A DNA stretch of 64,000 nucleotides from Methanolobus vulcani (GTDB taxonomy: Archaea > Halobacteriota > Methanosarcinia > Methanosarcinales > Methanosarcinaceae): NCBI RefSeq assembly GCF_006546655.1, contig NZ_VIAQ01000008.1, positions 124,001 to 188,000 of the forward strand. The letters run 5' to 3'. Positions 1-64,000 of the stretch are shown here, in pieces. Made by a program: the position numbers and the translations under genes. The notes beneath the pieces are model-generated. The model saw nothing but the letters and a program-made list of their open reading frames with translations, did not search any database and was not told where the DNA came from. Within the stretch, counting starts at the first letter, position 1. Each line of letters starts with the position of its first letter.

Positions 1-819
1 TTCGGTCTTGACAAGTGCGCCTGAACTCCTTTCGGATTGTCCGGTTATAGGATATTCCTTTTCCTGGAGAGCTGTAAGCAAGCTCTGCTGAGATTCAAGA
101 CTGAGAGTATTGATCTCATCAATAAACAGCACACCCTTGTGTGATTTGTGAATGTCACCGCTTTCTACCCTGTCATGGGCAGGTGTTTCAAGACCACCTG
201 ACTGGAAAGGGTCGTGCCTGACATCACCAAGGAGCGCACCTGCATGTGTGCCTGTTGCATCAAGGAATGGTGCATGCTCCTTCTGGTAGTTTGAAACAAT
301 GAGCTTTGGAATCATCATTTCTTCTTTTGGCATGAATTGGCGTGTAAGGAGCAATATCATGATCGCCGCAATAATACCCCACAGGAGCTGGCCGACGTAG
401 AATGAATAGATAATGATACCAAATACAAGTATCATCATCAGCATATTACGTGACTGGGCCTTTTTCTGTGCTTCCAGCTTGTGCGCCATTACGATCTCCC
501 TGCCTTTTCCGGCAGGAACAGAACGTATTTTCGGATTATTGTTATCTTCAGGATTGGGGTATGCGAGTATATCCTGTAGTTCTTCTTTTGGAAGAAGTTC
601 AGCCATAGCCTTAGAAAGAAGGGATTTACCCGTACCAGGGCTTCCTATCATCATTACATGCCTTCTCTGGCTAGCTGCTTTTTTTACCACCTCCACCGCA
701 TGTTCCTGACCAATTATCTGATCTATTAAAAGTTCCGGAACATCTATGGAGTCTGTGGTTTCGAAATTGTCCTCGTACAGTTCAATCTCTTCACTAGAAT
801 CAGTAGTCTCTTTTTCCAT
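1..819 (-). CDS. lonB: LonB-type ATP-dependent protease, N-terminal part (gene runs off the left edge)
   Basis: Membrane-bound archaeal Lon protease, which degrades unfolded and regulatory proteins. Only the first 273 codons are in the window; the proteolytic domain lies beyond the left edge. The start is the ATG at 819-817. Visible are a Walker A motif GSPGTGKS at residues 59-66, a hydrophobic hairpin at about residues 126-158 inserted in the ATPase domain, and a Walker B stretch (GVLFIDEIN) near residue 235. The inserted membrane hairpin is the hallmark of archaeal LonB as opposed to bacterial LonA. The gene is divergent from the small secreted protein at 998. A perfect palindrome lies between its TATA box and start codon. 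Confidence 0.93.
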   Translation of the reverse strand, partial: MEKETTDSSEEIELYEDNFETTDSIDVPELLIDQIIGQEHAVEVVKKAASQRRHVMMIGSPGTGKSLLSKAMAELLPKEELQDILAYPNPEDNNNPKIRSVPAGKGREIVMAHKLEAQKKAQSRNMLMMILVFGIIIYSFYVGQLLWGIIAAIMILLLTRQFMPKEEMMIPKLIVSNYQKEHAPFLDATGTHAGALLGDVRHDPFQSGGLETPAHDRVESGDIHKSHKGVLFIDEINTLSLESQQSLLTALQEKEYPITGQSERSSGALVKTE

Positions 820-851
820 AGTCTTCTCGCAAGTTTTGTGGTTTGTTCAAG

Positions 852-874
852 TTGTACGTACAAAATATATACTT
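852..874 (-). promoter_or_regulatory. lonB promoter with palindromic operator-like site
   Basis: A perfect 12-base palindrome, TTGTACGTACAA, occupies 852-863. Just upstream on the minus strand is an A/T stretch reading as a TATA box (865-874). The palindrome therefore falls close to the expected transcription start of lonB, about 30 bases before its ATG. That position suits a repressor site, possibly for proteotoxic-stress control. The regulator is not identifiable here. Confidence 0.45.
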
Positions 875-997
875 GACGGTTTTTATAATTATGTAAGCCA
901 AATTTATTATATTTAATTGTGAGTAAAGTTAATATGACTATAGTGGCATCAGAATATAAGAAATTATGCCTTCATTTGTTGTTCTGGACTTGATATT

Positions 998-1444
998 ATG
1001 AAGCTTACAGCATTTCTGATTATAGCACTTATCATGTCTTTGCTTTGGTTTTCGGCCAGCAATGACCTCATCTCTTATGGAGAAGGATATATTCATTTCA
1101 AGCAGGTCACAATGCGATTTCAGGATACAGATGTACTAATATCCATGTCCTATGATCTGGATATGTTTTCAAGTATGTATATATTTCTCTTTGGTTCACA
1201 TAATTTGGAACCTGATATTGATAATTTCTTTTCGGATTTCGATGATTTTGAAGTGCTTGAAATTGACCGCAATAATGCTGTAATATTTGCAAGGAATGTT
1301 TCACGTATAAATGGTGCATATTATCTTTATGATTCTCATGAATTGAATGGAACAGTGGATGTTTTGCTCATGGTTCTTCCGAATGGGGACACGAATAGTT
1401 TTATAGATGCAAGTTCTACTGAAGCCACATTCTATGATGTATAA
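998..1444 (+). CDS. small exported or membrane-anchored hypothetical protein
   Basis: 148-residue protein of unknown function. Residues 1-20 form a hydrophobic signal or anchor segment after a single Lys. The rest is a soluble domain rich in Asp, Ser, Phe and Tyr with no Cys and no recognisable catalytic motif, so an extracytoplasmic location is inferred. It is divergent from lonB, with an AT-rich promoter region (about 895-930) between them. The start codon is preceded by no strong ribosome binding site. I do not recognise a family. Confidence 0.6.
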   Translation: MKLTAFLIIALIMSLLWFSASNDLISYGEGYIHFKQVTMRFQDTDVLISMSYDLDMFSSMYIFLFGSHNLEPDIDNFFSDFDDFEVLEIDRNNAVIFARNVSRINGAYYLYDSHELNGTVDVLLMVLPNGDTNSFIDASSTEATFYDV

Positions 1445-1909
1445 AGAATTACATTTTAATCATAGTCTGTCAATTAAAACCGTTGTGTTTGTAAGTCTGG
1501 AGTGCACAATTAATGTCAGGGCATAGATGTTCATTTACATGGACATGCCGCAGGTGCTTATTTGGCTAATCCGGTATAATATGAATTATCCTTCTGAATG
1601 TTTAATTTTCAAAAGCGCCCATTGATGGTGTATTTTTCAATAGGTTTCTTCAAATGATTCTGGTTTGTTTTGAATCAGACATTTTCTATTAACATCAGAA
1701 GATGTTCAGTTGGAGATATGAATTATTGTTGGTGTTGGTCATGGATGCCGTTCTTTATATATAATATCGGGAGTTCAGTCACTTTACCCAAAAGGTTTAT
1801 TATCTATTATGCATTATGTGGGGTGCTGATAAGCGCCATGGCATGCGATAATAGCACTAAAGTGCTTTTAAGCAGCAAGGTGTTTACAGATATTTGCAAA
1901 CTGCATAAT
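1445..1909. other. non-coding region before the tRNA cluster
   Basis: No convincing gene is visible. A weak TATA-like stretch at about 1864-1873 (GCTTTTAAGC) lies some 40 bases before the tRNA-Val gene and probably serves it. Possible reading frames here have poor codon character and no ribosome binding site. Confidence 0.5.
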
Positions 1910-1983
1910 GGGCTCGTGGTCTAGCTGGTTATGACGTCGCCTTGACATGGCGGAGGTCCGGAGTTCGACTCTCCGCGGGCCCA
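1910..1983 (+). tRNA. tRNA-Val (GAC anticodon)
   Basis: Cloverleaf can be drawn by eye. The 7-base acceptor stem GGGCTCG pairs with CGGGCCC, with one G-U. The anticodon stem is CGCCT/TGGCG-like around a loop holding GAC, and the T arm contains GTTCGAC. The discriminator is A at 1983, and the next three bases are CCA, so the mature 3' end appears to be encoded. It is first in a Val-Phe-Gly cluster. Confidence 0.93.
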
Positions 1984-2048
1984 CCAAAACAGTCTGCAAC
2001 AGTTAAGTTTAAATCTAACAGCAGCATTTAGGTGCTTCGGGTCATCAT

Positions 2049-2121
2049 GCCCAGGTAGCTCAGTTGGGAGAGCGCTGCCCTGAAGAGGCAGTTGTCCCCG
2101 GTTCAAGTCCGGGTCTGGGCA
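2049..2121 (+). tRNA. tRNA-Phe (GAA anticodon)
   Basis: Acceptor stem GCCCAGG pairs with TCTGGGC. The anticodon stem CTGCC/GGCAG frames a loop with GAA, the T arm contains GTTCAAG, and the discriminator is A at 2121. An A/T-rich box (AGTTTAAATCT, about 2003-2013) 40-odd bases upstream may give it its own promoter in the 65-base gap after tRNA-Val. Confidence 0.94.
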
Positions 2122-2134
2122 CCTAAGCAAAAGC

Positions 2135-2206
2135 ACACCAGTAGTGTAGCGGTTATCACCGGGCGTTGCCAACGCTCGAACCCGGGTTCGAATCCCGGCT
2201 GGTGTA
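2135..2206 (+). tRNA. tRNA-Gly (GCC anticodon)
   Basis: Acceptor stem ACACCAG pairs with CTGGTGT. The anticodon stem GGGCG/CGCTC frames a loop with GCC, the T arm is CCGGG-TTCGAAT-CCCGG, and the discriminator is A at 2206. The first pair is A-U rather than the common G-C. It starts 13 bases after tRNA-Phe, so the two are probably co-transcribed. Confidence 0.92.
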
Positions 2207-2224
2207 CTGAATACTTTTTTCAAA

Positions 2225-2650
2225 CAAGGTTTTCTACAGAGCCAATGATTTTTGATTTAATATTTCCAGCATTTTCACGATATTTTTGATTTTATTTTCT
2301 CAATAGCTTTCTTCAACTCCGCAAGCTGAAGTGGTGCAATTCTAAAGGTCTCAACGATCTTGATATAAGACAGAAAATATGGCTCACATCCAGAACTTCT
2401 TCCTTTCCCCTAAGAAAAAGATATTGGCCATAAAAGAGCACATGCACAATTTGATAGGGGAATAAAGTCATCTGACATGCTAAAGCCTTCATCATTTGGA
2501 CCAACAACAGAATTCACCGGGAAAAAACACTGTAAACGAAAGAATAATGAAATCTTTCTGGAATATGTGCGTAGTTATGACATGATGATTCAAAAAATAC
2601 CAATCCAATGCATCATTTTGTACTGTAACATGCTGCACCATTTCTTTTCA
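2225..2650 (-). pseudogene. decayed gene remnant between the tRNAs and the CDF gene
   Basis: Minus-strand translation gives protein-like pieces in different frames. About 2640-2515 yields a run containing HIPERFHYSFVYSV. About 2518-2410 yields VVGPNDEGFSMSDDF and onward. After an in-frame TAG at about 2410, the same frame continues to a helical C terminus (LQLAELKKAIEKIKSK) ending with TGA near 2278. At least one frame change and one stop interrupt it. The family is not recognised. It may be a degraded gene; chance coding-like sequence is not excluded. Confidence 0.3.
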
Positions 2651-2695
2651 TATCTGTCTTAAGAAATAAATGGAAATTTTACAAAACCATGGCTT

Positions 2696-3619
2696 TCAGT
2701 AGGCATTAGGTGTAAAAGTGCCTCCTTGATGCGATACTGAACAAGAAGGTTCTATATGTACGAGTACTTCCTCGATGCCCTTAAAATTCTCCTTGATGCT
2801 ATACTGGACAATATATGCAATAGTGTGGGATTTATATGTTGGCATTTCAGGATCAACCTGTATATGAAGGTCAACATAAACATTTCCATCAGGCCCTCTG
2901 CTTCTTATATTGTGGCAATTCTGCACTCCTTCTATCCTGCACACAATATCTCGTATATCTTCAGGCTCGATACGCGATTCATCGCAGAGTATTGAAACAC
3001 TGCTAAACATTATCTCGAGTCCTGCATGCAGAATAACAATGGCTACAATAACTGAGATAATAGGGTCCAGTATGGGATAACCAGCTTTAATGAACACGAG
3101 CCCCATCAATACCGACAGAGATACGTATATATCGCTTTTCGTATGGGCAGAATCAGCAAGTAACACCTCACTATTTAATGCTTCCCCATTTCTGCGTTCG
3201 TAGGTTGTTACAGCAAAATTCACGATCATTGTGCCCATCATCACAAGAAAACTTATTATTGTGACTTCCGGGTTGGTTCCATTATCAAATCTCTGGAAAG
3301 CCGAATGGACGATTTCAAATGCTACTATTCCCAAAATGACTGCAATGAAGATGGATGCAACAGTCTCAAATTTCCTATGGCCATAAGGATGTTCTTTATC
3401 AGGGGGTTTGGAGGCGATTTGAATTCCAATTAAGCCCACTATATTGGATATACCATCAAAAAGAGAATGATAGCCATCAGACTGCATACTAAGGACATTT
3501 GTTAGCATTCCATAGGCAATCTTTGCAAAGGATACGGCAATGTTCAGAAAGAAGACATTGAGCATGACCTTTTTGATCATCCTGAATCTATTATCATTAT
3601 CATCCATGACAAAAGGCAT
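2696..3619 (-). CDS. cation diffusion facilitator (CDF) family metal exporter
   Basis: 307-residue membrane protein that exports divalent metals such as Zn, Co, Ni, Fe or Mn in exchange for protons. Six membrane segments fill about residues 1-210, followed by a cytoplasmic dimerisation domain (about 210-290). The metal-site motifs are HxxxD in the second segment (YHSLFDG) and HTKSD in the fifth, as expected for active CDF transporters. The substrate cannot be decided from these residues. The start is the ATG at 3619. The gene stands alone, and its metal role may relate to the neighbouring metal-linked regulon, but no shared promoter element was seen. Confidence 0.9.
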   Translation of the reverse strand: MPFVMDDNDNRFRMIKKVMLNVFFLNIAVSFAKIAYGMLTNVLSMQSDGYHSLFDGISNIVGLIGIQIASKPPDKEHPYGHRKFETVASIFIAVILGIVAFEIVHSAFQRFDNGTNPEVTIISFLVMMGTMIVNFAVTTYERRNGEALNSEVLLADSAHTKSDIYVSLSVLMGLVFIKAGYPILDPIISVIVAIVILHAGLEIMFSSVSILCDESRIEPEDIRDIVCRIEGVQNCHNIRSRGPDGNVYVDLHIQVDPEMPTYKSHTIAYIVQYSIKENFKGIEEVLVHIEPSCSVSHQGGTFTPNAY

Positions 3620-4546
3620 TACTCATAACAATATAAATTTTATCATAAACACATCTACTAAATGAAGATGCCTAAAACAGAATTAAATATTTAAAACATG
3701 ATTATGCAATTCTAGTTTTCATATGTAAGTATATGTTTTTTCTAGTAATTTCTATAAAAAGTGATCAAGCACTCAATTGTCACTTAAATTACTTTTTGAA
3801 TGCTTTATATGTGAAATTTTGCAAATATAGTGCATATTGATTTGGGTTTAAAACTAAATTCAAATTAAGGCCTGAATTAGTGACATTGCATCTTATATGG
3901 TAAAGTCTACTTTTATTGTTTTTATAGAAACGATTTCTAAACTCCTTTCACATCTCCTTTCCAGCACAACATGAAACATGCAATGTTTAAGAGTCCTTTA
4001 AACGATGTTAAGTCTTTCATCAACCATACGATGTGGAAAGAATCACAGTAATTTGATACGAATAAGTGTCCTCTAGTATTTAACTTTCTCAAGAAAATCT
4101 GTGGACAGATTATGGTACAGAAGAATAAATGTAGGGGGCTATTATGCAATATATACAATTTATAAAGCTAGAAGTTATTGTTTATGGAGTTTGTTGGTTT
4201 AATTTGAGATGAGCTTGTTTGCATAATAGCAAACATTATACTATATGTATAATATTTAAAATTTTGCTATGCCTAACAATGATAGTTAGACCTATTTAAA
4301 ATTATTAAACACCTCTACATATGTTAAAACAAGGAGTGCCACATAAATTTGTTCTTAACTGTAATCATTCATATGGTCACAAAACAAGTAAAACATTGTA
4401 AAAGCCATAAGTGCAGGAATCAAAACACAGAGGCTGATTACCAATGAGTTTAACATTACCTAGGTGACTGTCAGCTGATGAGAATAACTTCATTTAGGAT
4501 CGATTTTTGTTATCTATCACAGTATTTGCTGTGAGAGAACACTCTG

Positions 4547-4640
4547 GTTTTAGTCTGACCTGTATATCGTAATCTATATATCTGTTTACAATAAAAATAA
4601 AGTTAGGACTCGTTTTAGTCTGACCTGTATATCGTAATCT
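4547..4640. repeat. exact 29-bp direct repeat, two copies 36 bp apart
   Basis: The 29 bases at 4547-4575 recur exactly at 4612-4640. Both copies start GTTTTAGTCTGACC and end ATCGTAATCT, and 36 unrelated bases lie between them. Repeat and spacer lengths fit a minimal CRISPR unit. However, there are only two copies, the repeat has no clear internal palindrome, and no cas gene is in the window. It could equally be a regulatory or mobile-element footprint. Confidence 0.75.
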
Positions 4641-4891
4641 GCAATGAATAATGTAAAAACGAATACCCAATGTTGATAATGAATATTTCGAAATTAATGC
4701 TGGGTGCTGATGATACGAAAAAATTAGTTTACAAGCTATAGCAAGGAAGTCAATAGCTCACTGACACAGAGTTAATTTGTTATATCTGTTTTTGAATGCG
4801 TGTATGTAACAAAAGTAATAATTTATTTTTGTTTATTTCATTATGTGCATTTTAATATTCATAATGTATAATTTAGTGTTGGCTATTTTGT

Positions 4892-4960
4892 GTTATCATT
4901 TATCGTAATGTTTATTAGGTAGTTATTACGTTCTAATTTCTACGGTTATATTCTAACCGT
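4892..4960 (+). promoter_or_regulatory. promoter and operator of the S-layer/ABC importer operon (shared regulon site 1)
   Basis: GTTATCA (4892-4898), ATCGTAA (4902-4908), TATA box TTTATTA (4911-4917) and a palindrome, ACGGTTA-TATTC-TAACCGT (4942-4960), which is a perfect 7-bp inverted repeat centred near the expected start of transcription. The same order and spacing occur before 13944, 14843 and 19334. A repressor bound here would block transcription initiation. The leader to the first gene is about 160-170 bases. Confidence 0.7.
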
Positions 4961-5115
4961 TGAGATTTAACTCATTTGTCGTATTATCGACACTGAACTG
5001 TCAGTGATGAAAACAGATTAAATTAATTTCAGAAATCTAGAATATAGGCAATCGTTGCTATCATCATATTTCATTTACTGAAGATAGATAAAACTCCGGT
5101 TGGTGGTGAATCTAA

Positions 5116-6429
5116 ATGAAAGAGATAACAGGAAAATTACTACTTATATTTGTAGTTTCATTTCTTATGTTGATACCTGCAAGTGCGTCAGATGTAACGT
5201 ATCAATTAAGAAGCAGTGTTTATGACAATACCGATTCTTCTATAAAATCAGGGGACTTCTATTGGGATGCAAACAGTTTTTCAGGATTCTGGTACCAGAT
5301 AAAACCTGGTCTTTCGAGTGAGGTCCTTTATTTTCATAATAGCGCAAATTCTTCATCCACTTTTCAGCTTGGTGATAAAGTTGTTGAAGATGATCTCTAT
5401 TATGTGAGTAAACCCCAGCTAAAAACTAGAAAGATAGGTGGCTCGGACGATGCTGCAACTTATATTGTCGATGATGTTGACCTGGAAAAATACTATCTTA
5501 TGGGTTTCTTTGGTTCCATGTATCTTGCAATGCCCGAGAATCCTTCAGTTTTGTCAGATGGATGTAAACCTGATAAGATTGCAAAAATATTGATGGAGCA
5601 GAAAAGTGAAGACAAAAAGCAGATGTTTACAGGGGAGGAATGGAAACTTGCCGGTGGATGGTCTCTTGTAGCACAACAAATAGATGTGGAAGGCAACAAG
5701 GTCTGGGTGGAGCTCAAAAAGAATGGTGAAACGATTGACTCTGATGTTATTTCAGCAGAAGTAAATCTCACAAGACCTCAAAGAACATATCTCTACAAGG
5801 ACAGTGATGATTATCCTGTATTCTATTGTTATGTTGATTCCATATTCATGGGTCAGACTGATGAATTTGTGGTTTTTAAATATGCCTTCTTGAGGGGTGA
5901 TATCACCTGTATCGAAAGCGGGGGTACCTATGGTGCATTCGATGTTACTGGTTTTGAGGTTCCTGCTGTAATGAACGGCACAAACTATGCCGGAAGTGGT
6001 AGTGGAACAGTTCTCAATACAGGTGATGCTGCATTGGTAATGTCCAGTAACAACGATATAACCCTGGATCCTGATAAGATCATCGACCTTTACGGTAACA
6101 TGTATCTTAAGACGGAAAACACAAAGGGTTCCTGCTTGAAAATGACCCTCTGGAAAACATGCACTATTACAGTTGCAGATTCGGTTGCCAGTGAAAAGGA
6201 TACTGAAGAAGATACCATTGAAGATGAGGCCGAGGATGTAGCGGTCATAGATATGGCTGCAAAAGAAAGTGAAACATCATCATTTACCTCCAAAGAAAAT
6301 ATCGACTCCGCAACTTCAGAAAAAGAATCTACATCTGATGTAGAAAGTTCCATGAAGCTACCAAGATTTGGATTATTAGTTGGTGCACTGGGGATAATTG
6401 CAGTATTGGTATTTAGAAAAAGGATATGA
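5116..6429 (+). CDS. S-layer-related surface protein with one duplication domain and C-terminal anchor
   Basis: 437-residue exported protein. Residues 1-25 are a signal peptide. About 30-355 form one S-layer-family duplication domain (DUF1608 type, of which Methanosarcina S-layer proteins carry two). Residues 360-412 are an acidic Ser/Thr/Glu linker, and 415-437 a membrane anchor ending in FRKRI. It therefore faces the pseudoperiplasm. A single domain makes it too short to be the main S-layer protein. It is the first gene of the transporter operon, 14 bases before the first binding protein, so a role as a surface gate or docking protein for the imported ligand is inferred. Confidence 0.75.
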   Translation: MKEITGKLLLIFVVSFLMLIPASASDVTYQLRSSVYDNTDSSIKSGDFYWDANSFSGFWYQIKPGLSSEVLYFHNSANSSSTFQLGDKVVEDDLYYVSKPQLKTRKIGGSDDAATYIVDDVDLEKYYLMGFFGSMYLAMPENPSVLSDGCKPDKIAKILMEQKSEDKKQMFTGEEWKLAGGWSLVAQQIDVEGNKVWVELKKNGETIDSDVISAEVNLTRPQRTYLYKDSDDYPVFYCYVDSIFMGQTDEFVVFKYAFLRGDITCIESGGTYGAFDVTGFEVPAVMNGTNYAGSGSGTVLNTGDAALVMSSNNDITLDPDKIIDLYGNMYLKTENTKGSCLKMTLWKTCTITVADSVASEKDTEEDTIEDEAEDVAVIDMAAKESETSSFTSKENIDSATSEKESTSDVESSMKLPRFGLLVGALGIIAVLVFRKRI

Positions 6430-6443
6430 ATTGAGGTGGCTAG

Positions 6444-8174
6444 ATGAAATTGAACAAAAAAGTCATTTCATTTTTTTTATCAATGATGCTTATCATTTCT
6501 GTGTTCCTCTTGCCGGCAACGGGCTCAGAGAATGAAGAGAAGCAGAACAGAGTATTTACATCAAGCTGGAGTCAACTAACAACGGCAGACTCTGGCTTTC
6601 CATCCCCTTTTACATTCTACCCAAGAGGAGATGGTTACATTATGATGAGTTACTGTTTTGACACACTCATATGGCCTGATGAGAACGGCGAATTCATAGG
6701 ATTGCTTGCGGATTCGTGGGAAAGCTCTGCGGATGGTATTGAATGGACCTTTTATCTAAGAGAAAATGTCACATGGCACGATGGAGAACCTTTCACGGCA
6801 AATGATGTTGTTTTTACTATTAATTATATGAAAGAAAAAGCCCATGTTAGTCCAGTCGGTTCAAGCTGGTATAACACAGCGATCATAGACAACGTTAAAG
6901 CACCTGATGACCACACTGTTATCATAACGCTCAAGCAACCCTATGCCCCTTTCATGCAACTGGTTCTGGATGTCATACCAATCATGCCTGAACATATATG
7001 GAAAGATGTCTCTGATCCCAGTACATACATGGAAGAGGATGCAGTTGTCGGCACCGGACCTTTCATTCTGGAAGACTATGATAAGGAACAGAAATCCTAC
7101 AAATACTCTGCCAACAAAGATTATTTCCTTGGAGAACCAGTCATTGATACACTTATCTATGTACAGACATCTGATCCTATCCTTTCGCTAAAAACGGGAG
7201 AGGTCGATGAGTCCAGTCTTTCGTTTGACCAGGTGCAGGCTTTGTCTGACCAAGATAACCTGAAGGTTATCAGTGGGCCAGGATATCATGTTTACCGACT
7301 TAGGTTTAATATCCCTTCAAATGCGATACTCAATGATACTGATGTCCGCAAAGCCATCTATTATTCCCTTGACTGCGAAGATATAATGAGCAGAGTGCTT
7401 CATGGAGGAGGAGTTGTGGGCAATCCTGGATATGTACCACCCTACTCTAAATGGTATTATCCCGGTGTCACAAAGTATGCCTATGATCCTGAAAAGGCAA
7501 ACCAGATGCTTGATGATGCAGGATATCAGAATAAAGATACGGATGGCATCAGAATTGATCCGGACGGTAACAGACTCGAATTCCAGTTATTGTATCCAAC
7601 AGAACAGCAAAGCCAGAGACTGGCTGAGCTCATTCAGACTTACTTTAAAGAAGTTGGCATAGGTATCATCCTGAAACCCGGGGATAGGATGACAGTGGAT
7701 GGTCTGGTCGGATCAGGCAATTTTGAAATGGCAATCTACACTCACGCTACAGCCACAGAACCAGGGAATATGCTGAACTCATTCCCCACATCAACTGGAT
7801 GGAACAATTCTGAATTCATGTCCCTTGCGACTGAACAGATGGTAACAATGGATGAGGAAAAGCGTAAGGAACTCGTGGATCGTATGCAAGTCCTCATAGC
7901 AGATAATGTACCTACAATTCCCGTCTTTTACCGGGACATGTACAGCGCCTGCAATCAGGAAAAATTTGACGGTTTCTTCTATACACCTGAGGGTATAGCA
8001 GGCGGCATACCGGTAGAATACAACAAGCTTGCATTCATCTACGGAAATTGGAACGGCGAAAGTACTGAAGCTACAGAAGATACCAGCACCAATTCAGCAG
8101 ACAGTATAGGCATTTTCGGTTCGGTGGCTGTACTTGCATCTGCTTTCTTACTAAGGAAATACAGTCAATCATGA
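6444..8174 (+). CDS. family-5 solute-binding protein of a peptide/nickel-type ABC importer (copy 1)
   Basis: 576-residue extracytoplasmic binding protein (SBP_bac_5, the DppA/OppA/NikA/CntA fold). It has a signal peptide at 1-26, a binding domain at about 40-530, a Ser/Thr linker, and a C-terminal membrane segment ending in LLRKYSQS. It lacks a lipobox and so is probably anchored by the C terminus, an archaeal arrangement. The family binds peptides, nickel-histidine or metallophore complexes; the ligand cannot be read from sequence. GAGGTGG before the ATG is the ribosome binding site. A close paralogue follows directly, which suggests two ligand specificities for one permease. Confidence 0.88.
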   Translation: MKLNKKVISFFLSMMLIISVFLLPATGSENEEKQNRVFTSSWSQLTTADSGFPSPFTFYPRGDGYIMMSYCFDTLIWPDENGEFIGLLADSWESSADGIEWTFYLRENVTWHDGEPFTANDVVFTINYMKEKAHVSPVGSSWYNTAIIDNVKAPDDHTVIITLKQPYAPFMQLVLDVIPIMPEHIWKDVSDPSTYMEEDAVVGTGPFILEDYDKEQKSYKYSANKDYFLGEPVIDTLIYVQTSDPILSLKTGEVDESSLSFDQVQALSDQDNLKVISGPGYHVYRLRFNIPSNAILNDTDVRKAIYYSLDCEDIMSRVLHGGGVVGNPGYVPPYSKWYYPGVTKYAYDPEKANQMLDDAGYQNKDTDGIRIDPDGNRLEFQLLYPTEQQSQRLAELIQTYFKEVGIGIILKPGDRMTVDGLVGSGNFEMAIYTHATATEPGNMLNSFPTSTGWNNSEFMSLATEQMVTMDEEKRKELVDRMQVLIADNVPTIPVFYRDMYSACNQEKFDGFFYTPEGIAGGIPVEYNKLAFIYGNWNGESTEATEDTSTNSADSIGIFGSVAVLASAFLLRKYSQS

Positions 8175-8208
8175 AATAGAAAAATTCAGTAATTACAGGA
8201 GGATAAAA

Positions 8209-9942
8209 ATGCAAAAAACTGAAAAAATTATCTCATTAGCACTATCTGTGCTAATTATCAGTTCAATACTCTTCTTACCGGCAACAGCTTCAGAAACCAG
8301 TGATGTGCAGCAGGAAAGAGTGTTTACGACAACCATGAGCGGATATACAACATTGGACGGAGGATTCCCCTCTCCTCTCGCATTCAATACAAGAGGGGGA
8401 GGTTATGTAATGACAAGCAATTGTTTCGATACACTTGTCTGGCCTGACCAGAATGGGGAATTTATAGGATTACTTGCTGAGTCATGGGAAAGCTCTAAAG
8501 ATGGTATTGAATGGACCTTTAATCTAAGAGAAAATGTCACATGGCATGACGGAGAACCTTTCACGGCAGAGGATGTTGTTTTTACTATCGATTACATGAA
8601 AGACAAATCTCTGGCCACTTCCATTGAGGCAAGCTGGTACTATACACATTTAATAGAAAGTACTGAAGCTCTTGATGAACACACGGTCTTGATAACACTT
8701 AACCAGCCTTATGCTGCATTTATTCCATTGGTTGCAGGTGTCATACCCATCATGCCAGAACATATATGGAAGGATATCCCCGACCCGAAGAAATATACGG
8801 AAAAGGAAGCTGCCATTGGTACAGGTCCCTTCATTCTTGAAGATTATGATATGGATCAGAAATCCTACAAGTTTTCTGCTAACAAGGATTACTTCCTTGG
8901 AGAACCTATCATTGACACGCTTATCTATATTCAAACATCCGATACTTTGCTTTCTCTGAAAACCGGGGAAATTGATGAGTCCAGTCTTACATTTGACCAG
9001 GTACAGGCTATTGAAGAATCGGACAATTTAAAAGTTATTAGTGGCCCGGGATATCGGGTTTATCGTCTCAGATTCAATATTCCTTCAAATACCATACTCA
9101 ATGATATAGATGTACGCAAAGCCATGTCTTATTCCCTTGATTGCGAAGACATAGAAAGCAGAGTGCTGCACGGAGGAGGAACTCCCGGTAATCCCGGATA
9201 TGTAGCACCGTACTCTAAATGGTATAACCCAAATGTAATGCAATATGCATATGATCCTGAAAAAGCAAACCAGATGCTTGACGAAGCTGGTTATCAGGAA
9301 AGAGATAAGGATGGTATCAGACTTGATGCTGAAGGCAACCGTCTGGAATTCCAGTTGTTACATTCTTCTGATCAGCAAAGCCAGAGACTTGCAGAACTCG
9401 TACAAACGTATCTGGAAGATATTGGAATCGGTATAGTTCTTAAATCAGGGGATATGCAGACTGTTGAAGGCCTGGTTAGCGAAGGTAACTTCGATCTGGC
9501 AATTCATATGCACGGCACAACAAATTATCCTGGAAGAATGTTGAATCCCCTACCCTCAATAACAGGATGGAACAATTCTGAATTCGTGGCTCTTGCAGAA
9601 GAGCAAATCGTAACAGTAGATGAGGAAAAGCGTAAGGAACTTGTGAATCGTATGCAAGTTCTCATAGCCGATGAAGTACCCACTATTCCCATAATGTACA
9701 AGGACCTCTTTAGTGCCTGTAACCAGGATACGATTGACGGTTTTTTCTATACACCCGACGGCATAGCCGGTGGTTCATTTATGGAATGTAACAAGCTTGT
9801 CTTCATTTACGGAACCTGGAACGGCGAAAGTACGGAAGCTGCAGAAGACATCAGCACCAATTCTGCTGATGGCATAGGCATCCTCGGTTCGGCAGCTGTG
9901 CTTTTATGTGTCTTTTTATTAAGGAGAGACAAAAAACTGTAA
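8209..9942 (+). CDS. family-5 solute-binding protein of a peptide/nickel-type ABC importer (copy 2)
   Basis: 577-residue paralogue of the preceding gene, colinear over its full length including the signal peptide and the C-terminal membrane anchor. The strongest conservation is in blocks such as NVTWHDGEPFTA and NLKVISGPGY. Differences are concentrated in scattered stretches such as the segments after PSPLAF and NKDYFLGEP. A good ribosome binding site (AGGAGG) precedes the ATG. It arose by tandem duplication and is kept intact, so both copies are presumably used. The gene lies 34 bases after copy 1 and is translationally close to the first permease. Confidence 0.88.
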   Translation: MQKTEKIISLALSVLIISSILFLPATASETSDVQQERVFTTTMSGYTTLDGGFPSPLAFNTRGGGYVMTSNCFDTLVWPDQNGEFIGLLAESWESSKDGIEWTFNLRENVTWHDGEPFTAEDVVFTIDYMKDKSLATSIEASWYYTHLIESTEALDEHTVLITLNQPYAAFIPLVAGVIPIMPEHIWKDIPDPKKYTEKEAAIGTGPFILEDYDMDQKSYKFSANKDYFLGEPIIDTLIYIQTSDTLLSLKTGEIDESSLTFDQVQAIEESDNLKVISGPGYRVYRLRFNIPSNTILNDIDVRKAMSYSLDCEDIESRVLHGGGTPGNPGYVAPYSKWYNPNVMQYAYDPEKANQMLDEAGYQERDKDGIRLDAEGNRLEFQLLHSSDQQSQRLAELVQTYLEDIGIGIVLKSGDMQTVEGLVSEGNFDLAIHMHGTTNYPGRMLNPLPSITGWNNSEFVALAEEQIVTVDEEKRKELVNRMQVLIADEVPTIPIMYKDLFSACNQDTIDGFFYTPDGIAGGSFMECNKLVFIYGTWNGESTEAAEDISTNSADGIGILGSAAVLLCVFLLRRDKKL

Positions 9943-9964
9943 AATGCAAAGGAGACATACGGCA

Positions 9965-10960
9965 ATGAACAGGAAAAAAACAGGATATATATTGTCCAGA
10001 GGAATGGAATATGCCTTTACATTCTTTTTGATCATTGCCATTAATTTTTTTCTTCCACGTATAATGCCAGGTGGTCCGTTGCTCATCATCACAGGAAGCC
10101 AGAATGCAGATTTGCCGGTTGTTCTGGACGAAGAGACAAAGTACAAACTAATGGACTACTATAACCTCAACGACCCACTTCACATTCAATTCATACATTA
10201 TCTGGCAGATGCTGCACACCTTGATTTTGGATATTCCTTTTTATACAATGTTCCGGTAATGGATATCATTCTTGGAAGACTGTCCAGGACAATCCTGCTT
10301 ATGGGGTCAGCATTGGTTTTCTCAACGATTTTTGGCATAGTACTGGGAATTGAATCCGGATGGAAACGAGGAAGTAAACTCGATAATGCATTGCTTACGA
10401 TAGTGCCCGTATTCAGGTCCATGCCTGCATTTTTCCTTGGAGCCATTATGATATTTATATTTGGATACAGAATGGGGTGGTTCCCATTGTCTGGTGCTCT
10501 CACCCCATACATGGATTATGCAGGCATGTTTGATCACGCAAGTGACATCCTTTCCCATCTAACATTACCCATGCTTTGTCTTTCGGCTTTCGAAATGCCA
10601 GGAACGTACCTGCTTATGAGGAATGTCTGTGTCCAGCAACTGGAAAGACCTTATGTCCTTATGGCTACTGCCAGAGGACTGAAGGACAGAAGTATCAAAA
10701 AACATGTGCTTATCAATTCTATTGCACCTGTGATAAATCAGATAGCTGCTATGCTGGGATTCATGGTAGGGGGTGCTGTGTTCATAGAAACTGTTTTTTC
10801 ATACCCTGGCATGGGAATGCTTGTCTATAGCTCATTTATTGAGAGGGACTACCCTGTACTTCAGGGAGCTTTCATAGTCATATCACTTTGCGTGCTGGCT
10901 TGTAACTATGCTGCAGATATCACATGTTCATATATCGATGGCAGGGCAGGGCAGGGATGA
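9965..10960 (+). CDS. ABC importer permease, DppB/NikB type
   Basis: 331-residue inner-membrane permease (six membrane segments) of the binding-protein-dependent transporter family. The EAA loop, the contact to the ATPase, lies around residues 215-235 (ARGLKDRSIKKHVLINS). I prefer the ATG at 9965, which follows AAAGGAG by a normal distance, over an upstream ATG at 9944. It pairs with the next permease to form the channel. Peptide, nickel and metallophore importers share this family, so the substrate is open. Confidence 0.9.
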   Translation: MNRKKTGYILSRGMEYAFTFFLIIAINFFLPRIMPGGPLLIITGSQNADLPVVLDEETKYKLMDYYNLNDPLHIQFIHYLADAAHLDFGYSFLYNVPVMDIILGRLSRTILLMGSALVFSTIFGIVLGIESGWKRGSKLDNALLTIVPVFRSMPAFFLGAIMIFIFGYRMGWFPLSGALTPYMDYAGMFDHASDILSHLTLPMLCLSAFEMPGTYLLMRNVCVQQLERPYVLMATARGLKDRSIKKHVLINSIAPVINQIAAMLGFMVGGAVFIETVFSYPGMGMLVYSSFIERDYPVLQGAFIVISLCVLACNYAADITCSYIDGRAGQG

Positions 10961-11787
10961 AAATGCACAAAAGAATAATTTCAGAGGGAATTAAAAGTCC
11001 AAAAGGAACTGTCGGGCTCATCATGCTATCTTTATTTATTTCAATGGCCTTTGCAGCCCCAATGCTTGCACCCTATTCCCCTTCGGATGTATCAAGCAGC
11101 CCTTTACTTGCTCCTGACGGAGATCATCTGTTGGGTACTGACGATGTAGGCAGGGACATATTCAGCAATTTACTCTACGGTGCAAGGACATCACTTACTG
11201 TTGCTTTTGTAGTCTCTCTCGGAGTTTTGGTGATTGGTACTCTTGCAGGGGTATTTTCAGGATACACTGGCGGCAAAATTGACAGGGTGATGATGCGGGG
11301 AGTAGACATATTCCTGATGATACCTGACCTGCCACTCATCCTCATCCTTGCAGCCTACTTACGCCCTAGCATATGGAACATTATATTCATTCTCACTATC
11401 ATGGGCTGGCCAGTGGGGGCCAGGATCACACGAGCACAGACAAGGACACTAAGGATATCCGGACACGTTGATTTTGCCAGGGTATCCGGAGCCATGGATT
11501 GGTACGTTATCAAAAAACACATAATTCCGGATCTTTACCCGATCATGATCACCACCGTTGTTATGCAATCTATCCGGGCCATTCTCTCGGAATCAGGACT
11601 TGCATTCCTTGGTCTTGGAGATCCTTCGTACCCGAGCTGGGGAACAATGATAAAATATGCAATTGCATACCCTTTAGTGTTCTTTACCGATGCCTGGATG
11701 TGGTGGCTGCTTCCTGCAGGGATATGCATTACAATGCTTGTTCTGGGCTTTGTTTTCATTGGACAGGCTATGGAAGGTGATAAATAA
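10957..11787 (+). CDS. ABC importer permease, DppC/NikC type
   Basis: 276-residue second permease subunit. It has an N-terminal membrane segment, then five further ones, with the EAA loop near residues 165-195 (RVSGAMDWYVIKKHIIPD). The start at 10957 gives the ATGA overlap with the previous stop codon that is typical of translationally coupled subunits; GGGCAGGG is the ribosome binding site. It forms a heterodimeric channel with the preceding gene product. Confidence 0.9.
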   Translation: MKMHKRIISEGIKSPKGTVGLIMLSLFISMAFAAPMLAPYSPSDVSSSPLLAPDGDHLLGTDDVGRDIFSNLLYGARTSLTVAFVVSLGVLVIGTLAGVFSGYTGGKIDRVMMRGVDIFLMIPDLPLILILAAYLRPSIWNIIFILTIMGWPVGARITRAQTRTLRISGHVDFARVSGAMDWYVIKKHIIPDLYPIMITTVVMQSIRAILSESGLAFLGLGDPSYPSWGTMIKYAIAYPLVFFTDAWMWWLLPAGICITMLVLGFVFIGQAMEGDK

Positions 11788-12740
11788 TGACAGTACTTGA
11801 TGTCCAGGGACTAACAGTAGATTTTTCAACAAAGGGGGGCAAACATCACATTCTAAAGAATGTAGCCCTCAATATTGGTAAAGGCGAGATCGTGGGTTTA
11901 ATTGGTGAATCCGGCTCCGGTAAATCAACACTTGCTATGACTATTCTTGATATCAATTCCAAAAACAGGGAAATGTATGGAAATATTCGTTTCAGGGGTG
12001 AAGAACTCAGCAATATCAGCAAGGAAAGAATGCGAAAATTACGTGGCAAGCATATCGGTTTTGTTCCACAATCTTCTATGAACGCGCTCAATCCCCTTAT
12101 AAAAATTGAAAAACAGTTCACTGAAACCATAAAAACTCATACGGAAATGCCTGCGCAACAAATGTTTGAGCTGACCAGCAAAACACTGGAAATGGTAGCA
12201 ATTGATCCATCGAGAACAAACTCATTTCCCTATGAATTTAGTGGAGGGCAGCGCCAGAGAATAATGATAGCACTTTCTATGCTTCTTTCCCCGGAACTTA
12301 TCATCGCAGATGAACCCACGACTGCCCTGGATGCAACAGTACAGTCAAGAATTATTGATTTGCTGAAAGAAGTTGTAGAGCAAAAACATACTTCAATGCT
12401 TGTAATATCTCATGACCTGCATACCATTTCCAGAATTTGTGACAGGATATATATCATGTATGGAGGAAGAATCGTGGAGGTTGGCAGTACGGAACAAATA
12501 ATTCATCATCCAAAACATCCCTATACGCAAAAACTTCTTTCTTCTAGGATACCCTTGATGGCTGAGCCTGTGAAAGTAAAAGGCATATCCGGAAAACCAC
12601 CGTCTACCCTGATAAAGCATAGCAGATGTGAATTTCTGGAAAGGTGTGACAGGGCTTCAGTCATATGCGAGGCAAAAAGACCCCCGGAATGCATAGGCAA
12701 TGTAAGAGTAGCATGTCATTTTGGTGAAGGACATGAATGA
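11787..12740 (+). CDS. ABC importer ATPase, DppD/NikD type
   Basis: 317-residue ATP-binding subunit. Walker A is GESGSGKST, the signature is FSGGQRQR, Walker B is LIIADEP, and the switch His is in ISHDLH. The C-terminal tail (about 255-317) is the oligopeptide-type extension with four or five Cys (CEFLERC, VIC, PPEC, VAC), seen in Dpp/Opp ATPases and in some proteins binding a metal cluster. The start overlaps the previous stop (TAATG), with GGAAGGTG upstream. It works as a heterodimer with the next gene product. Confidence 0.92.
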   Translation: MTVLDVQGLTVDFSTKGGKHHILKNVALNIGKGEIVGLIGESGSGKSTLAMTILDINSKNREMYGNIRFRGEELSNISKERMRKLRGKHIGFVPQSSMNALNPLIKIEKQFTETIKTHTEMPAQQMFELTSKTLEMVAIDPSRTNSFPYEFSGGQRQRIMIALSMLLSPELIIADEPTTALDATVQSRIIDLLKEVVEQKHTSMLVISHDLHTISRICDRIYIMYGGRIVEVGSTEQIIHHPKHPYTQKLLSSRIPLMAEPVKVKGISGKPPSTLIKHSRCEFLERCDRASVICEAKRPPECIGNVRVACHFGEGHE

Positions 12741-13515
12741 GCAAGAACTTATAAGAATGGACAACCTCATCAAAGTGTTCAAAAAGAACTTTTTCTCCAG
12801 GAAAAGCTCAGATGTCGTAGCACTTGATGGAGTTTCTCTTTTGTTGAACAAGGGAGAGATACTTGGCATTATAGGGGAAAGTGGATGTGGCAAGACTACT
12901 CTGGCAAAATTGTTACTGGGACTTTTAAAGCCAGACTCTGGAACAATAACATTTGCAAATCTCAAGAATGCTGAATATGATGTTCGTAAACCTGTAGTTC
13001 AGGTTATCTTCCAGGACCCTTATGATTCTTTGAGTCATTTAATGACCATTGAAGAGATTGTGGCAGAGCCGTGTATCATAAAGCATGGAGAAGCATATGA
13101 TGCCGATAAAGTGTGCAAGGCTCTTGAATCCGTGGGCCTTACACCGACAGATGAATATCTGAATAAATATCCTCACACCCTCAGTGGTGGGCAGCGCCAG
13201 AGGGTGGCAATCGCCAGGGCTATAGTTACTGAACCTGACATTATAATAGCCGATGAACCCATATCAATGCTTGATGCTTCAATTGGAGTGGATATCCTTA
13301 ATCTCCTTCTTGATATGAATGAGAAAATGGGGGTTACTTTCCTGTTCATTACTCATGATATAGCCGCTGCTGCCTATATCTGTGACAATATCGCAGTGAT
13401 GAAAGAAGGAAAGGTAGTCGAGTATGGCACACGAAAACAGATAATCTCTGGATGTAGGCATAAGTACACATGCACATTGCTCTCCGCAGCGAGAGGGGAA
13501 AATGCGGTAATTTGA
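12733..13515 (+). CDS. ABC importer ATPase, DppF/NikE type
   Basis: 260-residue second ATPase subunit. Walker A is GESGCGKTT, the signature is LSGGQRQR, Walker B is IIIADEP, and the switch is ITHDIA. It is shorter than its partner because it lacks the Cys-rich C-terminal extension, which resembles NikE more than DppF. I take the ATG at 12733 (8-base overlap with the previous gene); in-frame TTG 12721 or GTG 12724 are alternatives. It is the last gene of the importer operon. Confidence 0.9.
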   Translation: MNEQELIRMDNLIKVFKKNFFSRKSSDVVALDGVSLLLNKGEILGIIGESGCGKTTLAKLLLGLLKPDSGTITFANLKNAEYDVRKPVVQVIFQDPYDSLSHLMTIEEIVAEPCIIKHGEAYDADKVCKALESVGLTPTDEYLNKYPHTLSGGQRQRVAIARAIVTEPDIIIADEPISMLDASIGVDILNLLLDMNEKMGVTFLFITHDIAAAAYICDNIAVMKEGKVVEYGTRKQIISGCRHKYTCTLLSAARGENAVI

Positions 13516-13706
13516 AGAACAAAATCAAGTGCTATTATTGGAACAATATGCTGAAAAAGCAAATAGTGATTTTCAATGACACACTTTCTTAAATTGTGCA
13601 AATAGTTTTTTCAGGCATAAGATGTTGATTTGAATTAGTAATCTAGTAGGCTGTTTTGCCGGCTCCGTCAAAAAACAAATCTATTTTTCAAACAGAGATT
13701 TAAGAT

Positions 13707-13776
13707 GTTATTGCAAATCGCAAGATTTATAATTAAGTTTGTCTATACAAAGCAATAGTTAGTTTCCAACCGTTTG
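13707..13776 (+). promoter_or_regulatory. promoter and operator of the CbiX/CfbA gene (shared regulon site 2)
   Basis: ATCGCAA (13717-13723), TATA box TTTATAATT (13726-13734) and operator AGTTAGTTTCCAACC followed by GTTTG (13757-13776). The spacing from TATA to operator is 31 bases. Only the outer half-bases of the dyad are symmetrical here (GTT/AAC), so this is a weaker palindrome than site 1. Confidence 0.65.
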
Positions 13777-13855
13777 TTTGCAACTGTTTAAGAGTATCAG
13801 ATACTTTGACCGGCATTCACAAGGAACTATCAGATAAATGCTGAAACCGAACACT

Positions 13856-13889
13856 ATAGCACAGAATCACTCTGGTAAACCTGTGCTAT
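13856..13889 (+). promoter_or_regulatory. hairpin in the CbiX/CfbA leader
   Basis: ATAGCACAG at 13856-13864 and CTGTGCTAT at 13881-13889 form a perfect 9-bp stem with a 16-base loop, 55 bases before the start codon. It lies in the roughly 185-base untranslated leader predicted from the TATA box. It could affect mRNA stability or be a ligand- or protein-binding leader element. Confidence 0.5.
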
Positions 13890-13943
13890 GTAACACTAAG
13901 GAATCAAAAAATAACATAAACATTAGATAAGGAAGGTACTATT

Positions 13944-14339
13944 ATGAGTGAAAAAATTGGAATTTTGGCTATTGGACACGGAAGCAGATTACCCTACAAC
14001 AACCAGGTTGTCACTGAGATCACTAATATGATATCAGAAGCTCACCCTGAATATATAGTAAAGACAGGCTTCATGGAAAACAGCAAACCTACAGTTGAAG
14101 AGGCACTAATGTCCTTTGAAGGCACAGGAGTAACAACAATAGCTGCTGCACCTGTATTCCTTGCATCAGGTATCCACATTACTATGGACATCCCTGCAGT
14201 TCTTGATCTGGATCCTGAGACAAATGAGGGGGAAGTCGAATTTGATGGACAGAAGGTCAAGATAGTCTATGCCAAACCCCTTGGAAGCGACAAGCTCATC
14301 GCAGATATTATCTTTAATAGAGTACAGGAAGCCCTTTAG
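13944..14339 (+). CDS. cfbA: small CbiX-type chelatase (sirohydrochlorin cobalto-/nickelochelatase, CfbA-like)
   Basis: 131-residue single-domain chelatase. Archaeal CbiX-S/CfbA inserts Ni2+ (coenzyme F430 route) or Co2+ (cobamide route) into sirohydrochlorin and acts as a homodimer. The two metal/substrate His residues are visible: His12 in AIGHGSR and His78 in ASGIHIT. The length is standard for the archaeal short form. AAGGAAGG precedes the ATG. It is alone in its transcript and shares promoter and operator with the ABC importer, the activase and the PadR operon, unlike a plain housekeeping copy. Whether a second copy exists elsewhere in the genome cannot be seen. Nickel and cobalt use cannot be told apart from sequence. 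Confidence 0.85.
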
Positions 14340-14842
14340 TTGTGTCGCTTACGCGGCATTCTTTTTTGTTTTGATTATGGTTTTTATTGGAATTCAGATA
14401 TCAAGGTCAAACAGACCTGATCTTGCACTGGCCATATTTTTCTTAATATTATAAGATTACGCGCAATATCAAGTCGTGTCTGTAATTCACTGACTTTTCT
14501 TATAGGACTGCAAAATTATTTTTAATAAGAGAGGACGCAAACACTTTCACAATAAATCAATCACAATTATGTTGCTTGAATTTAATTTGCATTATATTTT
14601 GAAAAGAACAAAACTGCTAATAATAATTACCAAAGAAGAAGAGCTTTCTGTAAAGCTGTTTTGCAGTCGATGTAAAAAAACAAACCTATTTTTCATACTG
14701 AGATTCAAGATGTTATCACAAATCGTAAGATTTATAATTAAGTATCTCTATACGCAGTAACAGTTAGATTCCAACCGTTTTGTTTTAAACTATTGGTGGA
14801 TAATGAAAGATAATGTAAGATGCATTAACAAAGAGGCAGAAA
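14340..14842. other. intergenic region before the activase gene
   Basis: No gene. A T-rich stretch at 14361-14375 just after the chelatase stop may terminate its transcript. The second copy of the duplicated promoter block is at 14655-14787. Confidence 0.6.
14712..14782 (+). promoter_or_regulatory. promoter and operator of the tandem activase gene (shared regulon site 3)
   Basis: GTTATCA (14712-14718), ATCGTAA (14722-14728), TATA box TTTATAATT (14731-14739) and operator AGTTAGATTCCAACC followed by GTTTTG (14762-14782). The spacing from TATA to operator is 31 bases. Nearly all positions agree with site 2 because the whole block is duplicated. Confidence 0.68.
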
Positions 14843-17800
14843 ATGACAAGTCCTACTCCGAATAATGGAAGAAACACACGTGACTCTGTAGAATTAGATA
14901 AGATGCAAGATTCAGATCCAGAATATAGTCTGGGGATTGACATCGGTTATTCATCAGTGAAGATTGCGCTCATTGATGAAGATAATGATGTTGTTCATAC
15001 GGATTATGTCTTGCATAAAGGAAAGATCAAAGAGAAACTTAATCAAATTATTATAGAACTGTCGGAAAAGTATGATACTGGACCAATAGTAACCTGTGCA
15101 GTAACCGGTAGTGAAAGTAAGTTCTTATCTAACTATGGGGATGTAATTCATATAAACGATGTTTCTGCCCTTATCGAGGGTAGCATCTTAACGAATGAGA
15201 ATATTTGCTCCATAATAGAAATAGGTGGAGAAACTGCGAGATACATCACCGGTTTTGGAAAAAATACCAAATCTAATTTAGAGATTTCAATGAATTCAAA
15301 CTGTGCTGCTGGAACAGGTTCTTTTCTCGAAGAGCAAGTATCAAGGCTCGGTCTGGACATAGAGGATTATTCTTTTTATGCTGCCCAAAGCAAGTCCGTT
15401 CCAAGAATAGCCGGTAGATGCAGCGTTTTTGCAAAAACCGATGTTATTCATCATCAACAGGAAGGTGTTCCTGTAGAAGATATTCTGCAAGGGTTAGCTT
15501 ACGCAGTGGTGAGAAACTATAAGGGAGCTGTTATCAAGAGACTACCTCTGGAAAAACCACTCATTCTGACAGGCGGTGTAGCATTCAATAGAGCAATTGC
15601 CAATGCGTTAAAGGATATCCTGAAGCTTGATGATGATGAGCTTTTCATATCAGAAAAATGTGGAAATATTGCTGCAATCGGTGCAGCAGTGATTGCTAAA
15701 GAAAAGGATTTGAGAATAGACATCTCCAAAATACTGAACATCCTAAAGGATATGAGGATTTCTTCTACGTCAAAAGTCCAAACTGTTAATCTGCCTGCAT
15801 TGGGTCAATTTGGATTAGGTGACAGCGGGAACAAGCACATATGCAAAATCCCTGATAGTTGTAATGATATGACAAACTGCTATCTTGGTGTTGATATTGG
15901 ATCGACCAGTACAAATCTTGTATTGATCGATGAAATGAACGATATAATAGCTTACAGATATCTGAAAACACTTGGGAATCCGAAAAAAGCTGTAGTTGAA
16001 GGTTTAAAGGAATTGAGAGAGGAGTATGGTGACAGAGTAAATATAATTGGGGCAGGTACCACCGGTTCAGGAAGGTATATGATTGCAAAACTTATCGGAG
16101 CTGACCTTATAAAAGATGAGATTACAGCACAAGCAAAAGCGGCAGTTTCTATTGATAGCTCTGTTGATACGGTATTTGAGATAGGTGGCCAGGATTCCAA
16201 GTATATCAGTTTGAATGATGGCATAGTTACCGACTTCCAGATGAATAAAATATGTGCTGCCGGAACAGGCTCTTTCATTGAAGAACAAACAAACAAGTTC
16301 GACATCAATATAGATGAATTCGGTGAGATTGCATTAAAAAGCAATAAACCGGTTTATCTTGGGGAAAGATGCACTGTTTTTATAGAAACAAGCATTGCCG
16401 CCCACTTAGCCAGCGGAACCCGGATAGAAGACATTGCATCAGGACTTTGCTACTCGATAGCAAAAAATTACCTCAACAGGGTCGTAGGTCAGAAAAAAAT
16501 AGGGAACAGGATTTTTCTCCAGGGAGGTATTGCACACAACCAGGGAGTTGTAAACGCCTTCCAGGTGCTTACTGGAAAAGATATTGTCGTACCACCGTTC
16601 TTTAGTGTGACTGGTGCCTATGGAGTGGCTGTTTTGACAAAGGAGGAGATCGGATCGGCAAAGACCACCTTCAAAGGATTCAATATAGAGGAAAACTCCC
16701 TACAGGTAATTAATCCTGAAAAGCCAAATGTTGAATGCAAGGAGAAATCGGAATTTAATGAAATGGTAAATAAATTGATGTTTGAGGATTATGATGGATC
16801 AATAGATCAAAGTAAAAAGACCATTGGCCTTCCGAGAGCTCTTTTTACATATGGGATGTATCCGATGTTCAGTGCCTTTTTCAGGGAACTGGGTTATAAT
16901 GTCGTTCTGTCTGATCCTACCAGTGAAGAAACGATAAGACTTGGTCAGGAATATTCACTTGATGAAATGTGTTATCCTGTCAAACTGATCAATGGGCATG
17001 TTGCAGAGCTGGTAAATAAGAAGGTGGATTATATTTTTTTCCCGGACCTGTATACAGTTGTGCATCCGGGATCTCACACACGTCTGGATTTTGGCTGCCC
17101 CTATATGCAACTTGCATTTAAAATAGTTAACAGGGCAATGGAACTTGATAAAAAGGGTATAGAAATGCTTTCTCCTACCATAGGTTTTAGTCTGGGAGAA
17201 GAATTCATGAGAAACAGTTTCATGGCTCTTAGTAATCAGCTTGGAAAGAGTCCTGATGATACCATTAGTGCTCTTCAGAAGGGAATGCAGGGATTCCATG
17301 ATTTTGAGAAGAGGATGGAACAAATGGGAAAGGAAATTGTCAAAGGTCTCAAACCTGACGAAAAGGCGTTTATATTAATATCAAAAAGCTATGGAGTTGC
17401 TGATCCGGTATTGAATTTGTCCATCCCTGAAAAGCTTAAGGAGATGGGTTACAGGGCACTTCCATTTTACAACTTGCCCGAAGGCGATGTAGCTAATGAA
17501 CATCCTAATATGTACTGGCCTTTCGGCCAGCATATCCTTGAAGCAGCACAGGTTGTCAGAAGTCATCCCAATCTTTATGCAATACTCCTTACTCATCATG
17601 GCTGCGGCCCAGATACGGTATTTTCCCACTATTTCAGAGAAATAATGGCTGATAAACCCTATCTTAACATAGAGGTCGACGAACATTCTTCAGGAGTAGG
17701 TGTTACAACAAGACTTGAAGCTTTCGTGAACAGTTTACAAAATATTCCTACGGAAACAGCAGAAGATATGGATACTTATCTGTCTCAGCTGTCCCATACC

Positions 17801-18922
17801 GATGCTCGTATAAAAACAAGTTTGTATGGCACTCCGAAAAATGCACAGTTTTATCTCCCTGATCTATACCCTTACTCCCAGCTTATCTGTGAGTTACTGA
17901 AAACATACGGGATAGATGCGAAAACACTACCAAAAACAAATGAAAAATCCATAGATGGAGGAAGAAAATACACTGTTACAAATGAATATTTCTCAATGGC
18001 TGCTCTGATTGGGGATGTACTTGCTATTCCCGGAATTCGTGATCGGGATGAATATCAGAAGTTTTTACTGGTCCCTCAATCAGAAGGGGCAGAAGTGGAT
18101 GGACAGTATAACCGCTTTTTGCGAACTGTCCTGGACGAAGAAGGAATCAAAGACGTTAGTATCATCGCTCCGTTCATGGAAGATCTGCTCAATAAGGATG
18201 ATGTTTTTCTCCAAAATGTTTTCCTTATTCTTATTGCAGGAGACATAATCAGGAACACTCCTTATGTTTCAAGGGATAGTTACATGAAAACAGTTCTTGA
18301 CAAGATGAAAAGCGGTCAGCTGAGTATTGAAGTGCTGAAATCAGTGCTTAAAGTTGCCTCCGACGAATGCAGATCCAGAAACTTCGAAAAGAATATTTTT
18401 GCGATTGGGGAGCCAATGATCTTATATAACGATTTCCTGCATAACCACATTTTCGGGGAAATTGAATCCAGGGGTTATCGTGTAGTATGTGCTCCATTCA
18501 GTGAATACATGTGGCAATTATGGAAAGATTTTGCTGATCAGGCAAACGAGGAGAATAGACCAGTATTACAGGCAAAGCTGGATGTGTTCAAAGGCTTTAT
18601 TTCGGACATCTCTAATTCAATATCTGGCTGTAGTCCCTTTGAAAAAGATCTTGATGATCTGATTGTAAGAGCAGATAATACAATGGGTTACTATGCAGGT
18701 GCCTTTGGGAGATATAGGGGGTCGAAAATCCTTGGAGAACTTGAGGGCATGGATGGAGTTATTACAGTTACTTCTATGTATGAGAATACGGGAATCTTGC
18801 TCAATACTCTGCACAAAGGGTTCGAGAACGAAAATAACAAGCCTGTCCTCAATTTGACATTTGATGGCAATAAAAACGAAAATGACGAGTCTAGGGTTGA
18901 ATCATTCCTGTATTACCTGTAA
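14843..18922 (+). CDS. tandem BcrAD/HgdC-type ATP-dependent activase fused to an HgdB-like reductase part
   Basis: 1359-residue cytoplasmic protein. Two ASKHA-fold activase domains (about 28-300 and 347-610) are followed by a DUF2229 domain (about 655-870, with MCYPVKLINGH) and a long C-terminal region (about 880-1330) resembling the HgdB/dehydratase-partner family. Both activase domains keep the phosphate loops (GIDIGYSS, GVDIGSTS) and the two [4Fe-4S]-ligating Cys: C154/C193 and C471/C510. In the family a homodimer holds one cluster and uses ATP to push an electron to very low potential. Here the dimer seems fused into one chain. The target is unknown; 2-hydroxyacyl-CoA dehydration is not expected in methanogens, so another difficult reduction is inferred. 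AGAGG precedes the ATG. Confidence 0.85.
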   Translation: MTSPTPNNGRNTRDSVELDKMQDSDPEYSLGIDIGYSSVKIALIDEDNDVVHTDYVLHKGKIKEKLNQIIIELSEKYDTGPIVTCAVTGSESKFLSNYGDVIHINDVSALIEGSILTNENICSIIEIGGETARYITGFGKNTKSNLEISMNSNCAAGTGSFLEEQVSRLGLDIEDYSFYAAQSKSVPRIAGRCSVFAKTDVIHHQQEGVPVEDILQGLAYAVVRNYKGAVIKRLPLEKPLILTGGVAFNRAIANALKDILKLDDDELFISEKCGNIAAIGAAVIAKEKDLRIDISKILNILKDMRISSTSKVQTVNLPALGQFGLGDSGNKHICKIPDSCNDMTNCYLGVDIGSTSTNLVLIDEMNDIIAYRYLKTLGNPKKAVVEGLKELREEYGDRVNIIGAGTTGSGRYMIAKLIGADLIKDEITAQAKAAVSIDSSVDTVFEIGGQDSKYISLNDGIVTDFQMNKICAAGTGSFIEEQTNKFDINIDEFGEIALKSNKPVYLGERCTVFIETSIAAHLASGTRIEDIASGLCYSIAKNYLNRVVGQKKIGNRIFLQGGIAHNQGVVNAFQVLTGKDIVVPPFFSVTGAYGVAVLTKEEIGSAKTTFKGFNIEENSLQVINPEKPNVECKEKSEFNEMVNKLMFEDYDGSIDQSKKTIGLPRALFTYGMYPMFSAFFRELGYNVVLSDPTSEETIRLGQEYSLDEMCYPVKLINGHVAELVNKKVDYIFFPDLYTVVHPGSHTRLDFGCPYMQLAFKIVNRAMELDKKGIEMLSPTIGFSLGEEFMRNSFMALSNQLGKSPDDTISALQKGMQGFHDFEKRMEQMGKEIVKGLKPDEKAFILISKSYGVADPVLNLSIPEKLKEMGYRALPFYNLPEGDVANEHPNMYWPFGQHILEAAQVVRSHPNLYAILLTHHGCGPDTVFSHYFREIMADKPYLNIEVDEHSSGVGVTTRLEAFVNSLQNIPTETAEDMDTYLSQLSHTDARIKTSLYGTPKNAQFYLPDLYPYSQLICELLKTYGIDAKTLPKTNEKSIDGGRKYTVTNEYFSMAALIGDVLAIPGIRDRDEYQKFLLVPQSEGAEVDGQYNRFLRTVLDEEGIKDVSIIAPFMEDLLNKDDVFLQNVFLILIAGDIIRNTPYVSRDSYMKTVLDKMKSGQLSIEVLKSVLKVASDECRSRNFEKNIFAIGEPMILYNDFLHNHIFGEIESRGYRVVCAPFSEYMWQLWKDFADQANEENRPVLQAKLDVFKGFISDISNSISGCSPFEKDLDDLIVRADNTMGYYAGAFGRYRGSKILGELEGMDGVITVTSMYENTGILLNTLHKGFENENNKPVLNLTFDGNKNENDESRVESFLYYL

Positions 18923-18956
18923 TGATAACTCTGAATAAACTGATTTCAAGTATGAA

Positions 18957-19038
18957 TCCGGATATCCCGGATATAGCAGAGAACAAGAATCCAGTATAGT
19001 TGCCTGCATGCCAATTATGGATTTGTTCTCTGTTTTCC
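18957..19038 (+). terminator. long stem-loop after the activase gene
   Basis: A short hairpin TCCGG/CCGGA (18957-18971) is followed by CAGAGAACAA (18977-18986) and TTGTTCTCTG (19023-19032), a perfect 10-bp stem. The inner AATCC/GGATT can extend it after a bulge, and the stem is followed by TTTT. It lies 35-110 bases after the stop codon. A transcription terminator or mRNA 3' stabilising element is the simplest reading. Confidence 0.55.
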
Positions 19039-19227
19039 ATTTTAACATATTTACATTCTTGATTGGCTTTTAAGAAAAATGTTTTTTCTCTACGATTATT
19101 ATCAAGAAGATTCAGAGATGGAGAATAACGTGTGGAAGGGACATCATGAAGGTTAGAATATACAGAAGATACATCAATGATAAAAATATGATTTTGATAG
19201 CAAAAAAGATGGCACATCTTAGAAATG

Positions 19228-19289
19228 ATAGCAAAGTTTATTACGCTTCACTACCTATAAGGAACAATGGTTAGATATCAACCGTTTGG
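19228..19289 (+). promoter_or_regulatory. promoter and operator of the PadR operon (shared regulon site 4)
   Basis: ATAGCAA (19228-19234), TATA box TTTATTA (19237-19243) and operator GGTTAGATATCAACC followed by GTTTGG (19269-19289). The spacing from TATA to operator is 32 bases. The GGTT/AACC halves are 7 bases apart, as in site 1. This site suggests autoregulation of the PadR gene. Confidence 0.65.
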
Positions 19290-19333
19290 TAAAAAACCGT
19301 AACCTTATAATATTTGGCAAGTAAGTGTTCAAC

Positions 19334-19813
19334 ATGAGTAATATATGGAAATTTACACCGGAAAGTGGGAAGGAAAGGGGACTACTTACAGCTCTGGTTC
19401 TTCATTTACTTGAGATGGGGCCAAAATCAGGTTATGATCTGCTAAAAGAAATAGCTGAAAAAACGGGTGGCTCCTGGACCCCAAATAAAGGTACATTGTA
19501 TCCTCTCTTAAAATCCCTTGATGAAGAGGGAGTTATTCGGGTTAAAGAAATCGGCAAGCGTTCTAAAAGAATTTATGAACTAACGGATACAGGCAAAGAA
19601 ACCATCACAAATATCAGGAACATGAAGAGTCAATCTACGGCACGCGTAAATTTTTTTAAAGACATGCATTTCGAAATATTTGGTACAGAAAATCAGTCTC
19701 TAGTTAGCCTCCTGATGGAAATGAGATTTTATGTGGAAGATCTTCCCCAAGAGAAAAAAGAAAGAGCAATAGAGATTTTGGAGGCTACTTTCGAGGAAAT
19801 AAAGAAACTTTGA
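19334..19813 (+). CDS. PadR-family transcriptional regulator
   Basis: 159-residue winged-helix regulator. The PadR domain is at about residues 14-85 with the typical SGYDLLKEI and NKGTLYPLLKSLDEEG stretches. A C-terminal helical dimerisation part (about 95-159) includes a segment rich in Glu and Lys. The start is taken at ATG 19334, in the same frame as an upstream GTG at 19325. PadR proteins usually repress by binding a dyad over the promoter. This gene carries such a dyad itself (19269-19283) and is the only regulator directly behind one, which makes it the best candidate to control the four related promoters. The signal it senses is unknown. Confidence 0.85.
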   Translation: MSNIWKFTPESGKERGLLTALVLHLLEMGPKSGYDLLKEIAEKTGGSWTPNKGTLYPLLKSLDEEGVIRVKEIGKRSKRIYELTDTGKETITNIRNMKSQSTARVNFFKDMHFEIFGTENQSLVSLLMEMRFYVEDLPQEKKERAIEILEATFEEIKKL

Positions 19814-19861
19814 ACATAATCACTTGATGTATTTTATTTGTAATGTAATGAGGATTCCAGT

Positions 19862-20413
19862 ATGTCTGAAGAAATAAAGGATAATATGAAATTTAAACAA
19901 GATATTTTCATAGTACCTGTAGGGATAATTAAAAATGATCTTAAGGCCCCACCTCTTGTTGCTGGAGATGACGGGTTAAAACTGAATGATGCTTGTGATT
20001 CTGCAATTACTAAATTGAATGATTCCAGTGACAGGATATCTGAAATAATCCTTACAGACGTGTCTACTGACCTTCTGGAAGGTATTGAAGATTATTCTCA
20101 TGCAATGATTATTTACTGGGGACATGAAATCACAGATGCTGCCCGGAAACTTAAGAAAGTCCATCCTGCTGGTCTAAAGGATTATCCATTAAAAGGTATT
20201 TATTCCACTTGCAGTCCAGCCAGACCAAATCCGATTCTCATGACAATTGTAAGGATTATAAAAATAACAAATAATGGGATACTTGTTTTTGGTCTTGATG
20301 CAATTGACAACAGCCCGGTTTTGGATATCAAACCATATGTGCCTGATTTGTATCCTCAGGAAGATGTCATGATTCCTGAATGGATGGAACAGATTATGGA
20401 GAAATTTAGATAA
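19862..20413 (+). CDS. TrmO/TsaA-family methyltransferase-like protein
   Basis: 183-residue protein with the TsaA/TrmO (YaeB) fold, a beta-barrel SAM-dependent family. TrmO N6-methylates t6A37 in tRNA. The family signature is seen as CSPARPNPI at residues 117-125, compared with the usual RSPxRPNPIG, and HPAG near 101-104. The Gly after PNPI is Leu here. The gene lies 48 bases after padR and 24 bases before the FmdE gene in the same transcript. Divergence at the signature and the operon context leave room for a substrate other than tRNA. Confidence 0.75.
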   Translation: MSEEIKDNMKFKQDIFIVPVGIIKNDLKAPPLVAGDDGLKLNDACDSAITKLNDSSDRISEIILTDVSTDLLEGIEDYSHAMIIYWGHEITDAARKLKKVHPAGLKDYPLKGIYSTCSPARPNPILMTIVRIIKITNNGILVFGLDAIDNSPVLDIKPYVPDLYPQEDVMIPEWMEQIMEKFR

Positions 20414-20437
20414 GAGCTTTTACAGGAAGGATTTTTA

Positions 20438-21244
20438 GTGGTCTATGGAACATACGAAAATACAGGAATGGCTTTTTGTTCAGGAATCTTTAATGATCAG
20501 GATATCGAAATTTTGAAAGACAAACCCCGTACTAACTTTACATCGGCGATTAAAAAAATGGATGCTACATCCTGTCTAATAAAAACCGCCGAAATACACG
20601 GTCATTTTTGTCCTGGAAGTGCATTGGGCGTAATGGCTTCATTGTATGGTCTGAGTCTTCTCGAAAATGAAGTGATCGAGTCAGATGGTATTATGGAAAA
20701 CCTGCTTGCGATTGTTGAAGTGAATGCATGTTTTGCTGATGGGATCCAGGCGGTTTCGGGCTGTACGCTGGGGAATAATTCTTTGATTTACCGTGATCTG
20801 GGAAAACATGCAGTAACATTTGCAATCCGTGGAAAAGAGAAAGGTGTGCGTGTGAAGGTTCTTCCAGAGTTTAAAGAGTATATAGAAGACTCAGTTCCTG
20901 AGTTTTATCCTTTGATGGAAAAGGTTATCGTCAAACGTCAAGGAAGTTCGGAGGATGAAAAAAAATTCAAGGAAACAGCACGAGAGGCTGCATTTTCCAT
21001 GACAAAAATTCCTTTTGATAAACTGTTTTCAGTTGAGACTACTGTACCGGATATACCAGACTATGCTCCTATAACCGATTCTGTAATATGCCCTGAATGT
21101 GGAGAAGTAGTAATGGCTTCGAAAGTTTGCAAGTCGGGATTAAAGAAAGGGATGTGTTTCATGTGCAGTGGGCACTACTCAGAAGTTGAAGGTAAAGGGA
21201 TTGTTGAAAAATCCTCGGTGATAATAAAAGGCAATGATTGTTAG
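20438..21244 (+). CDS. FmdE-family protein with C-terminal zinc ribbon
   Basis: 268-residue protein. The FmdE domain is at about residues 40-200 with the HGHFCPG signature (His54, His56, Cys58). A C-terminal four-Cys zinc ribbon lies at about 217-250 (CPECG ... CFMC). FmdE was first described beside molybdenum formylmethanofuran dehydrogenase genes, but its biochemical role is unclear; metal or cofactor binding is suspected from the conserved His/Cys. The start is GTG 20438, supported by AGGAAGG seven bases upstream. It sits between TrmO-like and methyltransferase genes, an arrangement that suggests a common metal- or cofactor-linked task rather than formylmethanofuran oxidation, since no fmd/fwd subunits are nearby. 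Confidence 0.82.
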   Translation: MVYGTYENTGMAFCSGIFNDQDIEILKDKPRTNFTSAIKKMDATSCLIKTAEIHGHFCPGSALGVMASLYGLSLLENEVIESDGIMENLLAIVEVNACFADGIQAVSGCTLGNNSLIYRDLGKHAVTFAIRGKEKGVRVKVLPEFKEYIEDSVPEFYPLMEKVIVKRQGSSEDEKKFKETAREAAFSMTKIPFDKLFSVETTVPDIPDYAPITDSVICPECGEVVMASKVCKSGLKKGMCFMCSGHYSEVEGKGIVEKSSVIIKGNDC

Positions 21245-21284
21245 ATGTTCCTTTAGGTAATCTGGAGTTTTTGGATGGGATACA

Positions 21285-21908
21285 ATGAAAATATGTAGAA
21301 CTCAATGCCCTTCGGAAAGACGTAATTCTCATCACAGAGGAAAGGAAAGTAGTTTTTGGATGCATGATCCTGAACTTATTTTTAATGAACTTGACCTTAA
21401 AAAAGGTGAGGTTTTTCTGGATTTCGGATGCGGAACAGGAGATTATTCAATCCATGCTGCCGAAAAAATAGGTGAAACAGGTCTTGTGTACGCTATAGAC
21501 ATTAAAAAAGAATTAATCGATAATCTGGTTCAGAGGACTGAGAAAGCGGGCCTGGAAAATTTAATAGCTATTGTTAGCGATGCCCGCGAACAGCTTCCCT
21601 TTGAAGATAAATCTATTGATCTGTGTTTGATTTCTACGGTCCTTCACACAATGAACCTTGAAGATGCAGGAAAGACGATTTTTACAGAAATCGGACGTGT
21701 TTTGAAACCGGGAGGCAGGTTGATCATCATAGAATGCAAAAAAGAAGATTCGAAGTTTGGACCTCCGTTAAGCATGCGTATTTCCCCTGATGAAATGGAA
21801 GAATACGTTTACGCATCTGATTTTGAAAAGAGCAATATTGTAGATCTTGGATATAACTACATGATTAAATTCGTATCAATGAAAGACAATTCAGGAGTGC
21901 ACGGCTGA
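21285..21908 (+). CDS. class I SAM-dependent methyltransferase (UbiE/MenG-like)
   Basis: 207-residue methyltransferase with a Rossmann-type SAM domain at about residues 25-165. Motif I is LDFGCGTGDY (45-54), with an acidic residue after the second strand (AIDIKKE) and GRVLKPGGRLIIIE later. The N terminus holds Cys4, Cys8 and a His-His pair, which might bind a metal. The substrate is unknown; small molecules such as a cofactor, quinol or metalloid are typical of the family. It is the last gene of the padR transcript, 40 bases after the FmdE gene. Confidence 0.82.
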   Translation: MKICRTQCPSERRNSHHRGKESSFWMHDPELIFNELDLKKGEVFLDFGCGTGDYSIHAAEKIGETGLVYAIDIKKELIDNLVQRTEKAGLENLIAIVSDAREQLPFEDKSIDLCLISTVLHTMNLEDAGKTIFTEIGRVLKPGGRLIIIECKKEDSKFGPPLSMRISPDEMEEYVYASDFEKSNIVDLGYNYMIKFVSMKDNSGVHG

Positions 21909-22156
21909 TTCATTTATACAGCGAAATATTTTCTCTGGCATTTGTATTTTACAGAGCAGCTGTGAAACTATGTTTTCATAGTGGATATTTCAAAAATTTG
22001 GCTTTGTAGATAAACTATCAAAATCAGATCAATTAAATCAAAGTAGTCAAATCTGTTCAATGACAGTCAGTGGTTCAAAATTACTGTTCACTTCGTTTTC
22101 TCAGAATTTCGAGGATTTTTACAGAGCCGTTAGCTGCATTAAAAAAGAGGCATAAA
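21909..22156. other. intergenic region, no gene
   Basis: 248 bases before the DtxR-family gene. No copy of the regulon operator was found here. There is a possible weak stem around GCAGCTG at 21956-21962. Nothing else stands out. Confidence 0.5.
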
Positions 22157-22648
22157 ATGGTAACAGAAAGGGCAGAAGATTACCTTAAGATTATAAGGAA
22201 AATCATAGAAAAAAAAGGGTATGCCCAGGTAAAAGATGTTTCAAGGGAGCTTGAACTGAGTTCTCCCAGCGTGACAGTGATGTTCAGGAAGCTTACCAAC
22301 CAAGGGTACATCAACTATGAGAAATACGGCGGAGTGACCCTTACTCCTGAAGGTGAGAGAATTGCTAAGTGTACTATTGAAAAACATGGAATCATCAAGG
22401 ATTTACTGCTGATGCTGGGAATTAATGAGACCATAGCCAATCAGGATGCCTGCAAGATTGAGCATGTGTTAGCCCCCGAAACCTTTGATGTTCTTGCAAA
22501 GCTTGTTGAATTTGTCGGTGAAACGAATAACAGGCTCTATTGGATTGAGTCTTTCAGGCATTTCTATGCAACCGGTCAATATATTGACTTCAGTCCTTCG
22601 GCAAAAGATACCTGCCCGATAAACGGAAAAGAGACAAAATCAAACTAG
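22157..22648 (+). CDS. DtxR/MntR-family metal-dependent regulator, short form
   Basis: 163-residue repressor-type protein. A winged helix (about 5-70) is followed by a metal-binding/dimerisation domain (71-140). In MntR numbering the visible ligands are Asp8, His77, Cys99, Glu102 and His103; position 11 is Lys. Cys at 99 is like DtxR/IdeR (iron type) instead of the Glu of MntR. The SH3-like third domain is absent. The start is ATG 22157 with GAGG just upstream; an in-frame ATG 87 bases earlier lacks support. The gene is separate from the padR operon and is a second possible sensor of metal state for this region. Confidence 0.82.
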   Translation: MVTERAEDYLKIIRKIIEKKGYAQVKDVSRELELSSPSVTVMFRKLTNQGYINYEKYGGVTLTPEGERIAKCTIEKHGIIKDLLLMLGINETIANQDACKIEHVLAPETFDVLAKLVEFVGETNNRLYWIESFRHFYATGQYIDFSPSAKDTCPINGKETKSN

Positions 22649-22673
22649 GTCTGCATATTCAATAGCAATTTTA

Positions 22674-22741
22674 AAACAGGGGTAAGTTTCCTGTTTATTT
22701 CCATATTTTTAGATTCGGGATTACCTGCATATTTCAGGTAA
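22674..22741 (+). terminator. tandem hairpins after the DtxR-family gene
   Basis: AAACAGG/CCTGTTT (22674-22680, 22690-22696) is followed by an A/T-rich run. A second stem is TTACCTG/CAGGTAA (22721-22727, 22735-22741). They lie between two convergent genes and could stop transcription from either side. Confidence 0.5.
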
Positions 22742-22857
22742 TATAGATGTATCACAAATCAACAACTAATACAAAAAGCACTCAAAAGACAATCAGTAAA
22801 AAAAAGAATGCAAGTGCCTGTATAATAACAGACACAAGTTTCAATCAAAATCTTTGT

Positions 22858-25476
22858 TTATTTGTTCTCTTTCCTGCGTATCAGCATTGCAACAGCGATA
22901 AATGCCATTACAGATACAACAATTCCCGGTCCAGGTGTGGATTTTTCAACCTCAAAGGTTGCTGTTGAACTGCCAACCTGTGCCTCATAGGTGCCTGCCT
23001 CTTCTTCAGCAATTGTAAAGGTAACTGTAGTTTCCTCGCCAGCATTAAGACTTACACTTTGTGTACTCACAGTTGTTCCATTGACAAGGAGTTCTACATC
23101 GGCATCTCCTGCCTCAGTTCCTGTGTTTTCTACGTTAACTGTTACAGTTATATCTTCACCACTGCTTGCAACGAGTGGTGTAACCTGAAGGTTGGTGTAA
23201 GAGAACTCAGCTTGCAGTTCAAGAACTTCAAGATTAATTTCTGCTGAAAGGTACTCATCTGCTGATGTACTGATTTCGTGAATGCCTGAATCCGTGACTG
23301 TGTATTCCACAGTGCCATCAGAATCCGTTGTTCCAATGAGCTTTCCATCATAATATACATCCACGTCTTCAACATACTCGCCACCAATTGCGGTCATGAT
23401 GTAGATTGTGATGTCATCGCCATCAACAACAGTGTCAGGTGATACTTCGATGGCAAGCTTTCGAGTTGCATCATCAGCTGCAATAACTTCAACTTCCTCG
23501 CTTGCAGAAACATATCCATCCTTTTCAGCAGTAACTTCAAAAGTACCTGAGCTTCTTGGTGTGTAACTAATTGTTCCATCGGTTGATGTTTTACCGATCT
23601 CTTCATCATCGAACATAACAACTGCGCCGCTTACAGCAGCGCCTCTAGATGTCACAGTAATATCAACTTCTTCATCCTCTTTAAGTGTAGATGCTATGTC
23701 AATGGAAAGTGACTGTGTAGGTACGGTTGAAACTTCAACAAATGGATAGTAACGGACATCACCATCATCAGCAACCTTGAATGAAATATCTCCCATTATG
23801 TCAATAGTATTTCCTCTTGAAAGCGTAATTGAGTCTTCATTCTCAAGGACGATTTCATCGGATGAGAAACTTGTAACTTCCATTTTTCCAAAGGTTTCAT
23901 CAGATGATATCTCTACAAGGTCTTCTGAGATCTGGAACATTCCTTCAATGAATACTGCATTTGATTCAGATCCCTGGAATATGCTAGCAAAGTGAAGAAC
24001 TATTATAGGTACATCATCTACATCTCCGATATCTTTCTCATACACATAATCATCATCGGCTGATACAATTCCAGTGTCGACCTCATCTCCGTCCTGTCTA
24101 AGACTGATCATTACGTCGTCACCATTCAGATCCACTTCGACAATCTGAATTTCGTATCCATCCTCTAATTCCAGCGATGAACCGGCAAATAATGAGGTCT
24201 TACTGTCATCATCAATAAGGACTTTTGAGAGATATCCATCGGAAAGAAGACTTACGTCATCTGTAAACTCATTGTCAGGGTAGCCTGCAAAATATTTCTC
24301 AGCCATGAAACCAATTACCTGGAACTCTCCCCAGTCATCATATTCAAAGCTTACGTCCAGTGGCGTGCTCTTGTAAATAAGATCTCCGTCATCAATAGTC
24401 CTTCCACTGAGGTCTTCAATTTCAAGTGACTCGGTTCCTACTCCTTCATCGAGATTATAATAAAATCCTTCAAAGTTCAGTGGAGTCCATGTAAGTTCTT
24501 CATCTTCTGCAACTGTACCCCTTAGTTCATAGGTACCTTCATCTGACATGTCCAGTTCCGGGCCAAATCTCAGGGTGCTGTCATCAGCAACAATGAAGTT
24601 CAATTTACCCATAATACTAATGGTATTTCCTTTTCCAAGTGAAATTGCATCAGAGTTTTCCATTGTAATTTCATCGGAACTCAGACTATCGATTTCCATC
24701 TTGCCATAGGAGTCTCCTGATTCAAGTTCAATATAGTCTTCTGATATCTGGAAAATTCCTTCTATAAACACTGCGTTTGATTCTGTCCCCTGGAATATGT
24801 TCTCGAAATGTACTACAATTATTGGAACCTCATCATCGGTGCCGAGTTCTTTCTCATATATATACTCGTCATTAGAGGATACAATACTTGTATCTATGTC
24901 GTCTCCATCCTGTGTTAAGGTCACCATAACACTGTCACCATTCAGGTCCACTTCATCAATCTCAAGCTCATATCCTTCTTCGAGTTCAAGGGAAGAACCA
25001 CCAAAAAGTGAAATTTTATCATCGTCATCAAGTAATACTTGTGAAAGAATACCATCTGATATCAAACTGATACTGTCATCCGCAAAATCAGTATCATCAG
25101 TATAGCCGGCAAAGTATCTCTCTGCCATAAAACCAATTACCTGATATGAGCCCCAATCGCCATATTCAAAATCAGTGTCAATAGGTTTTGTGGAATATTC
25201 CAGATCTCCTTCACCAATACTACGGTCACTGTCGCTGTCAAGTGTTATTGTAAGTGTTTCAGAACCCTCGCCTGAATCCAGGTCATAGTAAAAACCTGAA
25301 TATGTAAGTGCGGTCCATGTGTATTCAAGAGAGAGATTCTCATCTGCATCCCATATTATGTTTCCTGTGCTATTATTTGCTGCCATGGCAGTGCTTGTTA
25401 ACATGAGCACTGCAATTAACAACAAAAATGGCTTAAAAGCCAAGCTCTTATTCGTTTTATTTTTCATAATCATCAT
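22858..25476 (-). CDS. large S-layer-family surface protein with two duplication domains, Ig-like repeats and CARDB
   Basis: 872-residue exported protein. It has a signal peptide (about 1-32), two tandem S-layer duplication domains (DUF1608-like, about 36-315 and 316-585), two carboxypeptidase-regulatory/PEGA-like Ig domains (about 588-667 and 668-752), a CARDB-type domain (about 753-840), and a C-terminal tail starting TPGPG with a membrane segment and RRKENK, similar to archaeosortase-processed PGF-CTERM signals. Two duplication domains are the layout of the Methanosarcina S-layer protein, but the added modules make this a larger stalk-like variant. It is very acidic, as expected for saline habitats. 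AGGGGG precedes the first of three close ATGs. Confidence 0.85.
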   Translation of the reverse strand: MMIMKNKTNKSLAFKPFLLLIAVLMLTSTAMAANNSTGNIIWDADENLSLEYTWTALTYSGFYYDLDSGEGSETLTITLDSDSDRSIGEGDLEYSTKPIDTDFEYGDWGSYQVIGFMAERYFAGYTDDTDFADDSISLISDGILSQVLLDDDDKISLFGGSSLELEEGYELEIDEVDLNGDSVMVTLTQDGDDIDTSIVSSNDEYIYEKELGTDDEVPIIVVHFENIFQGTESNAVFIEGIFQISEDYIELESGDSYGKMEIDSLSSDEITMENSDAISLGKGNTISIMGKLNFIVADDSTLRFGPELDMSDEGTYELRGTVAEDEELTWTPLNFEGFYYNLDEGVGTESLEIEDLSGRTIDDGDLIYKSTPLDVSFEYDDWGEFQVIGFMAEKYFAGYPDNEFTDDVSLLSDGYLSKVLIDDDSKTSLFAGSSLELEDGYEIQIVEVDLNGDDVMISLRQDGDEVDTGIVSADDDYVYEKDIGDVDDVPIIVLHFASIFQGSESNAVFIEGMFQISEDLVEISSDETFGKMEVTSFSSDEIVLENEDSITLSRGNTIDIMGDISFKVADDGDVRYYPFVEVSTVPTQSLSIDIASTLKEDEEVDITVTSRGAAVSGAVVMFDDEEIGKTSTDGTISYTPRSSGTFEVTAEKDGYVSASEEVEVIAADDATRKLAIEVSPDTVVDGDDITIYIMTAIGGEYVEDVDVYYDGKLIGTTDSDGTVEYTVTDSGIHEISTSADEYLSAEINLEVLELQAEFSYTNLQVTPLVASSGEDITVTVNVENTGTEAGDADVELLVNGTTVSTQSVSLNAGEETTVTFTIAEEEAGTYEAQVGSSTATFEVEKSTPGPGIVVSVMAFIAVAMLIRRKENK

Positions 25477-25671
25477 ATAATTCCCCCTAATTCAGTTTTT
25501 TAGTAAGTATTCAAATTATTGAGTTTTATCTATATCAAATTACTCCATAACTTTTATTAATAAATAATAAACATGCTAAAATTAAAAAAATGAGTCTATT
25601 AATGACTCTACATTAAAAAAGAGAGCCAGAGGAGTACTTCAAAACTCAGGAAATGAAAAACAGGATTTATA
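25477..25671. other. AT-rich intergenic region
   Basis: Holds the promoter of the surface protein gene (AT-rich stretch near 25545-25570) and the 3' end of the polysaccharide cluster. No gene seen. Confidence 0.4.
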
Positions 25672-25884
25672 TTATTTTAATTTTAATGACCACGAATTTC
25701 CATTTTTGGCCATGCAAATCTTGTCTTCTCTTGAAAGCCATCCAATGGCCATGAATGCAATCTGCTGGTCGTATCCATTTTCCTTGAGATGGCTTTTCAG
25801 GTTTGCCATATTTGATTCCCCGTTCTCAAGCAGCCTGTAAACATAACCTGCTGCCTCACCTATATTTAAACACATTTCGTCCAT
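25672..25884 (-). CDS. small winged-helix protein (DUF2582 type)
   Basis: 70-residue protein that is almost entirely a single winged-helix domain, of the DUF2582 kind, with a recognition-helix region NMANLKSHLKENGY and the wing near the C terminus. Such proteins bind DNA or act as small adaptors; no target is known. It begins 9 bases after the GT4 gene stop and is probably the last member of the polysaccharide operon, where it might provide feedback control. Confidence 0.7.
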   Translation of the reverse strand: MDEMCLNIGEAAGYVYRLLENGESNMANLKSHLKENGYDQQIAFMAIGWLSREDKICMAKNGNSWSLKLK

Positions 25885-25893
25885 AATATCACT

Positions 25894-27063
25894 TCATTCA
25901 ATTTTGTTATAAACATCAACCGTGTTTCTTGCAATGGTATCCCAGCTGAATTTTGTCTTAACAAGTTTCTTTCCGTTGGAAGCCATGCCGGGTGTTCTTG
26001 AATCCAGACCGTCAAGGGCATAATTTATTCCCCATGCAATGGATTCAGGATTTCTATAACTCAGGACACCATTCTGGAAATTGTCTACTATATTCACTGC
26101 GTCCGTTGCAACCACTGCTTTTGTTGCATCCCATGATTCGAGTACTACTATTCCAAAAGGTTCGTTCCTGCTCGGGACGCAGGTCATGTCGCATGCATTC
26201 GTCCAGTCTTTGAGAACATCATCGGATGAATAACCCAGGAAATGACATGAATTACCAATATTCAGGTCATTTGCAAGGTTCTGGCAATATGGTCTCATCT
26301 CGCCCTCACCTATGAATACAAAATGAGCTCCCCAGTTGTTTCCATCCAGCACTTTAGGGATAGCTCTAACCAGCATGTCAGGTCCTTTCTGGTAATGCAT
26401 CCTGCCTGTAAAAAGTACAACCGGTGCATAAGGGTGGATTCCATAATCTTTCTTTATAGAGCCGGCATCAACATCTTTTTCCATTTTGCCAGGAGAGATG
26501 CCATTTGGTATAATTGATATTTTGTAATCAGGGATACTGTAGAGATCCTGAACTTCTTTTTTGAAATTATCTGAAGTGATGATAACCTGTGAACTCTCAT
26601 AACCTCCCAGCCATTCTCTGTGTGAAACTTCATTGGCCGTAGGAGAGTAAACGTGAGCATTTCCATTTCGTCCCCACTCAGTGCTATGGTACGTCATTAC
26701 GTACTGTTTTCCAAGCTCATATTTGATACGGTTCAGTACATTGATCGGATGCCAGTCATGCCCGTGGATTATATCAAAATCCCCAAATTCTTTTGATACC
26801 TGAATGAAGCGCGAATACATTGCATCGCACATCTTGTTCATCTGGGCCAGTATATCCCCGGATTCATCAAAACGACATCTCTGGTAATGAACACCATTTA
26901 TTTCATCGTAATCCCGATACCAAGCACTACGTGTAAAGATATGTACTTCATGCCCGAGTTTAGCAAGTTGCTCTGATAACTCTGTCACATGGGGTGCCAG
27001 TCCACCGACTTTTGCCGAATGGAGACTCTCCCATGAGAACATCGCAATTCTCATTGATTCCAT
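25894..27063 (-). CDS. GT4-family glycosyltransferase, glycogen synthase-like (copy 1)
   Basis: 389-residue enzyme with two Rossmann domains. The N-terminal part has the glucan-synthase-like GGLAPHVTELSEQLAKLGH. The C-terminal nucleotide-sugar site includes LFTGRMHYQKGPD and the E-x7-E motif EPFGIVVLE. It probably transfers glucose from ADP- or UDP-glucose onto alpha-glucan. The start is taken at ATG 27063; a GTG nine bases upstream and an ATG nine bases downstream are also in frame. A close paralogue lies at the other end of the cluster (37057-38238). It is followed by the wHTH gene. Confidence 0.85.
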   Translation of the reverse strand: MESMRIAMFSWESLHSAKVGGLAPHVTELSEQLAKLGHEVHIFTRSAWYRDYDEINGVHYQRCRFDESGDILAQMNKMCDAMYSRFIQVSKEFGDFDIIHGHDWHPINVLNRIKYELGKQYVMTYHSTEWGRNGNAHVYSPTANEVSHREWLGGYESSQVIITSDNFKKEVQDLYSIPDYKISIIPNGISPGKMEKDVDAGSIKKDYGIHPYAPVVLFTGRMHYQKGPDMLVRAIPKVLDGNNWGAHFVFIGEGEMRPYCQNLANDLNIGNSCHFLGYSSDDVLKDWTNACDMTCVPSRNEPFGIVVLESWDATKAVVATDAVNIVDNFQNGVLSYRNPESIAWGINYALDGLDSRTPGMASNGKKLVKTKFSWDTIARNTVDVYNKIE

Positions 27064-27163
27064 TATTCCCACACACTCTTTGTAATTAAACCCAAAATTA
27101 CGTATTAAAATGAATTTAAACTCTCTTAAAGATTGCGTGTGAAATACGCCCGGTAATATATTA

Positions 27164-29122
27164 CTACTTATCCGCTATTATATTTTCAGCATAACAACGC
27201 ATGATCTCAGCTATGCTCCAGGCCTGTGAAACACAGCCATTGGGTTTATGAGGCCAGTCACCGTCAAATACCTCGGATATGCTGCCAATACACGCTTTGT
27301 CCAGATGCTCTTCAATTCCCATCAGCAGACTTCTAAGTTTATCCTTAGTTTCTGCTTTATCACTATAGACTTTTGAATATGCAGTGATATAAGGTCCAAG
27401 CAGCCATGGCCAGACGGTACCATTATGGTAAGCTGCATCCCTTTCCTCAGTATTTCCCCTGTAAAATCCTATGTACTTGCTATCAACAGGTGAAAGTGTT
27501 CGCAGTCCGTAAGGGGTAAGCAGTTCTTCAGCAATTATGTCAACAATTCCTTTTTCAATTTCATGTGGTAGCATTGTATGGGTAAGGGATACAGCAAACA
27601 CCTGATTAGGTCTTATGGAAGCATCTTTCCAATCTTCACCATTACCTGAAATGCAGTCATAAAGACAGTTTCTTTCAGGGTTATGGAATTTCTCCCTGAA
27701 GCTTTTAGCCGTTATTTCAGCAGTTTTTCTAAGAACTGATACATCCTTTCCAAGTTTTGCCCCTATCTCGGCAGCATAAATAAGCGCATTGTACCAGAGG
27801 GCAGTGATCTCACAGGCTTTTCCTCTTCTTGGAGTTATTTCCCAGGTTCCTATTTTTGCATCCATCCATGTGAGCTGTCCTTCATGTTCTATCAGTCCGT
27901 CATCATCCATTCTGATACCGTAGTCAGCTCCGTTGCTATAGTTATTCACAATTTCAATGATAGTCGGCCAGATTTTCTCAATAAATGTAAGGTCACCGGT
28001 ATAATCCAGATATCTGCCTGCGGCGTGCACAAACCAAAGGGAAGCATCCACTGTATTATAAACAGGTGAATCCACAGGATTCTCAGGGAAAAGATTGGGT
28101 ATGAGTCCGTTTCTGCAACTGGCTGCAAATGTAGAGAGCACCGATCTTGCATCATCAAATCTTCCGGTTACAAGTGTCAGTCCAGGTAATGATATCATGG
28201 TGTCCCGTCCCCAGTCACCGAACCAGTGATAACCTGCGATGACAGACCTGGCACCTGTGCTCTTTCTGTTAACAATAAAAGAGTCACCTGCAACCATCAG
28301 TCTCTGCAAAAACACATCATTTCCGGATTTTGATGCTGCAATGCCCCGAATCCTTTTTTCTTCCCTGCTGATAAATTCATCAATTGTCTGAAGGTCTGTT
28401 TTTTCCCATTTCTCCGCGGATTCAGTGCTTGCAAGCACAAAAAATGAGCATTGTTCGTCACTTATTTCAAGTTTAAAATATCCTGGATTAAAATTATCCT
28501 CGCGGTAAGGATACCCTCTTGAAAGTTCAACCTCATATTCAAAATCATAATACCAGTGTTCATCTGCATGATATAGCGTGTTTGAGAAAAGACAGAATTG
28601 CAGATTATCAGTCTTAATTAAAGTGCTATACTCTTCTGTTTCCTGTAAAAAGGCGATGTCAGAAGCTTTAGTAAGATGATGGATTGACCTGTTGTTGATC
28701 AGGGGAAGTATTTTCAGGAAAGCTTTCCTTTTTCCAGGATTCTCAATGTCATATTTTACGATGGTAGTGTTCTCGCCATTTACCATCAAAATTCGCTTCT
28801 TGATTATCAACCCGCCAGCATTGTAGAGAAACTCCGGCAGAGGTTCTGTGCTGAAGTTTTTCAGGTATTTGTTTCCATTTGGATGCACTGCGCCCGGATA
28901 CTTATGAACAGCGAGTTTGTGAACACCATTTTCTGTATATAATTCCTCATCAAGGGAAGAAAGTAAGACCATTCTCTCCACAGGTGGATTCATGGAAGCA
29001 ACCAGCAGCCCGTGGTACTTTCGGGTATTAGCTCCTATTAAAGTGGAAGATGCGTATCCTCCAAGGCCGTTAGTTATCAGCCATTCCTTTGCTGTCCCTT
29101 CATGATAATCTGAATATATCAT
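27164..29122 (-). CDS. amylo-alpha-1,6-glucosidase (archaeal/bacterial glycogen debranching enzyme)
   Basis: 652-residue enzyme. The N-terminal sugar-binding domain (about 1-250) starts with the family's EWLITNGLGGYASST. The C-terminal (alpha/alpha)6 catalytic domain (about 280-640, GH133 type) has GYHWFGDWGRDT and NTVDASLWF. It removes 1,6-linked glucosyl stubs of glycogen in the cytoplasm. The ATG at 29122, with GGAAG five bases upstream, is a better start than the TTG at 29182. It overlaps the end of the GH15 gene by 23 bases, indicating coupling. Confidence 0.9.
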   Translation of the reverse strand: MIYSDYHEGTAKEWLITNGLGGYASSTLIGANTRKYHGLLVASMNPPVERMVLLSSLDEELYTENGVHKLAVHKYPGAVHPNGNKYLKNFSTEPLPEFLYNAGGLIIKKRILMVNGENTTIVKYDIENPGKRKAFLKILPLINNRSIHHLTKASDIAFLQETEEYSTLIKTDNLQFCLFSNTLYHADEHWYYDFEYEVELSRGYPYREDNFNPGYFKLEISDEQCSFFVLASTESAEKWEKTDLQTIDEFISREEKRIRGIAASKSGNDVFLQRLMVAGDSFIVNRKSTGARSVIAGYHWFGDWGRDTMISLPGLTLVTGRFDDARSVLSTFAASCRNGLIPNLFPENPVDSPVYNTVDASLWFVHAAGRYLDYTGDLTFIEKIWPTIIEIVNNYSNGADYGIRMDDDGLIEHEGQLTWMDAKIGTWEITPRRGKACEITALWYNALIYAAEIGAKLGKDVSVLRKTAEITAKSFREKFHNPERNCLYDCISGNGEDWKDASIRPNQVFAVSLTHTMLPHEIEKGIVDIIAEELLTPYGLRTLSPVDSKYIGFYRGNTEERDAAYHNGTVWPWLLGPYITAYSKVYSDKAETKDKLRSLLMGIEEHLDKACIGSISEVFDGDWPHKPNGCVSQAWSIAEIMRCYAENIIADK

Positions 29123-31118
29123 GTGAACTTCCGGTATGCTCCATTTCCTTTGAGCTGTTGAGTTTTCTTTGTATCTCGTCAAGCAAGAGGATATTGTCCA
29201 TCATAAGTGCGCAGCTCCAGGACAGGGGGATTGCCCATGCAGGACTACCTGTATACTTGTTCACCTGTTCTGGCAGCATTCCGGCACCAGTTCTTCCTTT
29301 GAGTGACCACTGGATGTATTTAAGTGCATCATGAGTAAGTTTTCTATGTTCTTTATTCTCAGTATCCCCATCATAAGGATCAATATCCGATGCCATTTCA
29401 AGCATTGCCTTTGAAAGCCAGAGGGTTGTTACTATCCATGGGTTACCCTCTATGTAATTATCATCCACGTATCGCTTAATTCCAAAATGATCATTTACCG
29501 GAACTCTTAGATGCTTCTCTATATTTTCCATGATGGATTTTATCATCTCTTTTTCTTTTGGAATTTCAGGTGATAGCATTCCAAAAGGAACAAAAGTACC
29601 TATGATACTTGCATCAATGGCAGTATCAAGCTGTCCATTGGTTATCCCTCTTGCGAAATATTCATCATCAAGCCAGAATCTGTCAATAGTAGTTTTCTTA
29701 ATTAACTCAGCTCTTTCTGTCCATCTGTCAGCAAGTCCTCTTTCATTATAGTCTATTGCTATATTTGCGGCGCTAAGAAGTCCTGCGTAAATTGCAGCAT
29801 TGGTATAGGTAAAAACACCCGTATGTGTTTCCCAGAGGCCGATGCATGGATCATGCATTCCTTCAGCAGTTCTTCTCATAAGATATTCGGCAGCATTTAG
29901 CACGGTAGCCCAGATACTTTCCAGAAACTCATCTTTTATAGGATGCTGAAGTGTGCGGTAATACTGGTCCATTGCAAATATGGTGCTGCCGGTTTCATCT
30001 ATCTGTGTTGAAAAACTGAAATTTCCCCAGGAGGGTGCTTTATTTCCATCCAGCCAGTAACGCTGGAACCACGAACCGTCATGCATCTGTGTTGCTTTAC
30101 ACCATTTAAAAAAGCGTGAGCAATATTCGGGATATCCCGCTTCCAGCAGAGATGTGACTATTTCCGCACTGTCCCTGTTCCAGCAGTAACCATAACCTCC
30201 GCTCATTTCAAATTCATGATCGAATTCCGGAGCTGCTACAAAAGATCCTCTGCCGGGGTCGTTGAGAATGGTCAATGTTAGTAATGAACGGTTAAATGTC
30301 ATTTGCATCTCAAGTTTGAATTTTTCAAAACCAAGATAGTCAGGCAGTTCAAGCAATTTTTTTCTTGAAAGCCATTTGATCCATTTTTCCTGAGTTTCAT
30401 TGTAAATGTCCTCGAAATTTTTTTTCTGTACCTGCCTCATTTTTCGGTACAAAGTGTTTCTTCTCGAAGCCGCACCAATAAAAACCGTAAATTCAGCAGG
30501 TTTTTCGACATCAATGTTCAGGTCCCAGCCGATGGCACAGTTAAGGTTACCTATATCTTCATGTTTCTTCTGGAGTTTTCCGTCTTCCATGTCGAACTTG
30601 GCATTTGTCCACCATATTGTGTCCATTGCCTTTCCGATCTGCCATTCTTTAAATATCGGGTCTGAGCTGATTCCTATATAGTGACTTTTCCAGTACTGCG
30701 CAAGCAGTCCTGAATCATAATCACAGAATGCCGAATTCTTCTTTTTTATTTCTCCAACCTGAAGATTGGAGTAGTAGAAGAATTTCCCGTTGAAGCTTCT
30801 CTGGGAAGTAATCCTGTATTTCCGCACAAGAACCGGTAATGAAGGATGAACAAAATCCAGTATGTCCATCTGGAGTCCATTGTGGTTTTTCATTTCAGTG
30901 CTTACAATATTGGTATTCTCTATGTATTTCTGGTCAGAAACCCATTCGCGTGCATTGGACCATATCAGTTCTTTTCCATCATGTATGCAGGCCTGTGATT
31001 CTTCTACATGCTGGGCGAAGTCTCTGCCCGGATAATAAAATCCAAAAATCTCTCCCTTTTTTCCCATGGTGACAAGCAATCTGTCATTCCCGAGGATCGC
31101 ATTGGGTTGCCGTATCAA
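29100..31118 (-). CDS. GH15-family glucoamylase-like glycoside hydrolase
   Basis: 672-residue cytoplasmic enzyme. An N-terminal beta-sandwich (about 1-250) precedes an (alpha/alpha)6-barrel with the GH15 signatures GYGYCWNRDSAE and, further on, GLWETHTG carrying the expected general acid. GH15 enzymes release glucose from non-reducing ends of alpha-glucans, or act on trehalose. The TTG start at 31118 overlaps the stop of the V4R gene (TTGA) and is preceded by AGGGGAG, a convincing ribosome binding site. Together with debranching and GH57 enzymes it would complete intracellular glycogen breakdown. Confidence 0.87.
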   Translation of the reverse strand: MIRQPNAILGNDRLLVTMGKKGEIFGFYYPGRDFAQHVEESQACIHDGKELIWSNAREWVSDQKYIENTNIVSTEMKNHNGLQMDILDFVHPSLPVLVRKYRITSQRSFNGKFFYYSNLQVGEIKKKNSAFCDYDSGLLAQYWKSHYIGISSDPIFKEWQIGKAMDTIWWTNAKFDMEDGKLQKKHEDIGNLNCAIGWDLNIDVEKPAEFTVFIGAASRRNTLYRKMRQVQKKNFEDIYNETQEKWIKWLSRKKLLELPDYLGFEKFKLEMQMTFNRSLLTLTILNDPGRGSFVAAPEFDHEFEMSGGYGYCWNRDSAEIVTSLLEAGYPEYCSRFFKWCKATQMHDGSWFQRYWLDGNKAPSWGNFSFSTQIDETGSTIFAMDQYYRTLQHPIKDEFLESIWATVLNAAEYLMRRTAEGMHDPCIGLWETHTGVFTYTNAAIYAGLLSAANIAIDYNERGLADRWTERAELIKKTTIDRFWLDDEYFARGITNGQLDTAIDASIIGTFVPFGMLSPEIPKEKEMIKSIMENIEKHLRVPVNDHFGIKRYVDDNYIEGNPWIVTTLWLSKAMLEMASDIDPYDGDTENKEHRKLTHDALKYIQWSLKGRTGAGMLPEQVNKYTGSPAWAIPLSWSCALMMDNILLLDEIQRKLNSSKEMEHTGSSHDIFRLS

Positions 31119-31924
31119 TGTAATTCTCCCCTGAGTACGTGCTCAATCTTAACACCTGAGGGAGCAGGTGATATTACATGTTCACAGACTCCATCTCCCA
31201 TACTTTTACATCTGGATTCACGCACCTGCACTGTCTTTTTAAGGCATTCAGATATGTATCCAGCAAGGAATGCACTCATATATGCGCATACGGGAACATC
31301 ACTTTCTCCAAATTCCTCTGCAAGGAACGAATCAATCACCCGCACATTTCCACTAAGTTCGAAAACATTGATCTCATATTCTATTTTTCCCCATCCTGCA
31401 GCCATGAATAGTTCACCCAGAAGATCAAGGAAATTGTCATCATTCATTTCTGCCATATCCTGCATATATCTGGCAGCTCCTGCTCCATTTCTAAGCCCGA
31501 TAATGGTAATCAGCCCTTCCGATTGGGGAACATGCTCGTTCATAATGTTGATAATATCCACAAAAGTCTTTGCTCTTATAAGGACCGCTCTATCGCCCAA
31601 AATTTTCAGGGGGAAATCCACTGACTGAATTGCCCGGTTCTTTGAATAACCCCATTTGACCGAGTGCACAACATCCATATTTTCAAGCTCTTCTGCAATA
31701 CTATCAATGTCTCTTCCTTTTTCAGCTTCGGTAAACATGACATATTTACCCTTTGTCGGGTCTTCCGAACTATCAAGGTATGCAAACCTGATATCAAGTC
31801 CTTTCTCTGCAAAAAAAGAAGTAATATCGGCTTCAGATTGTAATGTGTTCTCATACGCAATTTTAAACCAGACTACATCTGCTTCCTTATTCACTCTTGA
31901 GAACATGTAAAGATCTCTTACCAT
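31115..31924 (-). CDS. V4R-domain protein (4-vinyl reductase fold), possible ligand sensor
   Basis: 269-residue soluble protein. An N-terminal alpha/beta part (about 1-90) is followed by a V4R domain (about 95-262), including the Cys/Gly-rich end SRCKSMGDGVCEHV. V4R domains bind small hydrophobic or phosphorylated ligands and are often fused to regulators. Methanogen members are mostly uncharacterised. It is translationally coupled to GH15 and lies 41 bases after GH57, so it is probably a sensor or adaptor of carbohydrate metabolism. No DNA-binding motif is visible. Confidence 0.72.
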   Translation of the reverse strand: MVRDLYMFSRVNKEADVVWFKIAYENTLQSEADITSFFAEKGLDIRFAYLDSSEDPTKGKYVMFTEAEKGRDIDSIAEELENMDVVHSVKWGYSKNRAIQSVDFPLKILGDRAVLIRAKTFVDIINIMNEHVPQSEGLITIIGLRNGAGAARYMQDMAEMNDDNFLDLLGELFMAAGWGKIEYEINVFELSGNVRVIDSFLAEEFGESDVPVCAYMSAFLAGYISECLKKTVQVRESRCKSMGDGVCEHVISPAPSGVKIEHVLRGELH

Positions 31925-31965
31925 ACATAAACTCCCAATGAATTATATGACATTACACAATATTA

Positions 31966-33162
31966 TTATGCTGGTGGATTCAGGCTTCTGAACACCTGAG
32001 ACTTGAAATCATTAAGAGCTGCCATAAAGTTTACTGCTGCGTCGTATGGTGATTCGTGAATGCTGAAATATGAATGCACATCTCCATCACCAAGCCACTT
32101 TGTGCTCATATAGTAATAGTGGTCGGATGTAAGCATATGTTTCCATATCCTTAGAAGCTCAGGGTCCTTTGTTTTCCTGACATAGGGTTCAAGTAATTTC
32201 ATTTCCTCAAAACAGCGGCGTTGCATATCATTACCCAGCCAGGCGCTGGTATCTCTTTCAATATCTGCCCATGAGATCGTGGAAAAGTCACCTATGTCTA
32301 TTTCTCCCACGGGTTTGTATGCATCTATGGTCTCTGATGGAGTAAGGAAGCGCATTCCTCTGTCTCTTACTTCTCCCGGTAAAGCCTTTAGGAACTCAAA
32401 TATTCCGGTGTCTTCCCACTGGTGCTCACCGAATGTTTCGTAATCCATGAAAATGTTTAGTGTTTCCCCATGGTTCCAGGAAGCCCAGTCTGCCCATTTG
32501 TTTGCTGTTAATGGATATTCTTCCCACCATCTTGATGAGAAACGATAGCCGATATCATCACTGAGTTTATAGTTACGCATAAGGACTGCAATGTCTGAAT
32601 ATCTTGCCTTGTAGACATGATCAGGTGACCTTCCGTGGAGTATACTCTCAATACCTTCTGTCAGTATGGCATCATATCCCATCTTTGCGGCAAAGTGTGC
32701 AACACTGTTGTTGTAGAGCATCTCGGTGTTCCTGAATACTCTTGGTGTCACACCAAGAAGTTCTGATATGAGATCACGATGCTCCTTCACCTCATCCATG
32801 AACTCATCCTTTGATTCGAAAAGTGATGCAAGGGAATGGTAACATGTTTCGTCAATGAATTCAATGCACCCGGTCTCAGCAAGGTCCCTGAATGTGTCAA
32901 GGACATCTTCTCCCCATTCCATGCATTGTTCAAGCAGGGTTCCTGTGACAGACATACTTGCCCTGAAATAACCATCAGTATTGTCAACAAGTTCAAGCAG
33001 TGTCCTGTTTGCAGGAAGGTAGCATTTGCCTGCGACCTTGTGGAAAATTTCTTTGTTGGCAACTTCATCAAAATAGCGGTCAAATCCCTGTCTGTGGTCA
33101 GGCCAGAACCACCGCAGTCTGTATGGCTGGTGAACCTCAAAGAAAGGACAGATGGAATTCAT
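31966..33162 (-). CDS. GH57-family alpha-amylase/glucanotransferase
   Basis: 398-residue glycoside hydrolase with a complete GH57 motif set: region 1 VHQPYRL (His11), region 3 FRNTEMLY (nucleophile Glu147), and region 4 MDYETFGEHQW (acid/base Asp240). The family includes intracellular alpha-amylases and 4-alpha-glucanotransferases that work on glycogen or maltodextrin with retention of configuration. The start overlaps the stop of the next upstream gene, a degenerate GH57 paralogue, by 4 bases. Confidence 0.9.
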   Translation of the reverse strand: MNSICPFFEVHQPYRLRWFWPDHRQGFDRYFDEVANKEIFHKVAGKCYLPANRTLLELVDNTDGYFRASMSVTGTLLEQCMEWGEDVLDTFRDLAETGCIEFIDETCYHSLASLFESKDEFMDEVKEHRDLISELLGVTPRVFRNTEMLYNNSVAHFAAKMGYDAILTEGIESILHGRSPDHVYKARYSDIAVLMRNYKLSDDIGYRFSSRWWEEYPLTANKWADWASWNHGETLNIFMDYETFGEHQWEDTGIFEFLKALPGEVRDRGMRFLTPSETIDAYKPVGEIDIGDFSTISWADIERDTSAWLGNDMQRRCFEEMKLLEPYVRKTKDPELLRIWKHMLTSDHYYYMSTKWLGDGDVHSYFSIHESPYDAAVNFMAALNDFKSQVFRSLNPPA

Positions 33163-34337
33163 TCTGCAGCCTCCTTTTTCCCGGCAGATTTACTCTCTGC
33201 AGCTTCAGTTGCTTCTGTTATAATTATTGCCCGCTCAATATCTGAAAGTATGGACAGGTCATTCACTGCTCTTTCATATCCCAGTCTCCTTTCTTCTGAG
33301 TTCATTTCCAGGAAAACCTCGCTCTGCTGCAAGTAACGGAATATTCTCATGACCTCTGCTTTTTTCTCATTGTCTTCAAGTTTTCCAAGCATTTCAGCTA
33401 TGTCTACAAGTTCATGAATGAACAGGTGTTGTGCATGATTTCCAAGCAGGTTGTGCATTCCATAGCGTGCTGTCATCTTTGACTTAAGGGAGGGAAGTTC
33501 TTTTCTTTTGAAAAGTTCGACAGCCTCTTCAGCTAAGAGCATTTTCACACCATGTTTTTTCAGGCATATTGGCAGTTCATGAAGTAATTCAAGTATTCCT
33601 TCATTGTTCTGAAGGTGAGTGTTGATTGAATCATATTTTATGTAAAGTGTAATGACATCACCTTCCATGCTTGCTATCCATGATGCGAATTTGTCAGCTA
33701 TCAATGGATATCCTGTCCACCTTTTGTCTGAGAATTTGATCTCCAGGTCCTCGCTCAGGTTTATATGTCGCAGAAGTGTCGGTACTTCATTATCATAAAC
33801 ATGTACGGGGTCATATCCATTCGTGATGTTCTGTGAACCCTCGGAAATAAAGCACTTGAATCCCATTTCATGGATGGTTTTCATTATCTTCTTATCAAAA
33901 AGAAGTTCGGTATTCACAAAGGTTTCAGGTTCAGTTCCAAAAACATCCCTGATAATCTTTACATCCATTTCTATCTGTTTTTTGAATTCAGTCAGGTCTG
34001 GAAACAGACATGATATGGAGTGATAATAAGGTGAAGCTGCAAATGAGATATTGTCGCTTCCAAGTTTTTTGAATCCATCTATTATCTCAGGTGACCATTT
34101 GCATTGTTCAAGGAAAACACCGGATATATCCAGAGTGTATTTACCTCCATTTTCGATAGACTTAGCCAGCGCCTCATTAAGTGTTTCAATGTTTGCTGCA
34201 AATTTTGTGAAGTTATGGAATGCTTTTTCCATATCAAAGTATTTTTCAATATGGATTTCTCCGTATCCTTCCCCTGGCCAGTACCAGCGTAGTGGCAAAG
34301 GTAGATGTACTTCAAAACAAACGCATACAGCTTTCAT
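33159..34337 (-). CDS. GH57-like paralogue lacking the catalytic acid (probable pseudoenzyme)
   Basis: 392-residue protein colinear with the downstream GH57 enzyme. The nucleophile region is kept (VNTELLF, Glu144). Region 1 reads VHLPLPL instead of HQP, and region 4 reads IKYDSINTHLQ where the active copy has MDYETFGEHQW. The acid/base Asp240 is therefore Lys234, and the Gly/Glu of the motif are lost. Classical hydrolysis is unlikely. It may bind glucan or regulate or pair with the intact enzyme, with which it is translationally coupled. It also overlaps the MscS gene end by 4 bases. The Lys/Glu-rich C terminus is an extra tail. Confidence 0.82.
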   Translation of the reverse strand: MKAVCVCFEVHLPLPLRWYWPGEGYGEIHIEKYFDMEKAFHNFTKFAANIETLNEALAKSIENGGKYTLDISGVFLEQCKWSPEIIDGFKKLGSDNISFAASPYYHSISCLFPDLTEFKKQIEMDVKIIRDVFGTEPETFVNTELLFDKKIMKTIHEMGFKCFISEGSQNITNGYDPVHVYDNEVPTLLRHINLSEDLEIKFSDKRWTGYPLIADKFASWIASMEGDVITLYIKYDSINTHLQNNEGILELLHELPICLKKHGVKMLLAEEAVELFKRKELPSLKSKMTARYGMHNLLGNHAQHLFIHELVDIAEMLGKLEDNEKKAEVMRIFRYLQQSEVFLEMNSEERRLGYERAVNDLSILSDIERAIIITEATEAAESKSAGKKEAAE

Positions 34338-35206
34338 TGTTCATCATATCCTGTTTCTGAAATATCTGACATCTTTCTGGTGTTCAGTTCACTGGCAAAC
34401 CATACTGTTCTTTGTGGGAAGGCAATTTCGATACCATTCTCTTCAAGTGTTTTTTTGATAACCCATAGAAGTCTGGTTTTCATATCGTACCATTGTGTTG
34501 CAGGTGCCCATATCCTGACAATAATGTTGACAGCGTTATCTCCCAGTGTGTCTACAAAAATGCTTGGTTCGGGGTTGACAAGTGCAAAAGGTTCCTTCTC
34601 AATTATGTCCCTGATGATTTTTATGGCTTCATCGGCACTATCGCTGTATCTGATTCCCACCACATATTCAAACCTTCTTGCAAGATTTGCAACATAATTT
34701 GTGATGCTGGTGGTAAAAACAGTTTCATTTGGAAGTCTGATAAATAGGCCATCATAGGTGCGGATTATAGTGGAAATTATCTTTATATCTTCAACAAAAC
34801 CCAGCTTATTATCGATATTTACCTGATCGCCGATCTTAATGGGTCGTTCTACCATGAGGAAAACACCTGAGATTAAATTCCCCATAATACTCTGGCTGGC
34901 AAAACCAAGAACAATACCAACAACTCCTCCTGCAACAAGAAGACCTGAGGTATCAATCTGGAGATATGGGAAAATAACTCCTACTATCGAAATAACAATT
35001 GCTCCATAATAAATGGACTTAATAAGGATATTCAGGTGTTCCTTGTCCATTTTGTCCTTAAGAGCCCTCTGTAAATAGATCGTTATGCCTTTTGCCAGTA
35101 ATATTGTAAAGAAAAGAATAGCAATTACAGTTGTTATCTGAAGCAGCGGATCAGAGAGTGCTGGCATATATGACGTAATTGTGCTGTTGGTATTGCTGTT
35201 ATTCAT
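34334..35206 (-). CDS. MscS-family mechanosensitive channel
   Basis: 290-residue membrane protein. Three membrane segments are at about residues 12-120, with the pore-lining helix rich in Gly/Ala (GVVGIVLGFASQSIMGNLISG). The cytoplasmic MscS domain (about 125-275) has PIKIGDQVNID and IRLPNE. It opens on membrane tension and releases solutes on hypo-osmotic shock. Translation is coupled at both ends (4-base overlaps with DUF432 and the GH57-like gene), which is unusual for a channel within a carbohydrate cluster. Confidence 0.9.
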   Translation of the reverse strand: MNNSNTNSTITSYMPALSDPLLQITTVIAILFFTILLAKGITIYLQRALKDKMDKEHLNILIKSIYYGAIVISIVGVIFPYLQIDTSGLLVAGGVVGIVLGFASQSIMGNLISGVFLMVERPIKIGDQVNIDNKLGFVEDIKIISTIIRTYDGLFIRLPNETVFTTSITNYVANLARRFEYVVGIRYSDSADEAIKIIRDIIEKEPFALVNPEPSIFVDTLGDNAVNIIVRIWAPATQWYDMKTRLLWVIKKTLEENGIEIAFPQRTVWFASELNTRKMSDISETGYDEQ

Positions 35207-35919
35207 ATACCAAACTCCATGATTCCCTTTGTGGTTGTTATTGCAAGTTTACGTGTTGTATAGAGCTCCATTGAACGCTTGAATCTTGATGTTGTAGGAT
35301 AAGTACTGAAATCCGTTTCTGCAAGGAGCTTGTTTATGATTCTCATACTGGCTCTCATTCCAAGTCTTGTGTCCCCAAAATAGAGCTTCATACCATAAGC
35401 ATTGAATATTGCTTTTGTAATCTCCATCTGATGATTTGATTCATTAGAAATACTCAGTTCAATAAATCCTTCATAGAGGTTATCTGTGTCCGGCTCATCA
35501 GTATATATGTCACTTTCCCAATGCCTGCAGATCATTCCCTGTGTATGGCTTCCGTAAAGTGTGTACTTAATTTTGTTTAATGTGAAAACATCAATAACTT
35601 CATAATTTTTACCGGATTTGTCAGTAACAAAAACTCCAATTTCTGTGGGAAATTTAAGATATATCTTTTTCTTGTCACCTGGTCGGATTATTGCTGATCT
35701 CTTAAATTCTATCAGTAAAAATGATGTGATGCTTTCAGGAAGGTTTACCGGTTCAATAGGATTGATCACTATGTTTCCATCGTTGTTTAACAAAACAAGT
35801 TCCTTCTCTTCATCTCCTTTGAACAGGCGTTTATAGATAATGTCATCTCCCTGTTTTTCAACTATAATTTCAGTATCTTCAGTTACTGTGGTAAACGGTG
35901 GGTGATATATCTCAAACAT
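35203..35919 (-). CDS. DUF432 family protein
   Basis: 238-residue soluble protein of the archaeal DUF432 family, mostly beta-strand, with no membrane segment, no Cys cluster and no catalytic motif. Function is unknown. In this window it is coupled by a 4-base overlap to the MscS channel gene, and it lies 46 bases after corA. That context suggests a role in controlling ion or osmotic flux. No better assignment is possible. Confidence 0.75.
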   Translation of the reverse strand: MFEIYHPPFTTVTEDTEIIVEKQGDDIIYKRLFKGDEEKELVLLNNDGNIVINPIEPVNLPESITSFLLIEFKRSAIIRPGDKKKIYLKFPTEIGVFVTDKSGKNYEVIDVFTLNKIKYTLYGSHTQGMICRHWESDIYTDEPDTDNLYEGFIELSISNESNHQMEITKAIFNAYGMKLYFGDTRLGMRASMRIINKLLAETDFSTYPTTSRFKRSMELYTTRKLAITTTKGIMEFGI

Positions 35920-35965
35920 TTTGTATCGTTTCTCGTTTTGTTACTTGTTTGTTACTTCTTTTAGA

Positions 35966-37030
35966 TTAAAGCCAGTTCTTCCTGCGGAAATACAGATACA
36001 TGGAAATGAATATCAATATATTAATTATCCACACGGTAGGGTATCCCCATTTCCATCCCAGTTCAGGCATATAACTGAAATTCATTCCATACATTCCGGC
36101 AAGGAATGTCAGGGGGATAAATATGGTTGCGATGATCGTGAGTGTTTTCATCACTTCATTCATCTTGTTACTGACACTTGAAAGATAAACATCCAGTATT
36201 CCGGAAAGGATATCCCTGTATGTTTCAATGGCATCTGCAACCTGTATTGTATGGTCGTAGATATCCTTGAGGAATACGAATGTCGTCTCTTTTATAAGAT
36301 CAGACTCGGATCGGTCCAGCCCGCTGATAACTTCCCTGAGTGGCCATACTGATTTACGCAGGTATATCATTTCCTTTTTCAGGTTGTGTATATTTTGAAG
36401 GGTCCCAGGCTCCGGATTTTCAACAAGTTCCTCTTCCAGATCCTCAATGATCTCTCCAAACCTTTCAATGATTATGAAATAATTGTCAATAATGGAATCA
36501 ATAAGTGCATAGGCAAGGTAGTCAGCTCCCATTTGCCTTATCCTGCCTTTTGAATTCCGTATTCTTTCCCTTACAAAATTGAAAGTATCGCCTTCAAGTT
36601 CCTGGAAAGAAAGGACAAAATTATCCCCAAGGATGATGCTTACCTGTTCAGCTTTAACATCAGTATCACCATCATTGAACCAGAGCATTTTCAGGACAAC
36701 ATAGATGTAGGAATCATAGTCTTCCATCTTCGGACGCTGTGTGGTGTGTACAATGTCTTCCATTACAAGAGGATGGAGTCCGAAATGCTTTCCAAGTTTT
36801 TCAACGATATCTACCTGATGGATTCCGTCAATGTTTATCCATGAAACAGTAGGATAATCCTTGAAAGGGAAACATTCTTCCACATTTTCAACTACACGTT
36901 CCTGATAGTTATCTTTATCATAGTCGATAATGGTTATCTTTGGTTTCTCAGTTCTTTCCTCTCCGATATGTATCAAAGATCCAGGAGCAAGTCCTGCTTT
37001 CCTTGAAGATTTATAAAACAATTTACTCAT
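35966..37030 (-). CDS. corA: CorA-family magnesium/cobalt transporter
   Basis: 354-residue transporter. A large cytoplasmic alpha/beta funnel (about 1-285) is followed by two C-terminal membrane helices (about 294-314 and 328-348), with the selectivity signature YGMNF between them. It forms pentamers that pass hydrated Mg2+ (and Co2+/Ni2+ at higher concentration) into the cell. It lies within the minus-strand polysaccharide/ion cluster, 26 bases after a glycosyltransferase gene. Confidence 0.93.
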   Translation of the reverse strand: MSKLFYKSSRKAGLAPGSLIHIGEERTEKPKITIIDYDKDNYQERVVENVEECFPFKDYPTVSWINIDGIHQVDIVEKLGKHFGLHPLVMEDIVHTTQRPKMEDYDSYIYVVLKMLWFNDGDTDVKAEQVSIILGDNFVLSFQELEGDTFNFVRERIRNSKGRIRQMGADYLAYALIDSIIDNYFIIIERFGEIIEDLEEELVENPEPGTLQNIHNLKKEMIYLRKSVWPLREVISGLDRSESDLIKETTFVFLKDIYDHTIQVADAIETYRDILSGILDVYLSSVSNKMNEVMKTLTIIATIFIPLTFLAGMYGMNFSYMPELGWKWGYPTVWIINILIFISMYLYFRRKNWL

Positions 37031-37056
37031 GGTCCCACCCCATATTCATTATCGTT

Positions 37057-38238
37057 TTACTGATTCTGAACGAGTTTCAATTGCTCGTTATACACATCTG
37101 CTGTAGATTCTGCTATGTTGTCCCAGTTGTACCTTGTTCCTATGAGTTTCTGCCCTTCTTTTCCAAGTTCATCGTCAGTATAATTGTTGAATACGTGATT
37201 AATTCCCCACGCAATGGAATCAGGATTCTGGTAAACGATGACGCCGTCCTTGAAATTATCTATTAGGGAGATAGCATCTGTAGCAACAATATTTTTTCCT
37301 ACGTCCCAAGCTTCTAGAAGGATTATTCCAAAAGGTTCGTTGCGGCTTGGTACACATATAAGGTTGCAGGCATTCATCCATTTGTTTTTTACGGATTCAT
37401 CAACATAACCAAGGAAACGACAACTATCCATGACATTCAATTCATGTGCAAGCCTTTCACATTCCGGTCGCATTTCACCTTCACCGATAATGACACACTT
37501 TACGTCCCATCTGTTTGCCAGCACTGCAGGAATAGCTCTCACAAAAAGATCAGGTCCTTTCTGGAAACTCATCCTTCCGACAAAAAGAACAACAGGTGCG
37601 TATGGATGTATGCCGTATTCTTCCTTTAGCTTGCCCGGATCTACATCCATCTTAATTTTGCCTCCGTGTATTCCATTGGGTATTATGGTCATCTTGTAGT
37701 CAGGGATCTGGTAAAGATATTGAATCTCATCTTTTAGTTTAGTAGATGTAACTATCACTTTTGCGGACTCATAGCCAGCTCTCCATTCCCTGTGGCTGAT
37801 TTTCATGGCTTCCCACCAGTTGCCATGCTTGTTACCGTTCCTGCCCCATTCGGTACTATGGTATGTCATTATGAAAGGAATTGAAAATTCATCTTTCAAT
37901 CTGCATACCAGGTTTACAGGATGCCAGTCATGTACGTGTGTAAGGTCAAATTTTCCAAATTTACTGGTGGCTTCGGTAAAAGCGCTGTACATTGAATCGC
38001 ACATGCTGTCCATCTGCTGGACAATACCACCATCAAGTGCATGGTATACTCTATGATAGTGCACGCTGTTGATGACCTCATAAGGCAACATATCCTTGTT
38101 GCGTGTAAAAATGTGAATGTCATGTCCTTTTTTTGCTAGGGCTTCTGAAAGCTCGGTAACATGAGGTGCCAGCCCACCAACAGTTATGGAATTCAGGCTT
38201 TCCCATGAGAACATGGCGATTCTTAATTTATTTTCCAT
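37057..38238 (-). CDS. GT4-family glycosyltransferase, glycogen synthase-like (copy 2)
   Basis: 393-residue paralogue of the enzyme at 25894-27063. The glucan-synthase N terminus GGLAPHVTELSEALAKKGH, the LFVGRMSFQKGPD loop and the E-x7-E motif EPFGIILLE are all present, so it should be active. GGGATC upstream of the ATG is a modest ribosome binding site. Keeping two copies, one at each side of the cluster, suggests different acceptors or primers. It sits between galT and corA with gaps of about 25 bases. Confidence 0.85.
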   Translation of the reverse strand: MENKLRIAMFSWESLNSITVGGLAPHVTELSEALAKKGHDIHIFTRNKDMLPYEVINSVHYHRVYHALDGGIVQQMDSMCDSMYSAFTEATSKFGKFDLTHVHDWHPVNLVCRLKDEFSIPFIMTYHSTEWGRNGNKHGNWWEAMKISHREWRAGYESAKVIVTSTKLKDEIQYLYQIPDYKMTIIPNGIHGGKIKMDVDPGKLKEEYGIHPYAPVVLFVGRMSFQKGPDLFVRAIPAVLANRWDVKCVIIGEGEMRPECERLAHELNVMDSCRFLGYVDESVKNKWMNACNLICVPSRNEPFGIILLEAWDVGKNIVATDAISLIDNFKDGVIVYQNPDSIAWGINHVFNNYTDDELGKEGQKLIGTRYNWDNIAESTADVYNEQLKLVQNQ

Positions 38239-38263
38239 CAGATCCCTTCTTAATGCAGGTTCC

Positions 38264-39241
38264 TTATTCAGGGTTCAGTAAATGCTCTACAGCTATTTCC
38301 GGCGGGACGCTATTAATGTATATGTCCGTGTTCTTTTCAAATCCCGCAGCAATTGATGTGATTGGTACAATCCTTACGTTGAAATGATAGCTAAGATCAT
38401 GTTCTATCTGGAAGAACATGTAATTGTACGCAAGTTCCGGTATTGTCCTGTCAAGCAATTTGACAGCAGTTTGTATGCAGTCTCCAAGAGACATGAGCAT
38501 CTCGTCAGTGAAAGCAGAAATATGGTTCACATGCTTTTTGGGAAGCATCCACATTTCGTATTGGTTTTTAGAGCAGTATGGTGCAATTAGAATGAAATCA
38601 TCATTCTCATAGACCTGTCTTTCTTTCCCACTCTCTTTTTCAATGATTCTGCAATAAGGGCAACTGTTCATCTCAGAGATGGCCTTTTTCTCTTTAGCAA
38701 GAGATGGCGGCATCAGAGGAACAGCAATAAGCTGTGAGTGGGTATGTTCAAGGGAAGCACCTGCCTTTTTTCCCCAGTTCTTAAAGAGCGATACATATTC
38801 AACACCCTCCTGAGACTGATAGTGCATTACCCTGTCCCTGTAGGCTTTCATAAGAAGCAGAAGTTCTTCATCTGAAAAGAGATTAATTCTATTTTCATGA
38901 GATGGATTTTCTATTATGACTTCGTGATATCCATAGCCTTTTTGAACTTCAAAACCTGAGTCTTGAATTTCCTTTGCATCAGGGGATAGTGCAGGATAGA
39001 GATTTGGTATACACCTGACCTGCCAGTCCTTAACCAGCTTTTCATCAGTGTCTTTCAGTATTTTTCCGTCTTTGTAAACAGCCTGTGCAGGAGGTGTCTG
39101 ATCTTCATGGCCACCGCAAAATACGCAACTGTCTGTTTTTATTTCCTCACCACAGGCTTTCGGTGCTGATGGTCTTTTAGCCCTGCCTGATGCTATTATG
39201 CAGTACTCGTCAAGGAAATAGTGTTTACGTATTTCGGACAT
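38264..39241 (-). CDS. galT: galactose-1-phosphate uridylyltransferase-like enzyme
   Basis: 325-residue HIT-superfamily nucleotidylyltransferase. Zinc-site Cys pairs CVFCGG (N-terminal part) and CPYC (middle), and the active-site HTHSQL motif, are present. GalT swaps UMP between UDP-glucose and galactose-1-phosphate; some archaeal members act on other hexose phosphates or as ADP/UDP-sugar phosphorylases. The ATG at 39241 has GGAG five bases upstream and is preferred to GTG 39247. It is adjacent to the glycogen synthase and could supply or recycle the sugar nucleotide. Confidence 0.85.
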   Translation of the reverse strand: MSEIRKHYFLDEYCIIASGRAKRPSAPKACGEEIKTDSCVFCGGHEDQTPPAQAVYKDGKILKDTDEKLVKDWQVRCIPNLYPALSPDAKEIQDSGFEVQKGYGYHEVIIENPSHENRINLFSDEELLLLMKAYRDRVMHYQSQEGVEYVSLFKNWGKKAGASLEHTHSQLIAVPLMPPSLAKEKKAISEMNSCPYCRIIEKESGKERQVYENDDFILIAPYCSKNQYEMWMLPKKHVNHISAFTDEMLMSLGDCIQTAVKLLDRTIPELAYNYMFFQIEHDLSYHFNVRIVPITSIAAGFEKNTDIYINSVPPEIAVEHLLNPE

Positions 39242-39243
39242 GT

Positions 39244-41046
39244 TCACTCCATCCGTGTTCCTGTTAAAAGTTCATAATACGTCTTTATTGGCTCTTCCCA
39301 GTTCATGTCCTTTGCAAGGTGGTTCGCTTCCTGGCAAAGAAGGTTGTACTTTACCTTATCATCGGTGAATGTATCAATGAAGTAATCCATTGCAAGTGCA
39401 TAGTCTGCAATTGATTCCAGATATGGAATATTGATGTTGTCAACAACAATGACACCTCCCATTCCCATTACAAGTCTTTTGAGGGTCTTAAGAGCATCAC
39501 TGAATCCGCAGATCTTGCTTACAATACTCGGGGTTGCTTCTTTTCCCGCTTCGAGTCCTGTAAGAAGGAATGGTTCGTATTTTGAAGGGAAAACACCTGC
39601 AATACACCCTGACATGAGCTCGTCTGACCTCATATTAAGTCCACCGTCATGGTCAGATATCCACTGGGGATAAAGGACTGCTGAGACACGTCTGCTGCCA
39701 TCGGTAAGTTTCGAACATTCCAACTCTCTGGCTTTAATCATTTGTTGGAGACGTATTTCTTCGCCCACAAGTGCTTCTTCCGGAAGGTTGATAGGGAAAT
39801 TTTCAGGTGGATTGGCTTTCGGACCATGAGCTGCTATTATAAAGCAGACAACACGGTATTTATCATCGAGATGTCCTGCATCGATCTCGACCTTGACCAT
39901 TCTGTCAAGCAGGACAAGTGAATCCAGCAGGTCAGGATAACCTTTGTTCTCGATTTCGATACGTGATATTGAAAAAATCGGTATTATTCTTTCAGGGGGT
40001 ATGACTTTTCCATCATATACAGCATATAACTTCTCCGAAAGGAAATTCTGTATTCTTTCCCTGCATTCCTTTTTCTTATCCCACTCTATATCGTCACCAT
40101 CATTATCTATCCCATTACGGACGATAATTGAATCAATTCCATAAAAGAGCTTTATTTCCTTGCGTGTGGAATCACCAACAGCGGTAACAACATCTGCAAA
40201 TGCTGATAATGATTCCAGCTTTGCAAAATTAACAGGAACTCCGCTATCCCAGGAACTATCATTTTCCCTGATCTTCTGTATGGATTTATGTCCTGAAGAT
40301 CTTCCGGGGAGTGTTGCATGATATGTTGCAACGCTCTTTACGCTAATTCCAAGTTTCTTAAGTCTTGCAAGTGCGTAGAATACACCAAATTCATGACAGT
40401 GAAGTGAAACATGGACTTCAGGCATAAGGGATGCAGCAAATTCGGAAATTGCTTCATCCGTATACTCTTCAGCACTTGTTTCTCTGGATGTGACCAGTGC
40501 TTTAACAAACTCAGAAATAGCATACGAAAGGTTAACATAATGACTATACTCCATTCCATTGCCCATGTTTTCATAGGTCATGGAATCAAGGCCGATAAGT
40601 TCATAAGCTTCGGCCTTTATAGCACTTGCCAGACACATTTCTGTTCCTTTATAGTCAACACTAACCCTGCAAAAATCGTTTGTCTTGAACATTAAATAGA
40701 TGACTTTTATGCCATGTATAGTCTCAACACCAGGGAACACTTCAATTCCTTTTGTTTTGAGTTCCTCGATGGCTTCAAAGACAGGGCCTTCAGGTTCAAG
40801 CTCTTCCATCTGGCTCATATCAGTTATACGATTCAGTCCTTTATTCCAGTCAGAACCGCTGTAACCGTAGTATGGTCCTGCAACAACTATGGTCGGAGAA
40901 GGCACTTCTTCGATGACTCCTTTTGCTATCAGGCTTGCAAGGTTCTTTGCTTCGGCGTCAATTACGTTCCATATACCGCCCATTTTATTGGACTTAGGGC
41001 CGGCTTCTTCTCCTGCGATAATTATACATTTGCTTTCCAGCATCAT
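39244..41046 (-). CDS. glycogen/starch synthase, GT3-like
   Basis: 600-residue glycosyltransferase. The N-terminal KMGGIWNVI glycine loop, the central region with CHEFG and TYHATLPGR, and the C-terminal sugar-nucleotide site FPSKYEPFLLTGLEAGKE resemble eukaryote-type (GT3) glycogen synthases more than bacterial GlgA. It should elongate alpha-1,4-glucan from UDP- or ADP-glucose. It is the first gene of the minus-strand cluster, with GGGAGAAGGGA before two adjacent ATGs, so the operon promoter must lie in 41047-41200. The divergent gene is a DUF21 membrane protein. Confidence 0.82.
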   Translation of the reverse strand: MMLESKCIIIAGEEAGPKSNKMGGIWNVIDAEAKNLASLIAKGVIEEVPSPTIVVAGPYYGYSGSDWNKGLNRITDMSQMEELEPEGPVFEAIEELKTKGIEVFPGVETIHGIKVIYLMFKTNDFCRVSVDYKGTEMCLASAIKAEAYELIGLDSMTYENMGNGMEYSHYVNLSYAISEFVKALVTSRETSAEEYTDEAISEFAASLMPEVHVSLHCHEFGVFYALARLKKLGISVKSVATYHATLPGRSSGHKSIQKIRENDSSWDSGVPVNFAKLESLSAFADVVTAVGDSTRKEIKLFYGIDSIIVRNGIDNDGDDIEWDKKKECRERIQNFLSEKLYAVYDGKVIPPERIIPIFSISRIEIENKGYPDLLDSLVLLDRMVKVEIDAGHLDDKYRVVCFIIAAHGPKANPPENFPINLPEEALVGEEIRLQQMIKARELECSKLTDGSRRVSAVLYPQWISDHDGGLNMRSDELMSGCIAGVFPSKYEPFLLTGLEAGKEATPSIVSKICGFSDALKTLKRLVMGMGGVIVVDNINIPYLESIADYALAMDYFIDTFTDDKVKYNLLCQEANHLAKDMNWEEPIKTYYELLTGTRME

Positions 41047-41180
41047 TCCCTTCTCCCTTAATTATCTTCTTTTCTAAATAGAGTTGCGATTATATATGAA
41101 AATATCTGAAAGTTCAGAATTGTTAACAGTTGTCTTATTTTTGAAAGTTAACATTACCCACACGATGTTGAAGAGAACCT

Positions 41181-41223
41181 CTTAAATAAGAATGTCAGAA
41201 AAGCTTTTTATTGTTCCTGGAAC
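41181..41223 (+). promoter_or_regulatory. promoter of the DUF21 gene with short palindrome
   Basis: CTTAAATA (41181-41188) reads as a TATA box. About 25-30 bases later, at the expected start of transcription, lies the 11-base palindrome GTTCC-T-GGAAC (41213-41223). It could be an operator. The divergent synthase promoter shares this 223-base gap. Confidence 0.4.
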
Positions 41224-41269
41224 CATTATCATTAACAATGCTTTTGAAACTGCGTTAGCGGAATAAAAC

Positions 41270-42295
41270 ATGAACGAACTAATTACATGGTTTTTGATAT
41301 TTTTATGTCTGATCCAGTCCGGTATTTTTTCCGGTCTGACCATCGGAATGTTTGGACTCAGTCGTCTTCGTCTTGAGATTGAGGCTGAGGCCAAAAACGA
41401 TAATGCCCGGAAAGTCCTTGCTCTGAGGCAGAATTCACACATGTTGCTTTCAACTCTCTTATGGGGAAATGTAGGGGTAAATGTACTTCTGGCATTGTTT
41501 ACGAATTCGGTGCTGACAGGAGCTTCGGCTTTTGTTTTCTCTACAATATTCATTACATTGTTTGGTGAGATTGCACCACAGGCTTATTTTACAAGAAACT
41601 CTCTTCGCCTGGGAGCTACCCTTTCACCTCTTGTAAAATTGTATATGTTCCTGCTATATCCGGTAGCTAAGCCATCCTCTATTATGCTGGATATGTGGCT
41701 TGGAAAAGAGAAAATGGAATTTTTCAAGGAACGTTCTCTTGGAATAATGCTTAAAAAGCATATAGTTTCAGAAAGCAGTGATATCGATCATCTTGAAGGT
41801 CTCGGTGCTTTGAATTTCCTTTCAATTGATGACCTTTATATTAAGCAGGAAGGTTCTGTGGTTGACCCTATGAGTATAATATCCCTGCCAACTTTCAACG
41901 GTCTTGTGGTTTTCCCGTCCCCGGATGATCAGGAATTTACCATTCTTCTTGAAAAGATAGCTTCCAGTTCAAAGAAATGGGTCATAATACAGGATGAGGC
42001 TGGTGAGCCTGTAATGGCAGTAGATTCTGGTTCATTTCTCAGGGATGCTATTTACAAAAAGGATGATTTCAACCCGTACAAATATTGTCATCATCCAATT
42101 ATTATCAGTGATCCGGAAGAGAAACTTGGAAGTGTAGTCCATCGGCTGACAGTTTATCCGGTTAATGACGAGGATGATGTTATTGACGATGATCTGATAC
42201 TCTACTGGAACAGGGATGATCCTGAAAAGATGATTATTACCGGTTCTGATATACTGGGAAGGCTTCTCAGGGGTATTGTGGTAAGGGTGGAATGA
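41270..42295 (+). CDS. DUF21/CNNM-family membrane protein
   Basis: 341-residue protein. The N-terminal DUF21 membrane domain (about 1-150, three to four segments) has the family's SGLTIGMFGLSRLRLEIEA-like start and FGEIAPQAYF. It is followed by a cytoplasmic part (about 160-330) that corresponds to the CBS-pair region but is poorly conserved. CNNM/CorC proteins are linked to Mg2+ or Na+-coupled Mg2+ export and to cobalt resistance. Its position next to corA-containing and pump genes supports an ion-transport role. Confidence 0.82.
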   Translation: MNELITWFLIFLCLIQSGIFSGLTIGMFGLSRLRLEIEAEAKNDNARKVLALRQNSHMLLSTLLWGNVGVNVLLALFTNSVLTGASAFVFSTIFITLFGEIAPQAYFTRNSLRLGATLSPLVKLYMFLLYPVAKPSSIMLDMWLGKEKMEFFKERSLGIMLKKHIVSESSDIDHLEGLGALNFLSIDDLYIKQEGSVVDPMSIISLPTFNGLVVFPSPDDQEFTILLEKIASSSKKWVIIQDEAGEPVMAVDSGSFLRDAIYKKDDFNPYKYCHHPIIISDPEEKLGSVVHRLTVYPVNDEDDVIDDDLILYWNRDDPEKMIITGSDILGRLLRGIVVRVE

Positions 42296-42401
42296 GTCCA
42301 TACACCTTTAAATTAATCACAAAGATGCAATATCATTCAGGAAGTATAAATACAGGCAAAAACAAGTCACATATGGATTTATTTCTGAACAGGGTGGTTG
42401 G

Positions 42402-43256
42402 ATGGCAGTGTTACAGGATATTTTAGATAATGTTGATATCTGGGTAAATGCCGGAATAAATATTCTGATAATCCTTTTCCTTCTTTTGGTTATCAATATT
42501 TTTTTCACTATTCTCAGAACAAATCTGATGAAAAAAGCAAAGACAAAAAAACAACGTTCTAATATCAAGATATTCGGTCAGCTTTCTAGATATACTCTGT
42601 CACTGCTCGTTATTATATTAGCAATTCTTAAAACATCCGGCGCATGGTCCAGTTTTGGTGTGTTTCTTGGTTTGCTTTCAGCAGCCATTGGTTTTGCTCT
42701 TCAGCAACCGATTACAGGCGTTGCCGCCTGGATCATGGTGGTTACAAAAAGACCTTTTGATATCGGTGACAGGATTATCATAGGTGATGTAAAAGGGGAT
42801 GTCGTTGATTTCAACCTTACTCACGTTCATGTGATGGAGATTGGAGGGCTGATTACCGATGAAGAGAATTCCGGCAGACTTATTATGATCCCCAACTGGA
42901 TGCTCTTTGAGAAGAATATAATCAACTATACATCAAATAACGATTTTGTGTTGCACAGTGTTACCGTCAATGTAACCTATGAAAGCAACCTTGATCGTGC
43001 AATAGAGATAGCAGATCTTTCAGCGAGAAAATTCCTTGCCGGAACTATCAGTACCAGTCCGGGCAGTCCAAAGGTGAGGGTTGATTTCCAGGCAAGTGGT
43101 ATCGATGTTCAGGTAAAGTATTTTTCACCCGCAAGGCAGTTGCATGAATATTCCTCTAAGATCACAAAGGAGATCTTTGACAGGATAAAAGATGCAGATG
43201 ATGTCGAAATAGCCTATCCTCACACCGAGGTTGTCTTCAGGAAAAAGGCAATGTGA
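42402..43256 (+). CDS. MscS-family mechanosensitive channel (second copy)
   Basis: 284-residue channel. A long N-terminal membrane segment (about 15-40), two further segments, the pore helix GVFLGLLSAAIGFALQQPI, and the cytoplasmic MscS domain with KRPFDIGDRIIIGD and MIPNWMLFEKNIINY are present. It differs from the copy at 34334 in its N terminus and length of loops, so it is a separate paralogue instead of a recent duplicate. GGGTGG before the ATG is the ribosome binding site. It is convergent with the P-type ATPase gene. Confidence 0.9.
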   Translation: MAVLQDILDNVDIWVNAGINILIILFLLLVINIFFTILRTNLMKKAKTKKQRSNIKIFGQLSRYTLSLLVIILAILKTSGAWSSFGVFLGLLSAAIGFALQQPITGVAAWIMVVTKRPFDIGDRIIIGDVKGDVVDFNLTHVHVMEIGGLITDEENSGRLIMIPNWMLFEKNIINYTSNNDFVLHSVTVNVTYESNLDRAIEIADLSARKFLAGTISTSPGSPKVRVDFQASGIDVQVKYFSPARQLHEYSSKITKEIFDRIKDADDVEIAYPHTEVVFRKKAM

Positions 43257-43302
43257 GCGTAAGTATGCATATAAGAACTTTAAAATGGAAATTTGCTTGA
43301 AA

Positions 43303-46029
43303 TTACCATTTGAAGAAACGGGTTATAAATGCTGAATCTTTCCTGATTCCATATTTTCTTAGTTCATCTACAGTGAGCAAGAGTATTGCAAATGGCACTG
43401 CAATGAGTACATATTTCATGGAGATTGCAGCAGTGTTGAATATCAGGTTCACAAGCGGATTAAATATTATAAATGACAGTATGATAAGTTCACTTGCAAT
43501 TCCTATTAGAATCATTTTGTTGCTGAAAAATCCTTTTGTGAATACGGATTGTCTTCTTGTTCGTGATGTGAACACGTTTGCTATCTGGCAGATAATAACA
43601 GCCGCAAAGAAAGCAGTTATGGCCTGCATGTAAAGGGTGTCTGTGAATGGCAAATCCTGTCCCCATTTCCATCCGCCGTCAAAGAGCACAGCAAAATAAC
43701 ATGCAAATCCGGCAGCAGCTTCTATCGGTCCTTTAATTCCATAAGAAGTTAGCAGTACCTGAGGTGTCAGTAGTTTTTCATCCCTCGAACGTGGTGGTCG
43801 TTTCATGATGTCACCTTCACCTTTTTCAACTGCAAGTGACAGGGCAGGGAGTATATCTGTACCCAGGTCGATGGCAAGGATCAGCTGTACATTCATTGGC
43901 AATGGAAGTGCCAGCAAAACAAATGCGATGAACGGTAAGATCTCAGGAACATTGCTTGTGAGAATGTAGGCAATGAACTTCTTGATATTGTCAAAGACTG
44001 TCCTACCTTCTTCAATTGCGTTGACTATGGTTGCAAAGTTATCATCCAGCAAAACCATGTCTGCTGCTTCTCTTGCAACATCAGTGCCGCTTCCCATGGC
44101 AACACCCATGTCAGCATTTTTCATTGCAGGAGCATCGTTCACACCATCCCCGGTCATTGTAACAATCTCTCCGGCTTCCTGGAAAGCCTGCACGATCTTG
44201 AGTTTTTGTACAGGGGAGGTTCGGGCAAATACAATGCTTGGTGCTTTTAATCTCTTTGAGAGTTCATCTGTTGAAAGCTCTTCCAGTTCTGCACCTGTTA
44301 TCAGTACAGGATCGGCATGATCTCTTGTAAGTCCTACAGAAGCAGCAATGGAGCGGGCAGTTACAGGGTGATCTCCTGTAATCATAACTACTTTGATGCC
44401 TGCTAAATGGCATTTCCTGATAGCTTCAGTGGCTTCCGGCCTTGGAGGGTCAACAGCGCCTGCAAACCCAAGGAATACGAACCCATCCTCATACTCTTTT
44501 ACACTATCAGCTTTCCTGTAAGCAAATGAAAGAACTCTCTCTCCACGCTTTGCCATTTCAAGGTGTTCAGCTTCAAGGGTCTTTTTTAAATTCTCATCAA
44601 GTGTTTCCTCTTTTCCCTTAACAAAAAGGTGGGTGCACATGTCAAGAATAACTTCCGGAGCTCCTTTCATGTATGCTTCCATAGTTCCTTTAGGTGTCTT
44701 GCAGACAACCTGCATTCTCTGCTTTTTGGAATCGAATGGATATTCGGATGCTCTTGGATAATCATCTTTCAGTTTTCCAATATCAGTGAATCCACTGGCA
44801 TAGACCAGAAGTGAACCTTCAGTCGGATCGCCTTTGTATCCTGGGTTTTCGTCAGTGAGTCTGGAATTGTTACATATGGTAGCAACCCTTAGAAGCATTT
44901 CAGGTGGCTCTGCTTTGTTTTCCACATCAAGCATGCCTGAACCTGTGTATACTGAATGGATTGCCATTTTGTTCTGGGTTAATGTGCCTGTCTTATCTGT
45001 ACATATGACCGTTGTGGAACCAAGAGTTTCAACGGATTCCAGTTGTTTGATAAGAGCGTTTCTTTTTGCCATTCTTTTTGAGGCAAGGCTCAGTGCAAGT
45101 GTAACCGTTGGAAGCAGTCCTTCAGGTACGTTTGCTACAATGATGCCTATGGCAAAGATGAGGTTTGCAAGGAATGTGTCCTGTATCAGGAACCCGACAA
45201 TAAAAAATGATATTCCAAGGAATATGGCAATTGCTGAAATAATCTTGATAAAATCATTAAGTTCTTTGCGTATGGGTGTGTCAACAGATGCTGTCTGTTC
45301 GGTTAAGGCTGCAAGCTTTCCTATCTGGGTATCCGACCCTGTTCCGAATATGATAGCTTTTCCGTTACCTGTCTGAACCAGGGTTCCAGAGAAGACCATA
45401 TTTCTGCATTCAAGTATATTCGGGTGAGTGCAGTCCAGTGATCGTAACTGTGGTTCGGCTTCTCCTGTTATAGGTGAGTTATCTACCTTCAGGGAATTCT
45501 CTTCGATGAGCCTGCCATCGGCTGGTATCTTGTCTCCCTCTTCAAGAAATATCACATCTCCAACAACAATATCGGTAGCAAGTATTTCGGTTATTTCGCC
45601 ATCCCTTAGTACTTTTGTTTTTGGCGGGATCAGGTTCTTGAAACTTGCCATTATTCTTTCGGCCTGATATTCCTGGATGAATGTGAAGGTCCCGTTCAGG
45701 ATAACTACTCCAAGCAGTGCTATGGCAATGAAAATATTACCCTGTCCAGGGTCCAGCCATTCGGCTATAAATGATAATATTGAACCGAACAATAGTAAAA
45801 GTGAAAAGAAATTCTTGTATTGCTTGAAGTATCTGACTAAGAGGCTTTGTTTTCCGGTTTCCTCGAAAACATTCTTACCACAAAGTTCTATTCTGCGGTT
45901 TGCTTCTTCTGTAGATAAACCTTCAGTTGTTGCATTTAGTCTTTTCAGAATTTCTTCTAATGAAACGCTGTGTTCATCACCATTGGATTTACACTGGATG
46001 TTTGTATCTGTTGTCAATCCTTTCTCCAC
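43303..46029 (-). CDS. P-type cation ATPase related to Na,K/H,K-ATPases (P2C-like)
   Basis: 908-residue pump with a cation-ATPase N-terminal domain, ten membrane segments, an actuator loop with TGEAEP, phosphorylation site DKTGT (Asp345), and hinge GDGVNDAP. Several blocks match the alpha subunit of animal Na,K-ATPase more than Ca-ATPases: VANVPEGLL with Glu303, AYILTSNVPE with Glu696, IDLGTD with Asp721 and Asp725, and DIMKRPPR. These Glu/Asp positions correspond to the Na/K-binding residues of the P2C group. No beta subunit is nearby. It probably exports Na+ (and may import K+), fitting a saline habitat. Ca2+ transport is the alternative. Confidence 0.85.
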   Translation of the reverse strand: MEKGLTTDTNIQCKSNGDEHSVSLEEILKRLNATTEGLSTEEANRRIELCGKNVFEETGKQSLLVRYFKQYKNFFSLLLLFGSILSFIAEWLDPGQGNIFIAIALLGVVILNGTFTFIQEYQAERIMASFKNLIPPKTKVLRDGEITEILATDIVVGDVIFLEEGDKIPADGRLIEENSLKVDNSPITGEAEPQLRSLDCTHPNILECRNMVFSGTLVQTGNGKAIIFGTGSDTQIGKLAALTEQTASVDTPIRKELNDFIKIISAIAIFLGISFFIVGFLIQDTFLANLIFAIGIIVANVPEGLLPTVTLALSLASKRMAKRNALIKQLESVETLGSTTVICTDKTGTLTQNKMAIHSVYTGSGMLDVENKAEPPEMLLRVATICNNSRLTDENPGYKGDPTEGSLLVYASGFTDIGKLKDDYPRASEYPFDSKKQRMQVVCKTPKGTMEAYMKGAPEVILDMCTHLFVKGKEETLDENLKKTLEAEHLEMAKRGERVLSFAYRKADSVKEYEDGFVFLGFAGAVDPPRPEATEAIRKCHLAGIKVVMITGDHPVTARSIAASVGLTRDHADPVLITGAELEELSTDELSKRLKAPSIVFARTSPVQKLKIVQAFQEAGEIVTMTGDGVNDAPAMKNADMGVAMGSGTDVAREAADMVLLDDNFATIVNAIEEGRTVFDNIKKFIAYILTSNVPEILPFIAFVLLALPLPMNVQLILAIDLGTDILPALSLAVEKGEGDIMKRPPRSRDEKLLTPQVLLTSYGIKGPIEAAAGFACYFAVLFDGGWKWGQDLPFTDTLYMQAITAFFAAVIICQIANVFTSRTRRQSVFTKGFFSNKMILIGIASELIILSFIIFNPLVNLIFNTAAISMKYVLIAVPFAILLLTVDELRKYGIRKDSAFITRFFKW

Positions 46030-46096
46030 ACTCTAATATAATTGTGAGATAATAGGATAAAATGGTTGTGATTGCTTATTTGCCAGTGCAGATGGA

Positions 46097-46729
46097 TTAC
46101 TGGAATGATGTGTAAATATTCCAGATACCTACTGCTACGAAATTAACTGCCATGGCTGCAAGCAGCAGTCCCATAAGTCTTGTGAATACAAGCATTCCGG
46201 TGTAACCAAGAAGTTTGTATATTCTTCTTGAGAAATGAAAGAGTACCCATGTAGTCGCAAAGGTAAGTATTATCGCAAGCATGACGATCGAACTCTGCAA
46301 TATTGAAAGAGCACTTCCCATAAGCACTATTATGGTTGTAATTGTTCCAGGTCCGGTTAGAAGCGGAAGTGCGATAGGGAATATCCATACATCGCTACGT
46401 TCAATTGATTTATCTATCTCTTTTTCCGTGATACTTTCTCGGGAAACCTTTGCCAGTATCATGTCAAAGGCTACAACAAAAAGAAGTATTCCGCCTGCTA
46501 TTCTTAATGAGTCAATACTCACGCCAAAGAAATTGAGTATAAGTTTACCTGTGAGCGCAAAAAATAAGGCAATTATACATGCAAGGGTGACTGATTTTGT
46601 TGCAAGTGCATTTTTATCTTCAAGTGTCATATCACTTGTCAGTGAAACAAATGTGATGACTCCACCTACAGGACTGACTATTGCAAATAAAGTACTGAAT
46701 GAATACACGAGAAATGCAATGTTGTCCAT
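46097..46729 (-). CDS. MarC-family integral membrane protein
   Basis: 210-residue protein with six hydrophobic segments and the family motifs ALFFALTGKLILNFFG, LPLLTGPGTITTIIV and, at the end, MGLLLAAMAVNF. The family was once linked to antibiotic resistance, but the molecular function is unknown. It lies 67 bases before the P-type ATPase on the same strand and may be co-transcribed with it. Confidence 0.85.
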   Translation of the reverse strand: MDNIAFLVYSFSTLFAIVSPVGGVITFVSLTSDMTLEDKNALATKSVTLACIIALFFALTGKLILNFFGVSIDSLRIAGGILLFVVAFDMILAKVSRESITEKEIDKSIERSDVWIFPIALPLLTGPGTITTIIVLMGSALSILQSSIVMLAIILTFATTWVLFHFSRRIYKLLGYTGMLVFTRLMGLLLAAMAVNFVAVGIWNIYTSFQ

Positions 46730-47305
46730 TCTTTTTAGTTCTCCCTATAGTCCTTAACTCTTGTTCATACATAAATAATATTTATGGTGGTATCAATGAC
46801 ATATTTGTTTTTTTAGTCAAGTGCGCAACATTATTGTTAACCTTTTATCTGGTCTATTTTTGAAATTGGCATAGTTCTGCTTATATAGTGGTTTACAATA
46901 CAATGGTCTATTTTGTTACACAATTACAAAATCTACATGCAGTATTTATATTTTGCCGATATGTATTTATACCAGATTTAATAAAACCACAAATTGTCAG
47001 AGAACTCCTACTCTGGCGTATCTGCGGATGTGGGTCATTTGAAATCCATCTATCTACCTCCTTCAAACTCACCACATCCACTTCCATAGTTGCCCTGGCT
47101 TGCCAGGGTTACTTTCCATTCACAGCTACTTTTTGAATAATATATTTTAATTGAATATGGAAGTTTACGATAAGTGGTTTACATTCATTCGTTTAAAAAG
47201 GTGATCCTCAAAAAAGTTCCATAAATATAACATTAGTCTTGAAAATAAGTCTGGTTCTGCAAAATCTGAAAAAGATTATTCATGTTTTTGAAAAAAGAGA
47301 TGGAT
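46730..47305. other. intergenic region with structured sequence
   Basis: Contains a TATA-like CTTATATA at 46879-46886 (plus strand). It also holds paired arms GGATGTGG (47027-47034) and CCACATCC (47072-47079) with inner TTTGAA/TTCAAA pairs, and a perfect inverted repeat CCCTGGC-TT-GCCAGGG (47093-47108). The minus strand carries a short open frame (46908-47087). Confidence 0.5.
46908..47087 (-). CDS. possible small protein or gene remnant
   Basis: A 59-codon frame from ATG 47087 to TAG 46908, with the inverted repeat CCCTGGC/GCCAGGG directly upstream. The N terminus (MEVDVVSLKEVDRWI) looks protein-like. The middle has DPHPQIRQ, and the end is rich in Cys (CRFCNC). There is no clear ribosome binding site before the ATG. 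It could be a truncated transposase or other remnant, or a chance frame over a structured RNA. Family not recognised. Confidence 0.25.
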   Translation of the reverse strand: MEVDVVSLKEVDRWISNDPHPQIRQSRSSLTICGFIKSGINTYRQNINTACRFCNCVTK

Positions 47306-50300
47306 TCATATTTTGATAGGCAGTTCAAAGGAGAAAGTACTTCCTTTTCCTGCATCACTTTCAACCCAGATTCTTCCGCCATGTACTTCTATGAGTTCTT
47401 TCACGAGTGCAAGTCCAAGACCTGTACCTTCATAGCTTCTGGAAATAGATGTATCTATCTGGCTGAATGGTTTGAAAAGTTTTTTCTGGTCTTCCGGTGA
47501 AATACCTATGCCTGTATCAGTAATAGACATGATAACATATTCATCATTGTTACTGACATCTATATGCACATGCCCGCCATTGTCTGTGAACTTAATAGCA
47601 TTTCCAAGGAGATTATACATTATCTGTTTAAGCTTGGATTTATCAACATTGATAAGTGGTGTAACATCTGACATTTTGACATCAACAGTGATATTCTTGC
47701 GGGATGCAAGGCTTTCTGTTATCTTCACTATCTCATTGACCGCATTTCCAATGTCCACCGTTTCCAGATATAACTCCATTTTTCCTGCTTCTATCTTTGA
47801 TATATCAAGAATGTCATTTATCAGGCTAAGTAAATGGCGACCACTTTCAGAAATACGTTCCAGATAATGTTCCTGTTTATCCTGAAGATCTCCTGTCACT
47901 CCATCAAGCATAATTTCGGAGAAGCCGATTATAGAATTAAGAGGTGTACGAAGTTCATGACTCATGGTGGTAAGGAATTCGCTCTTGGCACGGCTTGCAG
48001 TATCTGCCACGATCTTTGCCTGCATCATTTCTTTTTCTACTTTGATTCTCTCCGTGATGTCCCTGCAAACTGTCTGAATGATATTTTGCTGCGCTTCTAT
48101 AAGTGAACCACTGACGTCAAAGTGAATTATTGTTCCGTCAGATTTGAACATTCGTATTTCATTTCGCCATGTTTTGGTATCTTTAACTTTTTCCACTGCT
48201 GCAATCGTACTTTGTCTGTCTTCAGGGACTATTATGCTGAGAATATTAAATTTTAATAATTCTTCTTTTGTGTGTCCAAATATGGAACACGCTTTTTCAT
48301 TTACATCCAGTATATTACCTACAAAGTCATGAATTACAACTGCGTCATTTGATTTTTCAAAGAGGGCTCTGTACTTCTCTTCATTATGTTTCAATTCTTC
48401 AACTATTTTATTCTGTGCAGTGATATCCCTGATAATTACCTGAAATACATCGTTATGACCTTCTAACATTTTAGCACTGACATCTACATCTAATATATTG
48501 TCCTTGAATGTAACTGCTTTAAATGTAAATCTATTAAGTTCCCCTTTACGGAATTTTTTAAGATATTCTAAGGCGTTACTCTTCATTTCGGAAGGGACAA
48601 GGTCTATGATATTCAGTCCATGCAAATCTTCCTCAGTACACTCAAATATCTCAAGGGCTTTACTGTTTGATTCCTGAATACTTCCACCATATTTCAATAG
48701 TAATATAGCATCATTTGACTGTTCAAAAAGTGCCCTGTATTTTTCTTCATTTCGCTTTATTTCTTCTTCAGTTTTTTTGCGTTCCGTAATGTTTTCTGCA
48801 AAGATTACAATGCCACCAATATTATCTTCAGCTGTTTTCCAGGGACGGGCTTCCCAGTATACCCACTGTCCAGTTTTGTTTGGTAGATTAATATAGTCTT
48901 CTTCCCGGATGATTATTTCTCCTTTCAGAGCACGTTGATGCAATTGTTTCATTTCATCATTAATTTCAGGAATAACATCATAATGGGGCATGCCAATTAA
49001 ATTCTGACCTTCAAGTCCCAGGTCACTAAGCCAGTGACTGCTAACAGAAATGTATCTCATATCTTTATCGAACATTGCCAGTGAAGCTGGTGCATGTTCA
49101 ATGAAAAGTCTCATCAGTTCTTCATTTTCAAGCAGTTTGTTCTCAGCATTCTTACGATTGGTTATATCCTGGAATGACCCGGTTACCTTTACAACCTTTC
49201 CATTTCGCAATGTTGGGATACAGCTCACCCTGATCCACTTATGTTTGTCATTTGGTGTAATTAATTCCAGTTCCAGATCGTATGGTTTTGCTTTATTTAT
49301 AGCATCATTAAATGCTTTTTCAATGACTTTTTTTGAATCAGGGGTGTAATATTCCAATGCTCTCTCAACACTGATGTCTGAATCGGTTTCGATCCCATAT
49401 ATCTTATAAACTTCAGATGTCCAGCTACAGGCATTTGTTTCCACATCAAATTCCCATCCACCAATCTTGCCAATTCTGCTAACTTCACTTAGAAGAGCTT
49501 CTCTCTCTTTGAGTTTCAGTTCAGCCTCTTTTCGTTCTGTAATATCCTGAAGTGTGCCATGAAGCTCTATGGCTTTACCCTCTTTTACCGTGGGATATCC
49601 AATCGCTCTGATCCACTTATGATTACCTTTTCCTGTGATCATCTCGACTTCAAGATCATAGGGTTCATGCTTTTTAATGGCATTATTGATTGCTTCCTGA
49701 AGGATCTCTCTTGACCAAGGAGAGTATCTTTTCAATCCTCTTTTGATGTCACCAAATTCATTATCTTCATTTATTTGTTTAATTTCATCAGTCAGGGTAG
49801 CTTTTCCTGTTACCTGGTCAACACTCCATCCCCCAATTTTACCGATCCGACTTACTTCTTTTAAAATAGCTTCATTTTCACGCAATTTCTCTTCTGCCTG
49901 CATCCTATCAGTAACATTTGTTGTTGTTCCTGTAACCAGATAGTTACCATTTTTAAGGTGGTGTGCAGATCCGATGGAGTTAACCCATACGATTTTTCCT
50001 TCATTGGATACAACTCTATAATCCACTGTAATAGGAGTATCAGTTTTTTCAAAAGCTTTTTTAAATGCTTCCTGCACTATGGGTAAATCCTGTTCATGAA
50101 TATGATCAAAATAAGAATTCCAGCCTTTTCCAATATTGCCTTCTTGAAATCCCAGAAACTCGTCAAGTGATTTAGATATATATGTTTCAAGTGCTCTTCC
50201 TTCAGGATCAAAAGTAGTTTTCCATATTATGGAATTTAATGAACCGATAATATCTTCATATTCTCTCTCTTTTTCAAGCAACAGTTTTTCAGTTTCCTTG

Positions 50301-51226
50301 CGGTCAAGGACGTTGGCAATCATGTTGCCTGCTATTTTTAGCACATAGAGCTGTTTTTCATCCCAGTTTCTGACAACATGTTCTGTACTAACTGTTATAA
50401 ATCCTTTGTACACTCCTTCTCTGGAAAGGGGAATCATCGCAATTGACTTTACATCCAAATGCTGTAAAAAATCATAAAGGATTTTTTCTTCATCTGAAAT
50501 TGTGCTAATGTCAGAGATATTTAATATTTCCAGTTTCTTAAGATGCTTAAAGTTAATTTTCTTTGTATCAATTTTTTCATTTGTGGCAATTTTAGAAGTT
50601 AATCCATCAATATGCCACTCGTCTTTCTTTGAAATATAATCTGTATTTTCATCAATACTGAATAGGGCAATCCGTTCACAAGATATGAATTCTGCAAGTT
50701 CCTGAAGAGTTTTATTTATATCATTGTCAATGCTTCGGAAGTTACTGTTGATAAAACGACTGGAGATCTTTGAGATAAGATTATCCTTACGTCTGTTGTA
50801 TTCTATCTCTGATGATGCATCTATTTCAGTTGTAAGGTCTTCAACAATGGCATTGCATCCGTAAACATTTCCATTTTCATCTTTTCGTGGAAATGCTCTG
50901 AAGCTTAAGAACAGCTCTTTGTCCCACCTTGATCTGTATAGTGCCTCTATAGAAGTATTTTTACCTGTCCTTAGTGCTTCATCTATGGCTGCAGATACGC
51001 CAGCTTCCACAAGTGGAGGGAAGCTTAGCATATTGATCTTCTTTGTAGCATCAGTTGAAGGGGAGCCAAGGAGTTTTAAGAGAAAATCATTTACAGAAGT
51101 AATATTCCCTTTCGCATCACACGAAAGTATTCCAAGCGGCAATTCATCAACAAGATTCTCAAAGCCTTCATGACCGTAGTCAGAAGTTGAGGTGTTATTT
51201 ATGCCTTTATTGTTCCTGTCTGTCAT
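47306..51226 (-). CDS. multi-PAS/GAF sensor histidine kinase
   Basis: 1306-residue soluble sensor kinase. Order: PAS (about 18-140), GAF (about 165-315), then six PAS/PAC units (about 335-450, 455-570, 575-695, 700-825, 830-945, 950-1065), HisKA with MSHELRTPLN (phospho-acceptor His1090), and HATPase_c (about 1185-1303) with the N and G boxes (LLGNAIKFTDNG, DTGIGI, GTGLGL). No membrane segment is seen, so it senses cytoplasmic or diffusible signals. No response regulator gene is next to it, as is common in methanogens. The two middle PAS units are near-duplicates (RIGKIGGW repeated), indicating internal duplication. Confidence 0.93.
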   Translation of the reverse strand: MTDRNNKGINNTSTSDYGHEGFENLVDELPLGILSCDAKGNITSVNDFLLKLLGSPSTDATKKINMLSFPPLVEAGVSAAIDEALRTGKNTSIEALYRSRWDKELFLSFRAFPRKDENGNVYGCNAIVEDLTTEIDASSEIEYNRRKDNLISKISSRFINSNFRSIDNDINKTLQELAEFISCERIALFSIDENTDYISKKDEWHIDGLTSKIATNEKIDTKKINFKHLKKLEILNISDISTISDEEKILYDFLQHLDVKSIAMIPLSREGVYKGFITVSTEHVVRNWDEKQLYVLKIAGNMIANVLDRKETEKLLLEKEREYEDIIGSLNSIIWKTTFDPEGRALETYISKSLDEFLGFQEGNIGKGWNSYFDHIHEQDLPIVQEAFKKAFEKTDTPITVDYRVVSNEGKIVWVNSIGSAHHLKNGNYLVTGTTTNVTDRMQAEEKLRENEAILKEVSRIGKIGGWSVDQVTGKATLTDEIKQINEDNEFGDIKRGLKRYSPWSREILQEAINNAIKKHEPYDLEVEMITGKGNHKWIRAIGYPTVKEGKAIELHGTLQDITERKEAELKLKEREALLSEVSRIGKIGGWEFDVETNACSWTSEVYKIYGIETDSDISVERALEYYTPDSKKVIEKAFNDAINKAKPYDLELELITPNDKHKWIRVSCIPTLRNGKVVKVTGSFQDITNRKNAENKLLENEELMRLFIEHAPASLAMFDKDMRYISVSSHWLSDLGLEGQNLIGMPHYDVIPEINDEMKQLHQRALKGEIIIREEDYINLPNKTGQWVYWEARPWKTAEDNIGGIVIFAENITERKKTEEEIKRNEEKYRALFEQSNDAILLLKYGGSIQESNSKALEIFECTEEDLHGLNIIDLVPSEMKSNALEYLKKFRKGELNRFTFKAVTFKDNILDVDVSAKMLEGHNDVFQVIIRDITAQNKIVEELKHNEEKYRALFEKSNDAVVIHDFVGNILDVNEKACSIFGHTKEELLKFNILSIIVPEDRQSTIAAVEKVKDTKTWRNEIRMFKSDGTIIHFDVSGSLIEAQQNIIQTVCRDITERIKVEKEMMQAKIVADTASRAKSEFLTTMSHELRTPLNSIIGFSEIMLDGVTGDLQDKQEHYLERISESGRHLLSLINDILDISKIEAGKMELYLETVDIGNAVNEIVKITESLASRKNITVDVKMSDVTPLINVDKSKLKQIMYNLLGNAIKFTDNGGHVHIDVSNNDEYVIMSITDTGIGISPEDQKKLFKPFSQIDTSISRSYEGTGLGLALVKELIEVHGGRIWVESDAGKGSTFSFELPIKI

Positions 51227-51475
51227 ATTTCATAAAAAGCTGCCTTGAGTCAGTCTTTTTTGAGTATGTTCATTTTCTATTTGTATAAGTCAGTATTTAT
51301 ATTTTGTTGAACAATACGCTCTTTTACACAGAACTCTCTAAACATTAATGATGTAACAATCAACTTCTTATGCTTAAAATCCTTTATATTTATTGGAGTG
51401 CGGGCAGATTTCTTCTTTTTTATTCTGTCCTTTAGTTCATAATCTTAGAAAGTGCACTTCTTAAAGGTGATTTAT

Positions 51476-52327
51476 ATGGATGAGAAAAAAGACATGAAAA
51501 AGCATCTTGAAGAACAGTTTAAAGATATGAAAGATTATATTTCTAGGAACATAAAGGATCTGGAGCTGGAAAAGGAATTTGATAAACAGGCAAAAGAGAT
51601 TAATGAATATCTTGACAGCAGCAAGAAAAAACTGAAAGCCATGACGGATAAAACTCCGGCAACGCCTGTAACCATGCCTCTTATTGGTGACAATGCACCG
51701 TCATTTACGGCTGAAACGACGGCAGGTGAAATTAATTTCCCTAAAGACTACAAAGGTAAGTGGGTTATACTGTTCAGTCATCCTGCTGACTTCACTCCTG
51801 TATGTACCACGGAGTTCATGACCTTTGCAAGCATGCAGGACGAATTTAAAGAATTGAATGCTGAGCTTCTGGGTCTTTCCATAGACAGTGTCTATGCTCA
51901 TATTGCCTGGCTGCGTACCATTAAGGAAAAGATTGAGTATAAGGGAATGAAAGACGTAGAGGTAACATTCCCGGTAATTGCTGATCTTAAAATGGAAGTT
52001 GCCAAAAAATTCGGAATGGTGCAGCCAAATGCTTCAGATACGCAGGCTGTCAGGGCTGTGTTTATGATCGATCCGAAGGCAAAGATCAGAGCTATTCTCT
52101 ATTATCCATTATCCAACGGAAGAAATATGGATGAGATCAAGAGGCTCTTGCTTGCAATGCAGAAATCCGATGCAGAAAATATCGCTACACCTGCTAACTG
52201 GCAACTTGGGGATGATGTGATCATTCCACCACCGGGTTCATGCGGTACTGCAAAGGAAAGGATGGAATCAGAAGAAGAAGGCAAATATTGTCTTGACTGG
52301 TTCATGTGCTTTAAGAAGCAATCCTGA
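51476..52327 (+). CDS. peroxiredoxin with N-terminal charged helical extension
   Basis: 283-residue thiol peroxidase of the AhpC/Prx6 type. The peroxidatic Cys110 is in FTPVCTTEF. The C-terminal arm carries further Cys residues (PGSCGTA, KYCLDWFMC) that could resolve the disulfide. Residues 1-62 are an additional highly charged Lys/Glu helix, probably a coiled coil, not part of the usual fold. The ATG at 51476 follows AAAGGTGAT. It would reduce H2O2 or organic peroxides in an oxygen-sensitive cell. The divergent histidine kinase shares the promoter region, but a functional link is only a guess. Confidence 0.9.
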   Translation: MDEKKDMKKHLEEQFKDMKDYISRNIKDLELEKEFDKQAKEINEYLDSSKKKLKAMTDKTPATPVTMPLIGDNAPSFTAETTAGEINFPKDYKGKWVILFSHPADFTPVCTTEFMTFASMQDEFKELNAELLGLSIDSVYAHIAWLRTIKEKIEYKGMKDVEVTFPVIADLKMEVAKKFGMVQPNASDTQAVRAVFMIDPKAKIRAILYYPLSNGRNMDEIKRLLLAMQKSDAENIATPANWQLGDDVIIPPPGSCGTAKERMESEEEGKYCLDWFMCFKKQS

Positions 52328-52340
52328 TTAGAATATGAGC

Positions 52341-52370
52341 AGGACTCTTAGAGTCCTTTTCTCCTTTTTT
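52341..52370. terminator. intrinsic-type terminator between convergent genes
   Basis: AGGACTC-TTA-GAGTCCT (52341-52357) is a perfect 7-bp stem with a 3-base loop, followed by T-rich sequence including T7 at 52364-52370. It sits right after the peroxiredoxin stop. Confidence 0.75.
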
Positions 52371-52378
52371 TACTTTAC

Positions 52379-53218
52379 TTATTTGTATCCCAGTTGAAGA
52401 CCACAGCCTACTTCCTTCAGGTTACAAACAGCAGATAATGCTATTTTAGATTCAAGGTCTGTACAGTGGCAGGCATGAACTTCCGTTGCTTTAAGATTCT
52501 GGAAGTAATCAACGGTTCCTTTTATTTTAGTCTCAGGCGGATTGAGTAAATGGAATCCTCCGATAATATCAACAATATTCTCTTCGTTGCATACTTCTTT
52601 TGCGTATTCGATTATGTTGCAGATTCCTGAATGAGAACAGCCAGTAACAATGACAAGCCCATTTTTGGTTTTGATTGCAAGTGCTGTGTCATCCAGAAGT
52701 TCATCATCGCTTTCTTTTCCATCAATTATTATCTTGCTTTCAGGTAAATCTTGCTCAAAGTCAAATATCCTAGGAATTTCACCAAGGAATACAACATTTT
52801 CTGTTAGCCACAGTGGCTCGCTGCTTAGTCGCAATCTGAAAATACGTGAGACTTTATCTGCAGAAAGAAGAGTTCCAATTTCCGGAATTCCGGGATATGT
52901 CCGGCTATTGAATATCAACGGATGTGCAATAAGGTCCGGTTCAGAATGTTCCAGATTTTCTATCTGTGCTTCGGTGTATAGTTTGATAAGAGGATCAAGT
53001 CCCCATGTATGGTCAAGATGCGCATGGGAGAGGACTATGTGGTCAACATCAAGGAGATTAATATTCGTTTTTTGGGCATTTCTGATAAACGCGTCAGAAT
53101 ATCCGGTATCAAAGAGTATTTTCTTATCGTCAGCTTCAATTAAGTAGGAAACACCCGGTTCGCCCAGAAAATAACGGTCTATCAGAGTGTTGTTATCTAT
53201 GAGTACTGTTAATTTCAT
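52379..53218 (-). CDS. metallo-beta-lactamase fold hydrolase
   Basis: 279-residue protein with the metal-binding HxHxDH motif (SHAHLDH) and later metal ligands in GCSHSG and GGFHL. This subgroup is often annotated as 7,8-dihydropterin-6-yl-methyl-aminobenzene phosphate synthase-like, a methanopterin-type enzyme. Sequence alone does not prove that activity. It stands alone between the peroxiredoxin terminator and thiC. Other possible roles are hydrolysis of phosphoesters or lactones. Confidence 0.8.
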   Translation of the reverse strand: MKLTVLIDNNTLIDRYFLGEPGVSYLIEADDKKILFDTGYSDAFIRNAQKTNINLLDVDHIVLSHAHLDHTWGLDPLIKLYTEAQIENLEHSEPDLIAHPLIFNSRTYPGIPEIGTLLSADKVSRIFRLRLSSEPLWLTENVVFLGEIPRIFDFEQDLPESKIIIDGKESDDELLDDTALAIKTKNGLVIVTGCSHSGICNIIEYAKEVCNEENIVDIIGGFHLLNPPETKIKGTVDYFQNLKATEVHACHCTDLESKIALSAVCNLKEVGCGLQLGYK

Positions 53219-53276
53219 AGATTAAAATAAGCCTGAATGATTATAAACGTATATTTTAAGAAGAGGTGACAGAATG

Positions 53277-54560
53277 TCACTTGTTCTTCTCTTCTTCAAG
53301 TGCCTTGCTAACTATCTTCATGGCACAGAGGTCACCGCACATGGAACAGGCTTCACTGCCGGTTTTCCTGCTGTCCCTGATCTTCTTTGCCTTCTCACCA
53401 TCGATTGCAAGCTCGAATTGTTTATCCCAGTCAAGATTCTTACGTGCATGTGCCATTTTATCATCAGTAGCTCTTGCACGTTCTCTCTGCCCTTCTTTTG
53501 TAAGGTCGGCAGCGTGGGCTGCAATTTTAGTGACAATAGTTCCTTCGCGGATATCATCTGCTGTTGGAAGTGCAAGATGCTCCGCCGGTGTTGTCATACA
53601 CAGGAAGTCGGTACCGTACATGCCTGCGAGTGTTCCTCCTATGGCTCCGGTTATGTGGTCATATCCCGGTGCAATATCTGTGACAAGAGGACCAAGAAGA
53701 TACAGTGGTGCATTGTGGCAGAGATTTTTCATTCCCTTTACACTGAGTTCTACCTCATCAATAGGAACATGTCCGGGACCTTCAACGAAGCACTGGATGT
53801 TTGCTTCTCTTGTTCTCTTGACAAGTTCTCCAAGGGTTATGAATTCCATAAATGAAGGTCCGTCAGAAGCGTCATGGATACATCCCGGTCTCATGCCGTC
53901 CCCAAGGCTGATGGCAATGTCATATTCGTATGCTATCTCCATAAGGTAATCGTATTCTGCATAGAATGGGTTATCCTCTCCGTTATGCAGCATCCATGCA
54001 AGGGTAAAAGATCCTCCACGGCTGACAATGTCAGTTATCCTGTTGCCCTGCTTTATTCTCTTAAGGGCATCCTGGTTTACAGCAGCATGTATGGTAACAA
54101 AGTCAATACCGTCTTTTGCATGTTTGCGTACTGCGTTAAACATGTCATCAGATGTCATATCAACAACAGCTTTCTGTGAGGATGCTGCCTGATATATTGG
54201 TACGGAACCTATCGGGATGTTTACAGCATCCATTATCTTTTTCCTTATATGGTCAAGGTCTCCGCCGGTTGAGAGGTCCATAAGTGCATCTGCACCAAAT
54301 TTTTCCGCAGTTTTTGCCTTCTCAACTTCTTCATCTATATTGATGTAATCTCGTGAAGTTCCGATATTAGCATTTACTTTTGTACTGAGGTATTTCCCTA
54401 TACCTACGACCCTGCAGTCCCTTACAGGGTTGTTCGGGATACTTATGGTCCCGTTGGCAACACATGAACAGATGGTCTTAACATCAATGCCCTCGTCTCT
54501 GGCAACTGCTTCCATCTGTGGTGTTATCCTGCCTTTTTTAGCATCTTCCATTAGTGTCAT
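53277..54560 (-). CDS. thiC: phosphomethylpyrimidine synthase
   Basis: 427-residue radical-SAM enzyme that converts aminoimidazole ribotide into the hydroxymethylpyrimidine phosphate of thiamine. The core barrel carries the family blocks ([32 protein letters not shown]). The C-terminal cluster motif reads CSMCGDLC, with Cys spacing x2 then x3; bacterial ThiC has x2 then x4. It is a single gene. A palindromic region and a possible RBS-masking inverted repeat lie directly upstream (54561-54619). The start at ATG 54560 follows AGGAG. Confidence 0.94.
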
Positions 54561-54619
54561 TGTATCTCCTGCATGCAGTGTCTTTTAGGTGCAGATACAT
54601 TGTAGGGACATATATATGT
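54561..54619 (-). promoter_or_regulatory. thiC promoter with inverted repeat over the ribosome binding site
   Basis: A TATA-like palindrome ACATATATATGT lies at 54608-54619. TGTATCT (54561-54567) and AGATACA (54593-54599) are complementary arms around the perfect palindrome CTGCATGCAG (54569-54578). In the mRNA the 3' arm overlaps the AGGAG just before the ATG. If transcription starts upstream of 54599 the hairpin would mask translation initiation. If it starts lower, the arms are instead a DNA operator. No TPP riboswitch core was recognised. Confidence 0.4.
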
Positions 54620-54785
54620 TTCACAGGAATTATGGAATATTTGAACTTGTCCTGAATCTATTTTCGTTGAGTAGGTCTAAGGGTGAGTTAATGTGCAAAT
54701 TAAAAGATATGGCTATAAAAAGAACATGATTGGTATATAGGATTATTGATTTATAATCATGTTATACTCCATTGGAGATTAAAAT

Positions 54786-55170
54786 ATGAATCAACATCCG
54801 ATTGAATTACTTATAAACAAAGCTGATACTGCTATTAACCTGGAAGATTTTGATACTTTGACAGATATCTATGCAGATGATGCTGTTTTAGTTATCCAAC
54901 CCGGGGATGAATGCGGTCGGGAAAGTGCAAATAAGAAAAGCATTTGAAGCTATTGCCGCTCACTTCGAACACACACTGGATATCAAACAGGCAGGAATGG
55001 AAATTCTGGAAACAGGAGATACTGCTTTGGTTTTGTCAAAAACTCTTGTTTCAGCCAAAGGGCATCCTCTTCAGGAACGTAAGGCAACATACGTATTCAG
55101 AAAGGATGCAAGCGGTGTCTGGGTCTGTGTAATTGATAATTCCTATGGGCATGATCTGTTGGGGGTCTGA
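54786..55170 (+). pseudogene. frameshifted NTF2-like (SnoaL/DUF4440-type) protein gene
   Basis: The ATG at 54786 opens a frame encoding a typical SnoaL/DUF4440 N terminus (NLEDFDTLTDIYADDAVLVI). After CAACCC at about 54898 the rest of the domain continues in the next frame (VGKVQIRKAFEAIAAHF onward) to TGA at 55168-55170. Removing one G from the GGGG run at 54903-54906 restores a single protein of about 127 residues. This is either a real frameshift or a sequence error in a short homopolymer. The family contains small ligand-binding or isomerase domains; the role is unknown. Confidence 0.75.
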
Positions 55171-55198
55171 ACACAAAAAATCATTCAAAGTGGAATTG

Positions 55199-56119
55199 TC
55201 ACCAATTATCCTGATTATAATACTTGACTCGACGAGTGATTATTGTTTCAAAAAAACCGTCCACATTTTCCTCATTAGTAGTTTCTTCTATATGCATGGC
55301 ACTTAATTCGTTATTGTAGAACCAGATCTCTATAATTGATCTTGTTTTTTGATCATCGTGCGTAGTGTCTATTATAATAAACGTTTTTTCTTTGTCAATG
55401 GGTAGTGGTTGCTGTGCGTTGGCATATTTGGAGTTGATTTCATCTGCAATTGTACTCGCTTTGTTTTTATCAGAGATTATTGTGTAATTTGACAGTGAAT
55501 ACGTTGCTTTATCTGTAAGAGGGTTAATTATCTCTATGGAATTGTTAGTCATGTAAAATCCATAGTCTTCGCCATATCCATAAATTTCCGACAGCGTGAC
55601 GACATCTTTGTCATATATTCTTCCATTTTCAGGTTGTGCTGTATAACTGTAAACTTCATATCTGTCAAGATTTGCTGCAAAGAATGTGATATTTTTAGCT
55701 TCACTCAGATTAACATTTGAATAAACGTTTGAAGTCGTGTAATCTTCAGTACTTCTAAATGTGAGAAGTGTGTTGTTAGGGGATGTCTGAACAATACTTT
55801 TGAGGTTTATATATTTTGTATCAATACCTTCATTCTCAAGTGCCTGATCAGCAATGGATGTCATCCATTTTCCTTGTTCTGATTGAGGATAAATTCTAAC
55901 CTGTTTATCGTTTTCAGAATACGTATATGCTATTATGATTGACAGGATTAAAATTATTGCAATGCAGCATATCAATATCAGCTTATAATTTCTTCTAAAT
56001 GTAGCACATCCGAAATTAATTCTATGTCCAAAAGTATAAATTTTAAATTTATATTTCTTTTGGTTGAATATATAACATTGAATGCATTTTATAGAATTAC
56101 TTTCACCCTGCAAGCTCAA
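55199..56119 (-). CDS. single-pass membrane hypothetical protein
   Basis: Up to 306 residues. A Cys- and Lys-rich N-terminal part of about 45 residues, one strong membrane segment (about 47-67) and an extracytoplasmic domain rich in Asn, Thr and Tyr follow. No family is recognised. The start is uncertain: TTG at 56119 is the first possible codon, and no in-frame ATG occurs until after the membrane segment, so another non-ATG start inside is possible. Only 33 bases separate this TTG from the ATG of topA on the other strand. Confidence 0.6.
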   Translation of the reverse strand: MSLQGESNSIKCIQCYIFNQKKYKFKIYTFGHRINFGCATFRRNYKLILICCIAIILILSIIIAYTYSENDKQVRIYPQSEQGKWMTSIADQALENEGIDTKYINLKSIVQTSPNNTLLTFRSTEDYTTSNVYSNVNLSEAKNITFFAANLDRYEVYSYTAQPENGRIYDKDVVTLSEIYGYGEDYGFYMTNNSIEIINPLTDKATYSLSNYTIISDKNKASTIADEINSKYANAQQPLPIDKEKTFIIIDTTHDDQKTRSIIEIWFYNNELSAMHIEETTNEENVDGFFETIITRRVKYYNQDNW

Positions 56120-56152
56120 TTTTTATCTATCATCAGAACATAGGATTGCAGC

Positions 56153-58465
56153 ATGTCTATAGTCGTATTCACGGAAAAGAACAAAGCAGCTTCCCAGATA
56201 GCAAGTATTCTCAGCGGAGGACACTTTAACAGGGCTTCGGTGGAAAGCATTCCTGTTTATGACTTTAAGATGAACGGCAAAGAATGGAGGATAATGGGTC
56301 TTGCCGGTCACATCATGGGTTATGATTTCCCTGAACAGTTCAACAACTGGCGTGAATGTGACCCTGCAGTACTGCTTGATACTCCTCCTGTGAAGAACGT
56401 AACAAAAAAGCCTTATGCAGCTGCAATTTCTCTTCTTGCAAGCGGTGCCGAGGAAGTTGTCCTTGCGTGTGACTTTGACAGGGAAGGGGAGAATATTGGG
56501 TTTGAGGCAAAGGAAATTTCCGAAAGAGTAGCTTCCCTGCCAGTAAAAAGAGCACGATTTTCATCACTTTCTGCCAGTGAGATAAAGAACGCATTTTCAA
56601 ATCTTGTTGAACCTGATTATAATATGGCAATGTCAGCAGAAGCAAGGCAGATTCTTGACCTGAAGATGGGTGCGGCTTTTACCCGTTTCATGACATTGTC
56701 CGTAAGGGAGAGAGCCCGCACCAAAGGTGTTATTTCAATTGGTCCGTGCCAGACTCCTACATGTGGTTTTGTATATGAAAGGGAGAAGCTCATAAAGAAC
56801 TTCAAGCCAAAGGATTTCTGGAAAATAGAAGCACTTTTCAATTCAAATGGTGCGGATTTCACCGGTGTGCACAGGGCCGGAAACATTCATGAAAAAGAAA
56901 AGGCTGATGAGATATTTGCTCGCATAAAGGATTGCAAGACCGGTCTTGTTGACAGGAAAAGCGTAAAAGAGGCTCGTACCAATCCTCCTTATCCGTTGAA
57001 TACAACTGAATTCCTGAAACGCTCTTCCAAATTCCTTGGTGTAAGTCCTGAGGAAGCTCTGGAGACTGCAGAGCAGCTTTATCTTTCGGGATTTACCAGT
57101 TATCCGAGGACTGAGACTAACAAGTATGCAGATGATTTTGATTTTAAATCCAAACTTGTAGCTTTTTCATCTGGTGTCTATCAGAAATATGCTCTGACAA
57201 TCCTCTCCACAGGTGAGATTACCTGCCGGAACGGAACCAAAGATGGTCATGACCACCCACCTATTCATCCCATCAAAGCAGCTTCAAAAGACGATATTGA
57301 AAAAAGTGTCAGAATGCCTAATGCATGGAAGGTTTATGATTTGATTGTGAGGCATTTCCTTGCAAATCTTATGGGGCCTGCAATATTTGAGAAAACCAGA
57401 TTAGAAATTCTGATTGGTGGCGAGATATTTGATGTAACCGGTTCAATACTGACAAATCTTGGATGGCTTGATGCTTATCCTTTTGAAACTAAAAATGACA
57501 AGTTACTGCCATTAATTGAGGAAAAGGATGAGGTAAATGTAAAGGAGATAAAGAACACCAAGTCCGAAACAACTCCTCCAAAGAGGCTAACTGAGGCTGA
57601 ACTTCTTACTTTGATGGATAAACATGGCATTGGTACCAAAGCTACAGCGCCAAGTCACATTGAAACAAATAAGAAAAGGGGTTATTTTGAGACCAAGGGC
57701 AAGACAATTGCTATTCTGGATACTGGCTTTACCCTGATGGATACCCTGGATGCCACAGTTCCTATTCTTGTACAGCCAGAGATAAGGGCACGTATTGAAT
57801 CTCTCATTCAGGATGTAGAAGATGGGAAAAAATCACTTGAAGCTGCTCTTTCTGAGGGTACAACGCTTATCAAGCAGATGTATTCTCAACTAACATCCAG
57901 TAAGGATGCTATTGCTGCAAGAATGGCAGGTACTATTGTTGATGAGCAGGTTGCAACGGATAAGAAAAACTTTGTAGGCACCTGTCCGGAATGTGGAAGG
58001 ATGCTGCACATGATCAAAACTGAAAAAGGACGTTTTGTAGGTTGTACGGGTTATCCTGAATGCAAGAATACCTATCCTCTGCCAAAAGCAGGTGCCCTTA
58101 CTGTTTTACGTTCTCAGCAGTGCGAAAAAGGTGGTGTTGCGGTGATGAAAGTAGGTAACAAGTATAATTGGGCTGTGGGTATTGGTCCCTGCTTCGCCTG
58201 TGAGCTGGAAAAAAAATGTTTCCCTCCTGAGATTGTAGGCCCATGTCCTGTTTGTGACGGTTCTATGTTCCTTATAACCACGAAAGATTCCCGTTTCCTT
58301 GGCTGTACCAACAGATGTGGGCACACACAATCTGTGCCTAAATCAGGTAGACTTACTATTCTTGATCGACAGTGTGAGCACTGTGGGTGGCGTATACTCC
58401 GGGTCAAAGAGCAAAAACAGGATGCTAGGGAGTTTTGTGCTAACCGGAAATGCTCCGGGAAATAA
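56153..58465 (+). CDS. topA: type IA DNA topoisomerase
   Basis: 770-residue enzyme that relaxes negative supercoils. The Toprim domain (about 1-150) has DFDREGE. The catalytic Tyr317 is in SYPRTET. A core domain ends near residue 590. Four C-terminal Cys4 zinc-ribbon-like modules follow (about 605-770: CPECG...C, CFAC...C, CPVCD...C, CEHCG...C), and they bind single-stranded DNA. Bacterial TopA and archaeal TopoIII-like enzymes share this layout. The second module has an irregular Cys pattern. The gene is monocistronic. Confidence 0.93.
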   Translation: MSIVVFTEKNKAASQIASILSGGHFNRASVESIPVYDFKMNGKEWRIMGLAGHIMGYDFPEQFNNWRECDPAVLLDTPPVKNVTKKPYAAAISLLASGAEEVVLACDFDREGENIGFEAKEISERVASLPVKRARFSSLSASEIKNAFSNLVEPDYNMAMSAEARQILDLKMGAAFTRFMTLSVRERARTKGVISIGPCQTPTCGFVYEREKLIKNFKPKDFWKIEALFNSNGADFTGVHRAGNIHEKEKADEIFARIKDCKTGLVDRKSVKEARTNPPYPLNTTEFLKRSSKFLGVSPEEALETAEQLYLSGFTSYPRTETNKYADDFDFKSKLVAFSSGVYQKYALTILSTGEITCRNGTKDGHDHPPIHPIKAASKDDIEKSVRMPNAWKVYDLIVRHFLANLMGPAIFEKTRLEILIGGEIFDVTGSILTNLGWLDAYPFETKNDKLLPLIEEKDEVNVKEIKNTKSETTPPKRLTEAELLTLMDKHGIGTKATAPSHIETNKKRGYFETKGKTIAILDTGFTLMDTLDATVPILVQPEIRARIESLIQDVEDGKKSLEAALSEGTTLIKQMYSQLTSSKDAIAARMAGTIVDEQVATDKKNFVGTCPECGRMLHMIKTEKGRFVGCTGYPECKNTYPLPKAGALTVLRSQQCEKGGVAVMKVGNKYNWAVGIGPCFACELEKKCFPPEIVGPCPVCDGSMFLITTKDSRFLGCTNRCGHTQSVPKSGRLTILDRQCEHCGWRILRVKEQKQDAREFCANRKCSGK

Positions 58466-58545
58466 TGGCAAATTATAGTTAATCAATCATATTTGATTTA
58501 CTGTTAAATCAGTTTTTCTTGTTTTAACTCCAAACTTGAACAAGC

Positions 58546-58553
58546 CTTATATA
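58546..58553 (+). promoter_or_regulatory. TATA box of the candidate small RNA
   Basis: CTTATATA at 58546-58553, a textbook archaeal TATA element. It is not followed by a gene on the plus strand. It lies about 27-30 bases before the arm that would form the 5' end of the RNA described next. Confidence 0.65.
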
Positions 58554-58573
58554 GGATAAAACCCATGTTATGA

Positions 58574-58692
58574 CTTGGAGACGAATTGTAGACCTGTTTC
58601 CTGATCATTGTCTACTAAAAAATGGGTCAAGCCGATCTACTACCTCCAATATACCTCCAATTTATATCGATTCGTCTCTGCCTCCTTTTTTT
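58574..58692 (+). ncRNA. candidate small regulatory RNA with two anti-Shine-Dalgarno-like motifs
   Basis: About 119 bases between topA and the nitroreductase gene. GAGACGAAT (58578-58586) pairs with ATTCGTCTC (58670-58678), closing the whole molecule. GTAGAC (58588-58593) and GTCTAC (58610-58615) form an inner hairpin. ACCTCCAAT occurs twice (58642-58650, 58653-58661) in the unpaired part, where CCUCC could pair with GGAGG ribosome binding sites. The closing stem is followed by T7 (58686-58692), a terminator. A TATA box sits at the right distance upstream. There is no plausible protein frame. Several Methanosarcina sRNAs act by covering ribosome binding sites; homology to any of them was not tested. 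Confidence 0.6.
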
Positions 58693-58723
58693 GTATCTGT
58701 TTTCTGACAGTTAGCTTATATCC

Positions 58724-59245
58724 TCAAAACTTTTCGCCGTATTTTTCGCTGAAAACCATATCTTCAAGTTCCTTTCGGGATGGACTTTTGCCACTTTCAT
58801 CAGGTTTGCCAATTGCAAGTACTGCCATAAGTTCCAGAGAATCAGGACAATTGAGAATCAAGTTAACTTTATCTGACTGATTCAGGATTTCTCCCAGCCA
58901 TACTGCACCAAGCCCAAGGTCACAGCAGGCAAGCAGCATGTTCTGTATTGCGGCACCGATGGCCTGTATATCCTTTGTTTTGTTGTACATCGTTTCAGTG
59001 TCAAGGTGAACTGCTATTAACAAAGGTGCATTCATGACTATTTCTGAATAATGTGTGCAGCCTGCCAGTTCCTTCATAGTTCCTTTATCCTTGATGACTA
59101 TGAATTTCCATGGCTGGTTATTAAGTCCGGATGGTGCCCATTTTGCTGCTTCAAGTATGGTTATGATGTCTTCATCGTCAACTGCTTCATCTGTGTATTT
59201 TCTGATGCTTCTTCTTGAAAGGATTGTGTCAATTACTTCAGGCAT
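58724..59245 (-). CDS. nitroreductase family flavoprotein
   Basis: 173-residue FMN-dependent oxidoreductase. The N-terminal FMN-binding motif RRSIRKYTDEAV and the WAPSGLNNQPWKFIVI block are clear; the C terminus has GKPDESGKSP. The family reduces nitro compounds, flavins or other electrophiles with NAD(P)H, or F420-independent donors in methanogens. The natural substrate is unknown. The length is normal for the short, dimeric form. It lies after the ilv operon on the same strand, with an 81-base gap before ilvC's end. Confidence 0.88.
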   Translation of the reverse strand: MPEVIDTILSRRSIRKYTDEAVDDEDIITILEAAKWAPSGLNNQPWKFIVIKDKGTMKELAGCTHYSEIVMNAPLLIAVHLDTETMYNKTKDIQAIGAAIQNMLLACCDLGLGAVWLGEILNQSDKVNLILNCPDSLELMAVLAIGKPDESGKSPSRKELEDMVFSEKYGEKF

Positions 59246-59326
59246 ATCGATACCTCCGGTTAGAAAGAAATTATTGTAAGGTTGTCTGTAATAAAGAATA
59301 AAAAAAGGTTGTGTAAACCAATAGGT

Positions 59327-60334
59327 CTACTTTTCGTTAAGCTCACTGTTGAGCCATGGCATCTTGGATCTGATCTCCTTACCAATGACTTCCAGTGGGT
59401 GTTCTCTGTCCTGTCTCTCCATTGCAGTGAGGACTGGCCTGTTTGCCTTGCCTTCAAGTACAAACTCACGAGCAAATTCTCCGTTCTGGATTCTGTCAAG
59501 AGCTTCGTACATAGCTTCTCTGGAAAGCTCGTTGATAACCTTTGGACCAACTGTCATTCCACCATATTCTGCAGTGTTGGATACAGAGTACCACATCTTG
59601 TCAAGGCCGCCCTCGTGTATAAGGTCGACGATGAGCTTAAGCTCGTGGCATGTCTCGAAGTATGCCATCTCTGGCTGGTAACCTGCTTCTACAAGTACTT
59701 CAAAGGAAGTCTTGATAAGTGATGCGACACCACCACAAAGGTCTACCTGCTCACCAAAGAGGTCAGTCTCGGTTTCCTCGCGGAAAGATGTCTTGTAGAC
59801 TCCTGCACGGGTACATCCTACTCCCTTTGCGTGTGCAAGTGCCATTTCCATTGCCTTGCCGGTTGCGTCCTGGTAGACTGCTACAAGACCAGGAACTCCC
59901 GCTCCATCTACATAGGTTCTTCTTACAAGGTGTCCGGGGCTCTTTGGAGCTACCATGTAGACATCGATGTCTTTCTGTGGGATGATCTGGTTGTAGTGGA
60001 TGTTAAATCCGTGTGAGAATACGATTGCATTACCTGCTTCAAGTCCTGGCTCAATTTCGCTGTAGTATACCTGTGACTGTACTTCGTCAGGAAGGAGAAT
60101 CTGGACGACATCTGCCATCTTTGCTGCTTCTGCAACTGTCATGACCTTAAGGCCGTCTTCTTCTGCCTGTTTCCAGCGTCTGCTTCCTTCTCTAAGACCG
60201 ACTGTTACGTCAAGTCCTGAGTCATGCAGGTTTTGTGCCTGTGCATGTCCCTGACTTCCGTAACCCATTACTGCGATCTTTTTACCTTTAAGCATATTAA
60301 GGTCTGCATCGTTATCATAATACATTTGTGCCAT
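59327..60334 (-). CDS. ilvC: ketol-acid reductoisomerase
   Basis: 335-residue class I enzyme of valine, leucine and isoleucine synthesis. It rearranges and reduces acetolactate or acetohydroxybutyrate with NAD(P)H and Mg2+. The N-terminal Rossmann loop is [12 protein letters not shown], followed by SxxR/W in REGSRRWKQ, which suggests NADPH preference. The C-terminal knotted helical domain has the Mg2+ ligands ([11 protein letters not shown]). It is the last gene of the leuA/cimA-ilvB-ilvH-ilvC order, 60 bases after ilvH. Confidence 0.97.
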
Positions 60335-60370
60335 TGTATGTACCTCTAATCAAAATATGTCATTAAATTA

Positions 60371-60388
60371 AAACACCTATAAGTGTTT
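60371..60388 (-). promoter_or_regulatory. small hairpin between ilvH and ilvC
   Basis: AAACAC/GTGTTT arms (60371-60376, 60383-60388) form a 6-bp stem with a 6-base loop in the 60-base gap. On the minus strand it is followed by TTTT-rich sequence, so it may attenuate or process the ilvH-ilvC transcript. Confidence 0.3.
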
Positions 60389-60394
60389 GAATAA

Positions 60395-60880
60395 TTAAGA
60401 ACTCTTCTGTCCTCTTCTAAGCGCAACCTTTCCGGTTCTTACCATTTCCTTAATTCCGAATGGCCTGAGCAACTGTTCGATTGCAGTTATCTTACCGTCG
60501 TCACCAGTCACCTCAATGATCATGGATTTTGAAGCAACGTCAATGATGCGTGCACGGAATATGTCTGCTATCTGCATGATTTCGGAACGGTTTGTCACGT
60601 CTGAATTGACTTTGATCAAAGCCAGTTCTCTATCAACTGATTCCTCTGATTTAAGGTCTGTGACCCTGATCACATCGATGAGCTTGTTAAGCTGCTTTGT
60701 GACCTGTTCCAGTACTTCATCATCTCCCATGACAACAATGGTCATGCGGGAAATTGTAGGATCATCAGTGACTCCTACCGTAAGGCTGTCAATGTTATAA
60801 CCTCTTCTGGAGAACATGCCTGCGACTCTTGAGAGTACTCCATATTTGTTCTCGACCAGAACTGCAAGTGTGTGTCTCAT
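60395..60880 (-). CDS. ilvH: acetolactate synthase small (regulatory) subunit
   Basis: 161-residue subunit with an N-terminal ACT domain ([23 protein letters not shown], about residues 10-32 and on to 75) and the C-terminal ALS_ss_C domain (about 85-158). It stimulates the catalytic subunit and mediates feedback inhibition by valine. The start overlaps the stop of ilvB by 4 bases (ATGA). Confidence 0.95.
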
Positions 60881-62574
60881 TCTTTCCTCTCCAGGTCAAG
60901 TATTTCGTTGATCGCAGCACCTGCCGGTACCATTGGTGAAACATTCTCCTCTTCTTCAACAACAAAGTCAATGACTGTCGGCCTGCCTGATGCAATAGCT
61001 TCTTCAATAGCAGGGCGTACTTCATCACGCTTGGTAGCTCTGAGTCCCAGTGCACCGTATGCTTCTGCAAGTTTTACAAAGTCAACGCTGTTCTGGATAC
61101 ATGTTGCAGAATATCTCCTGTTGTGGAAAAGCTCCTGCCACTGTCTTACCATTCCAAGGTAACCATTATTAAAAACAGCAACAATTACAGGTACGTTTTC
61201 CTGAACGGCTGTTGCAAGTTCCTGTGAATTCATCTGGAATGAACCGTCACCTGCGATGTCAAAGACAACTTTGTCAGGTCTTGCGATCTTTGCACCGATG
61301 GATGCAGGGAATCCGTAACCCATTGTTCCAAGTCCACCTGATGTGATAAATGTCCTTGGTTCACTGAATTTGAAGTACTGTGCAGCCCACATCTGGTGCT
61401 GTCCTACTTCAGTGACGATGATTGCATCTTTACATGCCTCGGTAATCTGCTCGATAATGTACTGTGGTTTGATTCCGTCACCAGTTGCAGGTTCAACATA
61501 ATGAAGTGGATGTACTTTCTTCCAGTGTGCTATCCTGTCAAGCCATTTCTCAGACTGTGCAGGTTCTGCATATTTCAGCAATTTCTGAAGGGTCCACTTT
61601 GCGTCACCTACGATTGGTACATCGACTTTGACATTCTTTGATATCTCTGCAGGGTCAATGTCTATATGGATGATCTTTGCGTTAGATGCAAAAGCTTTGA
61701 GTTTTCCGGTAACCCTGTCATCAAACCTTGCGCCTACTGCGATAAGAAGATCTGATTCCTGTATTGCATAGTTTGCATATTTTGCACCATGCATTCCTGG
61801 CATTCCAAGGAAAAGTTCATGTTCTACAGGGAATCCGCCCATGCCTGTAAGGGTTGTTGTCACAGGAGCCTTTATTTTTTCTGCAAGCTCGATCAGTTCT
61901 TTGCTGGCATCGGAACTTATGACTCCGCCACCTGCATAGATCACAGGGTTCTTTGATTCTTTAATTGCAGAAGCAGCCCTTTTTACCTGCTGCAGGTTAC
62001 CCTGATATGTTGGTTTGTAACCTCTAAGGTCAACTTTGTCAGGGTAATAGAAGTCTATTTCCTGTACAGTAATATCCTTTGGAAGGTCAATGAGTACAGG
62101 TCCTGGTCTGCCAGTGGATGCGATATGGAACGCTTCTTTGATGACCTTTGGAAGCTCATTTGCATCCTGCACAAGGTAATTGTGCTTTGTGATAGGCATT
62201 GTTATACCTGTGATATTTGCTTCCTGGAATGCATCGTTACCTAAAAGGCTGCTTGGTACCTGTCCGGTGAAAACCACCATTGGTATAGAGTCCATGTATG
62301 CGTTTGCAATTCCGGTTACAAGATTTGTTGCACCAGGGCCTGAAGTTGCAATACATACTCCGGTCTTTCCTGTTGCTCTTGCATACCCTTCCGCTGCGTG
62401 GGCAGCAGCCTGTTCGTGGCGGACAAGTATGTGACGGATGTCCGCATCATAAATTTCGTCATATATAGGGAGCAGTACACCGCCGGGGTATCCGAATATG
62501 GTGTCAACACCTTCCCTATACAGGCACTCGATGAGGGCTCGGGCACCTGTCATTTTTTCCGTCGATTCAGTCAT
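60877..62574 (-). CDS. ilvB: acetolactate synthase large (catalytic) subunit
   Basis: 565-residue thiamine-diphosphate enzyme. It joins two pyruvates, or pyruvate and 2-oxobutyrate, in the first common step of branched-chain amino acid synthesis. The N-terminal domain has the catalytic Glu near residue 49 ([19 protein letters not shown]), the middle domain binds FAD, and the C-terminal ThDP/Mg2+ motif runs from [11 protein letters not shown] to [11 protein letters not shown]. It lies 68 bases after leuA/cimA. Confidence 0.97.
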
Positions 62575-62642
62575 ATAAAACCTCTGAAATGTAAATTATC
62601 TGCGTTAATTGATAGTATCTGCCTTATATGTTTCTGAAATCT

Positions 62643-64000
62643 CTAGATAAGGCTGTTTATTCCGTTAAGAACAGCTTCCACGGATGCCATTACAATATCT
62701 GTCCTTGATCCTCTGGCTGTTACCATCTTTCCATCCTTTGAAAGTTTCACAAGTACTTCTACCAAAGCGTCAGTTCCACCACTGATGGCATCTACATGAT
62801 ATTCCTCAAGCTGGACATCAGCAATTCCTGATACGCCTTTCTTGATGCTTGCAAAGGCTGCGTCTACAGGTCCGTCTCCAATACCTGCCTCTACGACATC
62901 CTGTCCGTCAACTTTGAGCTTGACAGATGCTGTGGGTGTAACCTTGTTACCTGATACAACAGTATATTCTTCAAGAATGACTTTTGCTTCTCTCTCAATA
63001 CTGAGGACAGTTTCAGCTATCGTCTGCAGGTCTGCATCGGTTACCTTCTTACCGTGGTCTCCAAGTTCCTTTACACGGTTAAGTATTTCATGTAACTGTG
63101 AATCATCAACCTCAAATCCCATTTCCTTTACAGCAAGTGTCACAGAACTCTTACCTGCATGCTTTCCAAGAACAATCTTCCTTTCTCTTCCAAGTACTTC
63201 CGGCTTTATGGGTTCATACGTTGATGTATCGGCCAGTAAGCCATGTACGTGGATACCTGCTTCATGGGTAAATGCATTACCGCCTATGAGTGATTTGTTA
63301 GGTGCCACAGGTATGCCTGTGAGCCTGCTTACAAGTCTTGAGGTCTTGAAGATCTCTTTTGTGTTAATTCCGGTCTTGTGTTTGTATAACCATTCAATGG
63401 TCATCACAACTTCTTCCAGTGCAGTGTTTCCGGCTCTTTCACCTATTCCATTAATGGTCACGTGGGCCTGCTGTGCTCCTCCTCTTAAGGCTGCTATTGT
63501 ATTAGCAGTTCCAAGACCAAAGTCGTTGTGGCAGTGAATACTAACTGGTGCCTTTACTGCTGAGCAGATATCACTGAAAACAAGTTCTGCCTTTTCAGGC
63601 ACAAGTAAACCTACAGTGTCACAATAACATAATCTGTCTGCACCGGCATCGACTCCGTCATTATATAATGATTTGAGGAAGTCAACGTCTGCCCTCGAGG
63701 CATCTTCACCACTGAGTTCTACAACAAGTCCATGTTCCTTTGCATATTCTGTGGTCTCAATGGCCATCTTCCTGACGGCTTCCCTGTCTTTCTTGAGCTT
63801 CACATTGATATGTAAGTCTGATACGGGTGCCACAAGGTGAATTGAATCTACATCACATGCCAGCGCATAATCCACATCTGGTTTCATTATCCTGCAGTAA
63901 CTGCATATCTCTGCGTTCAATCCTTCAGCAACCACGGCTCTTATAGACTCACGTTCACCTTCCGAGGTAATAGCTGAACCCGCCTCGATGACATTAACGC
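62643..64000 (-). CDS. 2-isopropylmalate synthase / (R)-citramalate synthase family enzyme, 5' end beyond the window
   Basis: Alpha-isopropylmalate/homocitrate-type condensing enzyme. The visible part continues to the right edge; the codons at 63936-64000 read NVIEAGSAITSEGERE in frame, so the N terminus is cut off. The TIM barrel includes CHNDFGLGTAN and, at the end of the barrel, GGNAFTHEAGIHVHG. The C-terminal LeuA dimerisation/allosteric domain (last 125 residues or so) is complete, ending in TAG. Whether it makes isopropylmalate (leucine) or citramalate (isoleucine) cannot be decided by eye. It is the first gene of the ilv operon within the window. Confidence 0.9.
   Translation of the reverse strand, partial: VNVIEAGSAITSEGERESIRAVVAEGLNAEICSYCRIMKPDVDYALACDVDSIHLVAPVSDLHINVKLKKDREAVRKMAIETTEYAKEHGLVVELSGEDASRADVDFLKSLYNDGVDAGADRLCYCDTVGLLVPEKAELVFSDICSAVKAPVSIHCHNDFGLGTANTIAALRGGAQQAHVTINGIGERAGNTALEEVVMTIEWLYKHKTGINTKEIFKTSRLVSRLTGIPVAPNKSLIGGNAFTHEAGIHVHGLLADTSTYEPIKPEVLGRERKIVLGKHAGKSSVTLAVKEMGFEVDDSQLHEILNRVKELGDHGKKVTDADLQTIAETVLSIEREAKVILEEYTVVSGNKVTPTASVKLKVDGQDVVEAGIGDGPVDAAFASIKKGVSGIADVQLEEYHVDAISGGTDALVEVLVKLSKDGKMVTARGSRTDIVMASVEAVLNGINSLI

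Follow-up and report, generated by a model that had tools for sequence, protein, structure and literature searches.

The 64,000-nucleotide stretch of Methanolobus vulcani DNA analyzed here (the window) raises the question of whether four of its promoters are controlled together and, if so, by which protein and for which cellular programme. The original prediction placed sites with a common layout at 4892-4960, 13707-13776, 14712-14782 and 19228-19289 and proposed that a PadR family protein encoded nearby regulates the genes behind them.

A shared element at four promoters

All four sites are present at these positions, so that the initial observation is confirmed. Read directly, each site consists of ATMGYAA-NN-TTTATWA followed, 28-30 bp after the start of the TATA element, by a 21-bp imperfect dyad, AAYRGTT-N7-AACCGTT, with T as the first base at site 1. 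The respective promoter features are listed below; genomes are denoted by our handles, G000 being that of M. vulcani itself and G009 that of Methanolobus psychrotolerans.

4902..4917, + strand: BRE/TATA core promoter ATCGTAATGTTTATTA of the S-layer/ABC operon
4941..4972, + strand: predicted PadR operator 1, TACGGTT-N7-AACCGTT-N7-AACT; orthologous site in G009 (L094:16979-16999, a perfect palindrome)
13650..13788, + strand: duplicated promoter segment 5' of cfbA, 83% identical over 140 bp to 14655-14794
13754-13788, + strand: predicted operator 2, AATAGTT-N7-AACCGTT-N7-AACTGTT, in the cfbA promoter (BRE/TATA at 13717-13732)
14655..14794, + strand: activase promoter (BRE/TATA at 14722-14737)
14759-14794, + strand: predicted operator 3, AACAGTT-N7-AACCGTT-N8-AACTATT; orthologous sites in G007, G009, G207, G234, G376 and G439
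19228..19243, + strand: BRE/TATA core promoter of padR
19266..19301, + strand: predicted PadR operator 4, AATGGTT-N7-AACCGTT-N8-AACCGTA, in padR's own promoter

In pattern searches of the 2.92 Mb M. vulcani genome, GTTAKWTWYYAACCGTT has exactly four matches, all at these promoters rather than at random positions; one mismatch adds no further sites, and two mismatches yield nine, a number similar to that of the reversed-pattern control. The combination of a TATA element, a gap of 20-30 bp and the box likewise occurs four times in this genome and is absent from 294 other genomes sampled across the phylum. When up to three mismatches are allowed, AACGGTTANNNNNTAACCGTT is no commoner in the Methanolobus genomes than its control; only searches with the strict pattern, or with the TATA geometry added, are therefore informative. 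A perfect palindrome in G007 (C2:1475314) has no promoter and coincides with the 3' end of a cydB-like gene; it was therefore rejected as an operator.

The upstream part, which the original prediction included in the shared arrangement, turned out to be an ordinary archaeal BRE/TATA core promoter. The pattern ATMGYAANNTTTATWA is also rare in the M. vulcani genome, with five occurrences (the four sites and one other); the pattern was itself derived from these sites, and M. psychrotolerans does not retain it exactly. Accordingly, we give it no regulatory weight.

The putative operator appears to be longer than first reported and comprises three half-site clusters, RGTT-N7/8-AACNGTT-N7/8-AAC, that span the region from approximately the predicted transcription start to about +35. 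The third half-site, AAC located exactly 7 or 8 bp past the central AACNGTT, is found in 11 of the 16 aligned sites and in all four window sites (the mean in shuffled controls is 0.55, and none of 20,000 shuffles reached the observed count), and GTT is found 7 or 8 bp ahead of the central box in 13 of the 16. No comparable peaks at other half-site spacings were detected in these 16 sites within the tested range. The right half of the dyad, AACCGTT, is invariant across the Methanolobus sites, whereas the left half is degenerate. In 11 promoters, the central box lies 42-44 bp from the TATA element; in four padR promoters from other families, this distance is 33-35 bp, about one helical turn shorter. 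The most fitting interpretation of the operator is a pair of adjoining dimer sites with a common central palindromic AACNGTT; the absence of the third half-site at three promoters of G007 and G009 counts against the PadR-operator model.

PadR as the probable regulator

The genes behind these promoters, together with one just downstream, are the following.

5116..6429, + strand: S-layer-domain surface protein (PF07752) that opens the importer operon
6444-8174 and 8209-9942, + strand: two paralogous family-5 solute-binding proteins
9944..13515, + strand: Opp/Nik-type ABC importer (permeases 9944-10960 and 10924-11787; ATPases 11787-12740 and 12721-13515)
13944..14339, + strand: CfbA sirohydrochlorin nickelochelatase (NF033198), third copy in the genome
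14843..18922, + strand: 1359-aa "activase" comprising a pair of BcrAD/BadFG ATPase (activator) domains, DUF2229 and a C-terminal half that resembles DCCP and benzoyl-CoA reductases in its fold matches
19325..19813, + strand: PadR-family winged-helix regulator, presumed repressor (PF03551, 3.9e-18)
19862..20413, + strand: TrmO/TsaA-like protein, narrowly short of the TIGR00104 cutoff (88.2 bits against 93.25)
20438..21244, + strand: FmdE-family protein with a C-terminal Cys cluster
21285..21908, + strand: class I SAM-dependent methyltransferase, closing the padR operon
22070-22648: DtxR/MntR-type regulator gene, just downstream

The PadR winged-helix domain is clearly present in the regulator (PF03551, 65.7 bits against a cutoff of 27), and its AF2 model (pLDDT 80) matches LmrR/PadR in Foldseek with probability 1.00. 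The link between this protein and the boxes follows from the promoters of its relatives. In 36 promoters of the same PadR subfamily from other archaeal genomes, AACNGTT ranks first among the 4096 gapped words of the NNN.NNN type, being found in 31 of them, compared to 1.3 for the mean word and 2.06 of 36 in random pieces of the same loci; none of 17 intact promoters of other PadRs contains it. The subfamily extends to many methanogens and includes 31 more distant homologs (type S, 38-51% identity), nearly all of which are followed by an ABC ATPase gene. Type-S PadRs that adjoin such a gene instead of trmO-fmdE still have AACNGTT; the motif therefore goes with PadR rather than with the activase cluster.

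The two types also differ in the recognition helix, WxPNKG (N54) versus WxPSKG (S54), and in the base that follows AACNGTT, which is C in 0 of 8 type-N promoters versus 24 of 26 type-S promoters. On the tree, one change accounts for the N54/S54 difference, so that this covariation amounts to one correlated switch, suggestive but unrepeated.

The claim that PadR regulates a regulon is thus strongly supported by comparative footprinting, and PadR is the likely binder of the predicted operators. We consider it highly probable that PadR (19325-19813) has operators at all four sites and, by blocking the start, represses a regulon for import and reductive processing. Autoregulation is also indicated by the putative operator at 19266-19301 and by the counterparts at 31 of the 36 homolog promoters. 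The half-sites differ from those of the known PadR operators that were checked (ATGT-N8-ACAT or TACT-N11/12-AGTA in several members, not strict; PMC5050560), which counts against the model, although the inverted geometry is alike.

PadR binding, repression and dimer stoichiometry are inferred here; by analogy with established PadR biology, dimer binding, repression through blockage of the start, ligand release and autoregulation would all be expected. In the mechanism that we propose, one PadR dimer would bind the inverted half-sites RGTT-N7/8-AACC and a second one the adjoining pair CGTT-N7/8-AAC, with the central palindromic AACNGTT common to both. Placed 42-44 bp from TATA to central box, the two dimers would cover the region from the transcription start to about 35 bases into the transcript, and bound PadR could prevent the TBP/TFB/RNA polymerase complex either from assembling or from escaping. 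PadR would repress its own operon (padR-trmO-fmdE-methyltransferase), the 1359-aa activase/reductase and the S-layer/binding-protein/ABC importer, and, in M. vulcani, also the extra cfbA, which joined when a copy of the activase promoter came to lie ahead of it. Some ligand would then free PadR and allow a metal chelate or tetrapyrrole to be imported and, at the expense of ATP, reductively processed.

Content and possible role of the regulon

Within Methanolobus, an intact PadR together with an orthologous tandem activase was found only in G000, G007 and G009 (padR is broken in G018), and sites of the same geometry occur in exactly these three genomes. In G009, they precede the importer, the activase and padR and, in G007, the activase and padR. 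The G007 locus lacks the importer; therefore, uptake is not an invariant part of the regulon. A PadR scan of genome contigs recovered only M. psychrotolerans, whole-genome protein searches being far more sensitive. In other families, padR orthologs (61-69% identity) are located between the activase and trmO-fmdE-methyltransferase, with the operator ahead of padR in G207, G234, G376, G439 and G451 and ahead of the activase in the first four of these. The expectation that the sites are conserved upstream of orthologs was thus borne out, with the same spacing in G007 and G009, and the sites recur in other families as well. In G207, the operator additionally precedes a non-orthologous SBP importer operon (Peripla_BP_2/FecCD); a DtxR gene follows the operator in G439, where a DUF364/DUF4213 heavy-metal-chelation family protein is encoded nearby. 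As judged from these comparisons, the predicted regulon (importer, activase/reductase and padR-trmO-fmdE-methyltransferase) persists in other families, the importer family differing.

No three-part operator is found at the promoters of the PadR-less tandem-activase clusters, one in G322 and one on contig C3 of M. vulcani, where the second tandem activase is accompanied by an HxlR-type regulator. Two isolated single-flank matches are present around the G322 activase, one at the 3' end and one within the gene; we take these as chance.

The 1359-aa protein scores far above the cutoff of TIGR00241 (285.7 against 125.4 bits), contains two PF01869 stretches and has several Cys residues that are invariant across seven homologs. 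Its C-terminal half shows no detectable sequence match in the PDB; the best fold matches of its moderate-confidence model (pLDDT 66) are DCCP (7yyl, 6eno), BzdNO and MbdON. Judging from this modeled fold, the protein may be more than a mere activase, namely a one-chain ATP-driven low-potential reductase. By analogy, it resembles DCCP/DCCP-R and the ATP-dependent benzoyl-CoA reductases in its activator-type ATPase domains and apparent C-terminal fold and, unlike these systems, would combine everything on one chain.

The metal- or chelate-related, low-potential-redox programme that was initially suggested remains plausible. Both importer families of the regulon, family-5/Opp-Nik and Peripla_BP_2/FecCD, include metal-chelate or tetrapyrrole members, and such a programme is further supported by the extra cfbA, the DtxR gene under the operator in G439 and the DCCP-like half of the activase. 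We conjecture, at slightly less than an even chance, that the regulon serves the acquisition and processing of metal chelates or tetrapyrroles. Quite possibly, if not probably, PadR is the regulator and the programme is a different one, e.g., detoxification or the import of an organic compound coupled to double-cubane-like reduction. Bacterial PadRs usually respond to drugs or phenolics, as is well established for LmrR and PadR; family-5 binding proteins bind mostly peptides, and the NikA model scores far short of what a NikABCDE assignment requires (TIGR02294, 163 bits against a cutoff of 393); and the type-S PadRs adjoin an ABC ATPase in an exporter-like context. Against this reading, the importer is exchanged for one of the Peripla_BP_2/FecCD type in relatives, and there are metal-related neighbors (DtxR and the DUF364/DUF4213 protein in G439, and the extra cfbA).

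A more elaborate version of the chelate/tetrapyrrole reading, which we regard as doubtful, posits a methanogen-specific PadR lineage with a three-part operator, two dimers and clade-specific flanks, the N54 clade of which would govern an undescribed pathway that processes imported metal chelates or tetrapyrroles with a one-chain, ATP-dependent reductase of the double-cubane type. Under this version, the N54 (metal-uptake) clade would read AACCGTT, and the S54 (transporter-linked) clade would read GAACNGTTC (GAACGGTTC sites).

Alternative explanations and known systems

It is improbable that the boxes are recognized by a different DNA-binding protein, such as the DtxR/MntR-type regulator (22070-22648) or a factor encoded elsewhere, with PadR being no more than a target. 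The DtxR-like gene does lie just downstream in the window, a DtxR gene in G439 carries the operator, and the half-site GGTTA/TAACC is similar to the classical DtxR box; the latter, however, has a shorter spacing. Moreover, the DtxR gene is absent from the G007 and G009 loci, which retain the operators, and, across many genomes with varied gene neighborhoods, the boxes are found in promoters of this PadR subfamily and in none of the other PadR promoters.

PadR thus remains the preferred regulator, and a recent duplication of promoter DNA without any common regulator is a very improbable source of the similarity as a whole; for one pair of sites, duplication is evident. The cfbA promoter shares 83% identity with the activase promoter over 140 bp and is a copy of it, and the similarity of the window cfbA to the other cfbA copies begins just ahead of the start codon. 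Sites 2 and 3 therefore cannot be counted as independent, and the original argument from "three unrelated single genes" is weakened to this extent, the shared sites themselves being real. For the S-layer and padR sites, duplication alone is refuted: these promoters have only the core promoter and the operator in common, and the sites are kept ahead of orthologs across species and families despite divergent surrounding sequence. The M. vulcani genome encodes three cfbA copies, two of them in tandem on contig C14, and G007 and G009 have two full-length copies each, none at the activase/padR locus. Given the identity of the promoters and the absence of cfbA from these loci, the copied promoter appears to have recruited the extra cfbA, a bona fide family member (157.6 bits against a cutoff of 120 for the NF033198 equivalog model), to the regulon in this species.

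Finally, although the dyad falls within the predicted 5' leader, an RNA element at the mRNA start, whether riboswitch or attenuator hairpin, is hardly credible, and a DNA operator is favored, because the left-arm changes are uncompensated (two pairs lost in 6 of 9 Methanolobus sites), AACCGTT is fixed and Rfam gives no match across 4500-22200; in addition, the dyad is followed by a third half-site of this type.

Among characterized systems, the predicted PadR switch is most readily compared with LmrR/LmrCD of Lactococcus lactis and other bacterial PadRs, with which it shares the winged-helix fold, putative autoregulation, neighboring transporter genes and inverted half-sites about 11-12 bp apart from center to center, possibly with more than one dimer per promoter (PMC5050560). 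It differs from these in the half-site (RGTT/AACY) and the three-part array around a palindromic AACNGTT; also, the Methanolobus PadR would control an importer and metallo-enzymes from an operator over an archaeal transcription start. In RosR of Halobacterium salinarum, the operator similarly consists of palindromic boxes, two 7-bp TCGnCGA elements at a short fixed distance near the gene start (PMC4287449), but the sequence, the spacing and the signal (oxidative stress) are different, and the regulon is large, in contrast to the small local one predicted here. The literature searched yielded no PadR operators in methanogens, nothing on trmO with fmdE or on an AACNGTT-type motif, and nothing useful on PadR in Methanolobus. 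The predicted switch looks previously undescribed.

Few archaeal regulons have a predicted operator that is supported across families; here, the comparison yields a specific candidate operator, a specific candidate regulator and a short list of targets. The extra cfbA provides a clear example of a gene entering a regulon via a copied promoter. The predicted regulon joins trmO-, fmdE- and DUF2229-type genes of obscure role and makes the signal to which they respond amenable to testing.

PadR regulators and predicted operators

A second PadR clade, type S (S54, in WxPSKG), is widespread in methanogens and probably controls a separate transporter regulon of its own. Predicted operators GAACNGTTC are found at the own promoters of type-S padR genes (loci L155-L186, many methanogen genomes). 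At nearly all of these loci, padR has an ABC ATPase gene after it.

L195:3852-4361, G439 (another family): DtxR-like metalloregulator gene with a complete three-part predicted PadR operator
L095:9189-10067, Methanolobus genome G018: frame-broken padR at a contig end, adjoining a trmO gene

The DtxR-like gene adjoins DUF364/DUF4213 and FecCD importer genes. In G018, no AACNGTT box is present upstream of the broken padR, as if the operator had been lost together with its regulator.

Paralogs of cfbA and the tandem activase

The M. vulcani genome encodes three cfbA genes, two in tandem (window 13944-14339; L147:4000-5100), and several other Methanolobus genomes encode two.

L096:4752-11078, M. 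vulcani contig C3: paralogous tandem activase region

With about 60% identity, this paralog overlaps a permease gene of the FecCD/BtuC type at that gene's stop, occupying the position expected for an ATPase gene, and is followed by an HxlR-type regulator, a second importer and an S-layer paralog.

TrmO and FmdE

L145:13931-15256 and L146:7021-8343, two distant methanogens: TrmO and FmdE in one open frame, about 440 aa

Given that both read as a single open frame, the sequences suggest a TrmO-FmdE fusion protein in these methanogens and a common pathway for the two components.

Follow-up and report, generated by a model that had tools for sequence, protein, structure and literature searches.

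A predicted single-chain activase and HgdB-like reductase in Methanolobus vulcani and its possible link to imported metal chelates

The window is a 64,000-nucleotide stretch of the Methanolobus vulcani genome (NCBI RefSeq assembly GCF_006546655.1, contig NZ_VIAQ01000008.1, positions 124,001 to 188,000 of the forward strand). All window genes described below lie on the plus strand. At 14843..18922 it carries an open reading frame with an ATG start that encodes 1359 amino acids. From sequence and fold we read this gene as a single-chain reductase built of two activase and two HgdB-type modules.

Upstream lies an ABC importer of the Opp/Nik/Cnt type (6444..13515) with two binding proteins, two permeases and two ATPases. 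The first binding protein and the first ATPase were identified by NCBIfam, the permeases and the second ATPase by clustering with locus L044 and by eye. The importer is followed by a CfbA-type sirohydrochlorin nickelochelatase (13944..14339), one of three in the genome, which probably lies outside the unit. Downstream of the fusion gene we find a PadR-family regulator (19325..19813) that is part of a conserved archaeal block, a TrmO_N (TsaA) protein (19862..20413) and an FmdE-family protein (20438..21244); the latter two are fused to each other in loci L030, L090 and L091. Next come a SAM methyltransferase with three conserved Cys (21285..21908), the most consistent partner gene of the fusion, and a DtxR/MntR-type metal-dependent regulator (22070..22648).

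A Pfam scan of the 1359-residue protein returns BcrAD_BadFG twice and DUF2229 once (residues 660-874). The NCBIfam model CoA_E_activ (TIGR00241) matches two stretches with 285.7 bits, above its cut-off of 125.4. We aligned 52 sequences: the window protein, its paralogue from the same genome and 50 of 58 related loci. Eight partial, broken or odd loci (L017, L018, L027, L041, L051, L054, L063 and L065) and duplicate fragments from the own genome were left out. Seven Cys residues (154, 193, 471, 510, 710, 752 and 921) are invariant, each present in 52/52. The structure models were built from alignments without near-duplicates (A1 with 43 rows, A2 with 42), both without L007 and A2 also without L030, whose reading frame is cut short. 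The model of residues 26-1012 has a pLDDT of 84.9 and a pTM of 0.82; for residues 645-1359 these values are 90.9 and 0.90.

The first activase domain (14924..15694, residues 28-284) resembles BcrD and MbdP. Its best match is MbdP (E 1.4e-26), whose cluster cysteines align with Cys154 and Cys193. The second domain (15881..16645, residues 347-601) is more like HgdC and MbdQ. It matches HgdC best (E 1.7e-33), with HadI and MbdQ also among the best matches, and the cysteines in the CAAGTG and CTVF motifs of HgdC align with Cys471 and Cys510. In the model, the stretch 345-606 superposes on the activator of 2-hydroxyisocaproyl-CoA dehydratase with a Z of about 31.5. Both domains belong to the activase family (TIGR00241/PF01869) and keep two cluster Cys each. 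They differ at the GGQD site. The second domain keeps GGQD in 52/52 sequences; the first mostly has S or some other residue in place of the D (GGQ(S/T/E)), and MbdP itself has GGQT. By these matches and motifs the pair is an unequal couple of one BcrD-like and one BcrA-like domain, comparable to MbdP/MbdQ, and not a copied homodimer. Activases that form heterodimers have been described, and one of them, MbdP/MbdQ, belongs to the closest matches of our protein; hence the view of the first-pass annotation that the family normally pairs two identical subunits is incomplete. Assignment to methanogenesis marker 15 (MCR activation) was rejected, with a TIGR03286 score of 190.6 bits, far under the cut-off of 455.75.

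The next module (16775..17767, residues 645-975) includes DUF2229 and carries Cys710, Cys752 and Cys921. Sequence searches of the PDB with this HgdB-like half or its profiles returned nothing relevant; fold comparison alone found matches. Residues 645-968 of the model superpose on chains of 2-hydroxyisocaproyl-CoA dehydratase, BzdNO and DCCP with Z values of 14.5-16; the best superposition has a Z of 16.0 and an rmsd of 3.8 over 271 aligned residues. Foldseek gives E 6e-5 and weaker for the same half. Judged by the cysteines alone, the three could hold a [4Fe-4S] cluster with an open iron site. Cys710/752/921 match Cys95/128/380 of BzdO by pattern only.

The C-terminal module (17810..18919, residues 990-1359) has no Pfam match and no conserved Cys in the 52-sequence alignment. 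The structure-search matches listed for the 645-1359 model fall in its first half, and the last module is assigned by profile comparison. With hhalign it aligns with the preceding HgdB-like module (E 6.6e-5, probability 64, 197 columns). It also matches, more strongly (E 6.6e-11, probability 97), a separate 419-aa protein from another archaeal genome (L092), which has a DUF2229 match and a weak HGD-D match of its own and is encoded after a 981-aa version of the fusion. The cysteine of a TCYP motif in the 419-aa protein aligns with EYFS in the fused module. By these profile matches and the replacement of TCYP by EYFS, the C-terminal module resembles another HgdB-like subunit whose cluster has been lost.

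Four modules in one chain, two activases and two HgdB-like domains, would make up a whole BCR/HAD-type enzyme, a conclusion well supported by sequence and model. A chance fusion is ruled out, since the layout is common to 52 aligned relatives. Much of the first-pass reading stands: both activase domains keep their cluster cysteines, four in total, an HgdB-like part follows them in the same chain, and donor (the activase pair) and acceptor (the HgdB-like domain with the three-Cys site) share one polypeptide. The three further invariant cysteines and the fourth domain go beyond it.

One of the closest known systems is class I (3-methyl)benzoyl-CoA reductase (MbdONPQ/BzdNOPQ). It has an unequal activase pair, a three-Cys [4Fe-4S] catalytic site and the same fold. 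However, it consists of four subunits, its partner subunit BzdN holds an [8Fe-9S] cluster where our C-terminal module has no conserved Cys, and the gene context of the window is not one of aromatic degradation. The 2-hydroxyacyl-CoA dehydratase HadBC and its activator share the activase fold (31% identity) and the HgdB-like fold (Z 16). In that system the activator is a separate homodimer, and we find no acyl-CoA genes near our fusion. The same folds also occur in DCCP and its reductase DCCP-R (Z 14.5-14.8 and 26.6). A double-cubane enzyme of the DCCP type was nevertheless rejected. The [8Fe-9S] cluster of BzdN has six Cys ligands (PMC11971306), and DCCP likewise needs six; the window protein conserves three in one HgdB-like module and none in the other, and is therefore unlike DCCP. 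The two-gene form of L092 (981 + 419 aa) has the same four modules, and its 419-aa partner retains a cysteine at a site that is cysteine-free in the fused module.

A fusion of two YjiL domains with DUF2229, next to a separate Hgd-D-like gene, has been published for Ruminococcus MAGs (PMC11362221), and L092 is our example of this layout. The fusion as such is thus not new; what makes it interesting is its association with genes for metal uptake.

A single-chain pair of activases is not special to methanogens: the 58 related loci are mostly bacterial. In the order of the window, Methanosarcinales, 5/185 genomes have a match and four of them the full-length gene. The sample of the archaeal phylum yields 13 matching genomes among 392, eight with the full-length gene, four with the 981-aa form and one with a fragment. 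The nine archaeal sequences of full length group together in a single clade (SH-aLRT 100) within a bacterial group. On this tree, rooted by midpoint only, the archaeal copies were likely acquired from bacteria by transfer. The M. vulcani genome itself holds one paralogue (60% identical, G000:C3:73046-77074, locus L076) and one single-domain activase (a 423-aa frame, C1:133524-134297), which we guess to be Mmp15-like.

To describe the company of the fusion we counted neighbours within 4.5 kb at 61 loci, with genes from a crude ORF caller. Two loci were set aside: L074, which comes from the genome that also holds L044, and L057, whose target was displaced by a longer opposite frame. ABC ATPases occur at 29 loci, SAM methyltransferases at 22 and SsuA-like binding proteins at 19. 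Fur/PerR (7), DtxR/MntR (6), Peripla_BP_2 (6), FecCD (5), TrmO (5), FmdE (5) and siderophore-type TonB receptors (3) follow. Crp/Fnr regulators (25/61) and cupins (11/61) recur by bacterial copies; we found no tie of either to a substrate.

Three further archaeal loci (L089-L091) all have the methyltransferase, TrmO, FmdE and Peripla_BP_2; FecCD also lies near the fusion in L089 and L090, and FeoA directly upstream in L089. In 7/8 archaeal genomes the sole close homologue of the methyltransferase adjoins the fusion. In the remaining genome, G100, the fusion is of the paralogue type alone, and the methyltransferase has no close homologue. FmdE adjoins the fusion in 6/8, and a structural paper on FmdE proteins places most genes of that family next to genes for metal-ion transporters (PMC2954224). 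Of the archaeal fusion genes, 5/9 have a FecCD permease gene no more than 6 kb away, where 0.42 would be expected (P 2e-5, a value that assumes independent loci although these are related). At the own-genome paralogue and at L075 (G100) the FecCD gene runs into the fusion gene, the stop codon of the one and the start codon of the other sharing the 4 bp ATGA. The other 4/9, including the window's, have no FecCD nearby, and at L073 (G134) no importer was recognised near the fusion. Importer types vary by locus between FecBCD, SsuABC-like and Opp/Nik-like, and none of the importer components scanned reached the curated cut-off of a model for a single ligand. In the branch from gut bacteria, SsuABC-like genes and cupins occur without such a methyltransferase, and hence its substrate may differ.

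The recurring gene company lends moderate support to a function. We propose an ATP-driven reductase in one chain whose acceptor is an imported metal chelate. The modules are read from sequence and fold and the acceptor from gene context, and we consider the proposal about evenly balanced between right and wrong. By family resemblance, the activase pair would hold a bridging [4Fe-4S] cluster and take one electron from a ferredoxin-type donor. ATP hydrolysis would then lower the potential of this electron and pass it to the reductase cluster with the open iron site. The final acceptor would be a siderophore-, metallophore- or tetrapyrrole-like chelate delivered by the neighbouring importers. Its reduction would release the metal or make it usable, and the methyltransferase, TrmO and FmdE proteins may modify or bind the ligand or the metal. 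The reduction potentials of Fe(III)-siderophores are very negative, and siderophore iron is released by hydrolysis, potential shift or reduction (PMC11965169). An ATP-driven donor would suit such potentials.

A broader form of the proposal is more tentative, and we hold it to be somewhat doubtful. Here the whole one-chain branch of the BCR/HAD family would serve metal acquisition in anaerobes. At very low potential, ATP-driven electrons would free the metal of imported chelates that are beyond the reach of ordinary flavin reductases, and the methyltransferase, TrmO and FmdE would handle the ligand or the metal. A literature search, with the key double-cubane papers outside its coverage, returned no paper that gives the fusion a role in metal acquisition.

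The known substrates of the BCR/HAD family are CoA thioesters; for DCCP they are small molecules, with no known role. A CoA thioester substrate is the main alternative, with the fusion as an (aromatic) acyl-CoA reductase or dehydratase. The nearest solved relatives act on acyl-CoA, and the related Ruminococcus fusion is read as an acyl-CoA reductase in a 2024 paper (PMC11362221). However, no fermentation or acyl-CoA family appears in the 18 annotated of the 34 neighbour clusters present in at least three loci, and the conserved company consists of transport, regulation and methyltransferase genes. We regard this alternative as unlikely. The first-pass expectation that acyl-CoA is not what the protein reduces probably holds.

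Alternatively, the protein may reduce an organo-metalloid or a thiol or selenium compound (arsenic, selenium or mercury type) that enters through the SsuABC-like or FecBCD systems and is also the substrate of the methyltransferase. The top NCBIfam match of the methyltransferase, with its three conserved Cys, is arsenite methyltransferase (72.8 bits, far under 263), and the permease of SsuC type shows similarity to SaoP (109 bits, cut-off 295). Yet every such match is under its cut-off, and the iron-type regulators and receptors favour metals. Hence we consider a metalloid acceptor quite unlikely.

It is improbable, too, that the protein itself acts on no small molecule and reductively activates a corrinoid- or metal-cofactor enzyme, like RACE proteins or the MCR activation complex. 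Reductive activation driven by ATP has been described in methanogens (PMC12176620), and the single-domain activase of the same genome may be a protein of this kind. However, the fusion already includes reductase domains, its neighbourhood shows no conserved target enzyme, and it is missing from most methanogens sampled.

The chelatase next door suggests one more acceptor, the nickel-tetrapyrrole of F430-type biosynthesis. The first-pass annotation took the two genes to be co-regulated. The chelatase scores as a genuine CfbA (157.6 against a cut-off of 120), and with three CfbA-type genes in the genome one may be specialised. Nevertheless, the link is not supported: 503 bp separate cfbA from the fusion gene, with a terminator-like stem (14339-14359) in between, although such stems are weak evidence alone (six in the region against 5.0 in shuffles). 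Only the window, 1/68 loci, has a cfbA-like neighbour among the called ORFs. F430 biosynthesis already has its own nitrogenase-like reductase, CfbCD. Given this and the rarity of the full-length gene in the order, a tetrapyrrole unit with CfbA is very improbable.

If our proposal of an imported metal chelate as acceptor is true, it would give the large orphan family of DUF2229 fusions a testable job. It would also connect the metal nutrition of anaerobes, gut bacteria and methanogens included, with super-reduction driven by ATP. The one-chain version would be a handy single-gene system for studies of ATP-gated electron transfer.

The reductase also occurs in a split version, in which a 981-aa frame is accompanied by a separate Hgd-D-like partner of 419 aa (archaeal locus L092, 8235-12441). 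The 981-aa frame is present in four related archaeal genomes. In L092 it adjoins a 574-aa protein that, judged by eye, looks molybdopterin-binding. The Methanogenium cariaci copy (L027, 7943-12102) is split across three reading frames, a break that may reflect sequencing error or decay.

Small proteins immediately flank the archaeal fusion gene, a FeoA-domain protein upstream and a DGC-domain protein downstream (L089, 8497-8775 and 12873-13151; L090, 12816-13067). Close to some bacterial reductase copies (L021, L025, L034 and L013) lie SufBD-like genes, and the ABC ATPases adjoining them look, by eye, like SufC.

The window's own genome carries three CfbA-type nickelochelatase genes: the window copy (13944-14339) and, away from the window, a tandem pair on contig C14 (143058-143429 and 143708-144079). 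Within the window, the Opp/Nik-type importer has two similar binding proteins in tandem (6444-9942), and a repetitive 872-aa protein encoded on the minus strand (22858-25476) is probably a surface-layer protein.

In one bacterium (L030, 6004-7329) and two archaea (L090, 13930-15255; L091, 5020-6342), the reductase gene is adjoined by a gene that unites TrmO_N and FmdE domains in a single protein of ~440 aa.

Follow-up and report, generated by a model that had tools for sequence, protein, structure and literature searches.

The gap between two convergent genes of Methanolobus raises the question of whether it holds a gene for a small RNA and, if so, how such an RNA would act. In the window, i.e. 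the whole 64,000-nt stretch of DNA analysed here, the two flanking genes, whose names rest on sequence resemblance, and the RNA gene between them are placed as follows.

56153–58465, + strand: ORF for a topA-like DNA topoisomerase, the upstream neighbour of the RNA
58574–58692, + strand: small RNA gene of about 115–120 nt, with a predicted 5′ end a few bases around 58574
58724–59245, − strand: ORF of a nitroreductase-family gene, the convergent downstream neighbour

A preliminary description had proposed that a small RNA is encoded here, transcribed from its own promoter, closed by paired arms and exposing CCUCC motifs; conservation, covariation, a strand test and predicted accessibility give this strong support. 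Judged from sequence comparison, 58574–58692 almost certainly represents a real, conserved and unannotated RNA family. A search of the whole window against Rfam 15 (4227 families) at the gathering cut-off returned three tRNAs only; the region 58480–58760, searched at E up to 10, gave one chance match on the opposite strand, and no family matched six homologue loci. The RNA family is new to Rfam, and the kind of RNA to which it probably belongs, the sRNA that masks ribosome-binding sites, is already known.

The RNA is organised by two helices.

58578–58588, + strand: 5′ arm of the closing stem, pairing with 58668–58678
58591–58599, + strand: 5′ arm of the inner hairpin (GACCUGUUU), pairing with 58620–58628
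58620–58628, + strand: 3′ arm of the inner hairpin (AAAUGGGUC), pairing with 58591–58599
58668–58678, + strand: 3′ arm of the closing stem, pairing with 58578–58588

The closing arms that had been described are present and form 11 bp, one of them G-U. The fold of the single sequence beat shuffled sequences only moderately (z −1.85; 8 of 200 shuffles were equally good), so that the case made from this sequence by itself is weak and comparison decides. Among 16 Methanolobus sequences, 97.7% of the closing-stem cells were paired and double-sided changes affected three pairs; of the inner-hairpin cells, 96.5% were paired. Covariation in related genomes had been named as a check on the proposal, and compensating changes were indeed found in the arms: among 34 sequences from six genera, 97% of the closing-stem cells were paired and 7 of the 11 pairs showed double-sided changes, as did 8 of the 9 pairs of the inner hairpin. 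Taken together, 15 of 20 pairs changed on both sides, in 82 cells versus 25 ± 3.5 in shuffles, and 95.5% of cells were paired versus 41–51% when the partner was slid; this alignment was fitted to the structure model and is biased in its favour, although the closing stem aligns unambiguously. Examples of compensated closing stems are GAGACGAAG/CUUCGUCUC, GAGAUGAAG/CUUCAUCUC and AAGACGAAG/CUUCGUCUU, and on such comparative grounds the stem can be regarded as proven by covariation. The inner hairpin changes its sequence completely between genera while its pairing stays. An internal hairpin had been predicted before, and one exists; however, the GUAGAC/GUCUAC version suggested by the single-sequence fold is disrupted in roughly one half of the relatives, with 72% of its cells paired and compensating changes absent, and 58591–58599/58620–58628 is the conserved one. 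The former could be an alternative fold in roughly one half of the Methanolobus species only. Across the homologues, G-U pairs outnumbered A-C oppositions 47:5, indicating that the + strand is the RNA.

The RNA was found along its full length in 16 Methanolobus genomes by DNA search (alignment A1), and the locus has near-identical counterparts in named Methanolobus species. Searches with the models R1 and R2, combined with reading of the 3′ flank of the nitroreductase gene, raised the count to 26 of the 27 Methanolobus genomes, the exception being G048, in which the contig ends close by. Homologues were also present in five further genera of Methanosarcinaceae: with Methanolobus as g1, these are g2, g9 (which we take to be Methanohalobium), g11, g12 (presumably Methanosalsum) and g14. 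Nearly every homologue is located on the 3′ side of the same nitroreductase gene, which adjoins the RNA in all six genera, and a topA orthologue is found on the upstream side in all Methanolobus loci and in most of the others checked. Genomes outside the training set of R2, among them G057, G072, G107 and G110, were matched beside the nitroreductase gene with E values of about 1e-5 to 1e-13.

The RNA was not seen beside the nitroreductase gene in the genomes read from g13 (six genomes), g7, g10, g5 and g6; of these, g7 is presumably Methanococcoides, g10 Methanohalophilus and g13 Methanosarcina, and the names used here for the absent genera are given on that footing. Model R1 gave no g13 match at E up to 1, and R2 gave one weak g13 match (E 0.008) in an incomplete genome. 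The weak R2 matches were in G100, G155, G169 and G183 (E 0.008–0.07), and R2 gave no convincing match in other families of the order. A 23-base match to Methanosarcina in the DNA search was discarded as mere likeness of the TATA region before a protein gene.

Tandem copies of the RNA occur in two g14 genomes (L057:1501-1622 and 1978-2100; G110:C271:12447-13115), pointing to local duplication as read from these sequences; in L057, a second nitroreductase fragment lies between the copies. Separately, G109 (L059:1501-1599) carries a possible distant paralogue, not beside a nitroreductase gene, in which ACCACC motifs accompany a GCGAACGGGU/ACCCGUUCGC stem.

The signals that would start and end transcription are listed below, together with a conserved element further upstream.

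58505–58526, strand unassigned: conserved upstream element and candidate operator (TAAATCAGTTTTTCTTGTTTTA), nearly invariant in Methanolobus
58546–58553, + strand: TATA box (CTTATATA)
58681–58685, + strand: third CCUCC in the 3′ tail, directly after the stem and before the T-tract
58686–58692, + strand: T7 tract, a terminator-like T-rich run

The TATA box is present where it had been placed, and a TATA-like box lies at a nearly constant 22–27 nt from the closing stem in 37 of 40 homologues; the predicted 5′ end was derived from this distance. The upstream element, also written TAAATCAGTTTTTCTTGATTTA, has the Methanolobus consensus TAAATCAGTTTTNCTTGATTTA, takes a related form in genus g11, and is a single site genome-wide at up to 3 mismatches. 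The genome G044, presumably that of M. psychrophilus R15, carries a homologue of the RNA, whose start would be expected near position 742,830 on the minus strand, in the gap between topA and the nitroreductase gene. From M. psychrophilus R15, 195 intergenic start sites and cold-induced sRNAs have been reported, nine of the sRNAs sharing an upstream ‘cold box’ (PMC5378194). The element at 58505–58526 is a candidate for a regulator site or for the reported ‘cold box’, and the RNA homologue is possibly among the 195 intergenic starts. At the other end, the T7 tract had been described as directly following the closing arm; the tract exists, but the third CCUCC intervenes. T-rich runs of variable length are found in most Methanolobus homologues, and the third CCUCC is kept in most homologues of Methanolobus and g11 and is absent in g9 and g12.

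The 3′ half of the RNA displays two motifs complementary to Shine-Dalgarno sequences.

58642–58650, + strand: anti-Shine-Dalgarno motif 1 (ACCUCCAAU), unpaired probability 0.97
58653–58661, + strand: anti-Shine-Dalgarno motif 2 (ACCUCCAAU), unpaired probability 0.99

The twin CCUCC motifs were thus rightly described as single-stranded and 11 bases apart, each lying within a copy of ACCTCCAAT. Motif 1 reads CUACUACCUCCAAU nearly invariantly in Methanolobus, where the 12–14 nt around it are likewise almost unchanged; motif 2 is degenerate or lost in several relatives, and twin copies are also seen in g2 and g14. Upstream of the tail, 37 of 40 homologues contain CCUCC versus 4 expected from shuffles, with the control words CTCCC, CCCTC, TCCCC and CCCCT reaching 0–3 of 40, and the unpaired probability of CCUCC was mostly above 0.8; in G053, it is lost in the loop. 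The flanks of the seed vary by genus (ACCUCCAAU; ACCUCCUAUACC; AAACCUCCUUAA), with ACCUCC constant. ACCUCC, which is kept in nearly all homologues, is the complement of GGAGGU and the core of the 16S anti-Shine-Dalgarno sequence. The complementarity to ribosome-binding sites pointed out in the preliminary description accordingly holds well beyond the window, the ACCUCC core being unpaired in nearly all homologues.

Comparison showed that the + strand RNA gene, both predicted helices and the predicted unpaired ACCUCC are conserved, and from these we infer transcription, pairing of the seed with mRNAs and the resulting repression. The best reading, and probably the right one, is an sRNA that acts in trans by masking ribosome-binding sites: the features found are a stand-alone structured gene with a predicted promoter (TATA distance, strand asymmetry, covariation) and an unpaired, conserved anti-Shine-Dalgarno seed (37 of 40 homologues). 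Transcription from the RNA's own TATA promoter would begin just 5′ of the closing stem. The stem would tie the ends of the RNA together and the inner hairpin would occupy the 5′ half, so that the 3′ half may be held single-stranded and display one or two ACCUCC seeds. These seeds could then pair with ribosome-binding sites of the form GGAGGU(A) in some of the mRNAs, by which initiation would be blocked.

Three other explanations were weighed. The one that survives best, though it is unlikely, is that the RNA works by sequestration, in the manner of 6S or CsrB, with the repeated ACCUCC as a protein-binding or 30S-mimic element, instead of pairing with particular mRNAs. Sequestration would fit the drift of the flanks between genera, in which only the ACCUCC core and the sequence of the closing stem stay the same, and the finding of no target with extended pairing common to the genera. 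A pairing seed, however, is expected to show what is seen in the 12–14 nt round motif 1 within Methanolobus and in a second, otherwise unrelated RNA candidate that has the same seed (described below), and ACCUCC is exactly complementary to GGAGGU.

It is considerably less probable that the transcript is a short mRNA encoding a small protein or leader peptide. The preliminary description had found no open frame here, which is incorrect: an ATG at 58622 (MGQADLLPPIYLQFISIRL...) opens 30 codons. Of the 16 Methanolobus sequences in the alignment, 15 have it open for at least 23 codons and begin alike (MGQADLLPPI), but as a frame it is not kept in relatives. Non-triplet indels reframe the closing arm in several species (QFVSAS versus TIRLCL), the ATG lacks a Shine-Dalgarno sequence, L016 has no such ATG, and the double-sided changes track base pairs, not codons. 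The shifts of frame against the closing arm, combined with the lack of a ribosome-binding site, make coding unlikely. Least credible of all is a purely cis-acting 3′ end or terminator structure common to the convergent topA and nitroreductase transcripts, since, for all its position in a convergent gap with a T7 at its end, it has a conserved TATA box at a fixed distance 5′ of the stem, a conserved upstream element, a 60–90 nt loop region under sequence constraint and a one-stranded G-U pattern, and is present in g14 loci without topA on the stretch read.

Masking of ribosome-binding sites, the preferred reading, has precedents among archaeal sRNAs. In Methanosarcina mazei, sRNA41 represses ACDS mRNAs by masking their ribosome-binding sites, and loop 2 of sRNA154 holds anti-RBS sequences (PMC5867862). 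Such RNAs had been said to be known in Methanosarcina, and this is right as to the mechanism; the present RNA was not found at the same place in the genomes read from that genus. The present RNA resembles sRNA41 in being an intergenic archaeal sRNA of the same organism family with a proposed action via ribosome-binding sites, but the targets of sRNA41 have been identified and it belongs to Methanosarcina, in which R1, R2 and the same place gave no convincing homologue of our RNA. With sRNA154, which is set beside it here by description, it has in common a stable structure, an exposed anti-RBS sequence and conservation in its genus; sRNA154, in contrast, is a nitrogen-starvation RNA reported to be conserved in Methanosarcina. 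The alphaproteobacterial alpha-r14/NfeR1 and AbcR1/2 RNAs also have redundant unpaired anti-Shine-Dalgarno motifs and sibling RNAs with similar seeds (PMC10746234). NfeR1, however, is bacterial and has three hairpins each with CCUCCUCCC, whereas here one closing stem and one inner hairpin leave ACCUCC in the open 3′ half; the three CCUCCUCCC hairpins that define alpha-r14 (NfeR1) were not found in 58574–58692. Targets are known for few of the sRNAs that act in trans in archaea, and the Methanosarcina examples have been described at genus level. A covarying family spanning six genera, with a seed common to a second RNA, is a defined comparative object whose alignment is ready as the basis of an RNA family model. 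With structure, seed, promoter and candidate operator fixed, broad masking of ribosome sites in archaea becomes directly testable.

As for targets, ATTGGAGGTA was found, besides in the RNA itself, at only one orthologous place in 8 of 8 close genomes, namely the ribosome-binding site of mttP, with which the RNA formed a duplex of −21.8 kcal/mol. mttP is a gene for an EamA-type membrane protein following an mttC-like gene; its name as a methylamine-permease-like permease derives from context and resemblance, its product profiles giving Pfam EamA only and no match in NCBIfam. In the M. psychrophilus group, TTGGAGGTAGTAG is retained at mttP although the RNA there has lost the matching flanks. Comparison of own with foreign RNA–mttP pairs revealed no co-variation (a fraction of 0.987 of the permutations did equally well or better), and when up to one mismatch was allowed, TTGGAGGTAGTAG was not enriched over a reversed control. 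Given the permutation result and the diverged flanks, mttP was rejected as a proven target; going by the sequence match, it may serve as the best target lead in Methanolobus. The same site lies at a winged-helix regulator gene in 3 of 8 close genomes. A search with the g11 flanks found no target site common to the six genomes of that genus; candidates limited to between one and three of them were genes named by sequence as ribosomal protein S11-like, Mtr-subunit-like and mtmB-like.

The GGAGG that precedes the second binding-protein gene (8198) and had been offered as an example of a target did not stand out, with −9.8 versus −9.6 kcal/mol for an arbitrary GGAGG control. The ribosome-binding site of the nitroreductase gene (CCGGAGGTATCGATATG) was also rejected, with a pairing of 8 bp only and a site degenerate or absent in several species. 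The mttP-like gene itself has the ribosome-binding site AAATTGGAGGTAT (L137:1480-1520), in which 13 nt are complementary to motif 2 as it stands in the RNA of the window's genome.

A second, likewise unannotated small-RNA candidate was seen outside the window in the same genome, on contig C15 at about 60690–60830 (L240:1350-1500), opposite pyrI and convergent with pyrBI. It combines a TATA-rich promoter with a GUAGCA...UGUUAC hairpin, the seed sequence UACUACCUCCAAA and a poly-U end, and it has the UACUACCUCCAA seed in common with the RNA at 58574–58692, which supports a function of the seed. By analogy with the AbcR/NfeR precedent (PMC10746234), two unrelated RNAs with one seed would be expected. 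It is conceivable, if rather doubtful, that the two are deeply conserved sibling anti-Shine-Dalgarno RNAs (UACUACCUCCAA) that regulate translation broadly, as AbcR/NfeR do in bacteria; vertical inheritance would have kept them in six genera or more, and Methanosarcina would have lost or replaced them.

TTGGAGGTAGTAA after pyrI was dismissed as a target or sponge, the opposite strand reading as the second small RNA. The test of own against foreign partners at the pyrI place gave a permutation fraction of 0.004, a signal that comes from the likeness of the two seeds, not from pairing, and that phylogeny inflates. Of 24 Methanolobus genomes, most retain the pyrI-side candidate, whose seed is doubled in G061, tripled in G058 and lost in the M. 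psychrophilus group.
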